From contig NC_091934.1 of assembly GCF_041260155.1 (NCBI RefSeq), positions 45,168,842 through 45,232,841 on the forward strand: 64,000 nt of DNA, in the 5' to 3' direction. This document shows, piece by piece, positions 1 through 64,000 of this stretch; position 1 is the stretch's first letter, and the number at the start of each line of letters is the position of its first letter. Made by a program: the position numbers and the translations under genes. The stretch comes from Ptychodera flava. Taxonomy: Eukaryota > Hemichordata > Enteropneusta > Ptychoderidae. Under the pieces are notes generated by a model. That model was not told the origin of the DNA. It ran no database searches and worked only from the letters and a program-made list of their open reading frames with translations.

Positions 1-797
1 GTGGGATAGTGACAGCACAATGTGGAGTAGTGATAGTACTGTGTGGAGTAGTGTGGAGTAGTGACAGCACAGTGTGGAGTGGTGATAGTACTGTGTGGAG
101 TAGTGACAGCACAGTGTGGAGTGGTGATAGTACTGTGTGGAGTAGTGTGGGATAGTGACAGCACAGTGTGGAGTAGTGACAGCACAGTGTGGAGTGATGT
201 GGAGTAGTGACAGCACAGTGTGGAGTAATGACATCATAGTGTGGAGTAATGACAGCACAGTGTGGAGTGATGTGGAGTAGTGACAGCACAGTGTGGAGTA
301 ATGACATCATAGTGTGGAGTAGTGACAGCACAGTGTGGAGTGATGTGGAGTAGTGACAGCACAGTGTGGAGTAATGACAGCACAATGTGGAATAATGACA
401 GCACAGTGTGGAGTGATGTGGAGTAGTGACAGCACAGAGTGGAGTAATGACATCATAGTGTGGAGTAATGACAGCACAGTGTGGAGTGATGTGGAGTAAT
501 GACAGCACAGTGTGGAGTAGTGACAGCACAGTGTGGAATAATGACAGCACAGTGTGGAGTGATGTGGAGTAGTGAAGCACAGAGTGGAGTAATGACATCA
601 TAGTGTGGAGTAATGACAGCACAGTGTGGAGTAGTGACAGCACAGTGTGGAATAATGACAGCACAGTGTGGAGTGATGTGGAGTAGTGACAGTACAGTCA
701 GGAGTAATGACAGCACAGTGTGGAGTAGTGACAGCACAGTGTGGAGTAATAATGGACAGTGTGGAGTAGTGATTGGACAGTATGGAGTAGTGACAGC
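1..797. repeat. 21-bp minisatellite (GTGGAGTAGTGACAGCACAGT-like)
   Basis: The window opens inside a tandem array of a roughly 21-bp unit built from GTGGAGTA, GTGACAGCAC and AGT, with variants (GTGATGTGGAGTA, ATGACATCATA) that form a higher-order pattern. It decays into degenerate copies up to about 1000. The left edge is cut by the window. The open frames read across it (for example the CHYSTL-type repeats on the - strand) are products of the repeat and not genes. By position it probably lies in an intron of the Atrophin gene. Confidence 0.93.
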
Positions 798-897
798 GTT
801 ATGTGTAGAAGTAATGGCAGTGTTTAAAAGTGATGGTGTAGTGCTGTATAGTGATGCCAAAGTAAAAGTGATGGTACAGAGTCACCAGGTAACCGCA

Positions 898-3550
898 GAG
901 TACAATATGTAGAATCGCGATCGGATTGGTACACCAGAGGATAAAAGGCATAGTGACAAGTGTTGATGGTACACAGTCCGGTTGGTACAGCAGAGTATAA
1001 CACATTGACCACGTTGCATTGAGAGAACAGTGGCTTAATCGTTTATAATTCCACTTTGGTGTTTAATCTCTTTTGTTAACCGCTAAGTGTTTTTACAAGC
1101 GCTTTCCTAAAATCAGACCTCAAAATCCTGTATTTACATAGCTGTGAAAGTCACTGAATTGTTAGAATTCTTTGAAGGTACAAAGTGGAATAAAAATCAT
1201 GCCGATGCATTCGTTATTTAGAAAAGTCTTGGCGTGGATGAGTAGAATATCTGAGATACTTTCAATTTGTAGACTTACTCAAGTCCAGGCCTGATAAAAG
1301 AAAACATACTGTTTGTGACTTGGAGAAGTCACTTATTCAACGCATTGTTTGGGTGGAGATACGACTGTAGAATAGCTGGCCAGGGAAGAATCCAGATACA
1401 ACCAAAATATTTCATTTTAAGCTTCTTATCACTGGCTTTCAAGGCCAATGGTTTCATTGTGCAATGCAGGGTTGGTTATGTACATTAAATTCTGAGAATG
1501 TGCCCCTCTCGCTATTAAGGTTGATGACAAAACCCTGTAGAAAGAATCCTTGTTTCTTTATAGAGTCGATTAAGTTTGATGTCAATTCTGCAAGCAGCGC
1601 TATCATTAACAGTATTCACCCATTCACATGCACTTGTTAGCACCATTATTTGCAGAGTTCCAATAATCTCCCTTTTATAGCTTTTTTGCTAGTTTTATGA
1701 GCAGTGTGTGTACTGAAACAATATGGCCGACCATTGACTGCAGCAAGGTTTGTGCTCAGCAGGCTTTATCAATTTCTACACATAGAGTTTTGCAACTGGC
1801 TCAGCTTTTTGGCTATCAACCATAGCAGGACAATGGCCAGATGTATCAGGTACAGTTGTTGAGGAGCTATGCCTTCTTGCCAGAGAGCATTTTGTGTTAG
1901 ACACATTTGAAATCTGTCAAGATTCAGGACTGACATACCGTACGTGGTAAGGTCTGGGACTATCTTACCCACGCCAGTTTGTATATTACTGAATTCAGCC
2001 CCATCAACAGATTTTAATTGGGTTTCCAACATTGAGAGAAACAGTCTGTCATTGTTAATGAGTGCGCATCAAGACTTATAGCAACCTAGATCATGTGAGA
2101 TATAGCTTGGTTAAAACTTCTATCCAGCTAAACGTGGAAATGTTAGATGCAGGTCATTACTCTACCTCTAAGCTAAACACGGTGTACTTGTCAACCGGAC
2201 AGGAATGCTGCTGCGGATCGTAAAGTATACATTAGGGATAAAATGGACATGTTTTAACTATTCAAAGGGCCACAGGCTGAATTTATTTGACTTATTGTTT
2301 GAAAATATTTTCTTACTTGCCAGACTGATTGATGATTCAGCCATTAAAGTCATGATTTTTTTCCCCACTCAACGTGAACTGTTGATTGATGTATTGTTGA
2401 GTAATGTTATAGACTGAGCACAGCCAGTGTAAATACACTTTTGCGATGTCAAACCATGATAGCCAATACAGTGATCATTTAGTCTAGTGTGCTTTTGAGG
2501 TCAAAGGTTATTGTAAGAGGGTATGCCAGTGTTCAATAGTGTGAGCTGTTGAAAGAAACAGTACAATGATAAAAAAGGTCTTGTTCTGAAAGTGGTTGTA
2601 TACTCTCAATATAGTGATTTGGCTTTGTCTACTGGAAATCCAATACTGATGTTATTGAGGGTAGAGTTACTGTGTGAATATTCTAGCATCACAAAGTCTT
2701 ATCGCGGCTAAATCAGTGGTCGCTTTGTCAACTCCTCTTGTACACCACTGATCAAATCAACACGAGATGACAGACTCAGTAAGCCCTGCCTGTTAAACCC
2801 TTTCATCACAATGGTTTGACCGAAACCTATTGCTATTGATGCTGATTGTAACTGTTTACTGGGAATCTTGGGGTGAGCCGTTAAGGACCACCTTTTGTTT
2901 TAGGGATGCTGATAGTATCCATATTAGACAGTGTCTAAAATACAGAGGTTCATGTCTGTGAAGTTGACAGTGTTAAAATTGAAGGATTTGTCATAGTTGG
3001 ACAGGTGTTGATGACCTTGATGTGAATGAAATAAAAATCATCATATTTTGTGAATGTTCATTTGGATTCTGATGACTGGACATAACAGGAGATAACATCG
3101 ACTCCTTATGAACTCTCACGGACAACTCACTACTGTATCATCACTTTTCGTTATGAAACACGCCTGGCTACATTATTGTTGCCATTTCATTCACATTTTA
3201 ATACAAAGTTACAGTTTGCAACAAGAGAATATTGGACTACTACATTTTTGAATAGGGGTAGAAGGATGATCCACAACTCGTAGATATTCATCAGTGTATA
3301 TGCTCCTATGTTGACTTGCTATTTGCTTGCTTTTAAGTAACTCCAACCATCCAACATAGACAACCTATAAGAGTTAATTTTCAGTGTATGCAAATGTGAA
3401 CTTACCTATGAACCCCAGTGTATGTCTGCTTTTATATTGCCTTATATTTGCTTGGTTTACGGTATATCTAACACTTAATGTATAGATATCCAGTGGGTGT
3501 TGATTTTCCACATATCCAAAACTGCCGTTACATATATCTGAATGTTTTAT
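898..3550. other. Non-coding stretch, probable intron of the Atrophin gene
   Basis: Nothing coding is recognisable here on either strand. The longest open frames are under 90 codons and resemble no family I know. Because the first Atrophin exon visible at 4736 is internal, starting with a splice acceptor in mid SANT domain, this stretch is inferred to be intronic. Confidence 0.6.
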
Positions 3551-3932
3551 TTAAGGTAGTACGTGCCTCGAATTCTAAAGTGAAAGACTCAAACTTTGCT
3601 CAAACTTTCCTGAATGAAATTTAAATCCATTCTCTTACCAAATCAACAATAAAAATCAGGGGTGTGGATGGGGGTGGGGGTGACACTATGCAAAGTTTGG
3701 AACTAGTGAAACAAATTACCCAACATTTTGCAATATTTTAAATTCGAAATGACCATTCCTGTGTTAACTCTATGGTAAAAAAATTAAATTTTAGATTTTC
3801 AAAAAACTAAGACATTTACAATTTTTCTTACACCAAGAGCTTTAAAATGAGCCCCAACAAGTTGTAGATCAGAAAAGATTGTTGAAATTTGAGAGTCCAA
3901 GTATCTGTCCCTGAGGCGTGTTCTACCTTAAC
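3551..3932 (+). mobile_element. MITE-like element, family M1 (TTAAGGTAG ends), copy 1
   Basis: A roughly 380-bp block begins TTAAGGTAGTACGTGCCTC and ends GAGGCGTGTTCTACCTTAA, which are imperfect inverted ends. Its interior (CAACATTTTGCAATATTT, GTTAACTCTATGG, GTATCTGTCCC) recurs at 13111-13460 in the same orientation and at 6116-6463 inverted. It has no coding capacity, so it is a non-autonomous element. TTAA at both edges would fit a TTAA-targeting superfamily such as piggyBac or Kolobok, but this is not proven. Confidence 0.75.
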
Positions 3933-4735
3933 CTTAGACTACTCTCTCAGGACTTTCAAGGGCTGAGCCACTTCAGTAATATCCAAATCAAAGTTATATA
4001 AGAGTAAGTGTGTCTCATTCAAAGTCTTACATCTTTTTATATTTTCATTTCATCAAAGCTGACCAGAGTCCACGCACACAAAATGTCTGTTCTTGCTATT
4101 GTGTTCACAAAAATCAATTGCCTAATTTCCCATAACAAAAGGCCTTCTATATGTATACTGTATTAATTTAATAAAAAAACAAGCAATATGATTTAGTGGA
4201 TGTTATCGGCAGTGTCTAAATGATCATTATCTGTGTGTGTTTGTTTTTTGCTTAAGTGCTGCATATTAAGTGTTCTACAGTAATATACTAGAGTACTATA
4301 GATATTTTTATATATTCATTGCATATTTAATCATGAATTTACCCTTGGTATATATTACATATATATTAAATATTCCTCCTGACCCTTTTTGTTCTGCTGA
4401 AACTACAAGGTCATCAATAATATCCGTAAATACCGACTTATGCACAGCGTAATTCCATGCAGAGTAGAAAGTGATGCCACAATTCTCTTTTTGTATGTCA
4501 AAGTTGTCCTAGAGATAGCAAGGTCAAGGAAAGTTGAAAGGTGTCATAAAATTAACTTTTGATAAGTAACTTTGTCTTGAGAGAAGAGGATCATCTCCAA
4601 AATGAAAGATATACATTTCATAGTTAACAGTTTTCAAAATCAATGAACTCGGAAAGCTGTGCAAGATTCAGTCTTTTCACCACTGTACATGTGCCATTAA
4701 CTATAAACGTTTTTCTTTCTTTCTTTCTTTGATAG

Positions 4736-4879
4736 GGTGATCTGGTAGAGTACTATTACTATTGGAAGAAACGCCAGAGGCATCCAATCAGAGACCTCAC
4801 CGTAGGCATCGTCGGCAAAACGTTCTACGAAGAATACGAGGAGGTGCCCGAACAAGTCGACCTGCGAGTTCTGAATTCT
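4736..4879 (+). CDS. RERE: Atrophin exon: end of SANT domain and basic linker
   Basis: The acceptor is TTTCTTTGATAG and the donor GTGAGT. The exon opens [12 protein letters not shown], aligning with GELITFYYYWKK at the end of the RERE SANT domain, and continues in the next frame as [16 protein letters not shown] and then RPASSEF. The switch lies at about 4770, where AAGAAACGCC is found and AAGAAAACGCC would be expected. The length is 144 bases. The next exon supplies two bases of a split codon, so 145 bases are needed, which independently supports one missing base. Confidence 0.92.
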
Positions 4880-7800
4880 GTGAGTAGATAATTGTTGACC
4901 TTTGATCTGTGACCTCAAAGGACCCGCATTCTAGTACTGCTGGGTCAGTTGAGGTTTGTGGACGAAAAGTTTGCTTTATTTGGAAGTTATTGACCTTTGC
5001 ACTATGACCTCCATGACTTGAATTCTTATGCTTGTTGGATCAAGTTATTTTTTTGTTGATGAAAAGTTTGTCATTGTTAACAGTGAAGTAGTAGGGGAAA
5101 AATTCTTAGTATTATCAGCATGCTTATGAAGTCTTCTTATCTCTATGGCAATTCATTGTGGGGATTATAGTGACTTGTACAAGGCCTAATCCGTCCCACC
5201 TAACCAAATGACATTTGGGGAACTGATGCTCCGGGTAAGTTATTAGCTCTGTATGAGGACTCTGGGTTCTGTCTCTATGGGGTAATTAACATTGCTGCTA
5301 TCTGGTAGCTCAATCATCAGGGCCAAAAAAGTCACAATATCAATGTATTTCATATTTGATAACCAATTTTTACATTTTCAAGCTGTTAACCAGTGTATCG
5401 TATATCAAACAACTGTGTTGTTATTGCTCAAGCTAATACTACAGGGAGGGATCCATTTACCTGGAACTTTGCATATAGAATGCTTTAATCTCCTTCAAGT
5501 GTCCAGGGATTGAAGAATGCCTTCAGGTTGACTTAAACAGCTTTGCCAAAACATAAAATTTTAAAATTTTGGGTTTCAGAAAGAGAAGGGGAATACAAAA
5601 GAACAGATATCTCAACAAGATTGATATGCTATTATGAATCAATCTTCTTCATTTAACATCCTATGACTTTAAGATTTTTTCTTGAAAATTTCAGTCTTTC
5701 ATTTTTGGTTTCTTTTCTCTTTGTTTTTACGTTTGGAATATAGACATACATGTATCATATTAACTTAGCTGGTGTAACATTTATTTGTGATTTTCTTCAT
5801 GATTTACTGTTAACCTTTCCACCATTGTTATTTAGCTCAATCATGTTGTTTTAGTGTAAAGTTCATTTGTACACTTTTAACCCTTTGTGTACTGTAATTT
5901 TTCCCACCAAAATTTTAGTGCAACATTTTACCAATTTTCAAGAATTTTTCTATAATTCCTTTGATAATTTTGGACCAAACGGACAACACTTTTAACAGCC
6001 TACATTTTTTGATCAAAATTTTTGGGAAAATCTGAAAAAATGTTCAAACTCCACAAAAATTATCTACTGTATATTTTATAAAGGCGATAAAAATCAACTT
6101 TCCTGCTCAAGTAGTTTAAGTAGAATACAGCTTGGTGACAGATATTGACAAAACTCTTTTGATCTAGCACTTGTTAGGGCTCATTGTAAATGTTTTTAGA
6201 GTAAATGAAGTGGTCACTGTCTCAGTTTTGTGAAAGAAGAAAATTTAATTTTTTTCCATCGAGTTAACACAAAGTTGGCAGCCATTTTGAATTTCAAATG
6301 TTGGTATTAAAATTTAAGGTAATTTGTTTCTCTGGTTCCAAAAATTGCCCATCAACCCTGATAATTACTCTTGATATTGAGAGAGAATGATGAAAAGTTT
6401 CCTCTGGGAAAATTTGTACAAATGTTTGAGTCCTTCACTTTTGAAGTGCATACAACCTTGAAGAGGGTGGAAGGTATTACAGAGTACCACAGGCAACAGA
6501 AAATCACACAACATGATCCTCAGTTTTGACATATGTCCTCTCCCCTTGCTTCATATATCAAAGCCAATGTATTTGTAGCATATTTTGTTCTCCTTTCACA
6601 GAGGTTCTGTTCACTGGAAAGCCATAGAAATGATTAATTTCGTGGAGTTTTGCATGCGAATCACTTTTCTGGATTCACTGTCGACAAATTAGAAAAAAAT
6701 TTCCCTTTAGTTTTCATGTCACAGAAACAGGTCATTTTAATATGGATTTTTATGATTTATTTATTTTATGTCTGGTGTCTGCGTATTAGGTGAATCTGTT
6801 GCAACAGTTATGTGTTCCATGTTTTTATCCAAATGACACATGCCAGATAAGCAAGGATACGTGTTACAGTATGATAGGTACAAGTAGCTAGGGAAAAGTT
6901 GTCACCAATCTCTGTCCTGCCCACAACAGCATGTTAGTAAATGCATCACTTGATGTATGGAGCAACACCATGATTTATTGATATGCTGCATCTACCTAAT
7001 AGACATCATCTAAGACTTTATGAATTCAGATGTGTATATCATCCAAACTGATTTACAAACCAGTGTGATGGATGGAAGCCTCTCCATTACCAAGTGATGC
7101 TCTGTTTGTGTATTGGAGTCGACGTTAACTCATTGATTTATTTTTCTTTCGACTCTTCACAGTGGATTTGAGTTCAGCCAGTGAGGAGGAAATTGATAGC
7201 GAGGATAGTGAAAAAGATCTCAGTGGTTATGCCTGCAGACACTGCTTCACAACAAGTAAGCTGCTTAGTGTCTCATTGTTGCTTTTATCACAAGGCTAAG
7301 GTACCTCATGTAAATTATCCTGCCTTTTCTTTGTTCTCAATGAATGATGCTTGGCGAACCCTATAAAGCCCCCTTAGGTTACTATTAAAATGATGTACCC
7401 ATTTCTGAGAATTTTCAATAGTGGCTTGCCATATGTGTACTGGAAGTAATCCTGACTGTGCTATGGTAGACAAAGTTATGATTCAATAAAACTATATTTA
7501 TGATTAAAAGACACATGTGATTATTTGTGTAGAGGTTGACTATTTTATGTTCAAAGATATACTTCACATACAGTCATTGTTTACTATACTCTTTCAACAG
7601 AATTTATGAAATATGTCAATATTTTTTATACAGTTTGCTGTCTGATGCCATCAGGGTATTTCTTTGTTTTGATGATTGACATTCTCAGAGAATTTCAGTA
7701 TTCCTTTTGATTTGATGATTGACATTCTCAGAGAATTTCAATAGCATGACCAGAAGTAGTAGAGAGATAGTGTGATTTCCAACATCACACTTTTCAAACA

Positions 7801-10800
7801 AGTATATTATTCACCACTGAAAATGCTGAAAGTACCTGTACTTACCGTTCCATGAGCAGTAGTTGTCTTTTGACATGCCGTGTGCTAAATATTTAGCAGA
7901 GATGGTGGTGGCATTGATGCCAAAAATTTTCTTTTCACATGCATTTCAAGTAGGTTTGACATACAGAAATTTGTATTTTTTTTTCCGTAAATTTATTTTA
8001 AAAATTAGATCCCCGTATTTTGAAGAGTAGAGTAGCAATGCAAGTGGCTTATAGTATCTCATCACACCGAGGAAACTGTGCTTTGTTTAGTGAAATGACA
8101 AAATTTTTACAATTTTTGCATCAACAGCTTCAAAAGATTGGCATCACGGTGGAAAAGACAAAGTTTTGCTGTGTACAGAGTGCAGAGTGTATTTCAAGAA
8201 GTATGGAGAGTCAAGGCCCATAGAGAATCCCAGAAGTCCTCCACCATTCATGTTTAAACCAGTCAAAGAAAATGAGTCAGACGATCTCAAACATAAAATG
8301 AGAACAAGAAGAAATAGAGATTCAGTGAGTGTTCTGTGTCATGTGGTTGTATCAAAGGCTGCCATTGCCTGTTGCAATAGTCTGTTGCCATTTGTGTAAA
8401 TTGTCATGTGATGTATAAGAGAGGATATCATTGGTTATTACAAGTGCATGTCAACCGGTGCATACTGTCATGTGATATGCATAAGAAGATGCTATTGGTC
8501 ATTACAAGGCTATGCAAATTCCTCCTGTATTTGTATTTGTGTGCATTGTGAGAGTGAACATTAATTTGATACATCACAGTTATTTGCCAAATTAGATTTT
8601 ATCCTGTGGTTAAAGGGAAGGGGTCATATTGCTGAGCATATTGAATCCATACAACTGGTCTCTTGCTATGCATATTACATATCCCAACATCCCCCATGGA
8701 TATCTAAAATTTCAAAACGGTAGATGTATCAAAACTGGTGACCACGGCCGAAACAGCTTCATATAGACAAAGGGACGCAAACAAAGTTTATTTGGCAAAG
8801 TCTTGCAGTGATTGGAAAGCTACAAAACTTGTGAACTATGATTTACTTCACATTTGTTTGACATTCATCGCCACTTTCTGGAAGAAGAAATGTTTATCAA
8901 CAAGAAAGACACACAATGCTTTAAACACCATTATTTTTGGGTTTTTGCAAATGAACTTTTAATGGATCATTACTAATGGCAAATATTCACAAACCTAAGT
9001 GTGCTTAATCTTTTCATGTATGCCATGGTTGTAATATTTGTGATTACTCATGCTTAACTTTAATTCAAAGTAAAGTTTTTCAGTGTCACTCAATTATCAA
9101 TGGATAAGTGAAAATTGTCCCTCCTCTAGGAATGAAATTCTTGTTTATTAGTGACTGATCAAATTTGCATGTATGGCATACCAATAGTAAGTCTTTAATC
9201 TTATAAGAGGATCAGGTCAAAAATAATATTCAACTATGTAAGTTATTATGATGATACATCTCTCTGCAGGTGAACTCAACTCTTCGCAGTGGGCGTAGTA
9301 AATACAGTAGTGAGCCTTCAAGTCCGGTGAATTCAAGACGTTTATCACGAAGTAGCAATCGAAACTCTCCCAGCACATTCAGTACTTCCAGTGACAGCAG
9401 TACAAAATCAGCGGCAGAGGTAGAAAGAAAGTAAGTTGAGAAACGTTTGGAAGTTGTAGCTGTGATAGATATAGTTACAGTTCCCTGCCCTGACTAATAT
9501 GTATGTTTGGTGTTTGGTATGTGAGATATATATCAATCACTGACCATTTGAACTTTGAACTTGATCCCGTGCTGTCCACAAATACTTGACCTTGTGGTGT
9601 CCACAAATTTGTTGCAAAGCTGTGCCTATATCATTTCTGTGAAAGTCAAACAATCTCTCTATAACAAAGGCTGGTTGAATAAATGCAAGTAGTGGGTCAA
9701 ACAATTGCAGTCACTTCTTTGACATATATGAAGCTGGCATGAACAATTGCAGTACCATAAAAGATGCTGCCCCCTGGCACCTGCTTTATTATCATCCACA
9801 GCCCTATGAAGAAATTAAAGTTTTGATTTTCACAAAAGCAAGTCAGTGAAAACATCATGTACTCCTCAAATAGCTTTAGAATGAGCCACACAAACAGTAG
9901 ACAAGAATTGTACAATTTCTGTTCGCAAGGTATGTATTACTGTAATATCTCAATTTCCTGTCTTTCTGTTTTTGCCAAGAAGAAGCCAGACACCGATGAC
10001 CTGATGAAAGACTCCAAGAGAAGACTCCGAGACAGAGAGGACATAGATTACAAGGATGACATTGATTCAGACTCTGGTTCTGGATCGGTCATCAAGAAAC
10101 TGAAACCTCAGGTATGGACATTGCAGCCACTGCCGTGTTGTGATACTTCATCAATTCTGGTGATGTGTTTTCTGTATATTATCTCAAGATACATTTTTGT
10201 CCTGAACATGTACTGAACTGCTCAGCAATGAAGTTTAATGACAGCCAGCCCTGTAAATGGTATCTTTGAAGCCATTTGTTGTGTTGTAGAATTCAAAACA
10301 TGATTTCAGTAAGGCCTTATCTGTGTCAGCTTTTTACAGCAAGTTTCAAAATTAGCCAAACTGAATATTTTACTTTCATATCTTCTTGAGAATATTGTAA
10401 CAGTTTCATCGTTTCCTCTTAATTTATAAATCTCACATCCAAAAGGATAGATAGTTAAATCCTGAAATGACATCAATGAAGTTATTAAATGCGTAGTATA
10501 CCTGAGGAACACTTGGCACAATATTAGGTTATCTTAGGGGGCCTTTCCACAGTTAAACAATGGAATAGCCAACCATCCTTCAGTCTTGTCCAGTGTTTTC
10601 TTAGGGGGCCTTTCTATAGTTAAACAATGGAATAGCCAACCATCCTTCAGTCTGTCCAGTGTTTCTTAGGGGGCCTTTCTATAGTTAAACAATGGAATAG
10701 CCAACCATCCTTCAGTCTTGTCCAGTGTTTTCTTAGGGGGCCTTTCTATAGTTAAACAATGGAATAGCCAACCATCCTTCAGTCTTGTCCAGTGTTTTCT

Positions 10801-13800
10801 TAGGGGGCCTTTCTATAGTTAAACAATGGAATAGCCAACCATCCTTCAGTCTTGTCCAGTGTTTTCTTAGGGGGCCTTTCTATAGTTAAACAATGGAATA
10901 GCCAACCATCTTCAGTCTTGTCCAGTGTTTTCTTAGGGGCCTTTCTATAGTTAAACAATGGAATAGCCAACCATCCTTCAGTCTTGTCCAGTGTTTTCTT
11001 AGGGGGCCTTTCCATAGTTAAACAATGGAATGAATGCCCTAAGATCATGCTTATTTGTGAAAATTGTCCAGTCTGGGTCCAGCATCCTTCAGTTTTGTCC
11101 TGTGTTTTGATTTAATTCCTTGATTGCATTGCAGCATGACTCTGAGGAGAGATCAGAGACGCCATCGGACCACGGTGCCAGTACTGACAGTAGTAGTAGC
11201 AGTACTATCAATGAAGAGTCAACCAGTAATACCGCACAAGATAACGATAACGATGCGTTGACCAGCGCCTCGTCTGTCAGTTCTCCAAGTCCTCCTAGTC
11301 CTACAAATGACAATGACAATGAGAATGACAATGATAACGAAAACGATAATGACAATGATAATGATAATGACAATGACACTGAGCAGGAAGCTGAAGAGCC
11401 AGAGAGGTTTGACCAGTTGCCACAACAAAGGCCAATAGAGGAACTATCCAGAGATGTTATGGCAACTGCTCCATACATGTAACAAATGACAGAATGGCTC
11501 ATACAATGTTACCAATATCAGAACCAATCACACCATCCGTTCCACCACAGTCATAGCAGCTCCAACCCCAGTCATTGCAACGGACCAACTTCAATGAGTC
11601 TACCCCCTATGCCACCACTTCACTCTAATTACGTACCCCCTAGCTTCCCGGAAAATGTGAAATCCACGGTCAGAAGTCCACCGCCCCAGGACATTGGACA
11701 TGAAAGTGACAACAAAGAAGAGAAAGAAATGAAAGTGGAGGAGAAAGAGGATGATAATGATGAAGAAGAAGAAGAAGAAGATGATGATATTGTTATCAAT
11801 AGAGGACCATCTCCAGATCCTGTAATAGTAGACCAACCTGTGCATGCAAGCCAAACTGCCGAGTAAGTTCATCAGCATATTTTTTGGCAACTACAGTTCC
11901 TTGGAGTGATGTTTTGTCTGAGGCATGCAAAGTCTTCACGAATGTCAATTGTATTAATTTAACCTCAGTGTGTTGGATATGTAGAAAACAGTTCAGTCTT
12001 TGTAGGTCTTGTAGCAGGGGTGTAACATTCAAGTGCACATGAATTGTTCATGAATTATTCATGAATTGTTCATGTTGTACATATGTAACATGAGATGAAA
12101 TACAAGTACGTTTCATCTTTCTGAAGGTTTCATTTTTTCCAGTCATAATGACCTCAGTAAAGAGAGTGATCAATCAGGTTTATTTGTTGCTATGTTATGC
12201 TTGAAACAAAGACAAAATTTGTTCCATAATAAGAAGCGAAATTCTTCCAAAACAATTTAATGACTCAAAAGTGATTGGGATGGTGAAATTTGAATTCAGT
12301 TGTTTGAAGAAAAACTACAAGATGTAAACGCTAACCAAGACAATGTAGAGTCTGTGGCATCAGTAAAAACGTCAGGGACATTTTATAGAATTGTTATCAT
12401 TATCATTCTTGCAAATTATCATAAATTATCACAAATTATCAGGAATATTATCACAAATATCATGAATTATCATTCATCACGAATTATGAATTATCACAAA
12501 TTATTAGGAATTATCATTCATCATGAATTATCACAAATTATCAGGAATTATCATTCATCATGAATTATCACAAATTATCTTCTTATTCTCTCTTCAGATT
12601 CATCCGTCACTGGAACAGAGGTTACAACTCCTGTGCAAGAACAGATCTATTGTTCAAACCATTCCCTGACTCCAAACTAAGCAGAAGAGAGCTCAGGCAT
12701 TGGAAAGAGAGAGGATTGAAAAGGAGAGACAGCGGGAAAAAGAAGTGGAAGCTGAAAGAGAACGAGAAAGGGAAAGAGAGAGGGAACGGGAACGGGAACG
12801 AGAGAGGGAGAGAGAGAGGGAGAGAGAACGAGAAAAAGAGAGAGAAAGAGAAAGAGAAAGAGAAAAGGAAAAGGAAAGACAGAGAGAGAAGGAACTGATG
12901 GAAGCCAAGGATGAGAAAGTTGCAGTAAGTATTCAGTACAGTTTCCATATCTCTTGTACTCTTTTTCCATAAAATGTCTTGCAGTGTTTTTGCCATGAGC
13001 TGGGAACATAGGTGCATGATCTATAGTTATATTTTTGATTTCAGGTTTGTGTCTGCGCTAAGGTGTTCTACACTGAGAAAGTTCTTTGACTTGATTTGTC
13101 TCTGACTTTTTTAAGGTTGTACTCGCCTGGAATTGAAAGTCTTAAACTGTTGCTCACTCTCTCCGTAAAGAAGTTTTGAACCATTCCCTTACAAAGTCAT
13201 ATATAAAACTGCGGGTCACAATTCAAAATTTGGTACTGGAGAAAGAAATAACCCAACATTTACTGATATTTGAAATATAAAATGGCTGCCGTCCCCGCAT
13301 TAACTCTATGGGGAAAAATAAGATTTTCGATTTTCACAAAAGTAAGCCAGCTAAAACTTTATTTTTGCTTTTCACTTCAAATGAGGCTCCACAAATGGTA
13401 GACCCAATTGTGTTGTAAAACTTAGAGAGTTTGAATATCTGTCCCCAAGGCTCATACTAAAGTAATGTGTCAAGAAGTACAGTCTTTATCTATCTCTCTT
13501 CAGAAAAAGCCGGACACGCCGCCTGAAAATAACAGTGCTGATGCACAGATCACCGGACCATATGGCATCCAACAAAACACCCAGTATGTATCACCAGGTG
13601 GACCACACATGCCACCTCCAGGCTATGACACACCAGCTCTCAGAACTCTCAGTGAATATGCACGACCTCATACCAACAGAACACCAGGACCAAGTACACT
13701 GTCTTGTCTTACAGGGCCAGACCCTATGATGAGATACGGCCTTGTACAGGCTCAAGGTGTTAGCCTCTATCCGGCAAGTGCCAGAGAAGAGACATTGAAA

Positions 13801-15014
13801 TTGAAAGGGAACTTCGGGAGAGGGAATTCCGAGAAAGAGAAATGATTGAACGTGAACTGCGAGAACGTGAACTCAGGGACAAATGAAGCTAGATCCGCTT
13901 GGTACTCATTTAAATCCCATGGACAGACACTGGCTAATGAATAGACCCGGAATACTTGGAGACAGGGGACCTCATCCCTCTCCATTCCATGTACACCCTC
14001 CCCATCCAATGGACAGACATCCTGACAGACATCTGGAAAGACTGACTCTGCAGGGACATCCACATGGTGAATCACCCTTTACCAATCCTGTGGAGAGGCT
14101 GCAAGCTGAGAGAATACAAGCAGAGAGAATGGCACTGATGGATCCGGTTGCTAGGTTACAACTTGCAAGTATGAACCAAAATACATCACATACCCATTCT
14201 CACACACACCTACATGTGCATCCTGCTGAGGCTGCTGCACATGCTGCCCACGCTGCCCTTAGCAGTGGTTATCCCGTTCCTCATCCAGATCAAGCTTTAG
14301 CATTGTCACCAATGGGACCTCATCCTCTTTCAGGAACTCCCTACCCTCCGGGGGCACATCCGACTTGATCCAGCGTCTGGCTCCATCCGGCCGGGACTCG
14401 TCAATCATCCATATGGTGATGCCTTGGCACAGCAGATCCACCATGAAGCAATGCAGAGACAAATCATTGAACAACACAGGTTCTCACATCTTCAGCAACA
14501 GTTCCTAGCTCATCAAGACAGCCTAATGAAGTGAGTACATTCAATTAATGCCACGGCCTCAGATGGTAGGTCAGAGTCTTTATGGTATCTCATTGCCAGC
14601 AAGACCTAATATGTGATGACAATTTCATGCATGGTATCTGTCTGGAAGTGTTACATGTAAAAGGGACAGTGGCTATCATTTTGTCATACTTGCTGTCAAT
14701 ATCTTTGTATCATACTGCTGTAAAGTTTTGTTATTTGATTCTTACAGTGTTTTACATTTTATGTGATGGGAAATATACTTGGTACATATAAGTTACTATT
14801 TCAGTCTCTTTCTGAACTGGACCAACAGTGCTACTAATGATCATGATATTTTCAAAATCATTGCATCATTTGGCAAAGTAACAGAAATATGGTATTTTCG
14901 GTAATTCTTGAAGTCCTGTCCAGATAAAGGTATTTCAGAGAACTCAAAACTTTAATCAAAAAAAAAATCAATAACTAATGGATGTTTAAATTTTGTTTCA
15001 GGAAAGCACCATGA
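4736..15014 (+). CDS. RERE: Atrophin / RERE-like transcriptional corepressor, 3' part of the gene (9 exons)
   Basis: Exons: 4736-4879, 7163-7255, 8128-8324, 9270-9430, 9980-10111, 11135-11862, 12598-12924, 13504-14530, 15002-15014. The product resembles vertebrate RERE and fly Grunge, nuclear corepressors that bind histone deacetylases through ELM2-SANT and nuclear receptors through the Atrophin part. In order one sees the end of SANT (VEYYYYWKK), a basic linker (HRRHRRQ), a GATA-type zinc finger (CRHC then CTEC), [11 protein letters not shown], an acidic/Ser region with Asp-Asn repeats, [11 protein letters not shown], a long Arg-Glu tract, [26 protein letters not shown] and a His/Pro-rich C terminus. 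The 5' exons lie outside the window. About eight frame breaks occur, most looking like one missing base in a short homopolymer, while exon borders and phases stay consistent. Sequencing or assembly error is the first explanation, recent pseudogenisation the second. Confidence 0.93.
5878..6115 (-). mobile_element. MITE-like element, family M2 (AACCCTTTGAGCACC ends), copy 1, inverted
   Basis: TAACCCTTTGTGTACTGTAA at the left, TTTTTCCCACCAAAATTTT and GCAACATTTTACC inside, and a degenerate right end match the reverse complement of the element at 19121-19342. It is non-coding. It lies in an Atrophin intron and directly abuts an inverted M1 element at 6116. Confidence 0.75.
6116..6463 (-). mobile_element. 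MITE-like element, family M1, copy 2, inverted
   Basis: This is an inverted, diverged relative of the elements at 3551 and 13111. It shares TTTGAGTCCTTCACTTTTGAA near its right end and a CATCGAGTTAACACAAAGTTG-like core, which corresponds to the reverse complement of the GTTAACTCTATGG region. No reading frame is present. Confidence 0.6.
7163..7255 (+). CDS. RERE: Atrophin exon: first half of GATA-type zinc finger
   Basis: The acceptor is CTCTTCACAG and the donor GTAAGC. Read with the T left over from the previous exon it gives [18 protein letters not shown] and then [13 protein letters not shown], very close to vertebrate RERE. It supplies the first Cys-x-x-Cys of the zinc finger. One base of a codon is left over at the 3' end. 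Confidence 0.95.
7668..7742. repeat. Short tandem duplication, about 42 bp
   Basis: TGATGATTGACATTCTCAGA is repeated twice, about 42 bases apart, each time followed by GAATTTCA. It is a simple local duplication in an intron with no evident function. Confidence 0.8.
8128..8324 (+). CDS. RERE: Atrophin exon: second half of GATA-type zinc finger
   Basis: The acceptor is GCATCAACAG and the donor GTGAGT. The exon codes [28 protein letters not shown], then [14 protein letters not shown] and [16 protein letters not shown] gives the second zinc-binding Cys pair. This is the best conserved part of the locus and its frame is intact. It ends in phase 0. Confidence 0.96.
9270..9430 (+). CDS. RERE: Atrophin exon: Ser-rich linker (STLRSGR)
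   Basis: The acceptor is TCTCTGCAG. The exon codes [19 protein letters not shown] and a Ser-rich stretch ([20 protein letters not shown]), matching the STLRSGR / RNSPSAASTSSNDSKAE region of RERE. The strong donor at 9431 is AAA|GTAAGT and leaves phase 2, while the next exon starts in phase 0. A consensus AAG|GTAAGT with one more G would restore the phase. Alternatively the weaker GTAGAA donor at 9420 is used. Confidence 0.88.
9980..10111 (+). CDS. RERE: Atrophin exon: Lys/Asp-rich linker
   Basis: A polypyrimidine tract and TTTTTGCCAAG precede it, and the donor is GTATGG. The 44 codons read [20 protein letters not shown], then [16 protein letters not shown] and VIKKLKPQ: a basic and acidic linker placed like the KKxKxQ region of RERE. 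It is phase 0 at both ends. The exact acceptor could be three bases downstream (AAGAAG). Confidence 0.85.
10537..11034. repeat. 66-bp minisatellite, about 7.5 copies
   Basis: The unit contains GGGGGCCTTTCTATAGTTAA, ACAATGGAATAGCCAACCAT and CCTTCAGTCTTGTCCAGTGT. Copies are almost identical, with one- or two-base length differences, so the array is young. It sits in the Atrophin intron just before the acidic exon. Open frames over it are artefacts of the repeat. Confidence 0.96.
11135..11862 (+). CDS. RERE: Atrophin exon: acidic/Asp-Asn repeat region and Pro-rich linker
   Basis: The acceptor is GATTGCATTGCAG and the donor GTAAGT. The exon codes [14 protein letters not shown], a Ser run, [10 protein letters not shown] and then a GAY-AAY repeat giving alternating Asp-Asn. 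It ends with an acidic stretch and [20 protein letters not shown], matching [20 protein letters not shown] of RERE. An in-frame TAA lies at 11480-11482. Beyond it a shifted frame reads [18 protein letters not shown], which suits the family better, before the original frame resumes as [16 protein letters not shown]. At least two compensating indels are therefore likely. The length (728) is compatible with its flanking phases. Confidence 0.9.
12404..12587. repeat. AT-rich tandem repeat (AATTATCA / TTCATCATG units)
   Basis: This array is built from AATTATCACAAATTATCAGG and AATTATCATTCATCATG modules. It occupies the end of an Atrophin intron and runs up to the pyrimidine tract before the 12598 acceptor. 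Confidence 0.88.
12598..12924 (+). CDS. RERE: Atrophin exon: conserved core ([11 protein letters not shown]) and Arg-Glu repeat
   Basis: The acceptor is TCTCTCTTCAG and the donor GTAAGT. The exon begins [19 protein letters not shown] and [11 protein letters not shown], aligning with [19 protein letters not shown]. The Arg-Glu tract that names RERE then follows in a shifted frame, from [20 protein letters not shown] onward and ending [11 protein letters not shown]. The break is near 12686, where GAGCTCAGG occurs in place of a likely GAGGCTCAGG. The exon length needs one extra base to fit both neighbouring phases, in agreement. The run of CT-rich ORFs on the - strand is the shadow of this tract. 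Confidence 0.93.
13111..13460 (+). mobile_element. MITE-like element, family M1, copy 3
   Basis: It begins TTAAGGTTGTACTCGCCTGG and ends near CTGTCCCCAAGGCTCATACT. It shares ACCCAACATTTACTGATATTT and CATTAACTCTATGGGGAAAA with the copy at 3551-3932. It is non-coding and fills most of the intron between two Atrophin exons. Confidence 0.72.
13504..14530 (+). CDS. RERE: Atrophin exon: C-terminal His/Pro-rich domain
   Basis: The acceptor is ATCTCTCTTCAG and the donor GTGAGT. In order: [10 protein letters not shown], a Pro-rich stretch, [20 protein letters not shown], then in a shifted frame [17 protein letters not shown] and [14 protein letters not shown], then shifted again [40 protein letters not shown], a His-rich [14 protein letters not shown] and SGTPYPPG. 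The last part ([20 protein letters not shown]) is in another frame. Breaks lie near 13785, 13876 (AAATGAAG where AAAATGAAG is expected) and about 14363-14400. All motifs keep the RERE order. A net one base is missing by phase arithmetic. Confidence 0.93.
15002..15014 (+). CDS. RERE: Atrophin terminal coding exon (KAP-stop)
   Basis: The acceptor TTTTGTTTCAG precedes GAAAGCACCATGA. The first G completes a Lys codon begun by AA at 14529-14530, giving LMKKAP and stop, comparable to the short Lys-rich end of vertebrate RERE (RLKKEGDKQL). The call rests on phase and position only, since just three codons are coded here. Confidence 0.7.
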
Positions 15015-16935
15015 GAGCACTTTCGGTGTGAAAATGGTGCAGTGAGCAAAAACAACAGGAGCTACTTGTGACACAGTCAACTGTCTGACACTCAGATATC
15101 TCTTTCCAGTCACAACTTACACTTTGTATTCTGTTACAACTCAGCAATTACCTATAATCACAGAGAGATACATTGTATCAAACTATATAAGTGCAGGTCA
15201 TATCATCTGAGATACATTGTAGATACATAGTATCTTCACTTGATACAAAAAGTAGCACAACTCATGTTGCAACAGTTGCCAACCACAACTGATCAGAGAA
15301 AATTGTAGCAGACTCACCAGTAGAAGTTGATAAATATTACAGAAGGTACTCTTCAAACACTGTCATACTGGAGAGGGAAGTTCTCATTTGAGAATTTAAC
15401 GTCTTGTGTGACATTTGTAAATATTGACCTAAAAACTTGACAGCGTGAAACTGATACAGCTATCTACTGTTCATGTAGCTCTGGTAAGCATTTTGTTTGT
15501 TCAGCGCATGATCTGTGTTTTATTTGACAGATCTCTCATGTTTAACGGATATGCGTGTACTCTGGAAAATTGTCAGTGACAGCATATTCATCATAAACAA
15601 TGATCTATTTTTTCATAATTGTCACACCGACTTGACACAAAGGAATGGAAATCCCATGGTGAATGTCAACTGTTGTTACAAATATTGCGCTGCTGACAAC
15701 ATCAGTATTGTGTGTGACGCAGTATTTTCAAGGGAACCAAACTTATTGGAAGAACTTTTTATTGATCAAGTTTTGTGTTGTCTGATATAAGAAATACGTA
15801 ATATGTAAGACTTGTAAATAGATTATGTCATAAAAATTTAATATTCCTTTAGAAGTACAGATAATTATAATGGACCGTAGCGTCTTTATCAAAATGGCTG
15901 CCATTTCAGCATTTAAATCAATTGTAGCATGTGTGCTCTTCACAACTCGTACATGTGATAATGAATTTAATGCTGATGTCAACTCCTGTTGTGTTGCAAA
16001 GGACTAGTATTACACTCAAAATGAACTGAGTACAGACGCTTACCTGTAATTTTGCAATACCATACACTGCTAGTGGCTACAGTGTTGCATTTTCTGTTAC
16101 ACATCAGTTGCCACAGTGTGGTTCTTTTGTTACATGTACATGGCTACATTGTTACCACTGTTTGTTAACATCCAATGAGTGACAGTGTTACACAGTCATT
16201 ACATGTCAGTAGCAACAGTGTAACAGCATCTACTGTAACATGCCAGTGGCTGCATTGTTGCTACAATGTTACATGTTGGTTGTAACAATGTAGCATGAAC
16301 ATGTACAGGTAATTCTACATACCACTGGCATGTAAGTTTTTCAGAGTTTTATCTGTTTGTAAGCATAGCTTTTCTTTACTTTTTTCACAAAGCTGTTTTA
16401 TCTCCTTGAATGCCACATAACTATACTCCATACTCATAGTGTTTTTATATGATGTCTGTATATATATTTATGATTGGTATTAGTACATATAATAATATTT
16501 CTTCGACTGTAGTATTTGGTTTGGGTAATGGGTTATATAGATAATGACAAAGACATTAATCTAGAAAAGTTTGTTTCATTGCATAAAAAACATTTGTAAT
16601 CTCTTACTTTTCAAGTGAAAAAATGACAGATCGCCTTTTCTTTTTGACCGATTTTCTGAAAGAAAACCTGTATGAAGTGTTGAATCTTGGATTTTTTAGC
16701 AATATAATTATTTCCTGAAAATCTTGTTTCATAGTAATGGTGAAAAGTTTGTATTTATGTGTGTATTATAATATGTATGTAAATGAGCCAGTCTTTTGTT
16801 GCCAAAGGTTTTATTTTTTATTTTTTTTGACCAAAGACTTTTTAGACATGAAAATAAGTATCACAAACTGATTTGTAAACTTGCCCAGGCAATTTTTTGT
16901 ATACAAAGGAAATAAATCAGAAAATTAGAGATCTC
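15015..16935 (+). other. RERE: Probable 3' UTR of the Atrophin gene
   Basis: After the stop there is no coding signal. An AATAAA at 16911-16916, in GGAAATAAATCAG, is a plausible polyadenylation signal. Between about 16040 and 16330 the motif TGTAACA/TGTTACA and its variants recur many times. The 3' end is inferred from the signal only. Confidence 0.5.
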
Positions 16936-19120
16936 CCTCTCCATATCAACTTCTACTGCCTCTATGCATCCATCCTATTGTAATCATTGACCACCACATC
17001 ATGAATATTCACCTTCCAATGTTGATGGAGTTTGTAACATTGTAACATGTAGTTTGTACATTTCTAAAATGGGTTTTTTTTATCAACCAATCAGTGAATG
17101 AGATAGTTTCATGAATATTCAGTATTCAGTTAGGGCCAATCAGGTCACATTTTAAGGATGCAACTCACCAGTGATATTTTGAATCTAGTCGGAGTCAATC
17201 TCTCTGACTCACTGAAGAAGTCTTATATTGAATCAAATGTACATGAAATAACACAAATACATGTTGTCTGTGCAGGTGAAGAGTTAGCTTTAAAAAGTGA
17301 AATGTAGAAATATCTTTGTTGAAAATTTGACAGTACCGGGAAACAGTACTATTTGGAAATCGTAGAAAAAGTTTTGTCTTTTTTTTCATACAAAAAAATT
17401 GATTACTGGTGTTGAAAGGATTATTTTGACCGTGTCATCCCTATTATCATGTATATAGGTCCAACCAAACCATCAGAGAGGGGTGGGGGTTGGTGGGGAG
17501 TACCAAAGTCGGGATTCAAAAGGTGAACTGTAGTCTTAACTTTGAAAACTAACATTGGTCACTTTTGAAACTACGTGTAGATTTCTTTTTATGTCTTTGT
17601 TGAGATCTTATTTATTGTAAGATATGTAGAATGCGTTTCCTGTTTGTCTCTTTAAAACAGATTTCAGACTGCTTATTTGTTAGTTCAACAGAGATAGTTG
17701 TTTAACTTGGACATGTATGTTACCATAGAAATATCAATGTTGTATTAGGTGATCTTGAGTTCACTCTGACATGAAGACAAAGTGAGGTGGTCTGTCATGC
17801 ATTTTGAATTTCCAAATTTGTGCATTCCGGATAAATTCAAGACATGGCGTTGTGTTAGGGTAAAGAAACTAATATTCTTGAGGCTGTGTATGTTTTCAAG
17901 GAATAGAAAATCAAACATCACTTGTCATGACCAAAGAAGTACGCCCACACTGAACAATTTAACAAATCAACATAAACCTAGGTGGGCCAATGTTTACTTG
18001 TTTCAGGAAGCTCCCCTAGGGAAACCTGATCATTTTTGTTTACAAGTCTCCAGATGTACCCATTGCAGACAACAATCAAAGCACAATTTTGATGTGGACT
18101 AGTCCAATAGAAATCCTTTAGACTATATAATATTACAGTGCCATTATATAAAAAATGAATGTTTTTGAGTAGGACTGTCATAACATTTGGATAAAAGAAT
18201 CACTAAGGAAGGTCATCGGCCATTAATACTGCCCCTAGAGTTCTTTAATATCTTTTACAGCTTTGAAATCTGATGGAATTAAACACTGATTTTAAGGATA
18301 GTTCACAACAAATCCTGTGATGGAAGGATGTGGAAAGAATGAATGCATGCAAACTAAACAAAATCATTTTGAAATCTTGATAAGGTTGTAATAGCAATGC
18401 TGAAGAAGAAAGTGATTAATCCATGGCCATTTCAACGACACATAATTGAATGCATCCTGATAGAATTTGATAACTACCGACTGAATGTGAAACTCTTCAA
18501 AGGCACAGATTCCAGAATATTATCTTATCTCAGACTTGTTGTGAAATCACTTGTCTTTGATGTGTGGGGGCTTGCCATCATAAAGCACACTCTCAGGATG
18601 TCAAGATGGTTATCCTTGAGACATTTCCAACTCGCCATGTACGGCTAGGGTTAGGGATAATGTAAGGGTGAGAGACTCCTCAACAATCACTCTGAAATAT
18701 TTTTTACAGGGAATGGAGCTGCAACTTTTGATGTTTTTTCACAATTTTTTATTTTTATATCAAATACAAGTTCTTGTTCTGGTTCCCAAAGAATATTATA
18801 ACCCCCAGTGTTCAGCTTGTCAACACAGCATCCCTACATGTAAAAAGCACTGTTAATATTACAATTGAATTCTAGTTCTGATCAGAATTCACTTATCAAC
18901 AACAGCAGTGCAATTTACACACGTACAGGCTGAGTTGACAAGCTGAATTCCATCTCAACATGTTTTGTGGTGTGAACAGGAAACTGTAGATGACATTCAA
19001 AACAGAAATAGTGAAAATCTGATCAAAAGTAACAGCTTACTGACCCTTGAACTCTGTAACTTATTTCCATGTGTATGGTAAATCCCTCCGCACCACTATT
19101 GCTGAAAGAAACTTCAGTAT
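16936..19120. other. Intergenic spacer, no gene seen
   Basis: The region is AT-rich with scattered open frames up to 106 codons (17782-18102), none with recognisable composition or family motifs. No RNA gene was recognised. Confidence 0.6.
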
Positions 19121-19342
19121 TAACCCTTTGAGCACCAAAGTCAATTTATGTTGCCTTTATAAAATATACCCAAGTCAATTTTTTCAGATTTTTGCCAAAG
19201 TTTTGATAAAAAACTGCAGCCAATGAAATATGATGTCCATTTTGTTCGAAATTATCAAAAAAAATAACAGGAAAAATCATTAAAAATGGTAAAATGTTGC
19301 ACGAAAATTTTGGTGGGAAAAATTACGGCTCTCAAAGGGTTA
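19121..19342 (+). mobile_element. MITE-like element, family M2, copy 2
   Basis: TAACCCTTTGAGCACCAAAG at the left and GGCTCTCAAAGGGTTA at the right form inverted ends, and the interior reads GTTGCACGAAAATTTTGGTG. Related copies lie at 5878-6115 (inverted) and 55826-56045. It sits just outside the left edge of the hyaluronidase duplication. Confidence 0.8.
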
Positions 19343-19819
19343 TAGAGATGAAGTGGAAGGGCTGTAGAATTTCTCTTAAAATATTACTGTCGACAACCAT
19401 TCTTGAAAATTTTTGTTATGTCCACATGGGATGTCTTAAGAAAACTCACAGCATCTGTACGTTTAATGTATTACATTCTGCACTTTCTTTTGAAACATTT
19501 TAAGTTGAATTTTTATTCAGCAACAACTGCAATGGATGGAAAAAATATTTATGAAAATTCTGTACAGATTGAATGTACAGTAAGCTTGTAGGAGAAAAAA
19601 CTTCTTTTCAGCTTTTTATTTCAACAGTAGAAGCATGTTTTACCCTGTTCTGATGCCCTAGCAATGTGATAGTGTGTGTAGAATAGAAAGCAATTTAAAC
19701 CTTGATTGAGTAAACGATGGATACAAGGACTCCCAGGAAGATACTCACTTGTTCTCCAACAAAAAAGAGAAAAGGTAAAAATGTGTACATATGTAGAGAA
19801 GTCGATCTGTAGAGGTTCT

Positions 19820-19912
19820 TAACCCTTTCACCCCCAGTTCCCTGTGTACAGGTCCAACTTTACCATAGAAAAACAATGGATTTGGGACAAACCATGGTGG
19901 TGAAAGGGTTTA
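19820..19912 (+). mobile_element. Small MITE, family M3 (AACCCTTTCACC ends), about 93 bp
   Basis: AACCCTTTCACCCCCAGTTC at the left and ACCATGGTGGTGAAAGGGTT at the right are inverted ends. The corresponding place in units B (about 33890) and C (about 46821) reads GTTTCTGAAATGCTG without it, so it is an insertion into unit A (or a clean loss in the B/C lineage). A second, diverged copy is at 60246-60338. Confidence 0.85.
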
Positions 19913-20454
19913 AATGCTGTTTATTATTAAAAGTGACACAATTATTTAAGATGCAAAAACAGTGGTTTTCCTGGATGCTATTCTTCATGTCTTTTTTAAC
20001 AATTACATGGAACTTTCAGTTTGTGATGAAATAAAAGCCTTCATAGGGGTGTCAAAAATACCACTTTGGTGTTCTTGCTTTTGTCCAAGAGGGATGCCCT
20101 GCTGCTGGTACATGTTCACAACAGTGGGGGATTTGGCTGAGAGGTTTTGACTGTGATGTCTTCGCTAGGTGACTGGGTGCCGTACATTGTGAGTGCGTAT
20201 CCAATTGAAAATCTACTGAATTCTATTTGGTTTGGAATAAGGGATGGACCCATAGATACTTGGAGCGCCATAAAAGATTTATTGTTTATTCTTCATGGCA
20301 GATTTTCTAAGTTACTATCATCCTGTCAAAATCTGTTTTTCACATTTGAGAAAAACTGAATGGCATGTTTCACGCCTGAAAGGTCTTATAAATGTTTTCC
20401 TTAGATATGTTTTTGTTGTATTTTGTTTTCTATTCCACCAATATTGTTGATTGC

Positions 20455-20662
20455 AACTGATGTCATTTTTTCTCATTAATATGCATAAATAAATATTTGT
20501 CCACATTTTCCGCAAATAATACCTGCTAGTGTTACAATGGCCACTAAAAGTCACACTAATTGAATTTATGGTTCAAACTACAAGCTGCAACAACAGCCGC
20601 ACATACAACAACAAAATTTGTGCGAATTTTGTCTGATGTAGCAATCAGCGCTTTTAATAGCG
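20455..20662 (+). mobile_element. Fragment related to the left arm of the 5.1-kb foldback element
   Basis: CTCATTAATATGCATAAATA, ATTTGTCC, ATTTTCCGCA, AGCTGCAACAACAGCCGC and ACAAAATTTGT match 27479-27650 in order. Units B and C lack this stretch between their copies of the flanks (around 34240-34330 and 47175-47260). It is an older, shorter member of the family inserted in unit A. Confidence 0.75.
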
Positions 20663-21764
20663 GTAATTTCTTTTTCCCCCACATAATCCAGTTCCCGATC
20701 TCAAATGGTCCTCCCTTACTGGAGAACTAAAAGGAAGGCAGAAAGTCATTGATTTCAAAATTCCAGTTAGATGCCGAGTACAATATCTTTTCATGATATT
20801 TGCAAGGCAACTAGATTTCAAGATGCAGGAATTCACAGGCAAAGTTTAAGTTTTGAGAATCCAAAAGATTCTATCTAGATACTTTTACTTTACAGCGGAG
20901 GTAAATTCTCAGGAATAACATTGATTCCTTAGATTCAGAATTCTACCGTGAATCTGTCTGTATACAAAAACTGCAGACTGCAGAACGATTCATTGATAGA
21001 GGGCGCTCTCTCAAAATTTGATATTCCTGGATATATGTTATTTCTTAATCTGTTGCCTTCTCATTACATCTAACTTTAGTTCATTTAGGCCATGGTGACA
21101 TAGGAATATCAAAATTTGACAAAATAACATATATGAATGTACGCCCGAGCACACAAATTTTGTACAGAATTTTTTTTAAATTTCTGCTTCTAGGATATGA
21201 AAGTTCTAGTTCATGATTATGCCAACTTTGAAATTTACCAAGAACAGAGATTTCAGTGCAAAATCAAATGATCCATCCATGAAGATGCCTCTACTGTCAG
21301 CCATCCAGCTTGTCTTTTTGAAAAAGATTAATTTATTCCAACAAAATGGCAAATAAATCAAATCTACATAACTCAATGTGTCGAGCAAATGAACTCCAGT
21401 GAAAATTTTTTCATGTAACTAGAAAGAAGAAAAAGAAAACTATCGATAAAATCATATCATTATATGAATGGATCAAGATGCACCCGTCTCCTTCAAGAAT
21501 TACAAGGCTTTAAACTTTGTGATAAAATCATCAGCTTTGTTCATCATATCGCAAGTGAAATACATGTATGTATGCAACACTGTGTGCCGACAAAAACTGC
21601 CTCCATCTGTAGGCAGGAAGTCACCTGTTTGCATGTGTCTCATGACTTCCAGCTTCCCTGGTCATTGACTGCAGTTATTTTTGTCGGTGGATAAGGTAAC
21701 ATTAAGTTTCCGCCGCTGATTTCAAGCAGAGAGTTGGACCTATAGGGTGCCTAACGGTACAAGA

Positions 21765-22046
21765 ATGGTCAAAAAGTATTTACCCATCATCATGTTTCTA
21801 CACATGGCGCTAGTTTATTCCGTTGAAGAAGACCTGCATAATCCATTCAACGTTGTATGGGCTGCACCAACTTTTAAATGCCCTGAGAAGTTCGGGATAC
21901 CATTGGATTTGGCAAAGTACGGAATTATTGCAAACAAGAATGAACATTGGAAAGGTGACAAGATTTCTTTATTAGGCAGGAACGATTTGGGTTTGTACCC
22001 ATACTACGACGATGATGGAACCACTGTCAATGGTGGAATTCCTCAG
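21765..22046 (+). CDS. Hyaluronidase A exon 1
   Basis: The exon has 94 codons from ATG to GGIPQ and the donor is CAG|GTATCG. It codes the signal peptide and the first beta strands of the GH56 barrel. There is no in-frame ATG upstream. Confidence 0.94.
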
Positions 22047-24254
22047 GTATCGTAATGTTTCGTGTGTTATGTTAGAATCATTTTTGAAAATACAAATTAA
22101 TTGTTCAAATACAGTGCACATTTAAACTGACTTATAAAATTTACAAGCATGTATACTCTCAACCCAGAGTATGCAGAAACCTGCATCTTTGCAAATACTC
22201 AGATTTAATGGACTTCTGCCAGATCATTTTTTGTACTTCTTGTTGTTGTGCACAGGTCCAGGGAAGTTACAAAAAAGTGAAACTGAGAACGAAAAAGGCA
22301 ACATGATAGCATGTTGTGAAACTTCATTCCTCATGATACAGTGCGAAAGCAAGCTATATTTTTTTTAAAACCTTGGCATCATACACACTTTCACGTGTGT
22401 GTATACTTACTTATTCACTCCATGCAAACATTTTTTTTCCATTGAATTTTAAATTACAGTTTAAACAATTTGCTCTCTCTTTACATGTAATCAGGAATGT
22501 GCCACCTTTCAACCAAAAGACAAATTTTTAATGCTTTTCTACTTATTATACAAATCATATGGTTTGATGCCTTTGCAAAACCACAATTAAAGCCAAAATT
22601 TAAAACCACTTGATGAAGAGATTGCTTCATTTTCCCTTCATTGATAAATTCACACCTCCAAGCTTTGCTACAATGTAGCAAATTCCTGCCAATCAGTAGT
22701 GTATGGAAATGGCAAAGTTTGGCGTTGGTGTTCTCCTCTATGACAAGACAAGACAGTATCTGGCTGGTGTACTTACAGAAATGGCATTTGAATGAACCAG
22801 CTGGTGAAAGTAGAATTCTACATGAACAATAGAGGACATATCATGAATGCTGATCTAATTCAATTTGGATGGATCACGCAGGACTTAAAAAGCTGGGTTT
22901 TAAAAGTTTATTGAAACACCCTTCTTAGAATTTTATTTGTGGTTTAGAGGAAAAGGCAAATTTCACACACAAAAAAGAGAATATTTGACATTTTAATGAA
23001 TATGTTATCAACAGCCAGATTACTTTGTAAATTCTTGGTTATGTAACACAAAGGAAATGGGAAGTATACTGGTTTTGTGGAGTGACATTGAAATTCAAAT
23101 CTGCAGGAAGTGATAGAACAGAAAATTTCTCTCTTTGTTGCAACAGAAAGGATGTATGCTAGTTCTTGATGTGGTGAAACAAAGACACTAAAAACAGGAC
23201 AAATCAAACACTGGAATCTGACTCAGTTTTCATCCTGAGGATCTGGTACAATAAACATTTAATGGTCTCTTCACACATTTGATATCTCTTTTTTGCACTA
23301 TCAGGAGTACATGCAAATACAACTAAAAGCTGATCACTTTAAAATTTCTTGCAAATCTATGTGAACTATGTTAGTTGGTCTTTTTCATATAGAAGGTTTC
23401 AGGGTATATCTGTATACTTGGCAGTATACCTTGACAGTATATCGCCTTTCGCCAATATCGCCCTCTTGTGCCAGCAAATGAAAGAGATAACAAAAGAAAA
23501 TGTTATTTATATGATGGGGGCGCATACACTTGCAATGAATTTTGTTGAATATGTACATTACTGTTTTTGTCTTGTTGATGATTCTGAAGCATTAATATGA
23601 AGTACTTATCAATTTCTTTTCTCAATCACAGCTCACCAATCTCACTGAACATTTTGAAAAAGTTGTTGAAGATTTTTGGATATACTTTCCTGACTCAAAT
23701 TATTCTGGCTGGATTGTAATCGACTGGGAACCATGGCGACCAATCTGGGAGAGAAATTGGGATCCAAAAATGATTTACAGAAATGCGTCGATATCTCTGG
23801 TACAAGAGAGGCACAAAGACTGGCCAGAAGACCTAATAGAAGAGGTTGCTAAGTTTGAATTTGAAACTGCAGCCAGGAATCTTATTCAAGGAACACTCTA
23901 TCTGTGCATGAAATTGCGCCCATATGCATTATTGGGTTTATATGAATTCCCAAAATGTTACAAATTCAGTGGACAGGGCACTTGTTCTGAAGCAGTACAG
24001 AGACAGAATGATGAATTACAGTGGTTATACGATTCAAGTACAGCTCTGTTTCCGTCAATCTATGTGTCATATAAACAAACTGATGCAAAGAACTTTGTTA
24101 AGGCAACACTTACTGAAGCAAAGAGAGTGACACTGAAATCTGAACATTCCAATAAACCAATCTATCCATTTGGTAGATTTAACTACTCGCACACATCCTT
24201 CTACTTTACAAATGTGAGTATGCCTGTATAGTTACTGTCAATTTTGCAAATTTC

Positions 24255-24309
<55 letters not shown>

Positions 24310-26176
24310 AACGTTACCCCAGAAACTAGATGCCACATAATCTACATCACAATTCATCGTGCCTCATAATACTAGATCCTCTTTTGACCAAATTCAATTT
24401 TCCAATGGTTAAATACTGACAGCCTGTAACCTCATGTGCCATCATCAGGTCAAATTGGTTAAAACAAGTGAGGTGTTATATATTCCAAATGATGCATTTT
24501 AACAAAAACTTGAATATTTGGAAGCCTCCTGAGTACCTAGATACTCTAAATATGAGTTTTACTGACCAAATTATAACATACCAAGCCAAGTTGGTGAAAA
24601 TATATATGTATAAATTTGACTCAATGGAATTTTACTGACTTGGCAGATGGGAAGGTGACCATCTGGCAGGATTACGGTTTAATAGAGTGATTTTGCTGCA
24701 CCAAATTCACACTAGTGATCAGTTCTTGAAGGGGTGACATGACAAATTGAATGTAAGTTGAATATAGGGAAAAAAGTTTGAAGTGAATGGCCATCAAGTA
24801 TTGAGTATGTCCTTTTAAATAAATTTACAAAGTGACAGCAGTTGGAAATAGAAACCAAAAATGACATAATATTAAGCCTTGTCTTGCCAAGTTCATATTT
24901 TATCATTGGGTCAAGTTGGTCAAAACCAGCGTGGCATGTCCCGTACATGGCATTGAAGGCTCCAGAAGAATATAATTCGTAACTAATCCTACTGTAAGAA
25001 TCCGTACCATGCCAAATAGTCTCGAAAGTTTTGACTCAATATCACTTGCTGACTCAGTAGATAAGGCCTAGCAAGAAGAGGGTTAAAGATTCCATGTAGC
25101 TTTTTTCTAACCCTCCTTAGTGGTAGTCATCTAACATTCACATTTCTCAACTTCAGATTTTGTTTTACATGCCACATGAAAGATACAAAATAAACGAAGT
25201 AAGTTTACATCTATCCACTGAACCATTTCTACACCATTGTCCGTACACCATGCCGCTCACACGGCTCTGTTACGTACTTCCCACTTGAAGCATCCACCTG
25301 CGCGGACAAGAGACCTTGCCAAGCGGAGAATTTTCTACACCACTAAAAGCATGTGTACTATTCTCTTGTGTCTACCATGGAGGTAGTAGGAGAGGTCTCT
25401 CGACTACTACCTCCATGTGTCTACTAACATTATATACCAAGTCTGGGAATCAGACTGTTCTTTTAAGATAACACAGGAGAGTCCAATGCATTACAGCCAG
25501 GTCCGAACAGTAATTCCGTGTATACTTTGCCAGTTTGTCATTGGCTGTGTTGTGAAGATCCATTTTGTCCCAACTTTTGTCAACTATTACTTTGTAACTG
25601 GTTTAAAAAGATGCTGCAAATTCTTTAATTTTCAAAACCTATTTATATGATTGCCATTATTTTATTTATGTGTTTCTGTATTTATGAATTAATTCCATTG
25701 ATTGATTGATTGATTGATTTGTTTGTTTATTTCAGGTTGATCTTGAGAATACCATTGGTCAGAGCGTAACGGAGGGCATGGCTGGGATTGTACTATGGGG
25801 CGATCACAATGACAGTAACAGTGCACCAACATGTCTTGGTTTGAAGCATTACCTGGACACCATGCTTGGTCCCTATATTGTAAACGTTACAAAATTTGCA
25901 AGGAAGTGTAGTGAAGCATATTGTAGTGGTCATGGACGGTGCATCAGAAAAGATGATGATGGTTACCATGGAAATGAATCACAAAAGATTGATGAATTAC
26001 AACTTTTAAAACAGAGGATTTGGTCACAGTACACAGAGAGTGAAATTTATGGAAATATTATATTCAAGAATACGAAAGAAACAAAAGTGCAATATTCTTT
26101 CACTGAGACCAAATATGGTATCTATGGATGCCAATGTTACTCTGGTTGGCATGGCAACCAATGTAATAAAAGTTGA
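21765..26176 (+). CDS. Hyaluronidase A (GH56), 3 exons, 434 aa
   Basis: Exons 21765-22046, 23632-24213 and 25736-26176 are all phase 0 with GT-AG borders. The product is a full-length hyaluronoglucosaminidase of glycoside hydrolase family 56 (human HYAL1 is 435 aa), which cleaves hyaluronan and sometimes chondroitin. Seen in the sequence: a signal peptide (MVKKYLPIIMFLHMALVYS), FNVVWAAPTFKCP, LGLYPYYD and VNGGIPQ; the catalytic motif VIDWEPWRP with D125 and E127; LYEFPKCYKF, FPSIYVSY and GIVLWGD; and a C-terminal EGF-like module (CSEAYCSGHGRC then CQCYSGWHGNQC, residues 346-431). There is no hydrophobic tail, so a secreted or lysosomal enzyme is inferred. The usual active-site Tyr (HYAL1 Tyr247) aligns with Phe274. 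The ATG at 21765 is preferred because the signal peptide follows it directly and copies B and C share it. Confidence 0.96.
23632..24213 (+). CDS. Hyaluronidase A exon 2 (catalytic)
   Basis: The exon has 194 codons between TTCTCAATCACAG and GTGAGT. It holds the DWE proton-donor motif, the FPSIYVSY substrate-binding segment and several Asn-linked glycosylation sequons (NLT, NYS, NAS). Confidence 0.96.
24259..24310. repeat. (CT)n microsatellite, intron 2 of A
   Basis: A CT dinucleotide run starts 46 bases after the exon 2 donor. It is present at the same place in B (42992-43023) and C (52371-52412) with different lengths. Spurious Arg-Glu or Ser-Leu ORFs arise from it. Confidence 0.95.
24422..24681 (+). 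mobile_element. Diverged M4-family MITE in intron 2 of A
   Basis: It shares ATCAGGTCAAATTGGTTAAA, TTACTGACTTGGCAGATGG and a final CTGGCAGGATTACGG with the fresh M4 element at 50966-51231. It is present at the same place in B (43140-43400) and C (52520-52785), so it predates the duplications. A second relative follows at about 24873-25086, with CTTGCCAAG near the left and AGCAAGAAGAGGGTTA at the right. Confidence 0.65.
25376..25417. repeat. Hairpin-forming inverted repeat, intron 2 of A
   Basis: CATGGAGGTAGTAGGAGAG and its near complement are separated by two bases, with one extra mismatch compared with the perfect version in B (44078-44117). Unit C lacks it. Confidence 0.85.
25736..26176 (+). 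CDS. Hyaluronidase A exon 3 (barrel end and EGF-like module)
   Basis: The acceptor is TTTATTTCAG. The exon has 146 codons and a TGA stop. It codes VDLENTIGQSVTEGMAGIV, LWGDHND, the LGPYIVNVT strand and a six-Cys EGF-like module ending CNKS. Confidence 0.96.
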   Translation, partial: VDLENTIGQSVTEGMAGIVLWGDHNDSNSAPTCLGLKHYLDTMLGPYIVNVTKFARKCSEAYCSGHGRCIRKDDDGYHGNESQKIDELQLLKQRIWSQYTESEIYGNIIFKNTKETKVQYSFTETKYGIYGCQCYSGWHGNQCNKS

Positions 26177-26647
26177 TTGATGATTTTAAAAAAGAGTAAA
26201 ATTTGATAATTGAAACAAAACTGTGCCAGTTTGGTTAATTTCATAGCTTTACATGTTGTCAACATTTATAGATCCTAATGAGTGGAATCCATGGTGAGAG
26301 TTTTATAGGTACGATTCATATTGGAAATGGTGTAAGGTTACGATATTTGTATGGGGTGAGAACACCGCCAAAATTATTTTGAAATTTGTATAAATTAAAC
26401 TTATCTCATCATTGTTGTTCCATTATTTCGTGATTTGGTGATAATAATGTCAGTATTTGGCCATTATGCCACTACTCGATCATTATTTGGATATCATTAT
26501 GACATTATTATGAACGTTGATTTGGAACTTATCTCATCTTTATCATGCCATAATTTGGTGATTTGGTCAGTGTATTGTGGAATGTTTTGGCAAACCTACA
26601 TGTATGTCTCGCTCATTGCTCCTTCAAAATGGTTACATGACATTAAT

Positions 26648-27325
26648 AGCGAGCGCAGCGAGAGCGGCCGAAGGCCGCTCGCGAAGCGAGCATTAAGACT
26701 AACGTGTGTACAAGAAAATTACAATGGAATCTCTATATACCTACGAGTTTGAAAAGAGAGCACTAATCCATGGAGGCGGCCATTTTGAATACTTTTACAC
26801 GGATTGCGTGAAATTAAAGATATCATCTACCACAAATTCTACTCGACAATGTGTATTTACGACAAAAGAATCTCTCTGTTTCAAAGAAAGTGTGAAATTT
26901 GGTTCAAATGACTATTTTCGATCACTTTTGAAGGCCCGCTTCGGTCATCACTAGGCGCCGCCATTTTGAAACAAGCCTATTCTCGCGAGAACGAGCGGTC
27001 AACTCACGCGAGAATTAAAAATCTTGTGCTGAGAGCTACCGACGGGAATATCAACAACGATCAAGTACGTGTTTTACATTAGACTGCCTCTGTTCCCACA
27101 CCTGTTACAATAAACTGATCGAAATCATGTAATTTACCAGTTTTAAATAATTTTCGTTTGTGAACTTGACATTTCCGAGTTAAATTGCTATAAATGTTAT
27201 TCTAGAAAACAATTGACAGCAATTCAACCTCAATGTCCATGCATCAAACACAGAAATTAGCATGCTATCGCCTGAAAACATAACCCTACGCTGCGCTCGC
27301 TCTCAGGTCAGACCTGTTACATATT
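26648..27325. mobile_element. 0.68-kb insertion with GC-rich inverted ends and promoter-like core
   Basis: Unit B reads GACATTAATATTTTATGACT without interruption at 45331-45350. Unit A has 678 extra bases between GACATTAAT and ATTTTATGACT. The left edge begins AGCGAGCGCAGCG, and its exact complement lies at 27290-27302, 23 bases short of the right edge. A GC-rich hairpin (GCGGCCGAAGGCCGC) follows the left end. Inside are GCCGCCATTTTG (26957-26968) and TCTCGCGAGA (26981-26990). There is no clear target duplication and no recognised coding region, so the class is undetermined. Confidence 0.75.
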
Positions 27326-28038
27326 ATTTTATGACTGATCACAGCTGCATCATCAGTCCGGGTCAGCTCCAAAATTGGAGCGCTATACCATAATATTTCC
27401 CCACTCTCATTAGCCAATCAGCGGCCAGCGCGCCATCAGTAAAAATAGCGCTGATAGCAAATGACGTCACTGTTCTCTCTCATTAATATGCATAAATAAA
27501 CATTTGTCCGCATTTTCCGCATAAAACGACGAGAATAAACCTGCGAGTGTTAGAATGGCTATTTAGCGTCACACTTATTCGTATGAATTGATGACTGAGA
27601 CTAAAAGCTGCAACAACAGCCGCGCATACAACGACAAAATTTGTCCGAATTTCAGCATATTTGTCCGAAAGTCGCGCGCGTGCAGCTATATTTAGTAACA
27701 AACCCGGAATCGCGATCAACGCTATTGTATTTCCTGGCAACCTCCACATGCGTCCTTCGTTACGTACGCCATACTGTGTCGAACTCCCGCGCCGTATTCT
27801 GTCATAATGCATCTTCGCTTGCCAAGGTCTCCGCTACGGGCAGCTGGATGCTTCCCGAAATCAGAGCGTGGTTAGTGGAAGACTCCTGTCTGGCTAACGA
27901 GCCGTGCGAGCGGACGATGGTCATAATGTCGAACAGTTGTGTGGCCACTCTGTCAAAACACAATTTCAAAAGCGCGTACTGTACCAGTTTTATTCTGGCT
28001 AAGACAACCAAACCTACCGTGGCCGAAAACGACACAGA

Positions 28039-28615
28039 CCCTCTTCAGTTTGTAATTGCGTCGTTCTGTTAGAGCTGCATCGTTCTGTTTTGACCTGCGC
28101 TCTTCAGTTTGTAATTGCGTCGTTCTGTTTGAGCTGCGTCGTTCTGTTTTGACCTGCGCTCTTCAGTTTGTAATTGCGTCGTTCTGTTTGAGCTGCGTCG
28201 TTCTGTTTTGACCTGCGCTCTTCAGTTTGTAATTGCCAGTTGCGTCGTTCTGTTTGAGCTGCGTCGTTCTGTTTTGACCTGCGCTCTTCAGTTTGTAATT
28301 GCCAGTTACGTCGTTCTGTTTGAGCTGCGTCGTTCTGTTTTGACCTGCGCTCTTCAGTTTGTAATTGCGTCGTTCTGTTTGAGCTGCGTCGTTCTGTTTT
28401 GACCTGCGCTCTTCAGTTTGTAATTGCGTCGTTCTGTTTGAGCTGCGTCGTTCTGTTTTGACCTGCGCTCTTCAGTTTGTAATTGCGTCGTTCTGTTAGA
28501 GCTGCGTCGTTCTGTTTTGACCTGCGCTCTTCAGTTTGTAATTGCGTCGTTCTGTTAGACCTGCGTCGTTCTGTTTGAACTGCATCTTTCTGTTTGATCT
28601 GTGCTCTTCAGTTTG
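28039..28615. repeat. 60-bp tandem array, left arm of foldback element
   Basis: About nine copies of a unit with CTTCAGTTTGTAATTGCGTC, GTTCTGTTTGAGCTGCGTCG and TTCTGTTTTGACCTGCGCT. Two copies have an extra GCCAGTT insertion. It is internally redundant because GTCGTTCTGTTT occurs twice per unit. Confidence 0.96.
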
Positions 28616-29123
28616 TTTTCAGCATAACTTGGAAGTACTGGAGTAAACATTTTGTAACAAACATTGAACGGTCACTTGGAGAATACCATTGCAACTTTGC
28701 AGGGGTGCCCGTGGAATCATAGGTAGTAGAGAGGAGTTTAGTAGAGGGAGGGCAACTCCACACATCGTTCACATATTGGTTGTTGCGTTTAAATGGTGGT
28801 GTGTATTTTTTGTTTCACTGTCTTGTGTACAGAACAGAATAGGTACTGCGAGACAGCTGAATATGAATCTCAGTGCAGTCTGTACTCCAGAGTTGAGACA
28901 CTGCGTACGACACTAACGGTATGTTTCGAAAGTTTTCCAGACTTTCTTGTCAATCGCCTCAAGTCAGGTTCAGTGGATAAATTTCGTAGTATATTGGCAG
29001 ATTGTACGTATTCCTATGTTGTCCCACTGAAGGTTTGTTCTTTAATTCTGGAAGCTAGGATGTCTAACTTTGTTCTATTGTGTTAAAGGTTGTGTTCGTA
29101 TTGTGTTTACTAGATTGATATAT

Positions 29124-29181
<58 letters not shown>

Positions 29182-29639
29182 CGAATCTCAAATTATGATT
29201 CAAAGTACATTACCAGAATATGCCAGCGGGTCCTATACTTTTCAGTTGTGCTATTTTTGTAGGAAATATTTCTCTCAACTTTGTGCTTTTGTTTGACCTC
29301 CGTTATAAATAAATAGAACGGAAAAATTTTCTTTTTGTCTACACATTTAGACAAGAACTATTTCCCCAAGATAATGTGCACAGTAACAACATGTTTTTAC
29401 TCTAATTTAAATAGCAGGGAGAGAGGTTATGCCTCCACTGTTACCTTGGACGAGGCTACCTCGTGGTCGTCATCATCACTTGCTACACGTGGTAGAGCGG
29501 ACAGTTTACATCCTGAGCATTTTTGAGCAATTTTATAAGAAGGAAAGTGAGGGCAACTTCACACATCGTTCCTACCTTTGTTAAATGATGCAGTACATTG
29601 AGTCGATTAATGTGTGTATATACAATCTCTCTTACTACC
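28616..29639. other. Interior of foldback element, unidentified
   Basis: GGCAACTCCACACATCGTTC at 28749 has an inverted partner near 31380-31400 (GAACGATGTGAGGAGTTGC) and a direct relative at 29546, so the arms are partly rearranged. An (AT)n run occupies 29120-29177. The open frame 28793-29086 (97 codons) shows no family I recognise. Confidence 0.6.
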
Positions 29640-30960
29640 TAACCATAGTGCGTTACTCTTTTCCTTATTGATCTTCTGGCCGAGGATGTTGCCGAATGAG
29701 TCAACTATTCTGAGAAACTCTTCGGCAGATTTCACATCTGATAACATTCGAGTGGTGTCATCTGCATATTGTGCGATTTTAACTCATTTTGTTCGATTTG
29801 AATGCCCTTAATTGTTTTGTTGTGACGAATGGCGATGGACAAAATTTCTAAACTAAAAACAAGTAAGGTGAAAGAGTATCACCTTGTCTTGAACCGCTGC
29901 TAACTTGAAATTAACCAGAGGTGACACCATTATTAATGACTAGAAATATCGCAGTATAAAACTTTGACCCATAGAATAAAAGATTCACCAAAATTAAATT
30001 TCTTTAAAGCAAAGTAAAGGAAAGGCCACTCGATAGAGTCAAATGCCTTGGCAACATCAATACAAAATAGAATACCAGGAATATCGTTTTCTTTTGTAAA
30101 GTGTATTGAGTCTAAAATCTTGCAAACAGCGTCACCGATGTAGCGACCTTTCACATATTAACCAGCTTGATTTGGGTGAATCATTTCCGATAAAACTTTG
30201 AAATTCGAATTAAAAGGGCCTTGGCAACAATTTTTATAATAACAGTTTAAAAGATAAATAGGTCCCCAATTTTTCAGTTACAGACGATCTTTTTTCTTTT
30301 TTTATCAATCAAAGTAATGGTTGCTTGTCTTTGGGAAACTGACACTGACAATAGTTGAAACTCAGCTACAGTTAAATTACCATACAAGGGCCAGAAACGC
30401 CATTCCCCGGGCTTTTATTACAGGACATGTTTTTCGAAGCTTGGTAGCACTCTTCGAGACTCAAATAACCCTCACAAATATTTGTTCTGTAATTCTGACA
30501 GTGGAATATGCAAATCGCCAGTGAACTCTTCTGGTTTTTCTTCAGGGAAACAATGTGTAGTCTGGTATAAATTTCGATAAAATTCTTTCTGCGAATTATA
30601 AAATTTCATTTAAATCTGTAGATGCTTGAAGTTTACGAATGTCATCTTACTCTAGCACGTTGAATAATACCTTGTGTTTTGACTTTGTAAATATCATCTA
30701 AAGCTCTCTGAACTTCATCAATGTCTTTTCATGTTTTTCTATTTCACTTTCTTAATTTCGAGGTCCTTTTTTGATGCTCCAGCTTTTTTTCCTTGTGTCC
30801 TTTGACACTTAGCCACGGTTTTTGCTGTATTTTATACAAAATCCATGATTTTATACTATTTAAGCCTTGGATCAAAAACGTCAGTGAAATCTTGTCCCAA
30901 ATATTTTTTTCATGCTGCAAACCTTCGAGCAACCAGTAATCGCATACAGAAGGAACAGAA
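29640..30960 (-). pseudogene. Decayed LINE reverse transcriptase fragment
   Basis: On the - strand, several frames give in order CEGYLSLEECYQASKNMSC, a LIDKK-like block, KNWGPIYLLN, KGRYIGDAV, IPGILFCIDVAKAFDS, SGSRQGDTLSPYLF and AQYADDTT, the conserved blocks of a non-LTR reverse transcriptase including the YADD catalytic box near 29760. The upstream frame 30932-30744 (Lys-rich) fits the endonuclease-RT linker. Stops and frame changes separate the blocks, so it is dead. The block style resembles L1/Tx1-type LINEs, though the clade is uncertain. Neither a 3' tail nor 5' end was located. It lies inside the foldback element. Confidence 0.88.
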
Positions 30961-31420
30961 GTATGCGAAACACTTATAAATGCCAGACTTCACAAAAGCT
31001 ACAATAGATGGCACTCCGATTCACATGAGCATACACAAACACAACAAGACCAAACCGTAGACATAGCTTCCGTAATTGAACAACAAACTTTAGTGGAACA
31101 ACATATTAACACATAAAATCAATCAATCATTCAACATGTCTCACCAATCAAAAATGAATTTTAAGTGACTGATGAAGAAAACTCTGTTTTCGAAACGTAG
31201 CTTCAAAGGATCGCAGTGTAACGCTAGTCTCTCCGCTCCAATGTGGGTTAACAGCAAGACACGTAAATTACGGGTATGTACGTCTCGCCATGCCTAATCA
31301 ACCCTTTAGGCCTACGTAAAACAGCTAAACATGATATACACACACATAGAATCATACACAAAACGCAAAGAATTCACATATGAACGATGTGAGGAGTTGC
31401 TTTCCCTTTATTACAACAAA

Positions 31421-31786
31421 ACAAACCGAAGAGCGACGATCAAACAGAACGATGCAGTTCAAACAGAGCGACGCAATTAGAAACTGAAGAGCGCAGGTCA
31501 AAACAGAACGACGCAGCTCAAACAGAACGACGCAATTACAAACTGTAGAGCGCAGGTCAAAACAGAACGACGCAGCTCAAACAGAACGACGCAATTACAA
31601 ACCGAAGAGCGCAGGTCAAAACAGAACGACGCAGCTCAAACAGAACGACGCAATTACAAACTGAAGAGCGCAGGTCAAAACAGAACGACGCAGCTCAAAC
31701 AGAACGACGCAATTACAAACTGAAGAGCGCAGATCAAAACAGAACGACGCAGCTCTAACAGAACGACGCAATTACAAACTGAAGAG
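31421..31786. repeat. 60-bp tandem array, right arm of foldback element (inverted)
   Basis: About six copies of the complement of the left-arm unit (AGAACGACGCAGCTCAAACA, GAACGACGCAATTACAAACT, GAAGAGCGCAGGTCAAAAC). The innermost copies are degenerate, while the outer ones are nearly identical to those of the left arm, pointing to homogenisation between arms. Confidence 0.95.
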
Positions 31787-34700
31787 GGTCTGTGTCGTTT
31801 TCGGCCACGGTACAAACCCCATACATCGCTGTGATTCCTAGACTCTGCTTGAAGTCCTGCGAAATATAAATCGTGTACCTACACAGATCGTTCAGAATAC
31901 CCCATTTGTATCGGTGATGGCAGCGATACAAATTCTACCGGTATGGGGAACAGTTGTGTGGCTACTCTGTTAACACATTTTCAAATCGCGTACCATTTTT
32001 AGTCTGCGTTTGACAACTACAAAACAGGTATCGTTTTAAAGCTCTGACATTGCTCTTCTTCCTTGCAAAATGTTATACGCGTACCTACACAAATAACCTT
32101 TATAACAGTATTTCTAATAGAGATGACGAACATCCACAAAATGATTCTCGGTACTTGCGAAATTGATAAACTGGGGTAGAAATGAATCGTCAATATTTCG
32201 AATATTTGTTCACTAATCGGACTCTTGTTGGACATGACCTTCTGCAGAACACGTGGATTATGTTGACTGTCGAAATTCGTCGAAATTCACAAGACAGGGG
32301 CTTAATAAGCGGCCCAAAACTGCCGATCACACTTGGTGGGTAATTTGTGACCCAGCGTGACCTGTACTATATTAATGATGTAATCTAGTCGATGATTGGC
32401 TGAATGCCGGAATACATTATCATAATGAGTCTCCAATTTTGGAGCTGACCCGGACTGATCATACTGCAGTCAACACTCTCATCAATGTCAGCTGAGGTCA
32501 AAGTTGACTTAATGATGGTGATTTCGGGTGATTTAATTTACGCAGAAAGAAATGAACCTGTGTTTTTGAGATATTGTGTATAGAAGCACTGTTACTATAA
32601 CTAGAAGTAAATTAGGCTCATAACTGACAAAATCCAGATTGTTTTACATGTAAACTCTGAAAAAAATTTGAGCAATGTGTGGATTAAAGTGATGAATGAC
32701 TTAGGTAATCTAAATATCAACCATATATATAAACATCTTCCTCAGGTGAACACAGAACGGACCAATAAAGATGACCAACAAATTAACATTACAAATGTTT
32801 TGCCAGTCAGTGTTTTTGAAACTTTCGAGTTTCAACAATTAACTGCCAAGTTCACTGTTAATCACAATCATGAAAGCAAAAGGAGTAGAGGAATCATAAA
32901 ATATATCGTTCACATTCAGTGATGTTGGTTGGTAGCTTGGCTGACCGTTGAAAATGACCGCATTTACCGTCATGTCTGCAGTCAATGATCGTATCTTTCA
33001 CGGTGTCATGGAACAGTCACTGAACTCTGAGACTTTTGAATGTACTACCACACACATTTGGTTTCAAACAAATTCAACAAGTTCAGTTCAAAGGCAGAAT
33101 CATTATCAGCTTTCACTGAACGTGTCATTGGACTTAACATTGAACTATTTCAACATTGAAGATGAGACCATTATTGAACACGAAGGACTGTATGAATGAG
33201 TGCATGCACACCTTAGGGTTGCTTGCAACTTGCCGATCTGCACTTAGCTGCAAGCTGTCGCAGATTGGTTCCAGAGCTGCGGCAGTTCAATGCAGCTCAA
33301 ATGCCGATCTGCACAGAATATTTGGAGCTGTCATATTTCTGCCGCAGACTCAAGTATCTCTGAAAGATGAAATTCAGCTTTGGACAGCTCTTGGTAGCTC
33401 GAACAGGAGCCCTCGTGCAGCTTAAAAATCATCCCAGGTAAAACTTCACATATATCACATTTGACAACCATTCTTGAAAACTTTTGTTATGTCCAGATGG
33501 GATGTCTTAAGAAAATTCACAGCATCTGTACGTTTAATGTATTATATTCTGCGCTTTCTTTTGAAATATGCTAAGTTGAATTTTTATTCAGCAACAACGG
33601 CAATGGACGGAAACAATATATGTGACAATTCTGTACACAGTACAGATTGAATGTACAGTAGTCTTGTAGGAGAAAAACTTCAGTTTTTTATTTCATTAGA
33701 AGAAGCATGTTTTACCCTGTTCTGATGCCCTAGCAATGTGATAGTGTGTGTAGAATCGAAAGCAATTTAAACCTTGATTGAGTAAACGATGGATACAAGG
33801 ACTCCCAGGAAGATACTCACTTGTTCTCCAACAAAAAAGAGAAAAGGTAAAAATGTGTACATATGTAGAGATGTCGATCTGTAGAGTTTCTGAAATGCTG
33901 TTTATTATTAAAAGTGACACAATCGATTAACAGTGCAAAAAACTGGTTTTCCTGGTTGCTAATCTCTCATGTCTTTTTTAACAATTTAGTTTGTGATGAA
34001 ATAAAAGCCCTTCTTAGGGGTGTAAAAAATACCACCTAGGCTTGTTTGCTTTTGTCCAAGAGGAACAGAAGCTATTGGTACATGTTCTGTTGGGCATTGA
34101 ATAAAGGTTGGATCCTTATATACTTGGAAGGCATGAAAGATTTGCTCGTGGCAGATTTTCTAATTTACCACCATCCCGTCAAAATCTGTGTTTTCACATT
34201 TAAAGTTAATGGCATGTTTGACACCTCAAAGGTCTAACAACATTTTTTTTGTGTATATTTGGTTTCTTTTCCAGCCTGCCAATTAAACTCATAGCTGTAC
34301 TTTTTTGTAATTTTTTTCCATATCGTCAAGTTCGCAATATCAAATGGTCCATCTCTATACTGGAGAATAAGAAGGAAAGAGAAATATCAAATATTAACTT
34401 TCCCCTAGTTGCCATAGTGATTGAAGAGTCATCACAATTTGGTTTTGTGTACAATATGTTTTCATGATACTTAAAGACAACCAGAGTTAATGATGCATGA
34501 ATTCAGAGGCGAAGTTTAGGTTTTGAAAATACAACGATTCAGTTATAGATAATTTTATTTTACTGCTGAGGTAAATTCTCAGAAATAACATTGATTCCTT
34601 AGATTCACAGTTCTACCATGAACATACAAAAGCATATATTTGTGAAATAAATTTTTATTAGACTCTTTGAAAATGTATAGTACACCTAGTACTGTACAAG

Positions 34701-35477
34701 GTTATCCATTTTCCATTTTAAAAATAACTGCTGCAGATTGCATATGCCCTTGTCCCTCGGCAAATTTCATGTTTATTCTTTGCAAAGCAAAGATGTTATT
34801 TCTTAATCTGTTGCTTTCTCATTAGTTCATTTAGGCCATGGTGACATAGGAATATCAAAATTTGACCAAATAAGATATATGAATGTACGCCCTAGCACAA
34901 AAAGTTTGTACCAATTTTTTTTTTTAATTTCTGCTTCTAGGATATGAAAGTTCTAGTTCATGATTATGCCAACTTTCAAATCACCAAGAACAGAGATTTC
35001 AGTACAAAATCAAATGTTCCATCCATGAAGATACCTCTACTCTCAGCCACCCAGCTTGCCTTTTTGAAAAGATAAATTTATTCCAACAAAATGGCAAATA
35101 AATCAAATCCACATATGAATGTGTCGAGCGAACGAACAAATTACAAAGCAACTTGTCTGAAACTTTCTCATGTAACTGGAAAGAAAAGAAAGAAAAATAT
35201 CAATAAAATCATATCATTACGTAAATGCATTCGAGACGCACTTCGAGTCTTGCAACGCTTGAAAACTTCATGACAACAAGTTGCAGCTTTTGCCGACGAA
35301 AAGCGCCCCCAGCGGTGGATCAGGAAGTCACCTACGGGACAAATGTGTCATATGACTTCCAACTTCCACCTTGGCGTTGACGTCAATCATGTTCGCCGGT
35401 TGAAAACGTAACATAAAGTTTCCTCCGCCGATTTTCAAGCAGAGAGTTGGACCAATAGGGCGCCTAACAGTACAAGA

Positions 35478-35759
35478 ATGGTCAAAAAGTATTTACCCAT
35501 CATCATGTTTCTACACATGGCGCTAGTATATTCCCTTGAAGAAGACCTGCATAATCCATTCAACGTTGTATGGGCCGCAAAAACTTATGAATGCCCTGAG
35601 ACGTTCGGGATACCATTGGATTTTGAAAAGTATGGAATTATTGCAAACAAGAATGACCATTGGAAAGGTGACAAGATTTCTTTATTAAGCAGGAACGATT
35701 TGGGGTTGTACCCATACTACGACAAAAATGGAACCGCTGTCAATGGTGGAATTCCTCAG
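35478..35759 (+). CDS. Hyaluronidase B exon 1
   Basis: The exon has 94 codons, identical in layout to A. The donor is CAG|GTATCG, and the upstream context GTACAAGAATGG is shared with A and C. Confidence 0.94.
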
Positions 35760-38700
35760 GTATCGTAATGTTTCGTGTGTTTGAGAAGCCGTGCGTACCG
35801 TGCTGTGTGTTCCCGGTGATCTGCGACCTACCCTACCTCCTGCGATCTACTCTTCCACTCATGAATAATTAATTAGCTTTATGCAAAAATGTACAGTTTT
35901 ATGCAAATTTCCTGTGCGCCCTTGAAAGATGGGTGAATAGATCGCAGGTATATACTGCGATCTATGCTGACTTGCGAGATATGCTGCCTTGCTATCTACG
36001 CTCCCATGCGATTGCAGATTTTCAACCAAATGTAGCCGTACATTTGGTCCGTTTACGGTGCATGATGTAATGGAGGCCCCCGGTGGAGGCCTTCAGCTGA
36101 TTTATATTTCATTTTCATTTGTACTTCAGATGTATAGCGAGCGCGAGCGTCGTTAGGAGCAAACTACAAATTCGGCAAACTTTGCGTGCTTTTCGCTAAT
36201 CACCGTTTTCGCTGTAATCTGTTTGCAGCTAGTAATTTTGTTATGACGACTGCAAATCTTCAAAATGGGATATTTAAAAATTTCATCTAGCCATCACTTC
36301 CTTGCATTGTGTCATAAACTCTATACTAATGTCTGAGTAAAATAGAGGAAGGTTGCTCCACAATTCTCATTAGTGTATTTTAATGTTTCGTACATGTGGT
36401 ATGGTCTGATTGTGTATTATTTCGGTATTATTAATATTCATGTTTTATCATGAGTATTGTTTACTTTTTTGGTGTAAGAAATTAGCCATGGTGAGATGGT
36501 TGTCATTACTTGCGAAGTGAACGTAAGAAACTCATGATGGAATAAATAATGTCCTGACAAAGTTAACGATGTGAGCATAATCTTCACATCCATCCTTTAA
36601 TAAATCAAATGAATAAAATATTCATCCAATCGGTAGGCCTACAAGTATAGATCAAATTACTACAAGATAGAGTTGGGTAGATCGCATGGTTTTCTGTCAA
36701 ACACACCTGCGATCAATACTTCCCTTCTACGCTACTCCAACAAATTACTTTACAGCACGCATATCTGTTCTTTCGGTTCACAGAAGAATTGCCACAAGCT
36801 AACTACCACACCTCGATACGTACCGCGAATGTCGCAACATGTAATTTCAATAAATGAAGTCGGCCTATCTAAAGGCAGTGTCGGTCTGATCGCGGAACAA
36901 TAATCTTAGACGCAGGTGACTGGGATCTATACTTCCCTCTGCGAGCTACGCTTCTCAAATATATTTTATTTTTACCGTTCAATTGATAAATTTGATGTAA
37001 TATTAAATCATACAAAATACAATTATCCAGGACCGATTATCGATGTCACAAGCTTCGCAAGATACGATTCACTGGCATCACCACAATGGCAGCCGGTGGT
37101 GATCGTAGAGAGTATAGCTCAACTCTGCCTATACTTCCCTTGCGATCCCCCCTCTATACTTCTCTCTGCCACCTACGCTTCTCATTACAGTTCAATTTAT
37201 AAACTCAAGTTAATATTAAATCATACTAAAACAATTATCCGGGATCGATGTTGATGGCACAAACCTCGCAAAATACGATTCACTAGCATCACTACAATAG
37301 CAGCCAGTGTTGATCGCAGGAAGTATAGCTCGCAGGTGACTCTGCTCTGCGATCTATCCTTCCCTTGCGATCTATACTTCCCTTTGCTATCTATGCTTCT
37401 CCAACCTATTTTATTTTTACTATTCAGTTGTTAACGATGTATATTAAATCAGACCTAAACAATTATCCGGGATCGATTGCCTACGCAACCTACGCAACAA
37501 GCCTCGCAACATACGATTCGTTGGCACAATGGCATGCACATGGCAGCCAGTGTTAATCGCAGGAAGTATAGCTCGCAGGTAACTCTGCGATCTATCCTTC
37601 CCTTGCGATCAATACTTCCCTCTGCTATCTATGCTTCTCCAACCTATTTTATTATTGCTAATCAGTTGATAAATTCGATGTAATACTAAGTCATGCCAAA
37701 ACAATTATCCGGGACCGATTATCGATGTCGATGGCACAAACCTCGCAAAATACGATTCACTGTCATCATCACAATAGCAGCCAGTGTTGATCGCAGGAAG
37801 TATAGCTCGCAGGTGACTCTGCTCTGCGATCTATACCTCCCTTGCGATCTATACTTCCCTCCGCTATCTATGCTTCTCCAACCTATCTTATTATTACTAT
37901 TCAGTTGATAAATTCGATGTAATATCAAGTCATACCAAAACAATTATCCGGGATCCATTGTAGTGGCAGGAAGTTTAGCTCGCAGGTATCTCTGCGATCT
38001 ATACTTCCCTCTGCTATGTACGCTTCTCCAACGTGTTTTATTATTACCATTCAGTTGATAAATTAGATATAATATTAAATCATACAAGAAAATTATCAGG
38101 GATCGATTATCGATGTCACGAGCCTCGCAAAATACGATTCACTAGCATCACCACAACGGCAGCCAGTGTTGATCGCAGGAAGTATAGCTCGCATGGTAAC
38201 TCTGCGATCTATACTTCCCTTGCGATCTGTACTTCCCTCTGCTACCTACGCTTCTCAAACGTACTTTATTATTCCAGTTCAATTTATGATGATAAATTCA
38301 AGTTAATACTAAATCATACTACATAATTATCCGGGATCGTTGATCGATGTTGATGGCACAAACCTCGCAAAATACGATTCACTAGCATCATCACAACTGC
38401 AGCCAGTGTTGATCGCAGGAAGTAAGCCCGCAGGGAGCTCTGCGATCTATACTTCCCTTGCGATCTATACTTCCCTTTACCTCTAGGCTTCTCCAACGTA
38501 TTTTATTATTACCGTTCAGTTTATATATTCGATTTACAATTATCCGAGATCGTTGATTGACCTCGATGCCACAAACATCGCAACATACGATTCACTAACT
38601 AGTATCACCACAATGGCAGCCATTGTTGATTGCAGGAAGTATAGCTCGCCGGTAATTCTGCGATCTATACTTCCCTAGCGATCTAAACTTCCCTTTGCGA

Positions 38701-41700
38701 TCAACGCTTCCCAGATGCATTTTATTGTTTCGTTCGATTGATAATTCAAACTTAATACTAAACGTTCGAAAACAATTATACAGGATCAAATAATTTTCGA
38801 TACCACAAACCTGCAACATAAAATTCACATCCATCTCCACTGGGAAGCCACGCAGTGTTGGTCGCAGGAAGTTTACCTCGCCGATACCTCTGCGATCTAT
38901 ACTTCCCTTGTGATCTACGCTTCCCAAATACATTTTGCTGATTTCGTTCAATTTATAGACTCCAGTCAATACTAAGCCATTCTAAACAATAATTAGGGGT
39001 TGGTTTATCTATGCCAAAAACCTCACGACATAATAGTTACAGGCGTCACAGCCCCGGGGTCACAGCTCTTCATAGCTAGTGTAAGTGGTCGCCGGGCCGC
39101 TAGTGTAAGTGGTCGCCGGGCCGGGGGAAGTGTATTTCGCAGGTATAGCTTGAGCCTGATAACCACAACACTTCCCTTCGAGACCATGTCAAAAGATAAA
39201 AATCCGAATTCTTTAAGTTTGGGGTGGGGAGGGTTTTGTGGTGAGGGGGATTTAACCCAAAAAAGTTTCATCCTGCAAAAATCATCTTGTTTGAATTTGT
39301 TTGAAAGACATTTATATATTGACCTGCATATCTTACTGATAAGCTTTTTTAACAGAAATAAATGGTTTTTTTTTCATTAGAACATTGTTGTTATTTGCAA
39401 CTTTCCATCCTGGTAATGTTTTAAGTATGATTGGAATTATCACAGTGAAGATTAAATGGGGGAACCTCTGATTATTGATATTCATCAATTAGGCCTAAGG
39501 TTCAATGGAGGTGGGCGTTTGGGTGTTGGATCAGAAATTTTGAACTTTTGACGCCGTCTCTTATGCAGGTCATCTATTTTCCCATTGTCATCTATACTCC
39601 CATTGCCATCTACACTACCATTGCCATCTATACTCCCATTGCCATCCATATACATTTCGATAAAAAATCCATTAAAATTTGGACAGCGGTCGGAGTCCCG
39701 CATGTCAATAGCCTATTGACAGGCGCGGCGTTGCAAGGTGCAATCGTACGCGGTAAACTTCTACAATTACTAAAAATTACGACTTTATTCATAATTAAGT
39801 GTACAAAGGCTTTATCAAGCATTCTAACAAGCACTGGACAGTTTATTAGGCTTAAATATGATGTATTTTGGCGAAAAACCTCCCGCGTGTCAATAGTCAC
39901 ATCCTGGCTATTGACAGGCGCGGCGTTGGTGCAACATATGGTACACGGTAAGTCTAGAATTACTCAAGATTGCAGCGACTTTGTCCATAATGAGTGTAGA
40001 AAGGCTTTATCAAGCATTCTAACAAGCATTGGACAGTTTATTAGGCTAAATATGGTGAATTTTTACGAAAAACCTCCCGCGTGTCTATAGCCAACTTTTG
40101 TCTATTGACACTGACAGGCGCCTGTCAATAGCCGGATTCTGTCTATTGACAGGCGCCACGGCCCAAAATAATAGAATTTTTCTCCTTTCTAACATTGGAA
40201 AGGTTACTGAACATGGACAAGAAGTTCATCACATCCGTAAGCATAACCTCTCTGTGATTGAGTGATCGTAAAAACCACCTTTCTCCCATTACATTTCGTA
40301 TTTACCAGACTCCATTTTGAAATAGGCAGTGTAGTCTGAATAGAACTCGCTGTCATGCATTTAAGTAACAATATTTGCATAAATCTAATTAATTATTCAT
40401 GAGTGGAAGAGTAGATCGCAGGTAGGGTAGGTCGCAGATCACCGGTATCTTCCCACCAGGCCGTATAACGCCGGAACACACAACACGGTACGCAGGGCTA
40501 GTTTAGAGTGGTTAGAGTAAGGTTAGAGTATACACATTGATACAGTAAGCTTACGCATTTAAACTGATTTATAAAATGTACGACCAGATAAATTCTCAAC
40601 CTAGAGTATGCAGCAAAAACATCTTTGCGAGTACTACAGTATTGCATATTCAATGGACTACGGCCAGATCATGGGTTTTTTTACACTTCTTTGAAATTGT
40701 TGTCCTGCACAGCAGAGGACAGGTCCAGGGAAGTTACAAAAAGTCAAACTGTGAAGGAAAAAGGCAACATGATAGCAAGTGAAACTTCATTCCTGGTGAT
40801 ACAGTGCGAAAGCAAGCTACATTTTTTTTTAAAACCTAATGGCTTCACACACATTCTTCTGGCACACCTATTGTTCTGCGTGTATACTTACTTATTCACT
40901 CCATGCAAACCTTTGTTTTCCATTGAATTTTAAATTACAGTTTAAACAATTTGCTCTCTGTTTACATGTAATCAGGAATGTGCCACCTTTCAACCAAAAG
41001 ACAAACTTTTAATGCTTTTCTACTTATTATACAAATCATATGGTTTGATGTCTTTGCAAAACCACAATTAAAGCCAACATTTAAGATCACTTGATGAAGA
41101 GATAGCTTCATTTTCACTTCATTAATAAATTCACACCTCCAAGCTTTGCTACAGTCTTGCAAATTCCTGCCCAATCAGTAGTGTATGGAAATGGCATAAC
41201 ATCAAGACAATATGTGGCTGGTGTAATCACATGAATAGTCTTTGAATGTACCAGCTAGTAATGACAGGTAGTATTCTACATGAACAATAGAGGACATATC
41301 TTGGGTGCCGATCTAATTCAATGTACTAATTTGCATGGACCACGCAGGACTTAAAAAACTAGGCTTTAAAAGTTATTGAAACATGATTCTTAGAATGTTA
41401 TTTGTGGTTTGGAGGAAAATGAAAGTTTCACACACAAAAACGAGAATATTTGACATTTTAATGAATATGTTATCAACAGCTAGATTACATTTTTGGTTGT
41501 GTAACACAAAGGAAATGAGAAGTATACTGGTTTTGTATAGTGACATTGAAATTCAAATCTGCAGGAAGAGATAGAACAGAATATTTATCTATTGTTGCAA
41601 CAGAAAGGATGTATGTTTTCCAGATGTGGTGAAACAAAGACACTAAAAACAGGACAAATCAAACACTGGAATCTGATTCAGTTTTCATCCTGAGGATCTG

Positions 41701-42988
41701 GTACAATAAACATTTCATGGTCTATCATCACACATCCCATATGTTGCAGCAAAAAGATCAATTTTTATGTTTGTCCATGGTTTGATTTTTTGATGTCTCT
41801 TTTTTTGCACAATTACAAGTACATGCTAATACAATTAAAAGGTGATCACTTTAAAATTTATTGCAATTTATATGTGAGTTGATCTTTTTCATATACAAGG
41901 CTTCATTGTATACCTGTATACTTTGCAGTATACCATGTATACTTCACTGTATACTTGACACATTATACTTCACGGTATATAGTTCACAGTATACTGTATA
42001 CTTGACAGTGGTATACCTGTATAATTGATGGTATACCGTATACTTTGCAGCATACCTGTGTGCTTCACCTGTCGATTGGGTACATAACTGTAAACCTTCA
42101 GGCACTTGGCCAGCAATTTACCTGCTCTAGCTCTGGGCAGGCAGGTTAAATTCCATGCTGATTTCTCATCCCTGCCAATAGCGCCCTCATTTATCTACTG
42201 TGCCAGCAAACGAAACAGATAACAAAAGAAAATGTCATTTATATGATGGAGGGTGCATTGTTGTCTTGTTGATGATTCTGAAGGATTTATATGATGTACT
42301 AAATGTACTTATCAATTTCTTTTCTCAATCACAGCTCACCAATCTCACTGAACATTTTGAAAAAGTTGTTGAAGATTTTTGGAAATACTTTCCAGACCCA
42401 AATTATTCTGGTTGGATTGTAATCGACTGGGAACCATGGCGACCAATCTGGGAGAGAAATTGGGATGCGAAAAAGATTTACAAAACTGCGTCGATATCTC
42501 TGGTACAAGAGAGGCACAAAGACTGGCCAGATGACCTAATAGAAGAGGTTGCTAAGTTTGAATTTGAAACTGCAGCCAGGAATCTTATTCAAGGAACACT
42601 GAATCTGTGCAAGAAATTGCGCCCATATGCATTATTGGGTTTATATGAATTCCCAAAATGTTACAAATTCAGTGGACAGGGCACTTGTTCTGAAGCAATA
42701 CAGAGAGAGAATGATGAATTACAGTGGTTATACGATTCAAGTACAGCTCTGTTTCCGTCAATCTATGTGTCATATAAACAAAGTGATGTAAAGGACTTTG
42801 TTAAGGCAGCACTTACTGAAGCAAAGAGAGTGACACTGAAATCTGAACATTCCAATAAACCAATCTATCCATTTGGTAGATTTAACTACTCGCACACATA
42901 CTTCTACTTTACAAATGTGAGTATGCCTGTATAGTGAAGAAGTTATAACTATTTTGCAAATTTCCAAAGTAATTCTGTAGTTGCTCAC

Positions 42989-43026
<38 letters not shown>

Positions 43027-44875
43027 ATTACCCCAGAAACTGGATGCCACATAATCTACATCTGAATTCATTGCACCTCATAATACTAGATCATCTTTTG
43101 ACCAAATTCAATTTTCCAATGGTTAAATACTGACAGCCTGTAACCTCATGTGCCATCATCAGGTCAAATTGGTTAAAACAAGTGAGGTTTTATATATTCC
43201 AAATGATGCATTTTAACAAAAACTTGAATATTTGGAAGCCTCCTGAGTACCTAGATACTCTAAATATGAGTTTTACTGACCAAATTATAACATACCAAGC
43301 CAAGTTGGTGAAAATATATATGTATAAATTTGACTCAATGGAATTTTACTGACTTGGCAGATGGGAAGGTGATACTATCTGGCAGGATTACGGTTTAATA
43401 GAGTGATTTTGCTGCACCAAATTCACACTAGTGATCAGTTCTTGAAGGGGTGACATGACAAATTGAATGTAAGTTGAATATAGGGAAAAAAGTTTGAAGT
43501 GAATGGCCATCAAGCAGTGAGTATGTCCTTTTAAATAAATTTACAAAGTGACAGCAGTTGGGAAATAGAAACCAAAAAATGACATATTAAGCCTTGTCTT
43601 GCCAAGTTCATATTTTTCATTGGGTCAAGTTGGTCAAAACCAGCGTGGCATGTCCCGTACATGGCATTGAAGGCTCCAGAAGAATATAATTCATAACTAA
43701 TCCTACTGTAAGAATCCGTACCATGCCAAATAGTCTCAAAAGTTTTGACTCAATATCACTTGCTGACTCAGTAGATAAGGCCTAGCAAGAAGAGGGTTAA
43801 AGATTCCATGTAGCTTTTTTCTAACCCTCCTTAGTGGTAGTCATCTAACATTCACATTTCTCAACTTCAGATTTTGTTTTACATGCCACATGAAAGATAC
43901 AAAATAAACGAAGTAAGTTTACATCTATCCACTGAACCATTTCTACACCATTGTCCGCTCACACGGCTCTGTTACGTACTTCCCACTTGAAGCATCCACC
44001 TGCGCGGACAAGAGACCTTGCCAAGCGGAGAATTTTCTACACCACTAAAAGCATGTGTACTATTCTCTTGTGTCTACCATGGAGGTAGTAGGAGAGGTCT
44101 CTCCTACTACCTCCATGTGTCTACTAACATTATATACCAAGTCTGGGAATCAGACTGTTCTTTTAACATAACACAGGAGAGTCCAATGCATTACAGCCAG
44201 GTCCGAACAGTAATTCCGTGTATACTTTGCCAGTTTGTCATTGGCTGTGTTGTGAAGATCCATTTTGTCCCAACTTTTGTCAACTATTACTTTGTAACTG
44301 GTTTAAAAAGATGCTGCAAATTATTTAATTTTCAAAACCTATTTATATGATTGCCATTATTTTATTTATGTGTTTCTGAAATATGAATTAATTCCATTGA
44401 TTGATTGATTGATTGATTTGTTTGTTTATTTCAGGTTGATCTTGAGAATACCATTGGTCAGAGCGTAACGGAGGGCATGGCTGGGATTGTACTATGGGGC
44501 GATTACAATGACAGTAACAGTGCACCGACATGTCTTGGTTTGAAGCATTACCTGGACACCATGCTGGGTCCCTATATTCTGAACGTTACAAAATTTGCAA
44601 GGAAGTGTAGTGAAGCATATTGTAGTGGTCATGGACGGTGCATCAGAAAAGATGATGATGGTTACCATGGAGATGAATCACAAAAGATTGATGAATTGCA
44701 ACTTTTAAAACAGAGGATTTGGTCACAGTACACAGAGAGTGAAATTTATGGAAATATTATATTCAAGAATAAGAAAGAAACCAAAGTGCAATATTCTTTC
44801 ACTGAGACCAAATATGGAATGTATGGATGCCAATGTTACTCTGGTTGGCATGGCAACCAATGTAATAAAAGTTGA
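35478..44875 (+). CDS. Hyaluronidase B (GH56), 3 exons, 434 aa
   Basis: Exons 35478-35759, 42335-42916 and 44435-44875 are all open and phase 0. The architecture is the same as A: signal peptide, GH56 barrel with VIDWEPWRP (D125, E127), FPSIYVSYKQ and a C-terminal EGF-like module. Exon 1 has its own changes (AAKTYECPETF where A and C have AAPTFKCPEKF-like sequence). Exons 1-2 resemble C, exon 3 resembles A, and introns show the same switch, so the gene is a recombinant. Intron 1 is 6.6 kb because it holds a 4.6-kb mobile element. Phe replaces the HYAL1 Tyr247 position as in A and C. It is probably a secreted or lysosomal hyaluronan- or chondroitin-degrading enzyme; activity is not shown. Confidence 0.95.
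36900..38990. repeat. Tandem array, units of about 175-242 bp
   Basis: Eight to nine units are marked by GATCGCAGGAAGTATAGCTC (near 37316, 37558, 37790, 38174, 38415, 38631, 38863) and by GCGATCTATACTTCCC, CAATTATCCGGGATCG and CCTCGCAAAATACGATTCAC. Each unit carries several copies of GCGATCTA, which is also part of the element's terminal repeat. Confidence 0.92.
39690..40140. repeat. Two direct repeats of about 190 bp with TTGACAGGCGC motifs
   Basis: TGTCAATAG...CTATTGACAGGCGCGGCGTTG, followed by a shared stretch including AAGGCTTTATCAAGCATTCT, occurs twice (from about 39700 and about 39890). Further CTATTGACAGGCGCC copies lie at 40100-40155, where GACAGGCGCCTGTC forms a palindrome. A short array of CCATTGCCATCTATACTCC lies just upstream (39580-39650). 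Confidence 0.85.
41895..42070. repeat. GTATAC-rich array, intron 1 of B
   Basis: Many GTATAC/GTATACC motifs are spaced by 10-20 bases (CTGTATACTTTGCAGTATACC and similar). It matches 51276-51447 in C. Unit A has only a short version at 23398-23445. Confidence 0.88.
42335..42916 (+). CDS. Hyaluronidase B exon 2 (catalytic)
   Basis: The exon has 194 codons with VIDWEPWRP. It is a mosaic by single sites: early codons (FWKYFPDPNYSG, NWDAKK, WPDDL) agree with C, whereas several silent sites (ACCATGG, GCGTCGATATCTCTGG) agree with A. Confidence 0.96.
42992..43023. repeat. (CT)n microsatellite, intron 2 of B
   Basis: A CT run at the same place as in A and C, and close to the point where unit B changes from C-like to A-like sequence. 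Confidence 0.93.
43140..43400 (+). mobile_element. Diverged M4-family MITE in intron 2 of B
   Basis: It is nearly identical to the copy in A (24422-24681) and more distant from the C copy, in keeping with the A-like origin of this half of B. A second relative lies at about 43590-43801. Confidence 0.62.
44078..44117. repeat. Perfect 19-bp inverted repeat with 2-base spacer, intron 2 of B
   Basis: CATGGAGGTAGTAGGAGAG, spacer GT, then its exact complement. It would form a long cruciform or, in the pre-mRNA, a near-perfect hairpin. It is shared with A in slightly degraded form. Confidence 0.93.
44435..44875 (+). CDS. Hyaluronidase B exon 3
   Basis: The acceptor is TTTATTTCAG. The exon has 146 codons plus TGA. 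It closely resembles exon 3 of A (GMAGIVLWGD, KYGMYGCQCYSGWHG) and differs more from C (GMAGFVLWGD). Confidence 0.96.
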   Translation, partial: VDLENTIGQSVTEGMAGIVLWGDYNDSNSAPTCLGLKHYLDTMLGPYILNVTKFARKCSEAYCSGHGRCIRKDDDGYHGDESQKIDELQLLKQRIWSQYTESEIYGNIIFKNKKETKVQYSFTETKYGMYGCQCYSGWHGNQCNKS

Positions 44876-47800
44876 TTGATGATTTTAAAAAAGTAAAATT
44901 TATAATTGAAACAAAGCCGTGCTAGTATGGTTAATTTCATGGCTTTACATGTTGACATCATTTATACATTCTAATGAGTGTAATTCATGTTGCGAGTTTT
45001 ATAGGTACGATCATATTGGAAATGGTGTAAGGTTATGATATTTGCATTGGGTGAGAACACCGCCAAAATTATTTTGAAATTTGTATTTAAACTTATCTCA
45101 TCATTATTATTCCATTATTTGATGATTTGGTGATAATTATGTCAGTATTTGGCCATTATGCCACTACTCGATCATTATTTGGATATCATTATGACATTAT
45201 TATGAACGTTGATTTGGAACTTATCTCATCTTTATCATGCCATACTTTGGTGATTTGGTCAGTGTATTGTGGAATGTTTTGGCAAACCTACATCTATGTC
45301 TTGCTCATTGCTCCTTCAAAATGGTTACATGACATTAATATTTTATGACTGAGCACAGCTGCATCATACTGCAGTCAACACTCTCATCAATGTCAGCTGA
45401 GGTCGAAGTTGACTTAATGCCAGCTGAGGTCAAAGTTGACTTAATGATGGTGATTTCGGGTGATTTATTTTACGCAGAAAGAAATGAACCTGTGTTTTTG
45501 AGATATTGTGTATAGAAGTACTGTTACTATAACTAGAAGTAAATTAGGCTCGTAACTGACAAAATTCAGAATGTTTTAACTCTGAAAAAAATTAGAGCAA
45601 TGTGTGGATTAAAGTGATGAATGACTTAGGTAATCTAAATATCAACCATATATATAAACATCTTCCTCAGGTGAACACAGAACGGACCAATAAAGATGAC
45701 CAACAAATTAACATTACAAATGTTTTGCCAGTCAGTGTTTTTGAAACTTTTGAGTTTCAACAATTAACGGCCAAGTTCACTGTTAATCACAATCATGAAA
45801 GCAAAAGGAGTAGAGGAATCATAAAATATATCGTTCACATTCAGTGATGTTGGTTGGTAGCTTGGCTGACCGTTGAAAATGACCGCATTTACCGTCATGT
45901 CTGCAGTCAATGATCATATCTTTCACAGAGTCATGGAACAGTCACTGAACTCTGAGACTTTTGAATGTACTACCACACACATTTGGTTTCAAATAAATTC
46001 AACAAGTTAAGCTCAAAGGCAGAATCATTATCAGCTTTCACTGAACGTGTCATTGAACTTAACATTGAACTATTTCAACATTGAAGATGAGACTATTATT
46101 GAACACGAAGGACTGTATGAATGAGTGCATGCACACCTTAGGGTTGCTTGCAACTTGCCGATCTGCACTTAGCTGCAAGCTGTCGCAGATTGGTTCCAGA
46201 GCTGCGGCAGTTCAATGCAGCTCAAATGTCGATCTGCACAGAATATTTGGAGCTGTCATATTTCTGCCGCAGACTCAAGTATCTCTGAAAGATGAAATTC
46301 AGCTTTGGACAGCTCTTGGTAGCTCGAACAGGAGCCATCGTGCAGCTTAAAAATCATCCCAGGTAAAACTTCACATATATCACATTTGACAACCATTCTT
46401 GAAAATTTTTGTTATGTCCAGATGGGATGTCTTAAGAAAACTCACAGCATCTGTACGTTTAATGTATTATATTATTATTCTGCGCTTTCTTTTGAAATAT
46501 GCTAAGTTGAATTTTTATTCAGCAACAACGGCAATGGACGGAAACAATATATGTGACAATTCTGTACACAGTACAGATTGAATGTACAGTAGTCTTGTAG
46601 GAGAAAAACTTCAGTTTTTTATTTCATTAGAAGAAGCATGTTTTACCCTGTTCTGATGCCCTAGCAATGTGATAGTGTGTGTAGAATCGAAAGCAATTTA
46701 AACCTTGATTGAGTAAACGATGGATACAAGGACTCCCAGGAAGATACTCACTTGTTCTCCAACAAAAAAGAGAAAAGGTAAAAATGTGTACATATGTAGA
46801 GATGTCGATCTGTAGAGTTTCTGAAATGCTGTTTATTATTAAAAGTGACACAATCGATTAACAGTGCAAAAAACTGGTTTTCCTGGTTGCTAATCTCTCA
46901 TGTCTTTTTTAACAATTTAGTTTGTGATGAAATAAAAGCCCTACTTAGGGGTGTAAAAAATACCACCTAGGCCTGTTTGCTTTTGTCCAAGAGGAACAGA
47001 AGCTATTGGTACATGTTCTGCTTGGCTTTGAATAAAGGTTGGATCCTTATATACTTGGAAGGCATGAAAGATTTGCTCGTGGCAGATTTTCTAAATTACC
47101 ACCATCCCGTCAAAATCTGTGTTTTCACATTTAAAGTTAATGGCATGTTTGACACCTCAAAGGTCTAACAACATTTTTTTTGTGTATATCTGGTTTCTTT
47201 TCCAGCCTGCCAATTAAACTCATAGCTGTACTTTTTTGTAATTTTTTCCATATCGTCAAGTTCGCAATATCAAATGGTCCATCTCTATACTGGAGAACAA
47301 GAAGGAAAGAGAAATATCAAATATTAACTTTCCCCTAGTTGCCATACAGTGATTGAAGAGTCTTCACAATTTGGTGTTGTGTACAATATGTTTTCATGAT
47401 ACTTAAAGACAACCAGAGTTAATGATGCATGAATTCAGAGGCGAAGTTTAGGTTTTGAAAATACAAACGATTCAGTTATAGATAATTTTATTTTACTGCT
47501 GAGGTAAATTCTCAGAAATAACATTGATTCCTTAGATTCACAGTTCTACCATGAACATACAAAAGTATATATTTGTGAAATAAATTTTTATTAGACTCTT
47601 TGAAAATGTATAGTACACCTAGTACTGTACAAGGTTATCCATTTACCATTTTAAAAATAACTGCTGCAGATTGCATATGCCCTTGTCCCTCGGCAAATTT
47701 CATGTTTATTCTTTGCAAAGCAAAGATGTTGGTATTTCTTAATCTGTTGCTTTCTCATTAGTTCATTTAGGCCATGGTGACATAGGAATATCAAAATTTG

Positions 47801-48184
47801 ACCAAATAAGATATATGAATGTACGCCCTAGCACAAAAAGTTTGTACCAATTTTTTTTTTTAATTTGAAAAGATAAATTTATTCCAACAAAATGGCAAAT
47901 AAATCAAATCCACATATGAATGTGTCGAGCGAACGAACAAATTACAAAGCAACTTGTCTGAAACTTTCTCATGTAACTGGAAAGAAAAGAAAGAAAAATA
48001 TCAATAAAATCATATCATTACGTAAATGCATTCGAGACGCACTTCGAGTCTTGCAACGCTTGAAAACTTCATGACAACAAGTTGCAGCTTTTGCCGACGA
48101 AAAGCGCCCCCAGCGGTGGATTAGGAAGTCACCTACGGGACAAATGTGTCATATGACTTCCAACTTCCACCTTGGCGTTGACGT

Positions 48185-49131
48185 TCGCTGATCACTGCGT
48201 CGCACAGGGTCCGCCTAAACACCGACAAGCACCGACAAGAACCGACAAGGACCGTCAAGTGACCGACAAGTTGGATGAAAACCCCTTTTATTCGATGTTT
48301 GGGCTTTATAACGTCATTTTCTACGATTGTGGTGAAAATGAACACAATTGACCAAACGGTAACGGCAAACACGGTTAACCGTGTGGCAAACAAGGAAACC
48401 CTACCCGGAAGTAGTAGACGCCATCTTGTATGGGATCGTTTGATTTTTCCTCGAAGGGTAATCTAACCACTATCTTTTGTGGTTTCATATCTTAATTAAT
48501 GTAACAAGGGATTTGGTTTGAGGCCTACTTGATCACTCAACTGTATTATCGAAGAATGCAATAAACTGAACAATTACATATAATCTAGCAACAAAGAGAT
48601 CTAAAGCTATGACAACTAAGAGATAAAGGTGATGGACCGACAAGTTGAATGAAAACGATTTTTTTTTCGACGTTTCACCTTTTAAACGCCTATTTGTACT
48701 ATCTCTTTGAGTATCAAAAGATTCGAAAGAACAATTTCGAAAAACAAAAGTATTAAATTCCTGTCGTCATTGTGTCGATGGACGCATTCAGTTCACTTTC
48801 AACTTTAGAAATGAAGTCAAAGATGATCACTTGTCGGTCCTTCATAGTAAGGCTAAAAGACCTGCTTCAATACGCGATTTACTTGTCGGCTGATATTTCG
48901 TTCTCTTTCTTAAGTGCCGTTGTCAATAGCGTTTATATTCACCAGCATAGTAGAAAATGACATTTCAGAACCAAGACATCGAAAAAGAATGGTTTTAATT
49001 CAATTTGTCGGTCACTTGTCGGTCCTTGTCGGTCACTTGTCGGTCCTTGTCGGTCACTTGTCGGTGCTTGTCGGTGTTTAGTATGTCCGGTCTCGGGGGA
49101 CCGGGTGACCACTGAGGCGGGGACCAGCCAA
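48185..49131. mobile_element. 0.95-kb element with inverted ACCGACAAG arrays and 11-bp target duplication
   Basis: GGCGTTGACGT occurs at 48174-48184 and 49132-49142. Unit B has it once (35379-35389), giving a clean empty site and an 11-bp target duplication. Near each end lies an array of ACCGACAAG units in opposite orientation (48215-48271 and 49006-49080), with CTAAACACCGACAAG as the outermost unit. The extreme ends match only weakly (TCGCTGATCACTGCG against TGGCTGGTCCCCGC). An 8-11 bp duplication is usual for Mutator-like elements, so a non-autonomous MULE is the best guess. The core has CCGGAAGT and GCCATCTTG near 48404-48427. Confidence 0.85.
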
Positions 49132-49236
49132 GGCGTTGACGTCAATCTCGTTCGCCGGTTGAAAACGTAACATAAAGTTTCCTCCGCCGATTTTCAAGCA
49201 GAGAGTTGGACCAATAGGGCGCCTAACAGTACAAGA

Positions 49237-49514
49237 ATGGTCAAAATGTATTTACCCATCATGTTTCTACACATGGCGCTAGTTTATTCCCTTGAAGAAG
49301 ACCTGCATAATCCATTCAACGTTGTATGGGTGCACCAACTTTTAAATGCCCTGAGAAGTTCGGGATACCATTGGATTTTGAAAAGTATCGAATTATTGCA
49401 AACAAGAATGAACATTGGAAAGGTGACAAGATTTCTTTATTAGACAAGTACGATTTGGGGTTGTACCCATACTACGACAAAAATGGAACCGCTGTCAATG
49501 GTGGAATTCCTCAG
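49237..49514 (+). CDS. Hyaluronidase C exon 1 (frameshift)
   Basis: It begins MVKMYLPIMFLHMALVYS and runs in frame to FNVVW. From 49331 the GH56 sequence (APTFKCPEKFGIPLDFEKY to GGIPQ) continues one frame over. The donor CAG|GTATCG is intact. Confidence 0.92.
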
Positions 49515-52367
49515 GTATCGTAATGTTTCGTGTGTTTGAGAAGCCGTGCGTACCGTGCTGTGTGTTCCCGGTGTCTTCCCACCAGGCCGTATAACGCCGG
49601 GAACACACAACACGGTACGCAGGGCTAGTTTAGAGTGGTTAGAGTATACACATTGATACAGTAAGCTTACGCATTTAAACTGATTTATAAAATGTACGAC
49701 CAGATAAATTCTCAACTTAGAGTATGCAGCAAAAACATCTTTGCGAGTACTACAGTATTGCATATTCAATGGACTACGGCCAGATCATGGGTTTTTTTAC
49801 ACTTCTTTGAAATTGTTGTCCTGCACAGCAGAGGACAGGTCCAGGGAAGTTACAAAAAGTCAAACTGTGAAGGAAAAAGGCAACATGATAGCAAGTGAAA
49901 CTTCATTCCTGGTGATACAGTGCGAAAGCAAGCTACATTTTTTTTAAAACCTTGGCTTCACACACATTCTTCTAGCACACCTATTGTTCTGCGTGTATAC
50001 TTACTTATTCACTCCATGCAAACCTTTGTTTTCCATTGAATTTTAAATTACAGTTTAAACAATTTGCTCTCTCTTTACATGTAATCAGGAATGTGCCACC
50101 TTTCAACCAAAAGACAAACTTTTAATGCTTTTCTACTTATTATACAAATCATATGGTTTGATGTCTTTGCAAAACCACAATTAAAGCCAACATTTAAGAC
50201 CACTTGATGAAGAGATAGCTTCATTTTCACTTCATTAATAAATTCACACCTCCAAGCTTTGCTACAGTCTTGCAAATTCCTGCCCAATCAGTAGTGTATG
50301 GAAATGGCATAACATCAAGACAATATGTGGCTGGTGTAATCACATGAATAGTCTTTGAATGTACCAGCTAGTAATGACAGGTAGTATTCGACATGAACAA
50401 TAGAGGACATATCTTGGGTGCCGATCTAATTCAATGTACTAATTTGCATGGACCACGCAGGACTTAAAAAACTAGGCTTTAAAAGTTATTGAAACATGAT
50501 TCTTAGAATGTATTTTGTGGTTTGGAGGAAAATGAAAGTTTCACACACAAAAACGAGAATATTTGACATTTTAATGAATATGTTATCAACAGCTAGATTA
50601 CATTTTTGGTTGTGTAACACAAAGGAAATGGGAAGTATACTGGTTTTGTGAAGTGACATTGAAATTCAAATCTGCAGGAAGAGATAGAACAGAATATTTA
50701 TCTATTGTTGCAACAGAAAGGATGTATGTTTTCCAGATGTGGTGAAACAAAGACTCTAAAAACAGGAAAAATCAAACACTGGAATCTGATTCAGTTTTCA
50801 TCCTGAGGATCTGGTACAATAAACATTTCATGGTCTATCATCACACATCCCTTATGTTGCAGCAAAAAGATCAATTTTTATGTTTGTCCATGGTTTGATT
50901 TTTTGATGTCTCTTTTTTCGCACAATTACAAGTACATGCAAACACCTAAAAGGTGATCACTTTAACCCTTTTCCTGCCAAGTCCATATTTCACCACCAGG
51001 TCAAGATGGTTAAAATTAATGAAACACAACATATTCCATATGGTGTATTTTAACATAATACTGTACATTTGAAAGCTGTTGAAAACATAAATACTGTAAA
51101 CTTGATTTTTTCGGACTAAAGATGCTATAACAGACCAAGCCAAGTGGGTGAAAATTCATCATGTTTTCGCTTAATACCGCTTTTTACTGACTTGGCTGAT
51201 GGGGAAGTAATACTGTGTGGCAGGAAAAGGGATAAAATTTATTGCAATTTATATGTGAGTTTATCTTTTTCATATACAAGGCTTCATTGTATACCTATAT
51301 ACTTTGCAGTATACCATGTATATTTCACTGTATACCTGACACATATACTTCACAGTATATAGTTCACAGTATACTGTATACTTGACAGTGGTATACCTGT
51401 ATAATTGATGGTATACCGTATACTTTGCAGCATACCTGTGTGCTTCACCTGTCGATTGGGTACATAACTGTAAACTTCAGGCACTTGGCCAGCAATTTAC
51501 CTGCTCTAGCTCTGGGCAGGCAGGTTAAATTCCATGCTGATTTCTCATCCCTGCCAATAGCGCCCTCATTTATCTACTGTGTCGGCAAACGAAACAGATA
51601 ACAAAAGAAAATGTCATTTATATGATGGAGGGTGCATTGTTGTCTTGTTGATGATTCTGAAGGATTTATATGATGTACTAAATGTACTTATCAATTTCTT
51701 TTCTCAATCGCAGCTCACCAATCTCACTGAACATTTTGAAAAAGTTGTTGAAGACTTTGGGAAATACTTTCCAGACCCAAATTATTCTGGCTGGATTATA
51801 ATCGACTGGGAACCGTGGCGACCAATCTGGGAGAGAAATTGGGATGCGAAAATGATTTACAGAAATGCGTCAATATCTTTGGTACAAGAGAGACACAAAG
51901 ACTGGCCAGATGACCTAATAGAAGAGGTTGCTAAGTTTGAATTTGAAACTGCAGCCAGGAATCTTATTCAAGGAACACTGAATCTGTGCAAGAAATTGCG
52001 CCCATATGCATTATTGGGTTTATATGAATTCCCAAAATGTTACAAATTCAGTGGACAGGGCACTTGTTCTGAAGCAGTACAGAAAGAGAATGATGAACAA
52101 CAGTGGTTATACGATTCAAGTACAGCTCTGTTTCCGTCAATCTATGTGTCATATAAACAAACTGATGCAAAGGACTTTGTTAAGGCAGCACTTACTGAAG
52201 CAAAGAGAGTGACACTGAAATCTGAACATTCCAATAAACCAATCTATCCATTTGGTAGATTTAACTACTCGCACACATCCTTCTACTTTACAAATGTGAG
52301 TATGCCTGTATAGTGAAGAAGTTATAACTATTTTGCAAATTTCCAAAGTAATTCTGTAGTTGCTCAC

Positions 52368-52415
<48 letters not shown>

Positions 52416-54493
52416 GTTACCCCAGAAACTGGATGCCACATAATCTACATCTCAATTCATCGCGCCTCATAATACTAGATCCTCTTTTGACCAAATTCAA
52501 TTTTCCAATGGTTAACAGCCTATAACCTCATGTGCCATCATCAGGTCAAATTGTTTAAAATAAGTTAGGTGTTATATATTCCAAATGATGCATTTTCATT
52601 AAAACTTGAATATTTGGAAGCCTCCTGAGTACCTATAGATGCTCTAAATATGATTTATGCTGACCAAATTATAACAAAGCTAGCCAAGTTGGTGAATATA
52701 TATGTGTATAAATTTGACTCAATGGAATTTTACTGACTTGGCAGATTGGAAGGTGATACTATCTGGCAGGATTAGGGTTTAATAGGGTAATTTTGCAGCA
52801 CCAAATTCACACTAGTGATCAAGTCTTGAAGGGATGACATGACAAATTGAATGTAAGTTTAATAGAGATAATAGTTTGAAGTGTATGGTCATCAAGTGTT
52901 GAGTATGTCCTTTCAAATAAATTTGACACAGTGCACAGCAATTGAGAAATAGAAAGAAAAAAAATTTAAACCGAAAAATGACAGATTTAACCCTTATCTT
53001 GCCAAGTTTATCATCAGGTCAAGTTGCTTAAAACCAGCTTGGCATGTCCCATACATTGCATTGGAGGCTTCAAAAGCATATGTGTCATGTAAACATGATT
53101 TTTCGTTACCAAACCTACTGTAAGAATACATACCATATCATGCCAAATGGTATAAAAAGTTTTTGTTTGATATCACTCGCTGACCACTGAACCATGACAG
53201 TCAGGTGTTTTCCATATGAAATTTTCTTACAAGAATCTTATAAGAATCTTATATTAACAGATTCTTATAAGATTCTTATTCTTACTAATTTGCATATAAA
53301 ATACTTATTAAGATTCTTATAAGATTTTATAATAAGAAATCATACAGGCCACTATTACCATGTAGACTTCACTTGTCTATACTAACATTATGACAGCTTC
53401 AGGCCTGGACCAGCTCTGAGAGTCAGACAATACTTCTGAACACAATACAGGGAGATCATACATCAATAGCAGTGTTCCCGCTAAGGCTTATTTGCGCGCC
53501 AATTGCGCAGTGTCTCCGACTGCTCTCGCAGTGAAATTTCATGTTTTGCGCAACTTTAGTCTCAGTCATTTCGATCGGTAGTTTTGGAAACGATAACTCG
53601 GGGTGAAATGTGCGATCTCGGCGTAGATTTTACTTCCGCGTTTCGGGTTTAGCGCCGTTGGTGGCGCAGTTGCCACCAACGTTCATTGTACGTTGTGACG
53701 TACCTCAGTAAATTAGCATATACCCCGGTACATGAACGGACCCAGCTGTGAGACAATAATCCGACGTATCTCAACACAGTCCCGGAGGGACCGTGATCTC
53801 AAGTTGCGCACCCTCTTGAAACTCAGAGGGAACACTGATCAATAGCCAAAGCCTGCTTTGTGAAGATCTTTTAAGTAAACCATGTCAACTATTACTTTGT
53901 GATTGGTATAATGAACTGGTACAGAACATAAAACTTTACATCAAATGATTTAATTTTCAAAATTCAGACAAACAAGAAACATTTATATGAGTGCTATTAT
54001 TTTGTTTGTGTTTCTGTATTTTGAATTAAATCGATTACTTAATTTATTTCAGGTTGATCTTGAGAATACCATTGGTCAGAGCGTAACGGAGGGCATGGCT
54101 GGTTTCGTGTTGTGGGGCGATCACAACGACAGTAACAGTGCACCAACATGTCTTGGTTTGAAGCATTACCTGGACACCATGCTTGGTCCCTATATTGTAA
54201 ACGTTACAAAATTTGCAAGGAAGTGTAGTGAAGCATATTGTAGTGGTCATGGACGGTGCATCAGAAAAGATGATGATGATTACCATGGAAATGAATCACA
54301 AAAGATTGATGAATTACAACTTTTAAAACAGAGGATTTGGTCACAGTACACAGAGAGTGAAATTTATGGAAATATTGTATTCAAGAATAAGAAAGAAACA
54401 AAAGTGCAATATTCTTTCACTGAGACCAAATATGGTATCTATGGATGCCAATGTTACTCTGGTTGGCATGGCAACCAATGTGATAAAAGTTAA
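49237..54493 (+). CDS. Hyaluronidase C (GH56), 3 exons, exon 1 frameshifted
   Basis: Exons 49237-49514, 51714-52295 and 54053-54493. Exons 2 and 3 are fully open and carry IIDWEPWRP (catalytic Asp and Glu), FPSIYVSYKQTDAKD, FVLWGDHND and the EGF-like module. Exon 1 is 278 bases in place of 282: one codon is missing in the signal peptide (YLPIMF where A and B have YLPIIMF), and one base is missing after GTTGTATGGG at 49330, where A has GGGCTGCACC. The frame therefore breaks after FNVVW and the rest of exon 1 reads on in another frame. Either C is a recent pseudogene or the base is a sequencing error, since nothing else in the gene is damaged. Confidence 0.93.
49543..49625. mobile_element. 83-bp foldback sequence in intron 1 of C
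   Basis: Arms of 29 bp (GCCGTGCGTACCGTGCTGTG... and a complement with two mismatches) flank a 25-bp loop. Unit A lacks it. Unit B has it split by the 4.6-kb element (arms at 35789-35816 and 40467-40500). It could be a tiny MITE inserted before the recent duplication. Confidence 0.85.
50966..51231 (+). mobile_element. M4-family MITE, 266 bp, intron 1 of C
   Basis: CCCTTTTCCTGCCAAGTC at the left and TGTGGCAGGAAAAGGG at the right are inverted ends. Unit B reads ATCACTTTAAAATTTATTGC uninterrupted near 41850, so the insertion is C-specific. TAA on both sides would be a 3-bp target duplication, typical of Harbinger-type elements. Older relatives lie in intron 2 of all three genes. Confidence 0.87.
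51276..51447. repeat. GTATAC-rich array, intron 1 of C
   Basis: The counterpart of 41895-42070 in B, with small length differences. Confidence 0.87.
51714..52295 (+). CDS. Hyaluronidase C exon 2 (catalytic)
   Basis: The acceptor is CTCAATCGCAG and the donor GTGAGT. The exon has 194 codons, open, with IIDWEPWRP and FPSIYVSY. Small differences from A and B (DFGKYFPD, QKENDEQQW) are mostly conservative. Confidence 0.96.
52371..52412. repeat. (CT)n microsatellite, intron 2 of C
   Basis: A CT run in the same position as in A and B. It creates an Arg-Glu ORF on the other strand. Confidence 0.93.
52520..52785 (+). mobile_element. Diverged M4-family MITE in intron 2 of C
   Basis: It is orthologous in position to the copies in A and B but more divergent (AATTGTTTAAAATAAG, GACTTGGCAGATTGGAAG). 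A second relative from about 52985 (CTTATCTTGCCAAG) is truncated. Confidence 0.6.
53215..53345. repeat. AAGAATCTTATAAG palindromic repeats, intron 2 of C
   Basis: AAGAATCTTATAAGAATCTT and its complement occur three to four times, giving overlapping palindromes. The corresponding stretch in A and B is different. It is possibly a small inverted-repeat element. Confidence 0.7.
53470..53837. mobile_element. Non-autonomous hAT element, 368 bp
   Basis: CAGTGTTCCCGCTAAGG at the left and GAGGGAACACTG at the right are inverted ends starting with the CAG typical of hAT. ATCAATAG flanks both sides exactly (53462-53469 and 53838-53845), the 8-bp target duplication of that superfamily. It has no transposase. 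It is absent from A and B. Confidence 0.93.
54053..54493 (+). CDS. Hyaluronidase C exon 3
   Basis: The acceptor is TTTATTTCAG. The exon has 146 codons plus TAA. It codes VDLENTIGQSVTEGMAGFV, LWGDHND, NVTKFARKCSEAYCSGHGRC and ends CDKS. Confidence 0.96.
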   Translation, partial: VDLENTIGQSVTEGMAGFVLWGDHNDSNSAPTCLGLKHYLDTMLGPYIVNVTKFARKCSEAYCSGHGRCIRKDDDDYHGNESQKIDELQLLKQRIWSQYTESEIYGNIVFKNKKETKVQYSFTETKYGIYGCQCYSGWHGNQCDKS

Positions 54494-55825
54494 GGGATGA
54501 ATTTAAAAAAAAGACATGCTAATTGCAACAAAGCTGTGCAGGTGTGGTAAATGTCATAGCTTTATATCTTATCATCTTTTACACATGAGATTAAATTGCA
54601 TGCAGAGAGTTATGTAGGTACAATTGTATTGGAGGTGTCATATGGTTGAGTTTATGATATTTTGTCTCTTCTAGAAAAAAGGTCACATGGTTGTCATGTG
54701 GTTCACATGAGAAGAGAACAGTTCTGGGTTAATGTGACTCTGGTTTTAGCCAACATTGGTAGTGAATGAGGCTTTAAAGGTATACAGTCACCTGTAATCT
54801 AAATATGCCCATATATGGTCAAAGGGGCGTTCCTTGGTATTCAAAATACCCATGTGAGGGCGCTGTTTTTAAAAGCGGCAACCCGCTTTAATCTGTGATT
54901 GGTTAGATTTTCTGTTTCCTGGTAACTCTGGCAAAATTGGTGACAGTATACCTTTACACTCTTTCGGGTTGAATGCAGTTCCAGGACATGGATACATAAA
55001 AAATATAATGTGGAGGTTGCATGCTTTTGTGGAAGTACATTCAAAAGTCTTCCACAGAGCGAAAAAGTCAGTTCTGACTCAACAAATTTGTAGATTATCA
55101 AAAAATTGTGAGCACATTTACTCTTTTTACAGCAGGTCAGTTTTTAATTTTGTATGTTCAGAAGCAATTTAGCAGATGTCAAAATTATGATGTTATGATA
55201 CCTTGTGTGTAAGGGATTTTATTTTGGTGTTATGGAATTGTTAACAACAACATCAAGTTGATCATTTCAAAAGAAGTGTTGGAGGAGGTTATGATTTTAT
55301 TATTTTTCCATTTTGAATGTTTTTTCAAATTGAAATGATTGAATGAATTTGATGATAAGCAGGCTGGAAATCATTGGTTAAGAAATTTAAAAAAAAAATA
55401 TCAATAATTAAATTTGTATTGTGGAATATTATGGGAAACCTACATCTATCATGTCTTGCTCATTGCTTCAAAATGGTAATATGATATTGATATGTTATGT
55501 CTGAGCAATCCTGCATCGTCCTGCAGTCAACACTGTCGTCACTATCAGAGGAGGTCAAAGTTGACTTAATGTCAACTGAGGTCAAAGTTGACTACATGAT
55601 GGTGATTTCAGGTGATTTTATGTAGAAACAAATGAACATGTTTTTGAAATATTGATTGTGACGTACCAAGTATTGGAAGCACTATTACTATAACTTGAAG
55701 GAAATGGGAAAAATAGTCTTGTAACTGACAAAATCAGAATGTTTAAATTCACAAAATTCTGAGACAAAAAATTTGAACTTGTGTTGATTAAAGTGATCCA
55801 ATATAGAATGAGTGATTGGGGTAAT
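54494..55825. other. 3' flank of hyaluronidase C, no further gene seen
   Basis: Homology to the downstream flanks of A and B is recognisable in parts (for example 55425-55520) but is interrupted by unique sequence around 54660-55280. The probable 3' UTR cannot be delimited. Confidence 0.55.
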
Positions 55826-56045
55826 TAAACTCTTTGAGCACCAAAGTCAATTTTTGTTGCCTTCATAAAAAATACCAGTCTATTTTTTTCTGAGTTTTTA
55901 CAAATTTTTGATAAAAAATTGTAGTCAATGAAATATGATATCCTGTTGGTCTGAAACCATCAAAATAAATACAGAAAAAGTCATAAAATTGTAAAATGTT
56001 GCACTAAAATTTTGGTGGGAAAAAAGTACAGCACTCAAAGGGAAA
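55826..56045 (+). mobile_element. MITE-like element, family M2, copy 3
   Basis: TAAACTCTTTGAGCACCAAA at the left, AAAATGTTGCACTAAAATTT inside, and CACTCAAAGGG at the right. It interrupts sequence that is continuous in the downstream flanks of A and B (near 32705 and 45636), so it inserted in the C flank only. Confidence 0.82.
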
Positions 56046-56545
56046 TATATTATCAACCATAATATACCGACATTATCATCAGGTGAGCTTGGACCAAAGA
56101 TGACTGACAAATTAAGGCTTCAATTTTTTTGCCAGTGAGCGTTTTAGAAAGTATGCGAGTTTCCACAATATGATAAATTGTTAACCACAATTGTGAATGC
56201 CATGAGGGCAGCGGAATCATAAAAAAAATATAATTGTACACATTCAATGATGTTAGTAGGTAGCTTTGCATAGTTTGTGAGAATGGACCTTGAAGCATAA
56301 TTCTGCAGTCAATAGTTAAACTATTCAACGTGTCATGAAACAAACACTCAGCCTTTTACACAACAAGACTGTATCATTGAGCTTAAAAAACATTTTACAG
56401 GTCAAGTTCAAAGTAGAATCATTATCAGCTTTCACTGTGTCATTGAACTTAACATTGAACTATTTCAATATTGGAGGAGGGAACATTATTGAATGTACAC
56501 CAAGGACTGTATGAATGAGTGCACACATGCACACCTTAGAGTTGA

Positions 56546-57119
56546 GGTCAACTTCCGTGTGTCATTAAATACCGTATGAATCTATTGAAGTGTGCACTTC
56601 TATAGAAGCAGAGGGACCTTGCATTGGTCTATTCAAGGGATCTACTGCACTCTTGATGCTTATAGTCATTGACAACATCAAATAATAGAAACAAGAAGTA
56701 GTATTCTTAAATGTGTGGCCTCCTTCCCTTTCACTAGCAGACACTGGTACACCCCTGTTGCTTTAGATAACTTTGTTAATTGACCCATGTATAAAAGGGA
56801 AATGAGGAAAGACCTGTCCAAAGACTTGGTATAATATCTCCGTACAGAACCTTGCGCAACCTTGGATTCTACTGACCTTTCAGATCAATTCAGTGTGACT
56901 AATACTTTATCCCAAAGTGCTGGACAATTTAAGAACAATGGGTAATTTCAAGATTTGGTGCACTTTTCACAGTTCACAGACAGTGCTAACTAAATTCTGC
57001 CTTTTGGATCCTCAAAGAATGTGAATACTTTTTTTCTAAAAGCAGAAAAGCAGTAAAAGGATTTTGTTGCATTTGCTCGGTATCTTTCCATTACTTGATC
57101 CCTCCAGGGATGAGACATA
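56546..57119. other. Spacer, nothing recognised
   Basis: Unique AT-rich sequence beyond the end of the duplicated units. It holds no open frame of interest and no repeat recognised. Confidence 0.55.
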
Positions 57120-58215
57120 GGCTTTTAACTACAAGTCATTTTCTATGACATAGTCCCCACTTGGTTCATGAATGTGGCAACAAATAGTTGTCACATGGCC
57201 ACATTGGAAGGTATCAGAAAACGGATGTGCAAGTGTATATATGATATAATGAGTAATCCTTGTACTGAGTTTGAAAGAAATCGCTCCAGGCATCTCTGAG
57301 AAATTTGCGTGAACGCGTGGACACACAGCTACATGGACATGACCAAATCTATGTCCCCCAAGACTTTGTCTGTGGGGACTAAAAGTTAAAAAATAGCGCC
57401 AATGGCACTTGATCACAACTGGCACATTGTGAAACTACTCATAATTAATGAGGTACAATATGTGGCGTCATGCGGTGTCCCATCATACCATATATGAAGG
57501 GTGTAGCACTTTGTGTTACTGAGTTATGGACAAATATGTATATTCAGGTCAAATGTCACTGAGGTCATGTGACATTTTGTCAAAAAAAATTGAATTGCTA
57601 AGTCATCCCTATATACCAAAAATCAGACCTAGCTCTATTGGCTCGCTCAAAATTAGATATGCACATAATTAATGAGGTACAATATGTGGCGTCATAAGGT
57701 GTCCCATCATACCATATATGAAGGGTGTAGCACTTGTGGTTACTGAGTTATGGACAAATATGTATATTTGAGGTCAAAGGTCACCAAGGTCACGGGAGAT
57801 TTTGTCAAAATATTTTATATATCTGCGTGAACGGAGGGACATGACCCAATCTATAAGGCCCTGGACTTCATCCATGGGGACTAAAAACTGTGTCACTGAA
57901 TCCTTTTTGCAATATGAATATGATGACAAACTAAATTTTATTTACTTGGCCTTATACATGGGATTCTATAGACAGCTGACTTATACATGGTAGTCTCTGG
58001 TGGTGTAAACTAAAAAGTCCTCTAACATGGCCAAATCGATGTGCATCTGTATGGGGTAGGGTACTATCCTTGTGCAAAGTTTGAAAGAAATGACCAGGGC
58101 ATGTCTGAGATATCTGCGTGAACAGACGGACGGATGCACACACGGACGCAGGCACGCACACACGGACATGACCAAACCTATAAGTCCCCCCGGACGGTGT
58201 CCGTGGAGACTAATT
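57120..58215. repeat. Unclassified interspersed repeat block
   Basis: ATAATTAATGAGGTACAATA and about 110 following bases (CCCATCATACCATATATGAA, GGGTGTAGCACTT) occur twice, from 57441 and from 57665. GTTTGAAAGAAAT plus a TCTCTGAGAAATTTGCGTGAACG-like segment also occurs twice (57268, 58078), each ending in a purine/C-rich GGACACACGGACATGACCAA tract and CCCC...GTCTGTGGGGACTAA. It has the look of a compound, multi-copy invertebrate repeat with no coding capacity. Confidence 0.7.
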
Positions 58216-58621
58216 AGACAGACCACGAAGTCAATGAGCAACATACAGCTGAAAGACTATTTTTCACATTGCGATTTTAAGCCCATTTTTATGAGAAAAG
58301 GGACATGTATATGTATATGGAGAAAACAGCAGAAGACATATTTGTAAATTGTTTGTTAAGTGACAATCATATATGCATCTCTTGAAATTTTGTGGTTATA
58401 AGGTATAACAGTAGTGTAAGAATAATGAGGTTAGAATAAGTTAGTAAAGCTAAGTTGACAGTAATTAAGATTACAAAATCTATACACTAAGCTGAGGAAA
58501 TCTGAATGAAATAAATGTTGAAAAGTAGCAAAGTCATGGTCATCTTTTGTCTAATACCTTGTGTAAGTTCATGAAAGTTACATAAATCTTGCTATAGATT
58601 TGTTGCTAATGGGCGATAACT

Positions 58622-60062
58622 TAGACTGAAAGATTCAGTCGCGTGCGGGCGCTCCGGCGCCACTGCGACCTACGACCCTTTACCACGACTGAAGGCACAC
58701 TGTTGAAATCCTGTTCTCCAACAAAATTTTGTTGGAACCAATCGTATTACAGAAAGGAGGTAATTGACAGTATGTAGGGTAACAAGACCGCCCACATCGC
58801 TCACTCAGTGCGTGATCGTGATTAGCATATTCAAAACTGTCGCCTGGCTTTTGTCCCGCCTATTAGCTTATAGCATGTCTCGTTTGTCAACAAACACGTG
58901 TTTTCTCAAACTCGAAGTATTGAAAATCAAACGGCCGAAGCTATACTCATGTTGACGTCTGTGGCTAGCGTTCCGATTTGATCATTATGGCCGATCCGAA
59001 CAATCGCCGACTCGCATTGCCGAGGCAGTCAGTAAATGTTCTGATGTAGGCCTATATAATATTATGTTGAAAAGAGAGCAAAGAGACGCACTCAAAGAGT
59101 TTTTGCGGCGGCAGAGATGTATCCGCTATTTTACCAACAGGGCCCCACGGTATGGGAAATCTATGATTTACACGCTGGCACCCAAAGTTATGGACACACT
59201 TACAAAGGCAGGCTCCGCTGTGATGTCCAGACGTCAGTTCCACTGTAGAGTTGCTTCAGTTTCTCGGCGATATCGGTCATTTTCGAAAAGATCGACCTTT
59301 TCTTCCGAGAGTCTACAGTCTCTCCGCAGACTGCACATTCTGCTGCGCTCAGCGCGAAAGTAAAAATGTGAAAGAGGCTCCCCACCTTACTATCCAAAAT
59401 GTTTTTGTGTCGAGTTTGTGTTTGATTCCTTTCAAAAATGTGTTCCTACATTCTTATCCGATTGTTTGTGTTAATAAAAATGTTTGTTTCGCCTCGGATT
59501 TTTGTAGGGAAGTTTGGATTAGTGTGTACGGTAATGTTTGTTTGTGTAGAGTTGCTTCAGTTTCTCGATATCGGTACGGTCGTTTTCGAAAAGATCGACC
59601 TTTTCTTCCGAGCTCCCCACAGACTGCACATTCTGCTGCGCTCAGCGCGAAAGACGCTATGGAGTTTTTTTTATAGGCGTCAATGGAGCCATACAGACAA
59701 TTGTATCTACATGTAAGTTTTTTTCTCCGACAAGCGGCTAGCCTATAAAGCTTACACACACGTGTCGTTGTTTTCATCTGCCGAGTAGAGCGATTATGCA
59801 ATGTCGGCGCTGCCGATGCAGTTGATTGATATTGTTGTCTTGACTACCGTGTGTTCATTATGCCCGTAAACAGCCCACGTGAGCAATATTCAAATTACAC
59901 TACCATGATTTACATATTTGAAAAGTCTGTGAAGACAGTTGTGGGCGGTACTTTTTTTCTTTGAGTTTGCCGCGGCCAAGTACAGTGTGCCTTCAGTCGT
60001 GGTAAAGGGTCGTAGGTCGCAGTGCGCCGGAGCGCCCGCACGCGACTGAATCTTTCAGTCTA
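58622..60062. mobile_element. 1.44-kb MULE-like element with 80-bp inverted ends and 9-bp target duplication
   Basis: The left end (58622-58702) starts TAGACTGAAAGATTCAGTCG. The right end (59983-60062) is its complement with a single one-base indel. GCGATAACT occurs on both sides (58613-58621 and 60063-60071). Long inverted ends plus a 9-bp duplication fit Mutator-like elements best. No transposase is seen. The interior has a RecQ-helicase-like fragment and two direct copies of a roughly 110-bp segment (59246-59361 and 59547-59655, with GAAAAGATCGACCTTTTCTT and CTGCGCTCAGCGCGAAAG). Confidence 0.9.
59064..59225 (+). pseudogene. RecQ-type helicase N-terminal fragment inside the 1.44-kb element
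   Basis: The + strand reads LKREQRDALKEFLRR, then in a neighbouring frame GRDVSAILPTG, then YGKSMIYTLAPKVMDTLTKA. This is the Q-motif and Walker A region (PTGxGKS) of a superfamily 2 RecQ-like helicase, in the order seen in that family. The two frames meet around 59109 and 59140, so it is broken, and the protein is not continued beyond about 59230. RecQ-like genes are carried by some DNA transposons, and a capture from the host is also possible. The assignment rests on motifs only. Confidence 0.6.
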
Positions 60063-60245
60063 GCGATAACTGTGTTTCAGATCATTTGAGAGCAATCCAT
60101 CCATGACAGGTTTAAATTGTAATATACTTCTATTTAAGGAGAGACACTTCTCAAATAATTTTTTTCCCTGTAATTTCCTGTGAGAACACATGGACATGCG
60201 TAGGACTCTATGCTGGTGCTACCTTGCAACTTGTCATGGCATTGT

Positions 60246-60338
60246 CTAACCTGTTCACCCCAATTTCCTGTAGACAGGTCCACACTCACCATTGATAACA
60301 ATGGGTTTGGGCCATACCATGGTAGTGAAAGACTGTAA
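60246..60338 (+). mobile_element. Small MITE, family M3, copy 2
   Basis: TAACCTGTTCACCCCAATTT, CCTGTAGACAGGTCCA, AACAATGGGTTTGGGCC and ACCATGGTAGTGAAAG match the element at 19820-19912 in order, with moderate divergence. Confidence 0.75.
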
Positions 60339-62389
60339 CATGTGAGGTCATGGATACTTAATCTCAGGAATGTCAAAGTCTGTATATTGACTCAAGGATG
60401 TTTACATAACAAATGCTTAGGGTCATCTCAAAAGTGAGAATCTAAACTGTGAAATATGTTTTTTTTATTGCTTTTGATACCCAAAAGAGCATAGAAATCT
60501 CTTATACTTTGAATCAGCCATCCTGCATATTTCTAACATTCATCAAAACCTCATTTCTGTTCCACAACTCATAAAACAGTCCACAATGCAGGATTGGTGT
60601 ACATTCCAAAACTACATATATGAAAGACCCCTAAAATCAATTAGTTAAAAAGGGGGGTTAGAAATTTCCCAAAACTATCTAACCGGCGCTCCGTTTGGCT
60701 CCATTTTTCTGAATTGGAACCTTGGAACCAGTCTATGTATCGGTATCAAATATCAACGCAGTCCGTTCAGCAGTTTTTTACTTTTTGTCGTTTACGGAAA
60801 TGGACGACATCAAACACCGGTTGAAACCACCTCTATATCACAACTTCCAGTTGTGATAAAAATCACGTATAGCAACTTCCAAATTCACACAAACATCTGA
60901 CACTCAGCACCTGCACATGAACGGAACAGGCCATACTGACTTTGGCCATAAAACATGGAGCTTTTATTGACAAGGCTGTCAAAAGATAGCAATGCAATAT
61001 TTGAGAAATATAGTCAGTGTTTATGCTAAAAGGAGTTGATAAAAAAAGCTGTGCCATTGTTTTTATATGTTTTAAGAACAGATCAAAGTTGACCTCTTGG
61101 TCAAAAAACACCAAACCAATATTACAGCAACCTTTAAAGAGAAACTCATTCACTTAGACAACAAAGATGAAATATTTGTTTTCCTAAAGTATAGTTACAC
61201 TCAAATAAATACAAATGAAAAGGTTTTTTGAAGCATTCTGAACATACCGTTCTGATGAATTGTCAAATGTGCTCAGTTAAAAATACACCTGACTGTTCCC
61301 ATGGGAACAACCATGACTGTTCACAGGGGCCTGGATTTCATATAGAATTGACAAGCAATTACACTCTTTCATTAATGAAACTACATGTACATACCAGGGA
61401 AGAAGGATTTAGACTGAATCTGATGGTTAAAATAATATGAAAATAAATGCAAAATTCATAAAATAGTTACAAATTGACACAGCACTTTGATCCTCTGCTT
61501 CAATTAAAATTCTGTATCACAGCATACATGATACATTGATGTCCAACAGTTTCACATGGACATGAAAAAGTTCATTTTTACGAGTTTCATTGATGATCAT
61601 GATCCAGTGTGAACTTAATTTCCAATTTGTGACATAGTCATAAGTTAGAGTGAGAGCAAGTTGGAAGCAAAACCAAACACATAGCACACTGTGTCAGAAT
61701 TCTGATTTTGTTGTGAGTTCCTTATCTCAGTTTACTTAATAAAATATCTGATATTTTCAATCTGATTGTCTTACATCATTCTGAACAGAAATAACAATTC
61801 CAAGAAGACTAATAAAATTAAATCTTCCAACAACTATTTGATTTAATGAGGTAATCTTTCACGGACTGAAACCACCAAACACTACCGGATAAATATACAA
61901 ATAATCAGTTGTCACAAATTAATGATGAAATAATGCACATACAATTTTGATATATCTGTAATTCATTTTCATGATTTAAGATAACTTACATGTCAATAGA
62001 TGTTTTGGTTGTATATATTATAGGGCATAAGCTGTAACTGTAAATACTTTATATAAATCATAGACTCTTAACACTTTCCTTAAGTTAAAGTACTGTATAT
62101 TCTTATGAATCTCTATACTCTTGGGCAAGATATTCTTTTGTATGATTTGTTTGATTCAAACCAGTAATTTTCTTGTTTCTTTGTTGAATTTTTCCTGTTT
62201 GTAGTCAATTTGCACGTTCTCCAATTTGAAGTCAATTTGTATCAATTTTGTAATCAATTTGTATCAATTTTGTAGTCTGTTTGTAGTCAATTATGTGTAC
62301 ATTTATCAGTAAATTAAGTAATGGTTCAGAAATTAATTTAGCCACGACAATCATTCCAGAATATATATACATATGCTATGCTATGATTC
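60339..62389. other. AT-rich spacer, no gene seen
   Basis: No coding frame with family character was found on either strand. A - strand AATAAA complement at about 60965 (GAGCTTTTATTGACA) could be the polyadenylation signal of a gene transcribed leftward from beyond the window, which would make this a long 3' UTR. This is only a possibility. Confidence 0.45.
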
Positions 62390-63125
62390 AATGAAACAGC
62401 TATCCTATAACAATGTCAATATCCTGTGACAAACCCTGTATTTCCTAGTTGCATAGCCATAAAGCTATATAGATATTGATATCCTGTGTAAAACCCTGCA
62501 ATTCATGGTGGCCTATAGCCATCAGTACAGAAATCCTGTTGCCATATTGAGCTATAGATATCAATATCCTATGTTAAAATCCTGTGCGTCTTATTAGTGG
62601 CCTAGCCATCAACTACAGAAATCCTGCGGTGTAAGCATAATATAGATCTTATGTTAAAATCCTGTAGTTCTTTATGTATATATCCATACAGCATTGTCAT
62701 TACCCTATGGTATAACCCTGTATTTCCCTACGGAATAGCTATAAAATCTCTTAATCTATCCATCCACACAGCACTTCATGATAAAAATATGTAACTATAA
62801 TTGCTATGATATAACCCTGTGCTTTCTGATTTGTAGAATCTTGTGTGCCGCCATATCATACATATGGTAGAACCAATTTCAGCTTGCTTATAATGGCTTA
62901 ATTGTACATTGTGACTGACACGTAATTGTACAAGTGAGGAGCTGATAAAGTTCCCTGCAGGCTGAGGATGGAGAAACAGAAGCCAGTGTTTGAAACCTGA
63001 GAGCATAAATCATGTACACGTCAATTCTCCATATCATATTGTGGTACAATCATCTGATGGCCATTACAGCCATCTTGTGGTGTAAACTGTAGATATCCTA
63101 TAGCATAACCCTGTATTTCTGAATT
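62390..63125. repeat. Degenerate tandem repeats (ATATCCTATG, AACCCTGTATTTC)
   Basis: The phrase TATCCTGTG-AAACCCTGTATTTC with GCATAGCCATA/GGCCTAGCCATCA recurs about every 75-95 bases from 62400 to 62830, and once more near 63090-63120. The units are strongly diverged. It shows no coding potential. Confidence 0.75.
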
Positions 63126-64000
63126 CCTTCAATAGTCAGAGTGATATGCTATTATAATGTCACAGTTTTATGGTTGTCATGGCGATCATGGCTACATGCT
63201 TCATTAACTGATGGAACTCTCTAAATTCCAAATTTCAAGAAAACATGCAGAAAAGATCTGTACTGATAAAGATGATGACACTACATGTTACAGTCACTAG
63301 ACAGCTGAAATACTGCCAAGAATTATGAGTCACAAATACTCTATAGCTCCATCATTTGAGTAATGTAATTTTTCTAGGCTGGTCTTTTAACAGTCAAATG
63401 AGCAGTTTACAGCTTTGACGGAAAATCAAAGTTCAATGCTAAATGGAAGTTTTGGTGCAAAATACCAAAGTCAGGAGAGGTTTAGACAAACTCTTGTTAT
63501 ACAAAGAGTTTGAATTTGATGGGAGCTAGGATTTCAATTGCTTGCAAGAAAACATAATAACATGCATAATGTATTACCTCACTTCAAGGTATAATGTCAT
63601 CAAGCTTTGAGCAAGATCAAGAAACACTGTATCATAATAGTTATATGACATCACAACTTTTTAGGAACATGCAAATTACATGTTTGCAAATACATGTAGC
63701 ACACAGTCTTCAAACCCTGTTATCGATGGTACACATGTCAAAAGAGAATAGATAAGGGTTAACCAAGGTCCCTCTCTGTGGACTGTTGCTTGACTAAACC
63801 TGATGTGCAGCTTCATCCAATCTTCTGATAAAAAGTGGTGGGACAATTTGTCTGGCGACAAAATTACACACATGGAAGCACAATTAGCACACGTAAATTG
63901 TCATATTTTTACCTCGTGTTGAGCAGACTATCATAACAATGGATGGCAAAACTGATGAATATTAGGCTGAGGGAGCCATATTGCTGTGTGACGCCATCCT
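63126..64000. other. Non-coding end of window
   Basis: AT-rich sequence with short random open frames. No gene, RNA or repeat is recognised apart from simple A/T-rich tracts. Confidence 0.5.

Follow-up and report, generated by a model that had tools for sequence, protein, structure and literature searches.

When two similar genes in tandem cross over unequally, the expected outcome is a hybrid in the middle, composed of the 5' part of the downstream gene and the 3' part of the upstream gene, together with sister spacers, halves of equal age and a junction that joins homologous positions. The CYP11B1/CYP11B2 hybrid, for instance, sits between both intact genes. In the excerpted text of one study, this hybrid, which is found in glucocorticoid-remediable aldosteronism, is ascribed to unequal crossing over, and the fusion falls in intron 2 for 16 of the 36 cases (PMC8750845). 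Among hyaluronidases, the copy number of conohyaluronidase varies between two cone snails, according to the part of the source available (PMC13112664). In the open-licence literature, available in part, no tandem hyaluronidase cluster with unequal crossing-over was found; this literature likewise yielded nothing on a hyaluronidase gene cluster with gene conversion, and nothing matching anti-Lepore with unequal crossing over and a hybrid.

The hyaluronidase array

Three hyaluronidase genes, A, B and C, form a tandem row in the window (the whole 64,000-nucleotide stretch of DNA that was analysed), with B in the middle (Table 1). All eight exon pieces tested, which derive from A, B and C and comprise every coding exon except C exon 1, exceed the curated score of the PF01630 profile. 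When B exon 2 is aligned with human HYAL1, the catalytic Asp and Glu of the D-W-E motif are both kept, and the motif is also present in exon 2 of A and of C; by profile and motif, the three genes are thus predicted members of the GH56 hyaluronidases (PF01630). The reading frame is open in all three exons of B and broken in exon 1 of C, and gene C may be decaying. Hyaluronidase copies were sought within the 64-kb window. With one exon of each kind as query, the flanks (1-19000 and 54601-64000) gave only short, chance-like matches and no fourth gene, and the intervals that separate the exons of adjacent genes (26200-35400, 35800-42250 and 44900-49130) gave no match at E 0.001. Rfam and tRNA scans were both empty.

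Table 1. Coordinates of genes, spacers, insertions and junction features in the window.
Feature	Position	Strand	Remarks
Gene A coding exon 1	21765..22046	+	starts at ATG common to the three copies; open frame, GT donor; PF01630
Gene A coding exon 2	23632..24213	+	
Gene A coding exon 3 with stop	25736..26176	+	
Spacer S1 (A-B)	26326..33451		
~0.68 kb insertion in S1	26649..27326		5-base overlap at ends, imperfect
~5.1 kb insertion in S1	27354..32462		exact 5-base target duplication, inverted ends; carries a 59-base repeat in two inverted arrays
C-type part of unit B	32484..43074	+	from the spacer end into the start of intron 2, taking in the upstream region, exons 1 and 2 and intron 1; 64/4886 noncoding sites differ from C
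Gene B coding exon 1	35478..35759	+	
~4.6 kb insertion, intron 1 of B	35819..40447		inverted ends, short target duplication
Gene B coding exon 2	42335..42916	+	A-like and C-like sites mixed
CT microsatellite, intron 2 of B	42992..43023	+	
C-to-A switch interval	43075..43126	+	52 bases; A 24361-24412 and C 52464-52515 identical here
A-type part of unit B	43127..45340	+	rest of intron 2, exon 3, 3' flank; intron 2 14/1305 differences from A
Gene B coding exon 3 with stop	44435..44875	+	
Spacer S2 (B-C)	45021..46376		S1 sister copy, without the two insertions of S1
~0.96 kb insertion upstream of C	48185..49142		11-base duplication
Gene C coding exon 1	49237..49514	+	reading frame broken
~0.27 kb insertion, intron 1 of C	50966..51235		inverted ends, 3-base overlap
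Gene C coding exon 2	51714..52295	+	
Gene C coding exon 3 with stop	54053..54493	+	
Spacer S3 after C	54634..56544		aligned parts 71-83% like S2

Spacers S1 and S2 differ at 19 of 961 positions in the spacer proper and, judged by their sequences, are sister copies, both far from S3, which would be a trace of the older A/C duplication. A candidate spacer copy before A, where 19122-19339 resembles 55828-56042, was dropped; this piece is more likely a dispersed element, since S2 lacks it.

The C-to-A switch and the origin of gene B

The sequence-only reading had A and C differing far more from each other in both halves, and block-wise differences in noncoding DNA confirm this. A and C differ by 6-18% in the left noncoding blocks (int1b excluded), by 11.4% in the intron 2 block spanning the switch, by 14% immediately before and 25% after exon 3, and by about 54% where the intron 2 alignment is poor. 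At synonymous sites of exons 2 and 3 they diverge by about 7%, close to the bottom of the 6-25% noncoding range (int1b excluded). The same reading described B as a chimera of a C-type 5' and an A-type 3' half, and the switch is borne out, with its borders corrected. Noncoding sites at which B agrees with one neighbour only stand 287 to 12 for C left of the switch and 103 to 9 for A to its right. The best single split of the 471 AB/BC sites gains 154.6 log-likelihood units, compared with at most 11.5 in 2000 shuffles, and the AB:BC counts are 27:317 left of the switch and 114:10 right of it when the misaligned block int1b is dropped.

The likeness of B to C that had been dated from 33462 is real but begins at 32484 (equivalent to 45416), 33462 being merely the point where A joins; likewise, B resembles A not up to 46386 but up to 45340 (equivalent to 26648), the stretch 45416-46386 being the upstream spacer of C. 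'Nearly identical' describes the aligned parts only, the copies being separated by five insertions of about 0.27-5.1 kb and a 135-base length difference. The CT microsatellite, beside which the crossover had been placed, is indeed near, but lies outside the switch interval, which follows about 50 bases 3' of the repeat. At the junction, B keeps homologous register with both parents, C to the left and A to the right. Five B-only substitutions occur within 67 bases at the switch (0.43 expected, p 8e-5, for a place chosen post hoc), a cluster that counts against the crossing-over account.

Noncoding differences amount to 64/4886 (1.31%) on the 5' side and 17/1473 (1.15%) on the 3' side (Fisher p 0.69), with the comparison of B intron 1 ended at 41800, immediately ahead of an insertion, and the 297-base 3' flank of exon 3 kept apart from the noncoding total. 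This flank (24/297) was excluded from the age test after its value had been seen; with it the 3' side reaches 41/1770 and no longer agrees with the 5' side (p 0.005), and the halves look equally old only if it is omitted. Opposite the insertions, the sister copy has empty sites. Copy 1 (24413-43074) is longer than copy 2 (43127-52463) by 9325 bases, of which the insertions and two small length differences sum to 9296, and the insertions account for the size difference between the copies.

With a probability of about 0.78, B is the product of an unequal crossover of A with C, followed by insertions and then by exon exchange. Crossing over in intron 2, as the sequence-only reading proposed, is supported by the polarity of the middle hybrid, which joins the 5' part of the downstream gene to the 3' part of the upstream gene, by the sister spacers and by the homologous junction. 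A and C, the older pair of tandem GH56 hyaluronidase genes, would have paired out of register, presumably at meiosis, and a crossover within the 52-base identical stretch of intron 2 would have duplicated the segment from intron 2 of A to intron 2 of C. The resulting B would have taken its upstream region and exons 1 and 2 from C and its exon 3 and 3' end from A, in agreement with the observed order and sister spacers. Insertions, several of them transposon-like, later entered one copy or the other. Ectopic conversion may then have swapped exon patches between A and either B or C, and would be confined to the exons if A and C have introns too dissimilar to support exchange. B is predicted to encode a secreted hyaluronidase of the ordinary kind, with upstream control of the C type.

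Exon divergence and alternative explanations

Unexpectedly, exons differ more between the copies (43/1301) than does noncoding DNA (81/6359, 1.27%; p 1.4e-6). Synonymous sites share the excess (15/283 against the same noncoding count, p 1.1e-5), which led to the rejection of positive selection as its sole cause. Synonymous BC sites are depleted (5/190 vs 249/2373 noncoding) and synonymous AB and AC sites are in excess (9/190 vs 20/2373), the 2373-base yardstick consisting of seven upstream and intron 1 blocks (up1 to int1a), with the exon 1 block set aside and without int1c, int1d and intron 2. The coding sites of exons 1 and 2 include 21 BC as against 32 AB and AC sites, and exon 2 has 10 AB, 12 BC and 8 AC sites in 582. 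The fine mosaic reported for exon 2 is visible in this mixture, but its clustering becomes unclear once same-type sites at most 3 bases apart are merged: the shuffles, of 20000, reaching the observed runs of site types number 36, 429 and 2692 for exons 1, 2 and 3 before merging and 3494, 2417 and 15200 after it, while an intron 1 block goes from 17 to 1608. Added gene conversion in the exons, also proposed earlier, fits the synonymous BC depletion and AB/AC excess but receives no proof from the tract statistics, and is considered plausible. Exon exchange with A appears the likeliest cause of the exon excess. More tentatively, exons and introns of the array may follow separate tracks, with the three genes sharing a partly unseen pool of exon variants through exchanges of exon size, on DNA or cDNA templates, with other hyaluronidase genes; recent duplicates would therefore be about four times as divergent at synonymous sites as in noncoding DNA.

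The exon excess, taken by itself, could also reflect later homogenisation of introns and spacers while selection kept the exons apart, as in the gibbon L/M opsins, for which exons more divergent than introns are described in the portion of the paper available (PMC3213168). This is rather unlikely, as homogenisation would have to cover the spacers as well, and both the low A-C synonymous divergence and the synonymous BC depletion point to exon exchange. Neither of these is decisive against homogenisation, as codon constraint could also reduce synonymous change. The layout as a whole would be identical if two haplotypes of an A-C cluster had been laid end to end in the assembly, with a join in intron 2 and a B that is not real. 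The noncoding divergence of the copies is near the heterozygosity of 1.05-1.08% given for coding regions of a cone snail (PMC8152183), and assemblies are known to contain false gene gains, of which a minority are chimeric (PMC9516828), as far as the excerpts of both sources go. Such an artefact is nevertheless unlikely, and less likely than a real B: the window contains no N, the join falls at homologous positions within a 52-base match, and alleles should differ least in exons, whereas the opposite is seen here, synonymous sites included. The five insertions between the copies argue in the same direction, though insertions can separate alleles too.

Replication template switching, in place of meiotic crossing over, could have duplicated the same segment, and the B-only changes at the junction might then be a scar of error-prone synthesis; the homologous register of the junction with its C and A sides is, however, that of homologous recombination, making this route improbable. 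Least probable of all is that three genes pre-existed and the 3' part of B turned A-like by conversion from A, without a crossover. Exon conversion among these genes is plausible, but B is A-like to 45340, beyond which S2 continues as the sister of S1 past both S1 insertion points into the upstream region of C, and a conversion limited to the 3' part of B could not turn the whole spacer into a sister copy.

Under unequal crossing over followed by exon exchange, the passage from a two-gene to a three-gene cluster would be readable in about 37 kb, as an old duplication, a crossover, insertions and exon changes, with a new gene that joins the upstream region of C to the last exon of A while C itself may be decaying. 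The excess of exon over intron change illustrates how the divergence of tandem duplicates can mislead both dating and selection tests.

Comparison with known systems

Conohyal-Cn1, a cone snail venom hyaluronidase, likewise combines a GH56 catalytic domain and an EGF-like end with a conserved Asp/Glu pair (PMC3296996, in part), while the conohyaluronidase gene of Lautoconus ventricosus typically has 7 exons in the accessible text of PMC8152183, as against the three coding exons of A, B and C; on this difference, an origin of the window in a cone snail was not adopted. Accelerated segment switch in exons (ASSET), described for snake venom genes, resembles the present case in its exon-centred change in genes for secreted proteins; in the excerpt of that report (PMC2711939), segments are replaced by unrelated sequence, whereas the hyaluronidase array displays scattered substitutions only. 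The gibbon L/M opsin array shares the tandem copies with exons more divergent than introns, but in the available part of PMC3213168 conversion tracts are mostly intronic and selection guards the exons, whereas the sites observed here better fit exchange of the exons, albeit without proof. The CYP11B1/CYP11B2 hybrid also derives from unequal crossing over of two similar genes, with intron 2 fusions among those in the excerpted report; it is a human disease allele, whereas B is a copy in one animal assembly. Hyaluronidase B is a clear example of this already known process.

Hyaluronidase genes and neighbouring features

Three hyaluronidase genes in a row (A, B and C), each with three coding exons on the + strand, are encoded in the window, the sequence of which contains no gaps and is recognisable by its introns and gene families as animal DNA. 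All eight exon pieces submitted from these genes to a profile search matched PF01630, and the catalytic Asp and Glu are retained in the alignment of B exon 2 with human HYAL1. The reading frame is open in exons 1-3 of both A and B and in exons 2 and 3 of C. The frame break in C exon 1 could be a true lesion or a sequencing error; given this break, C may be a decaying copy. The + strand coding pieces at 8094-14500, upstream of A, presumably belong to a RERE/atrophin relative. An element of ~215 bases occurs before A and in S3, the spacer after C, and is absent from S2, the spacer between B and C.

Features of the window and their positions
Feature	Position	Strand	Description
Repeat at window start	1-823		imperfect tandem repeat
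GATA zinc finger PF00320	8094-8396	+	coding piece upstream of A
Repeats in atrophin-like gene region	10528-11031		~97% alike
Atrophin-1 match, sub-threshold	13435-13842	+	coding piece upstream of A
~215-base element	19122-19339; 55828-56042
Segment upstream of A	20440-20629		77% like 27444-27652, part of S1 insertion
Proposed copy 1	24413-43074		A 3' part, S1 and B 5' part
S1 insertion, transposon-like	27354-32462		inverted ends; two inverted arrays of 59-base repeat
Insertion	35819-40447		inverted ends; tandem array of 239-base units
Proposed copy 2	43127-52463		B 3' part, S2 and C 5' part
Gene C exon 1	49237-49514	+	reading frame broken

Likely parentage of B, and its flanking spacers

When A, B and C were aligned block by block, with one misaligned block dropped from the noncoding counts, B was found to switch from C-like to A-like in intron 2. 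Noncoding sites at which B matches one neighbour only favour C over A by 287:12 to the left of this switch and A over C by 103:9 to its right, bearing out the sequence-only reading of B as C-type in its 5' half and A-type in its 3' half. Over the 471 sites at which B agrees with just one of A and C, the best single split gained 154.6 log units, against at most 11.5 in 2000 shuffles. B is last C-like at 43074 and first A-like at 43127; the intervening 52 bases do not differ between A and C. As the CT repeat in intron 2 of B ends at 43023, before the switch, the crossover would lie beside this microsatellite and not inside it. Five B-only substitutions occur in the 67 bases at 43027-43093 (0.43 expected), a place picked after looking.

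Crossing over between A and C in intron 2 would have doubled the segment from A intron 2 to C intron 2, so that S1 (the spacer between A and B) and S2 must be sister spacers. They differ at 19/961 positions in the spacer proper and are sister copies, as crossing over requires, in agreement with the proposal that unequal crossing over turned A and C into three genes. The resemblance of S3 to S2 (71-83% alike in aligned parts) suggests that A and C arose earlier, when a single gene and its downstream spacer were duplicated in tandem. Both sides must also be of equal age. With the 3' flank of exon 3 excluded, the 5' side shows 64/4886 noncoding differences between the copies, against 17/1473 for the 3' side (p 0.69); including the flank brings the 3' side to 41/1770, and the sides then differ (p 0.005). 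This flank (A 26177-26480, B 44876-45172) carries 24/297 differences between A and B, far more than its neighbours in intron 2 (14/1305) and spacer (3/168).

Copy 1 is longer than copy 2 by 9325 bases. It carries three insertions, of about 0.68, 5.1 and 4.6 kb, against two of about 0.96 and 0.27 kb in copy 2; together with length differences of 135 and 27 bases, these five account for 9296 bases of the excess. Inverted ends are found in three insertions (5.1, 4.6 and 0.27 kb) and short repeated bases (3 to 11) at the ends of four, the 0.68 kb insertion showing an imperfect 5-base overlap only. Both S2 and S3 are continuous across both S1 insertion points, indicating that these insertions are new in S1.

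Exon divergence and alternative explanations

The copies differ more in their exons (43/1301) than in noncoding DNA (81/6359, p 1.4e-6), and also at synonymous sites alone (15/283, p 1.1e-5). Protein selection alone, which should leave synonymous change unraised, was rejected as the cause. With half the noncoding rate as the expectation for lineage-only changes, B-only exon changes number 27 (8.3 expected), C-only changes in exons 1-2 number 15 (5.5) and A-only changes in exon 3 number 1 (2.8). Among synonymous sites of exons 1 and 2, those at which A alone differs are depleted (5/190 vs 249/2373 noncoding), whereas an excess is seen of those at which A agrees with B or with C (9/190 vs 20/2373); the copying of A patches into either gene would be a candidate source of both. 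When runs of one site type were sought directly, the observed runs were reached by 36 (exon 1) and 429 (exon 2) of 20000 shuffles, but by 3494 and 2417 once like sites within 3 bases had been merged. In exon 3, B is unlike both A and C at 10/441 sites, a pattern that could result either from overwriting of A's exon 3 by that of C or from receipt by B of an unseen variant.

Two haplotypes joined end to end during assembly would give a layout similar in outline, but alleles should differ least in their exons, which here differ more; moreover, the junction sits in homologous register within ungapped sequence. Gene conversion alone, without a crossover, does not explain the sister relation of S1 and S2. 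Template switching could have taken the place of crossing over, and might account for the B-only changes clustered at the switch, although these were noticed after looking.

Consequences and known parallels

For the protein, the fusion is mild: five nonsynonymous changes in 146 codons separate the third exons of A and C. The main consequence is likely to be that B carries the upstream region of C while C itself may be failing. Unequal crossing over is a familiar source of hybrid genes, and B can be classed as a new, well-preserved case of this process; the pattern of exon divergence is the part worth following. B resembles the CYP11B1/CYP11B2 hybrid gene, which arose by unequal crossing over (PMC8750845), and the array of A, B and C resembles the gibbon opsins, whose exons are likewise reported to have diverged more than their introns (PMC3213168).
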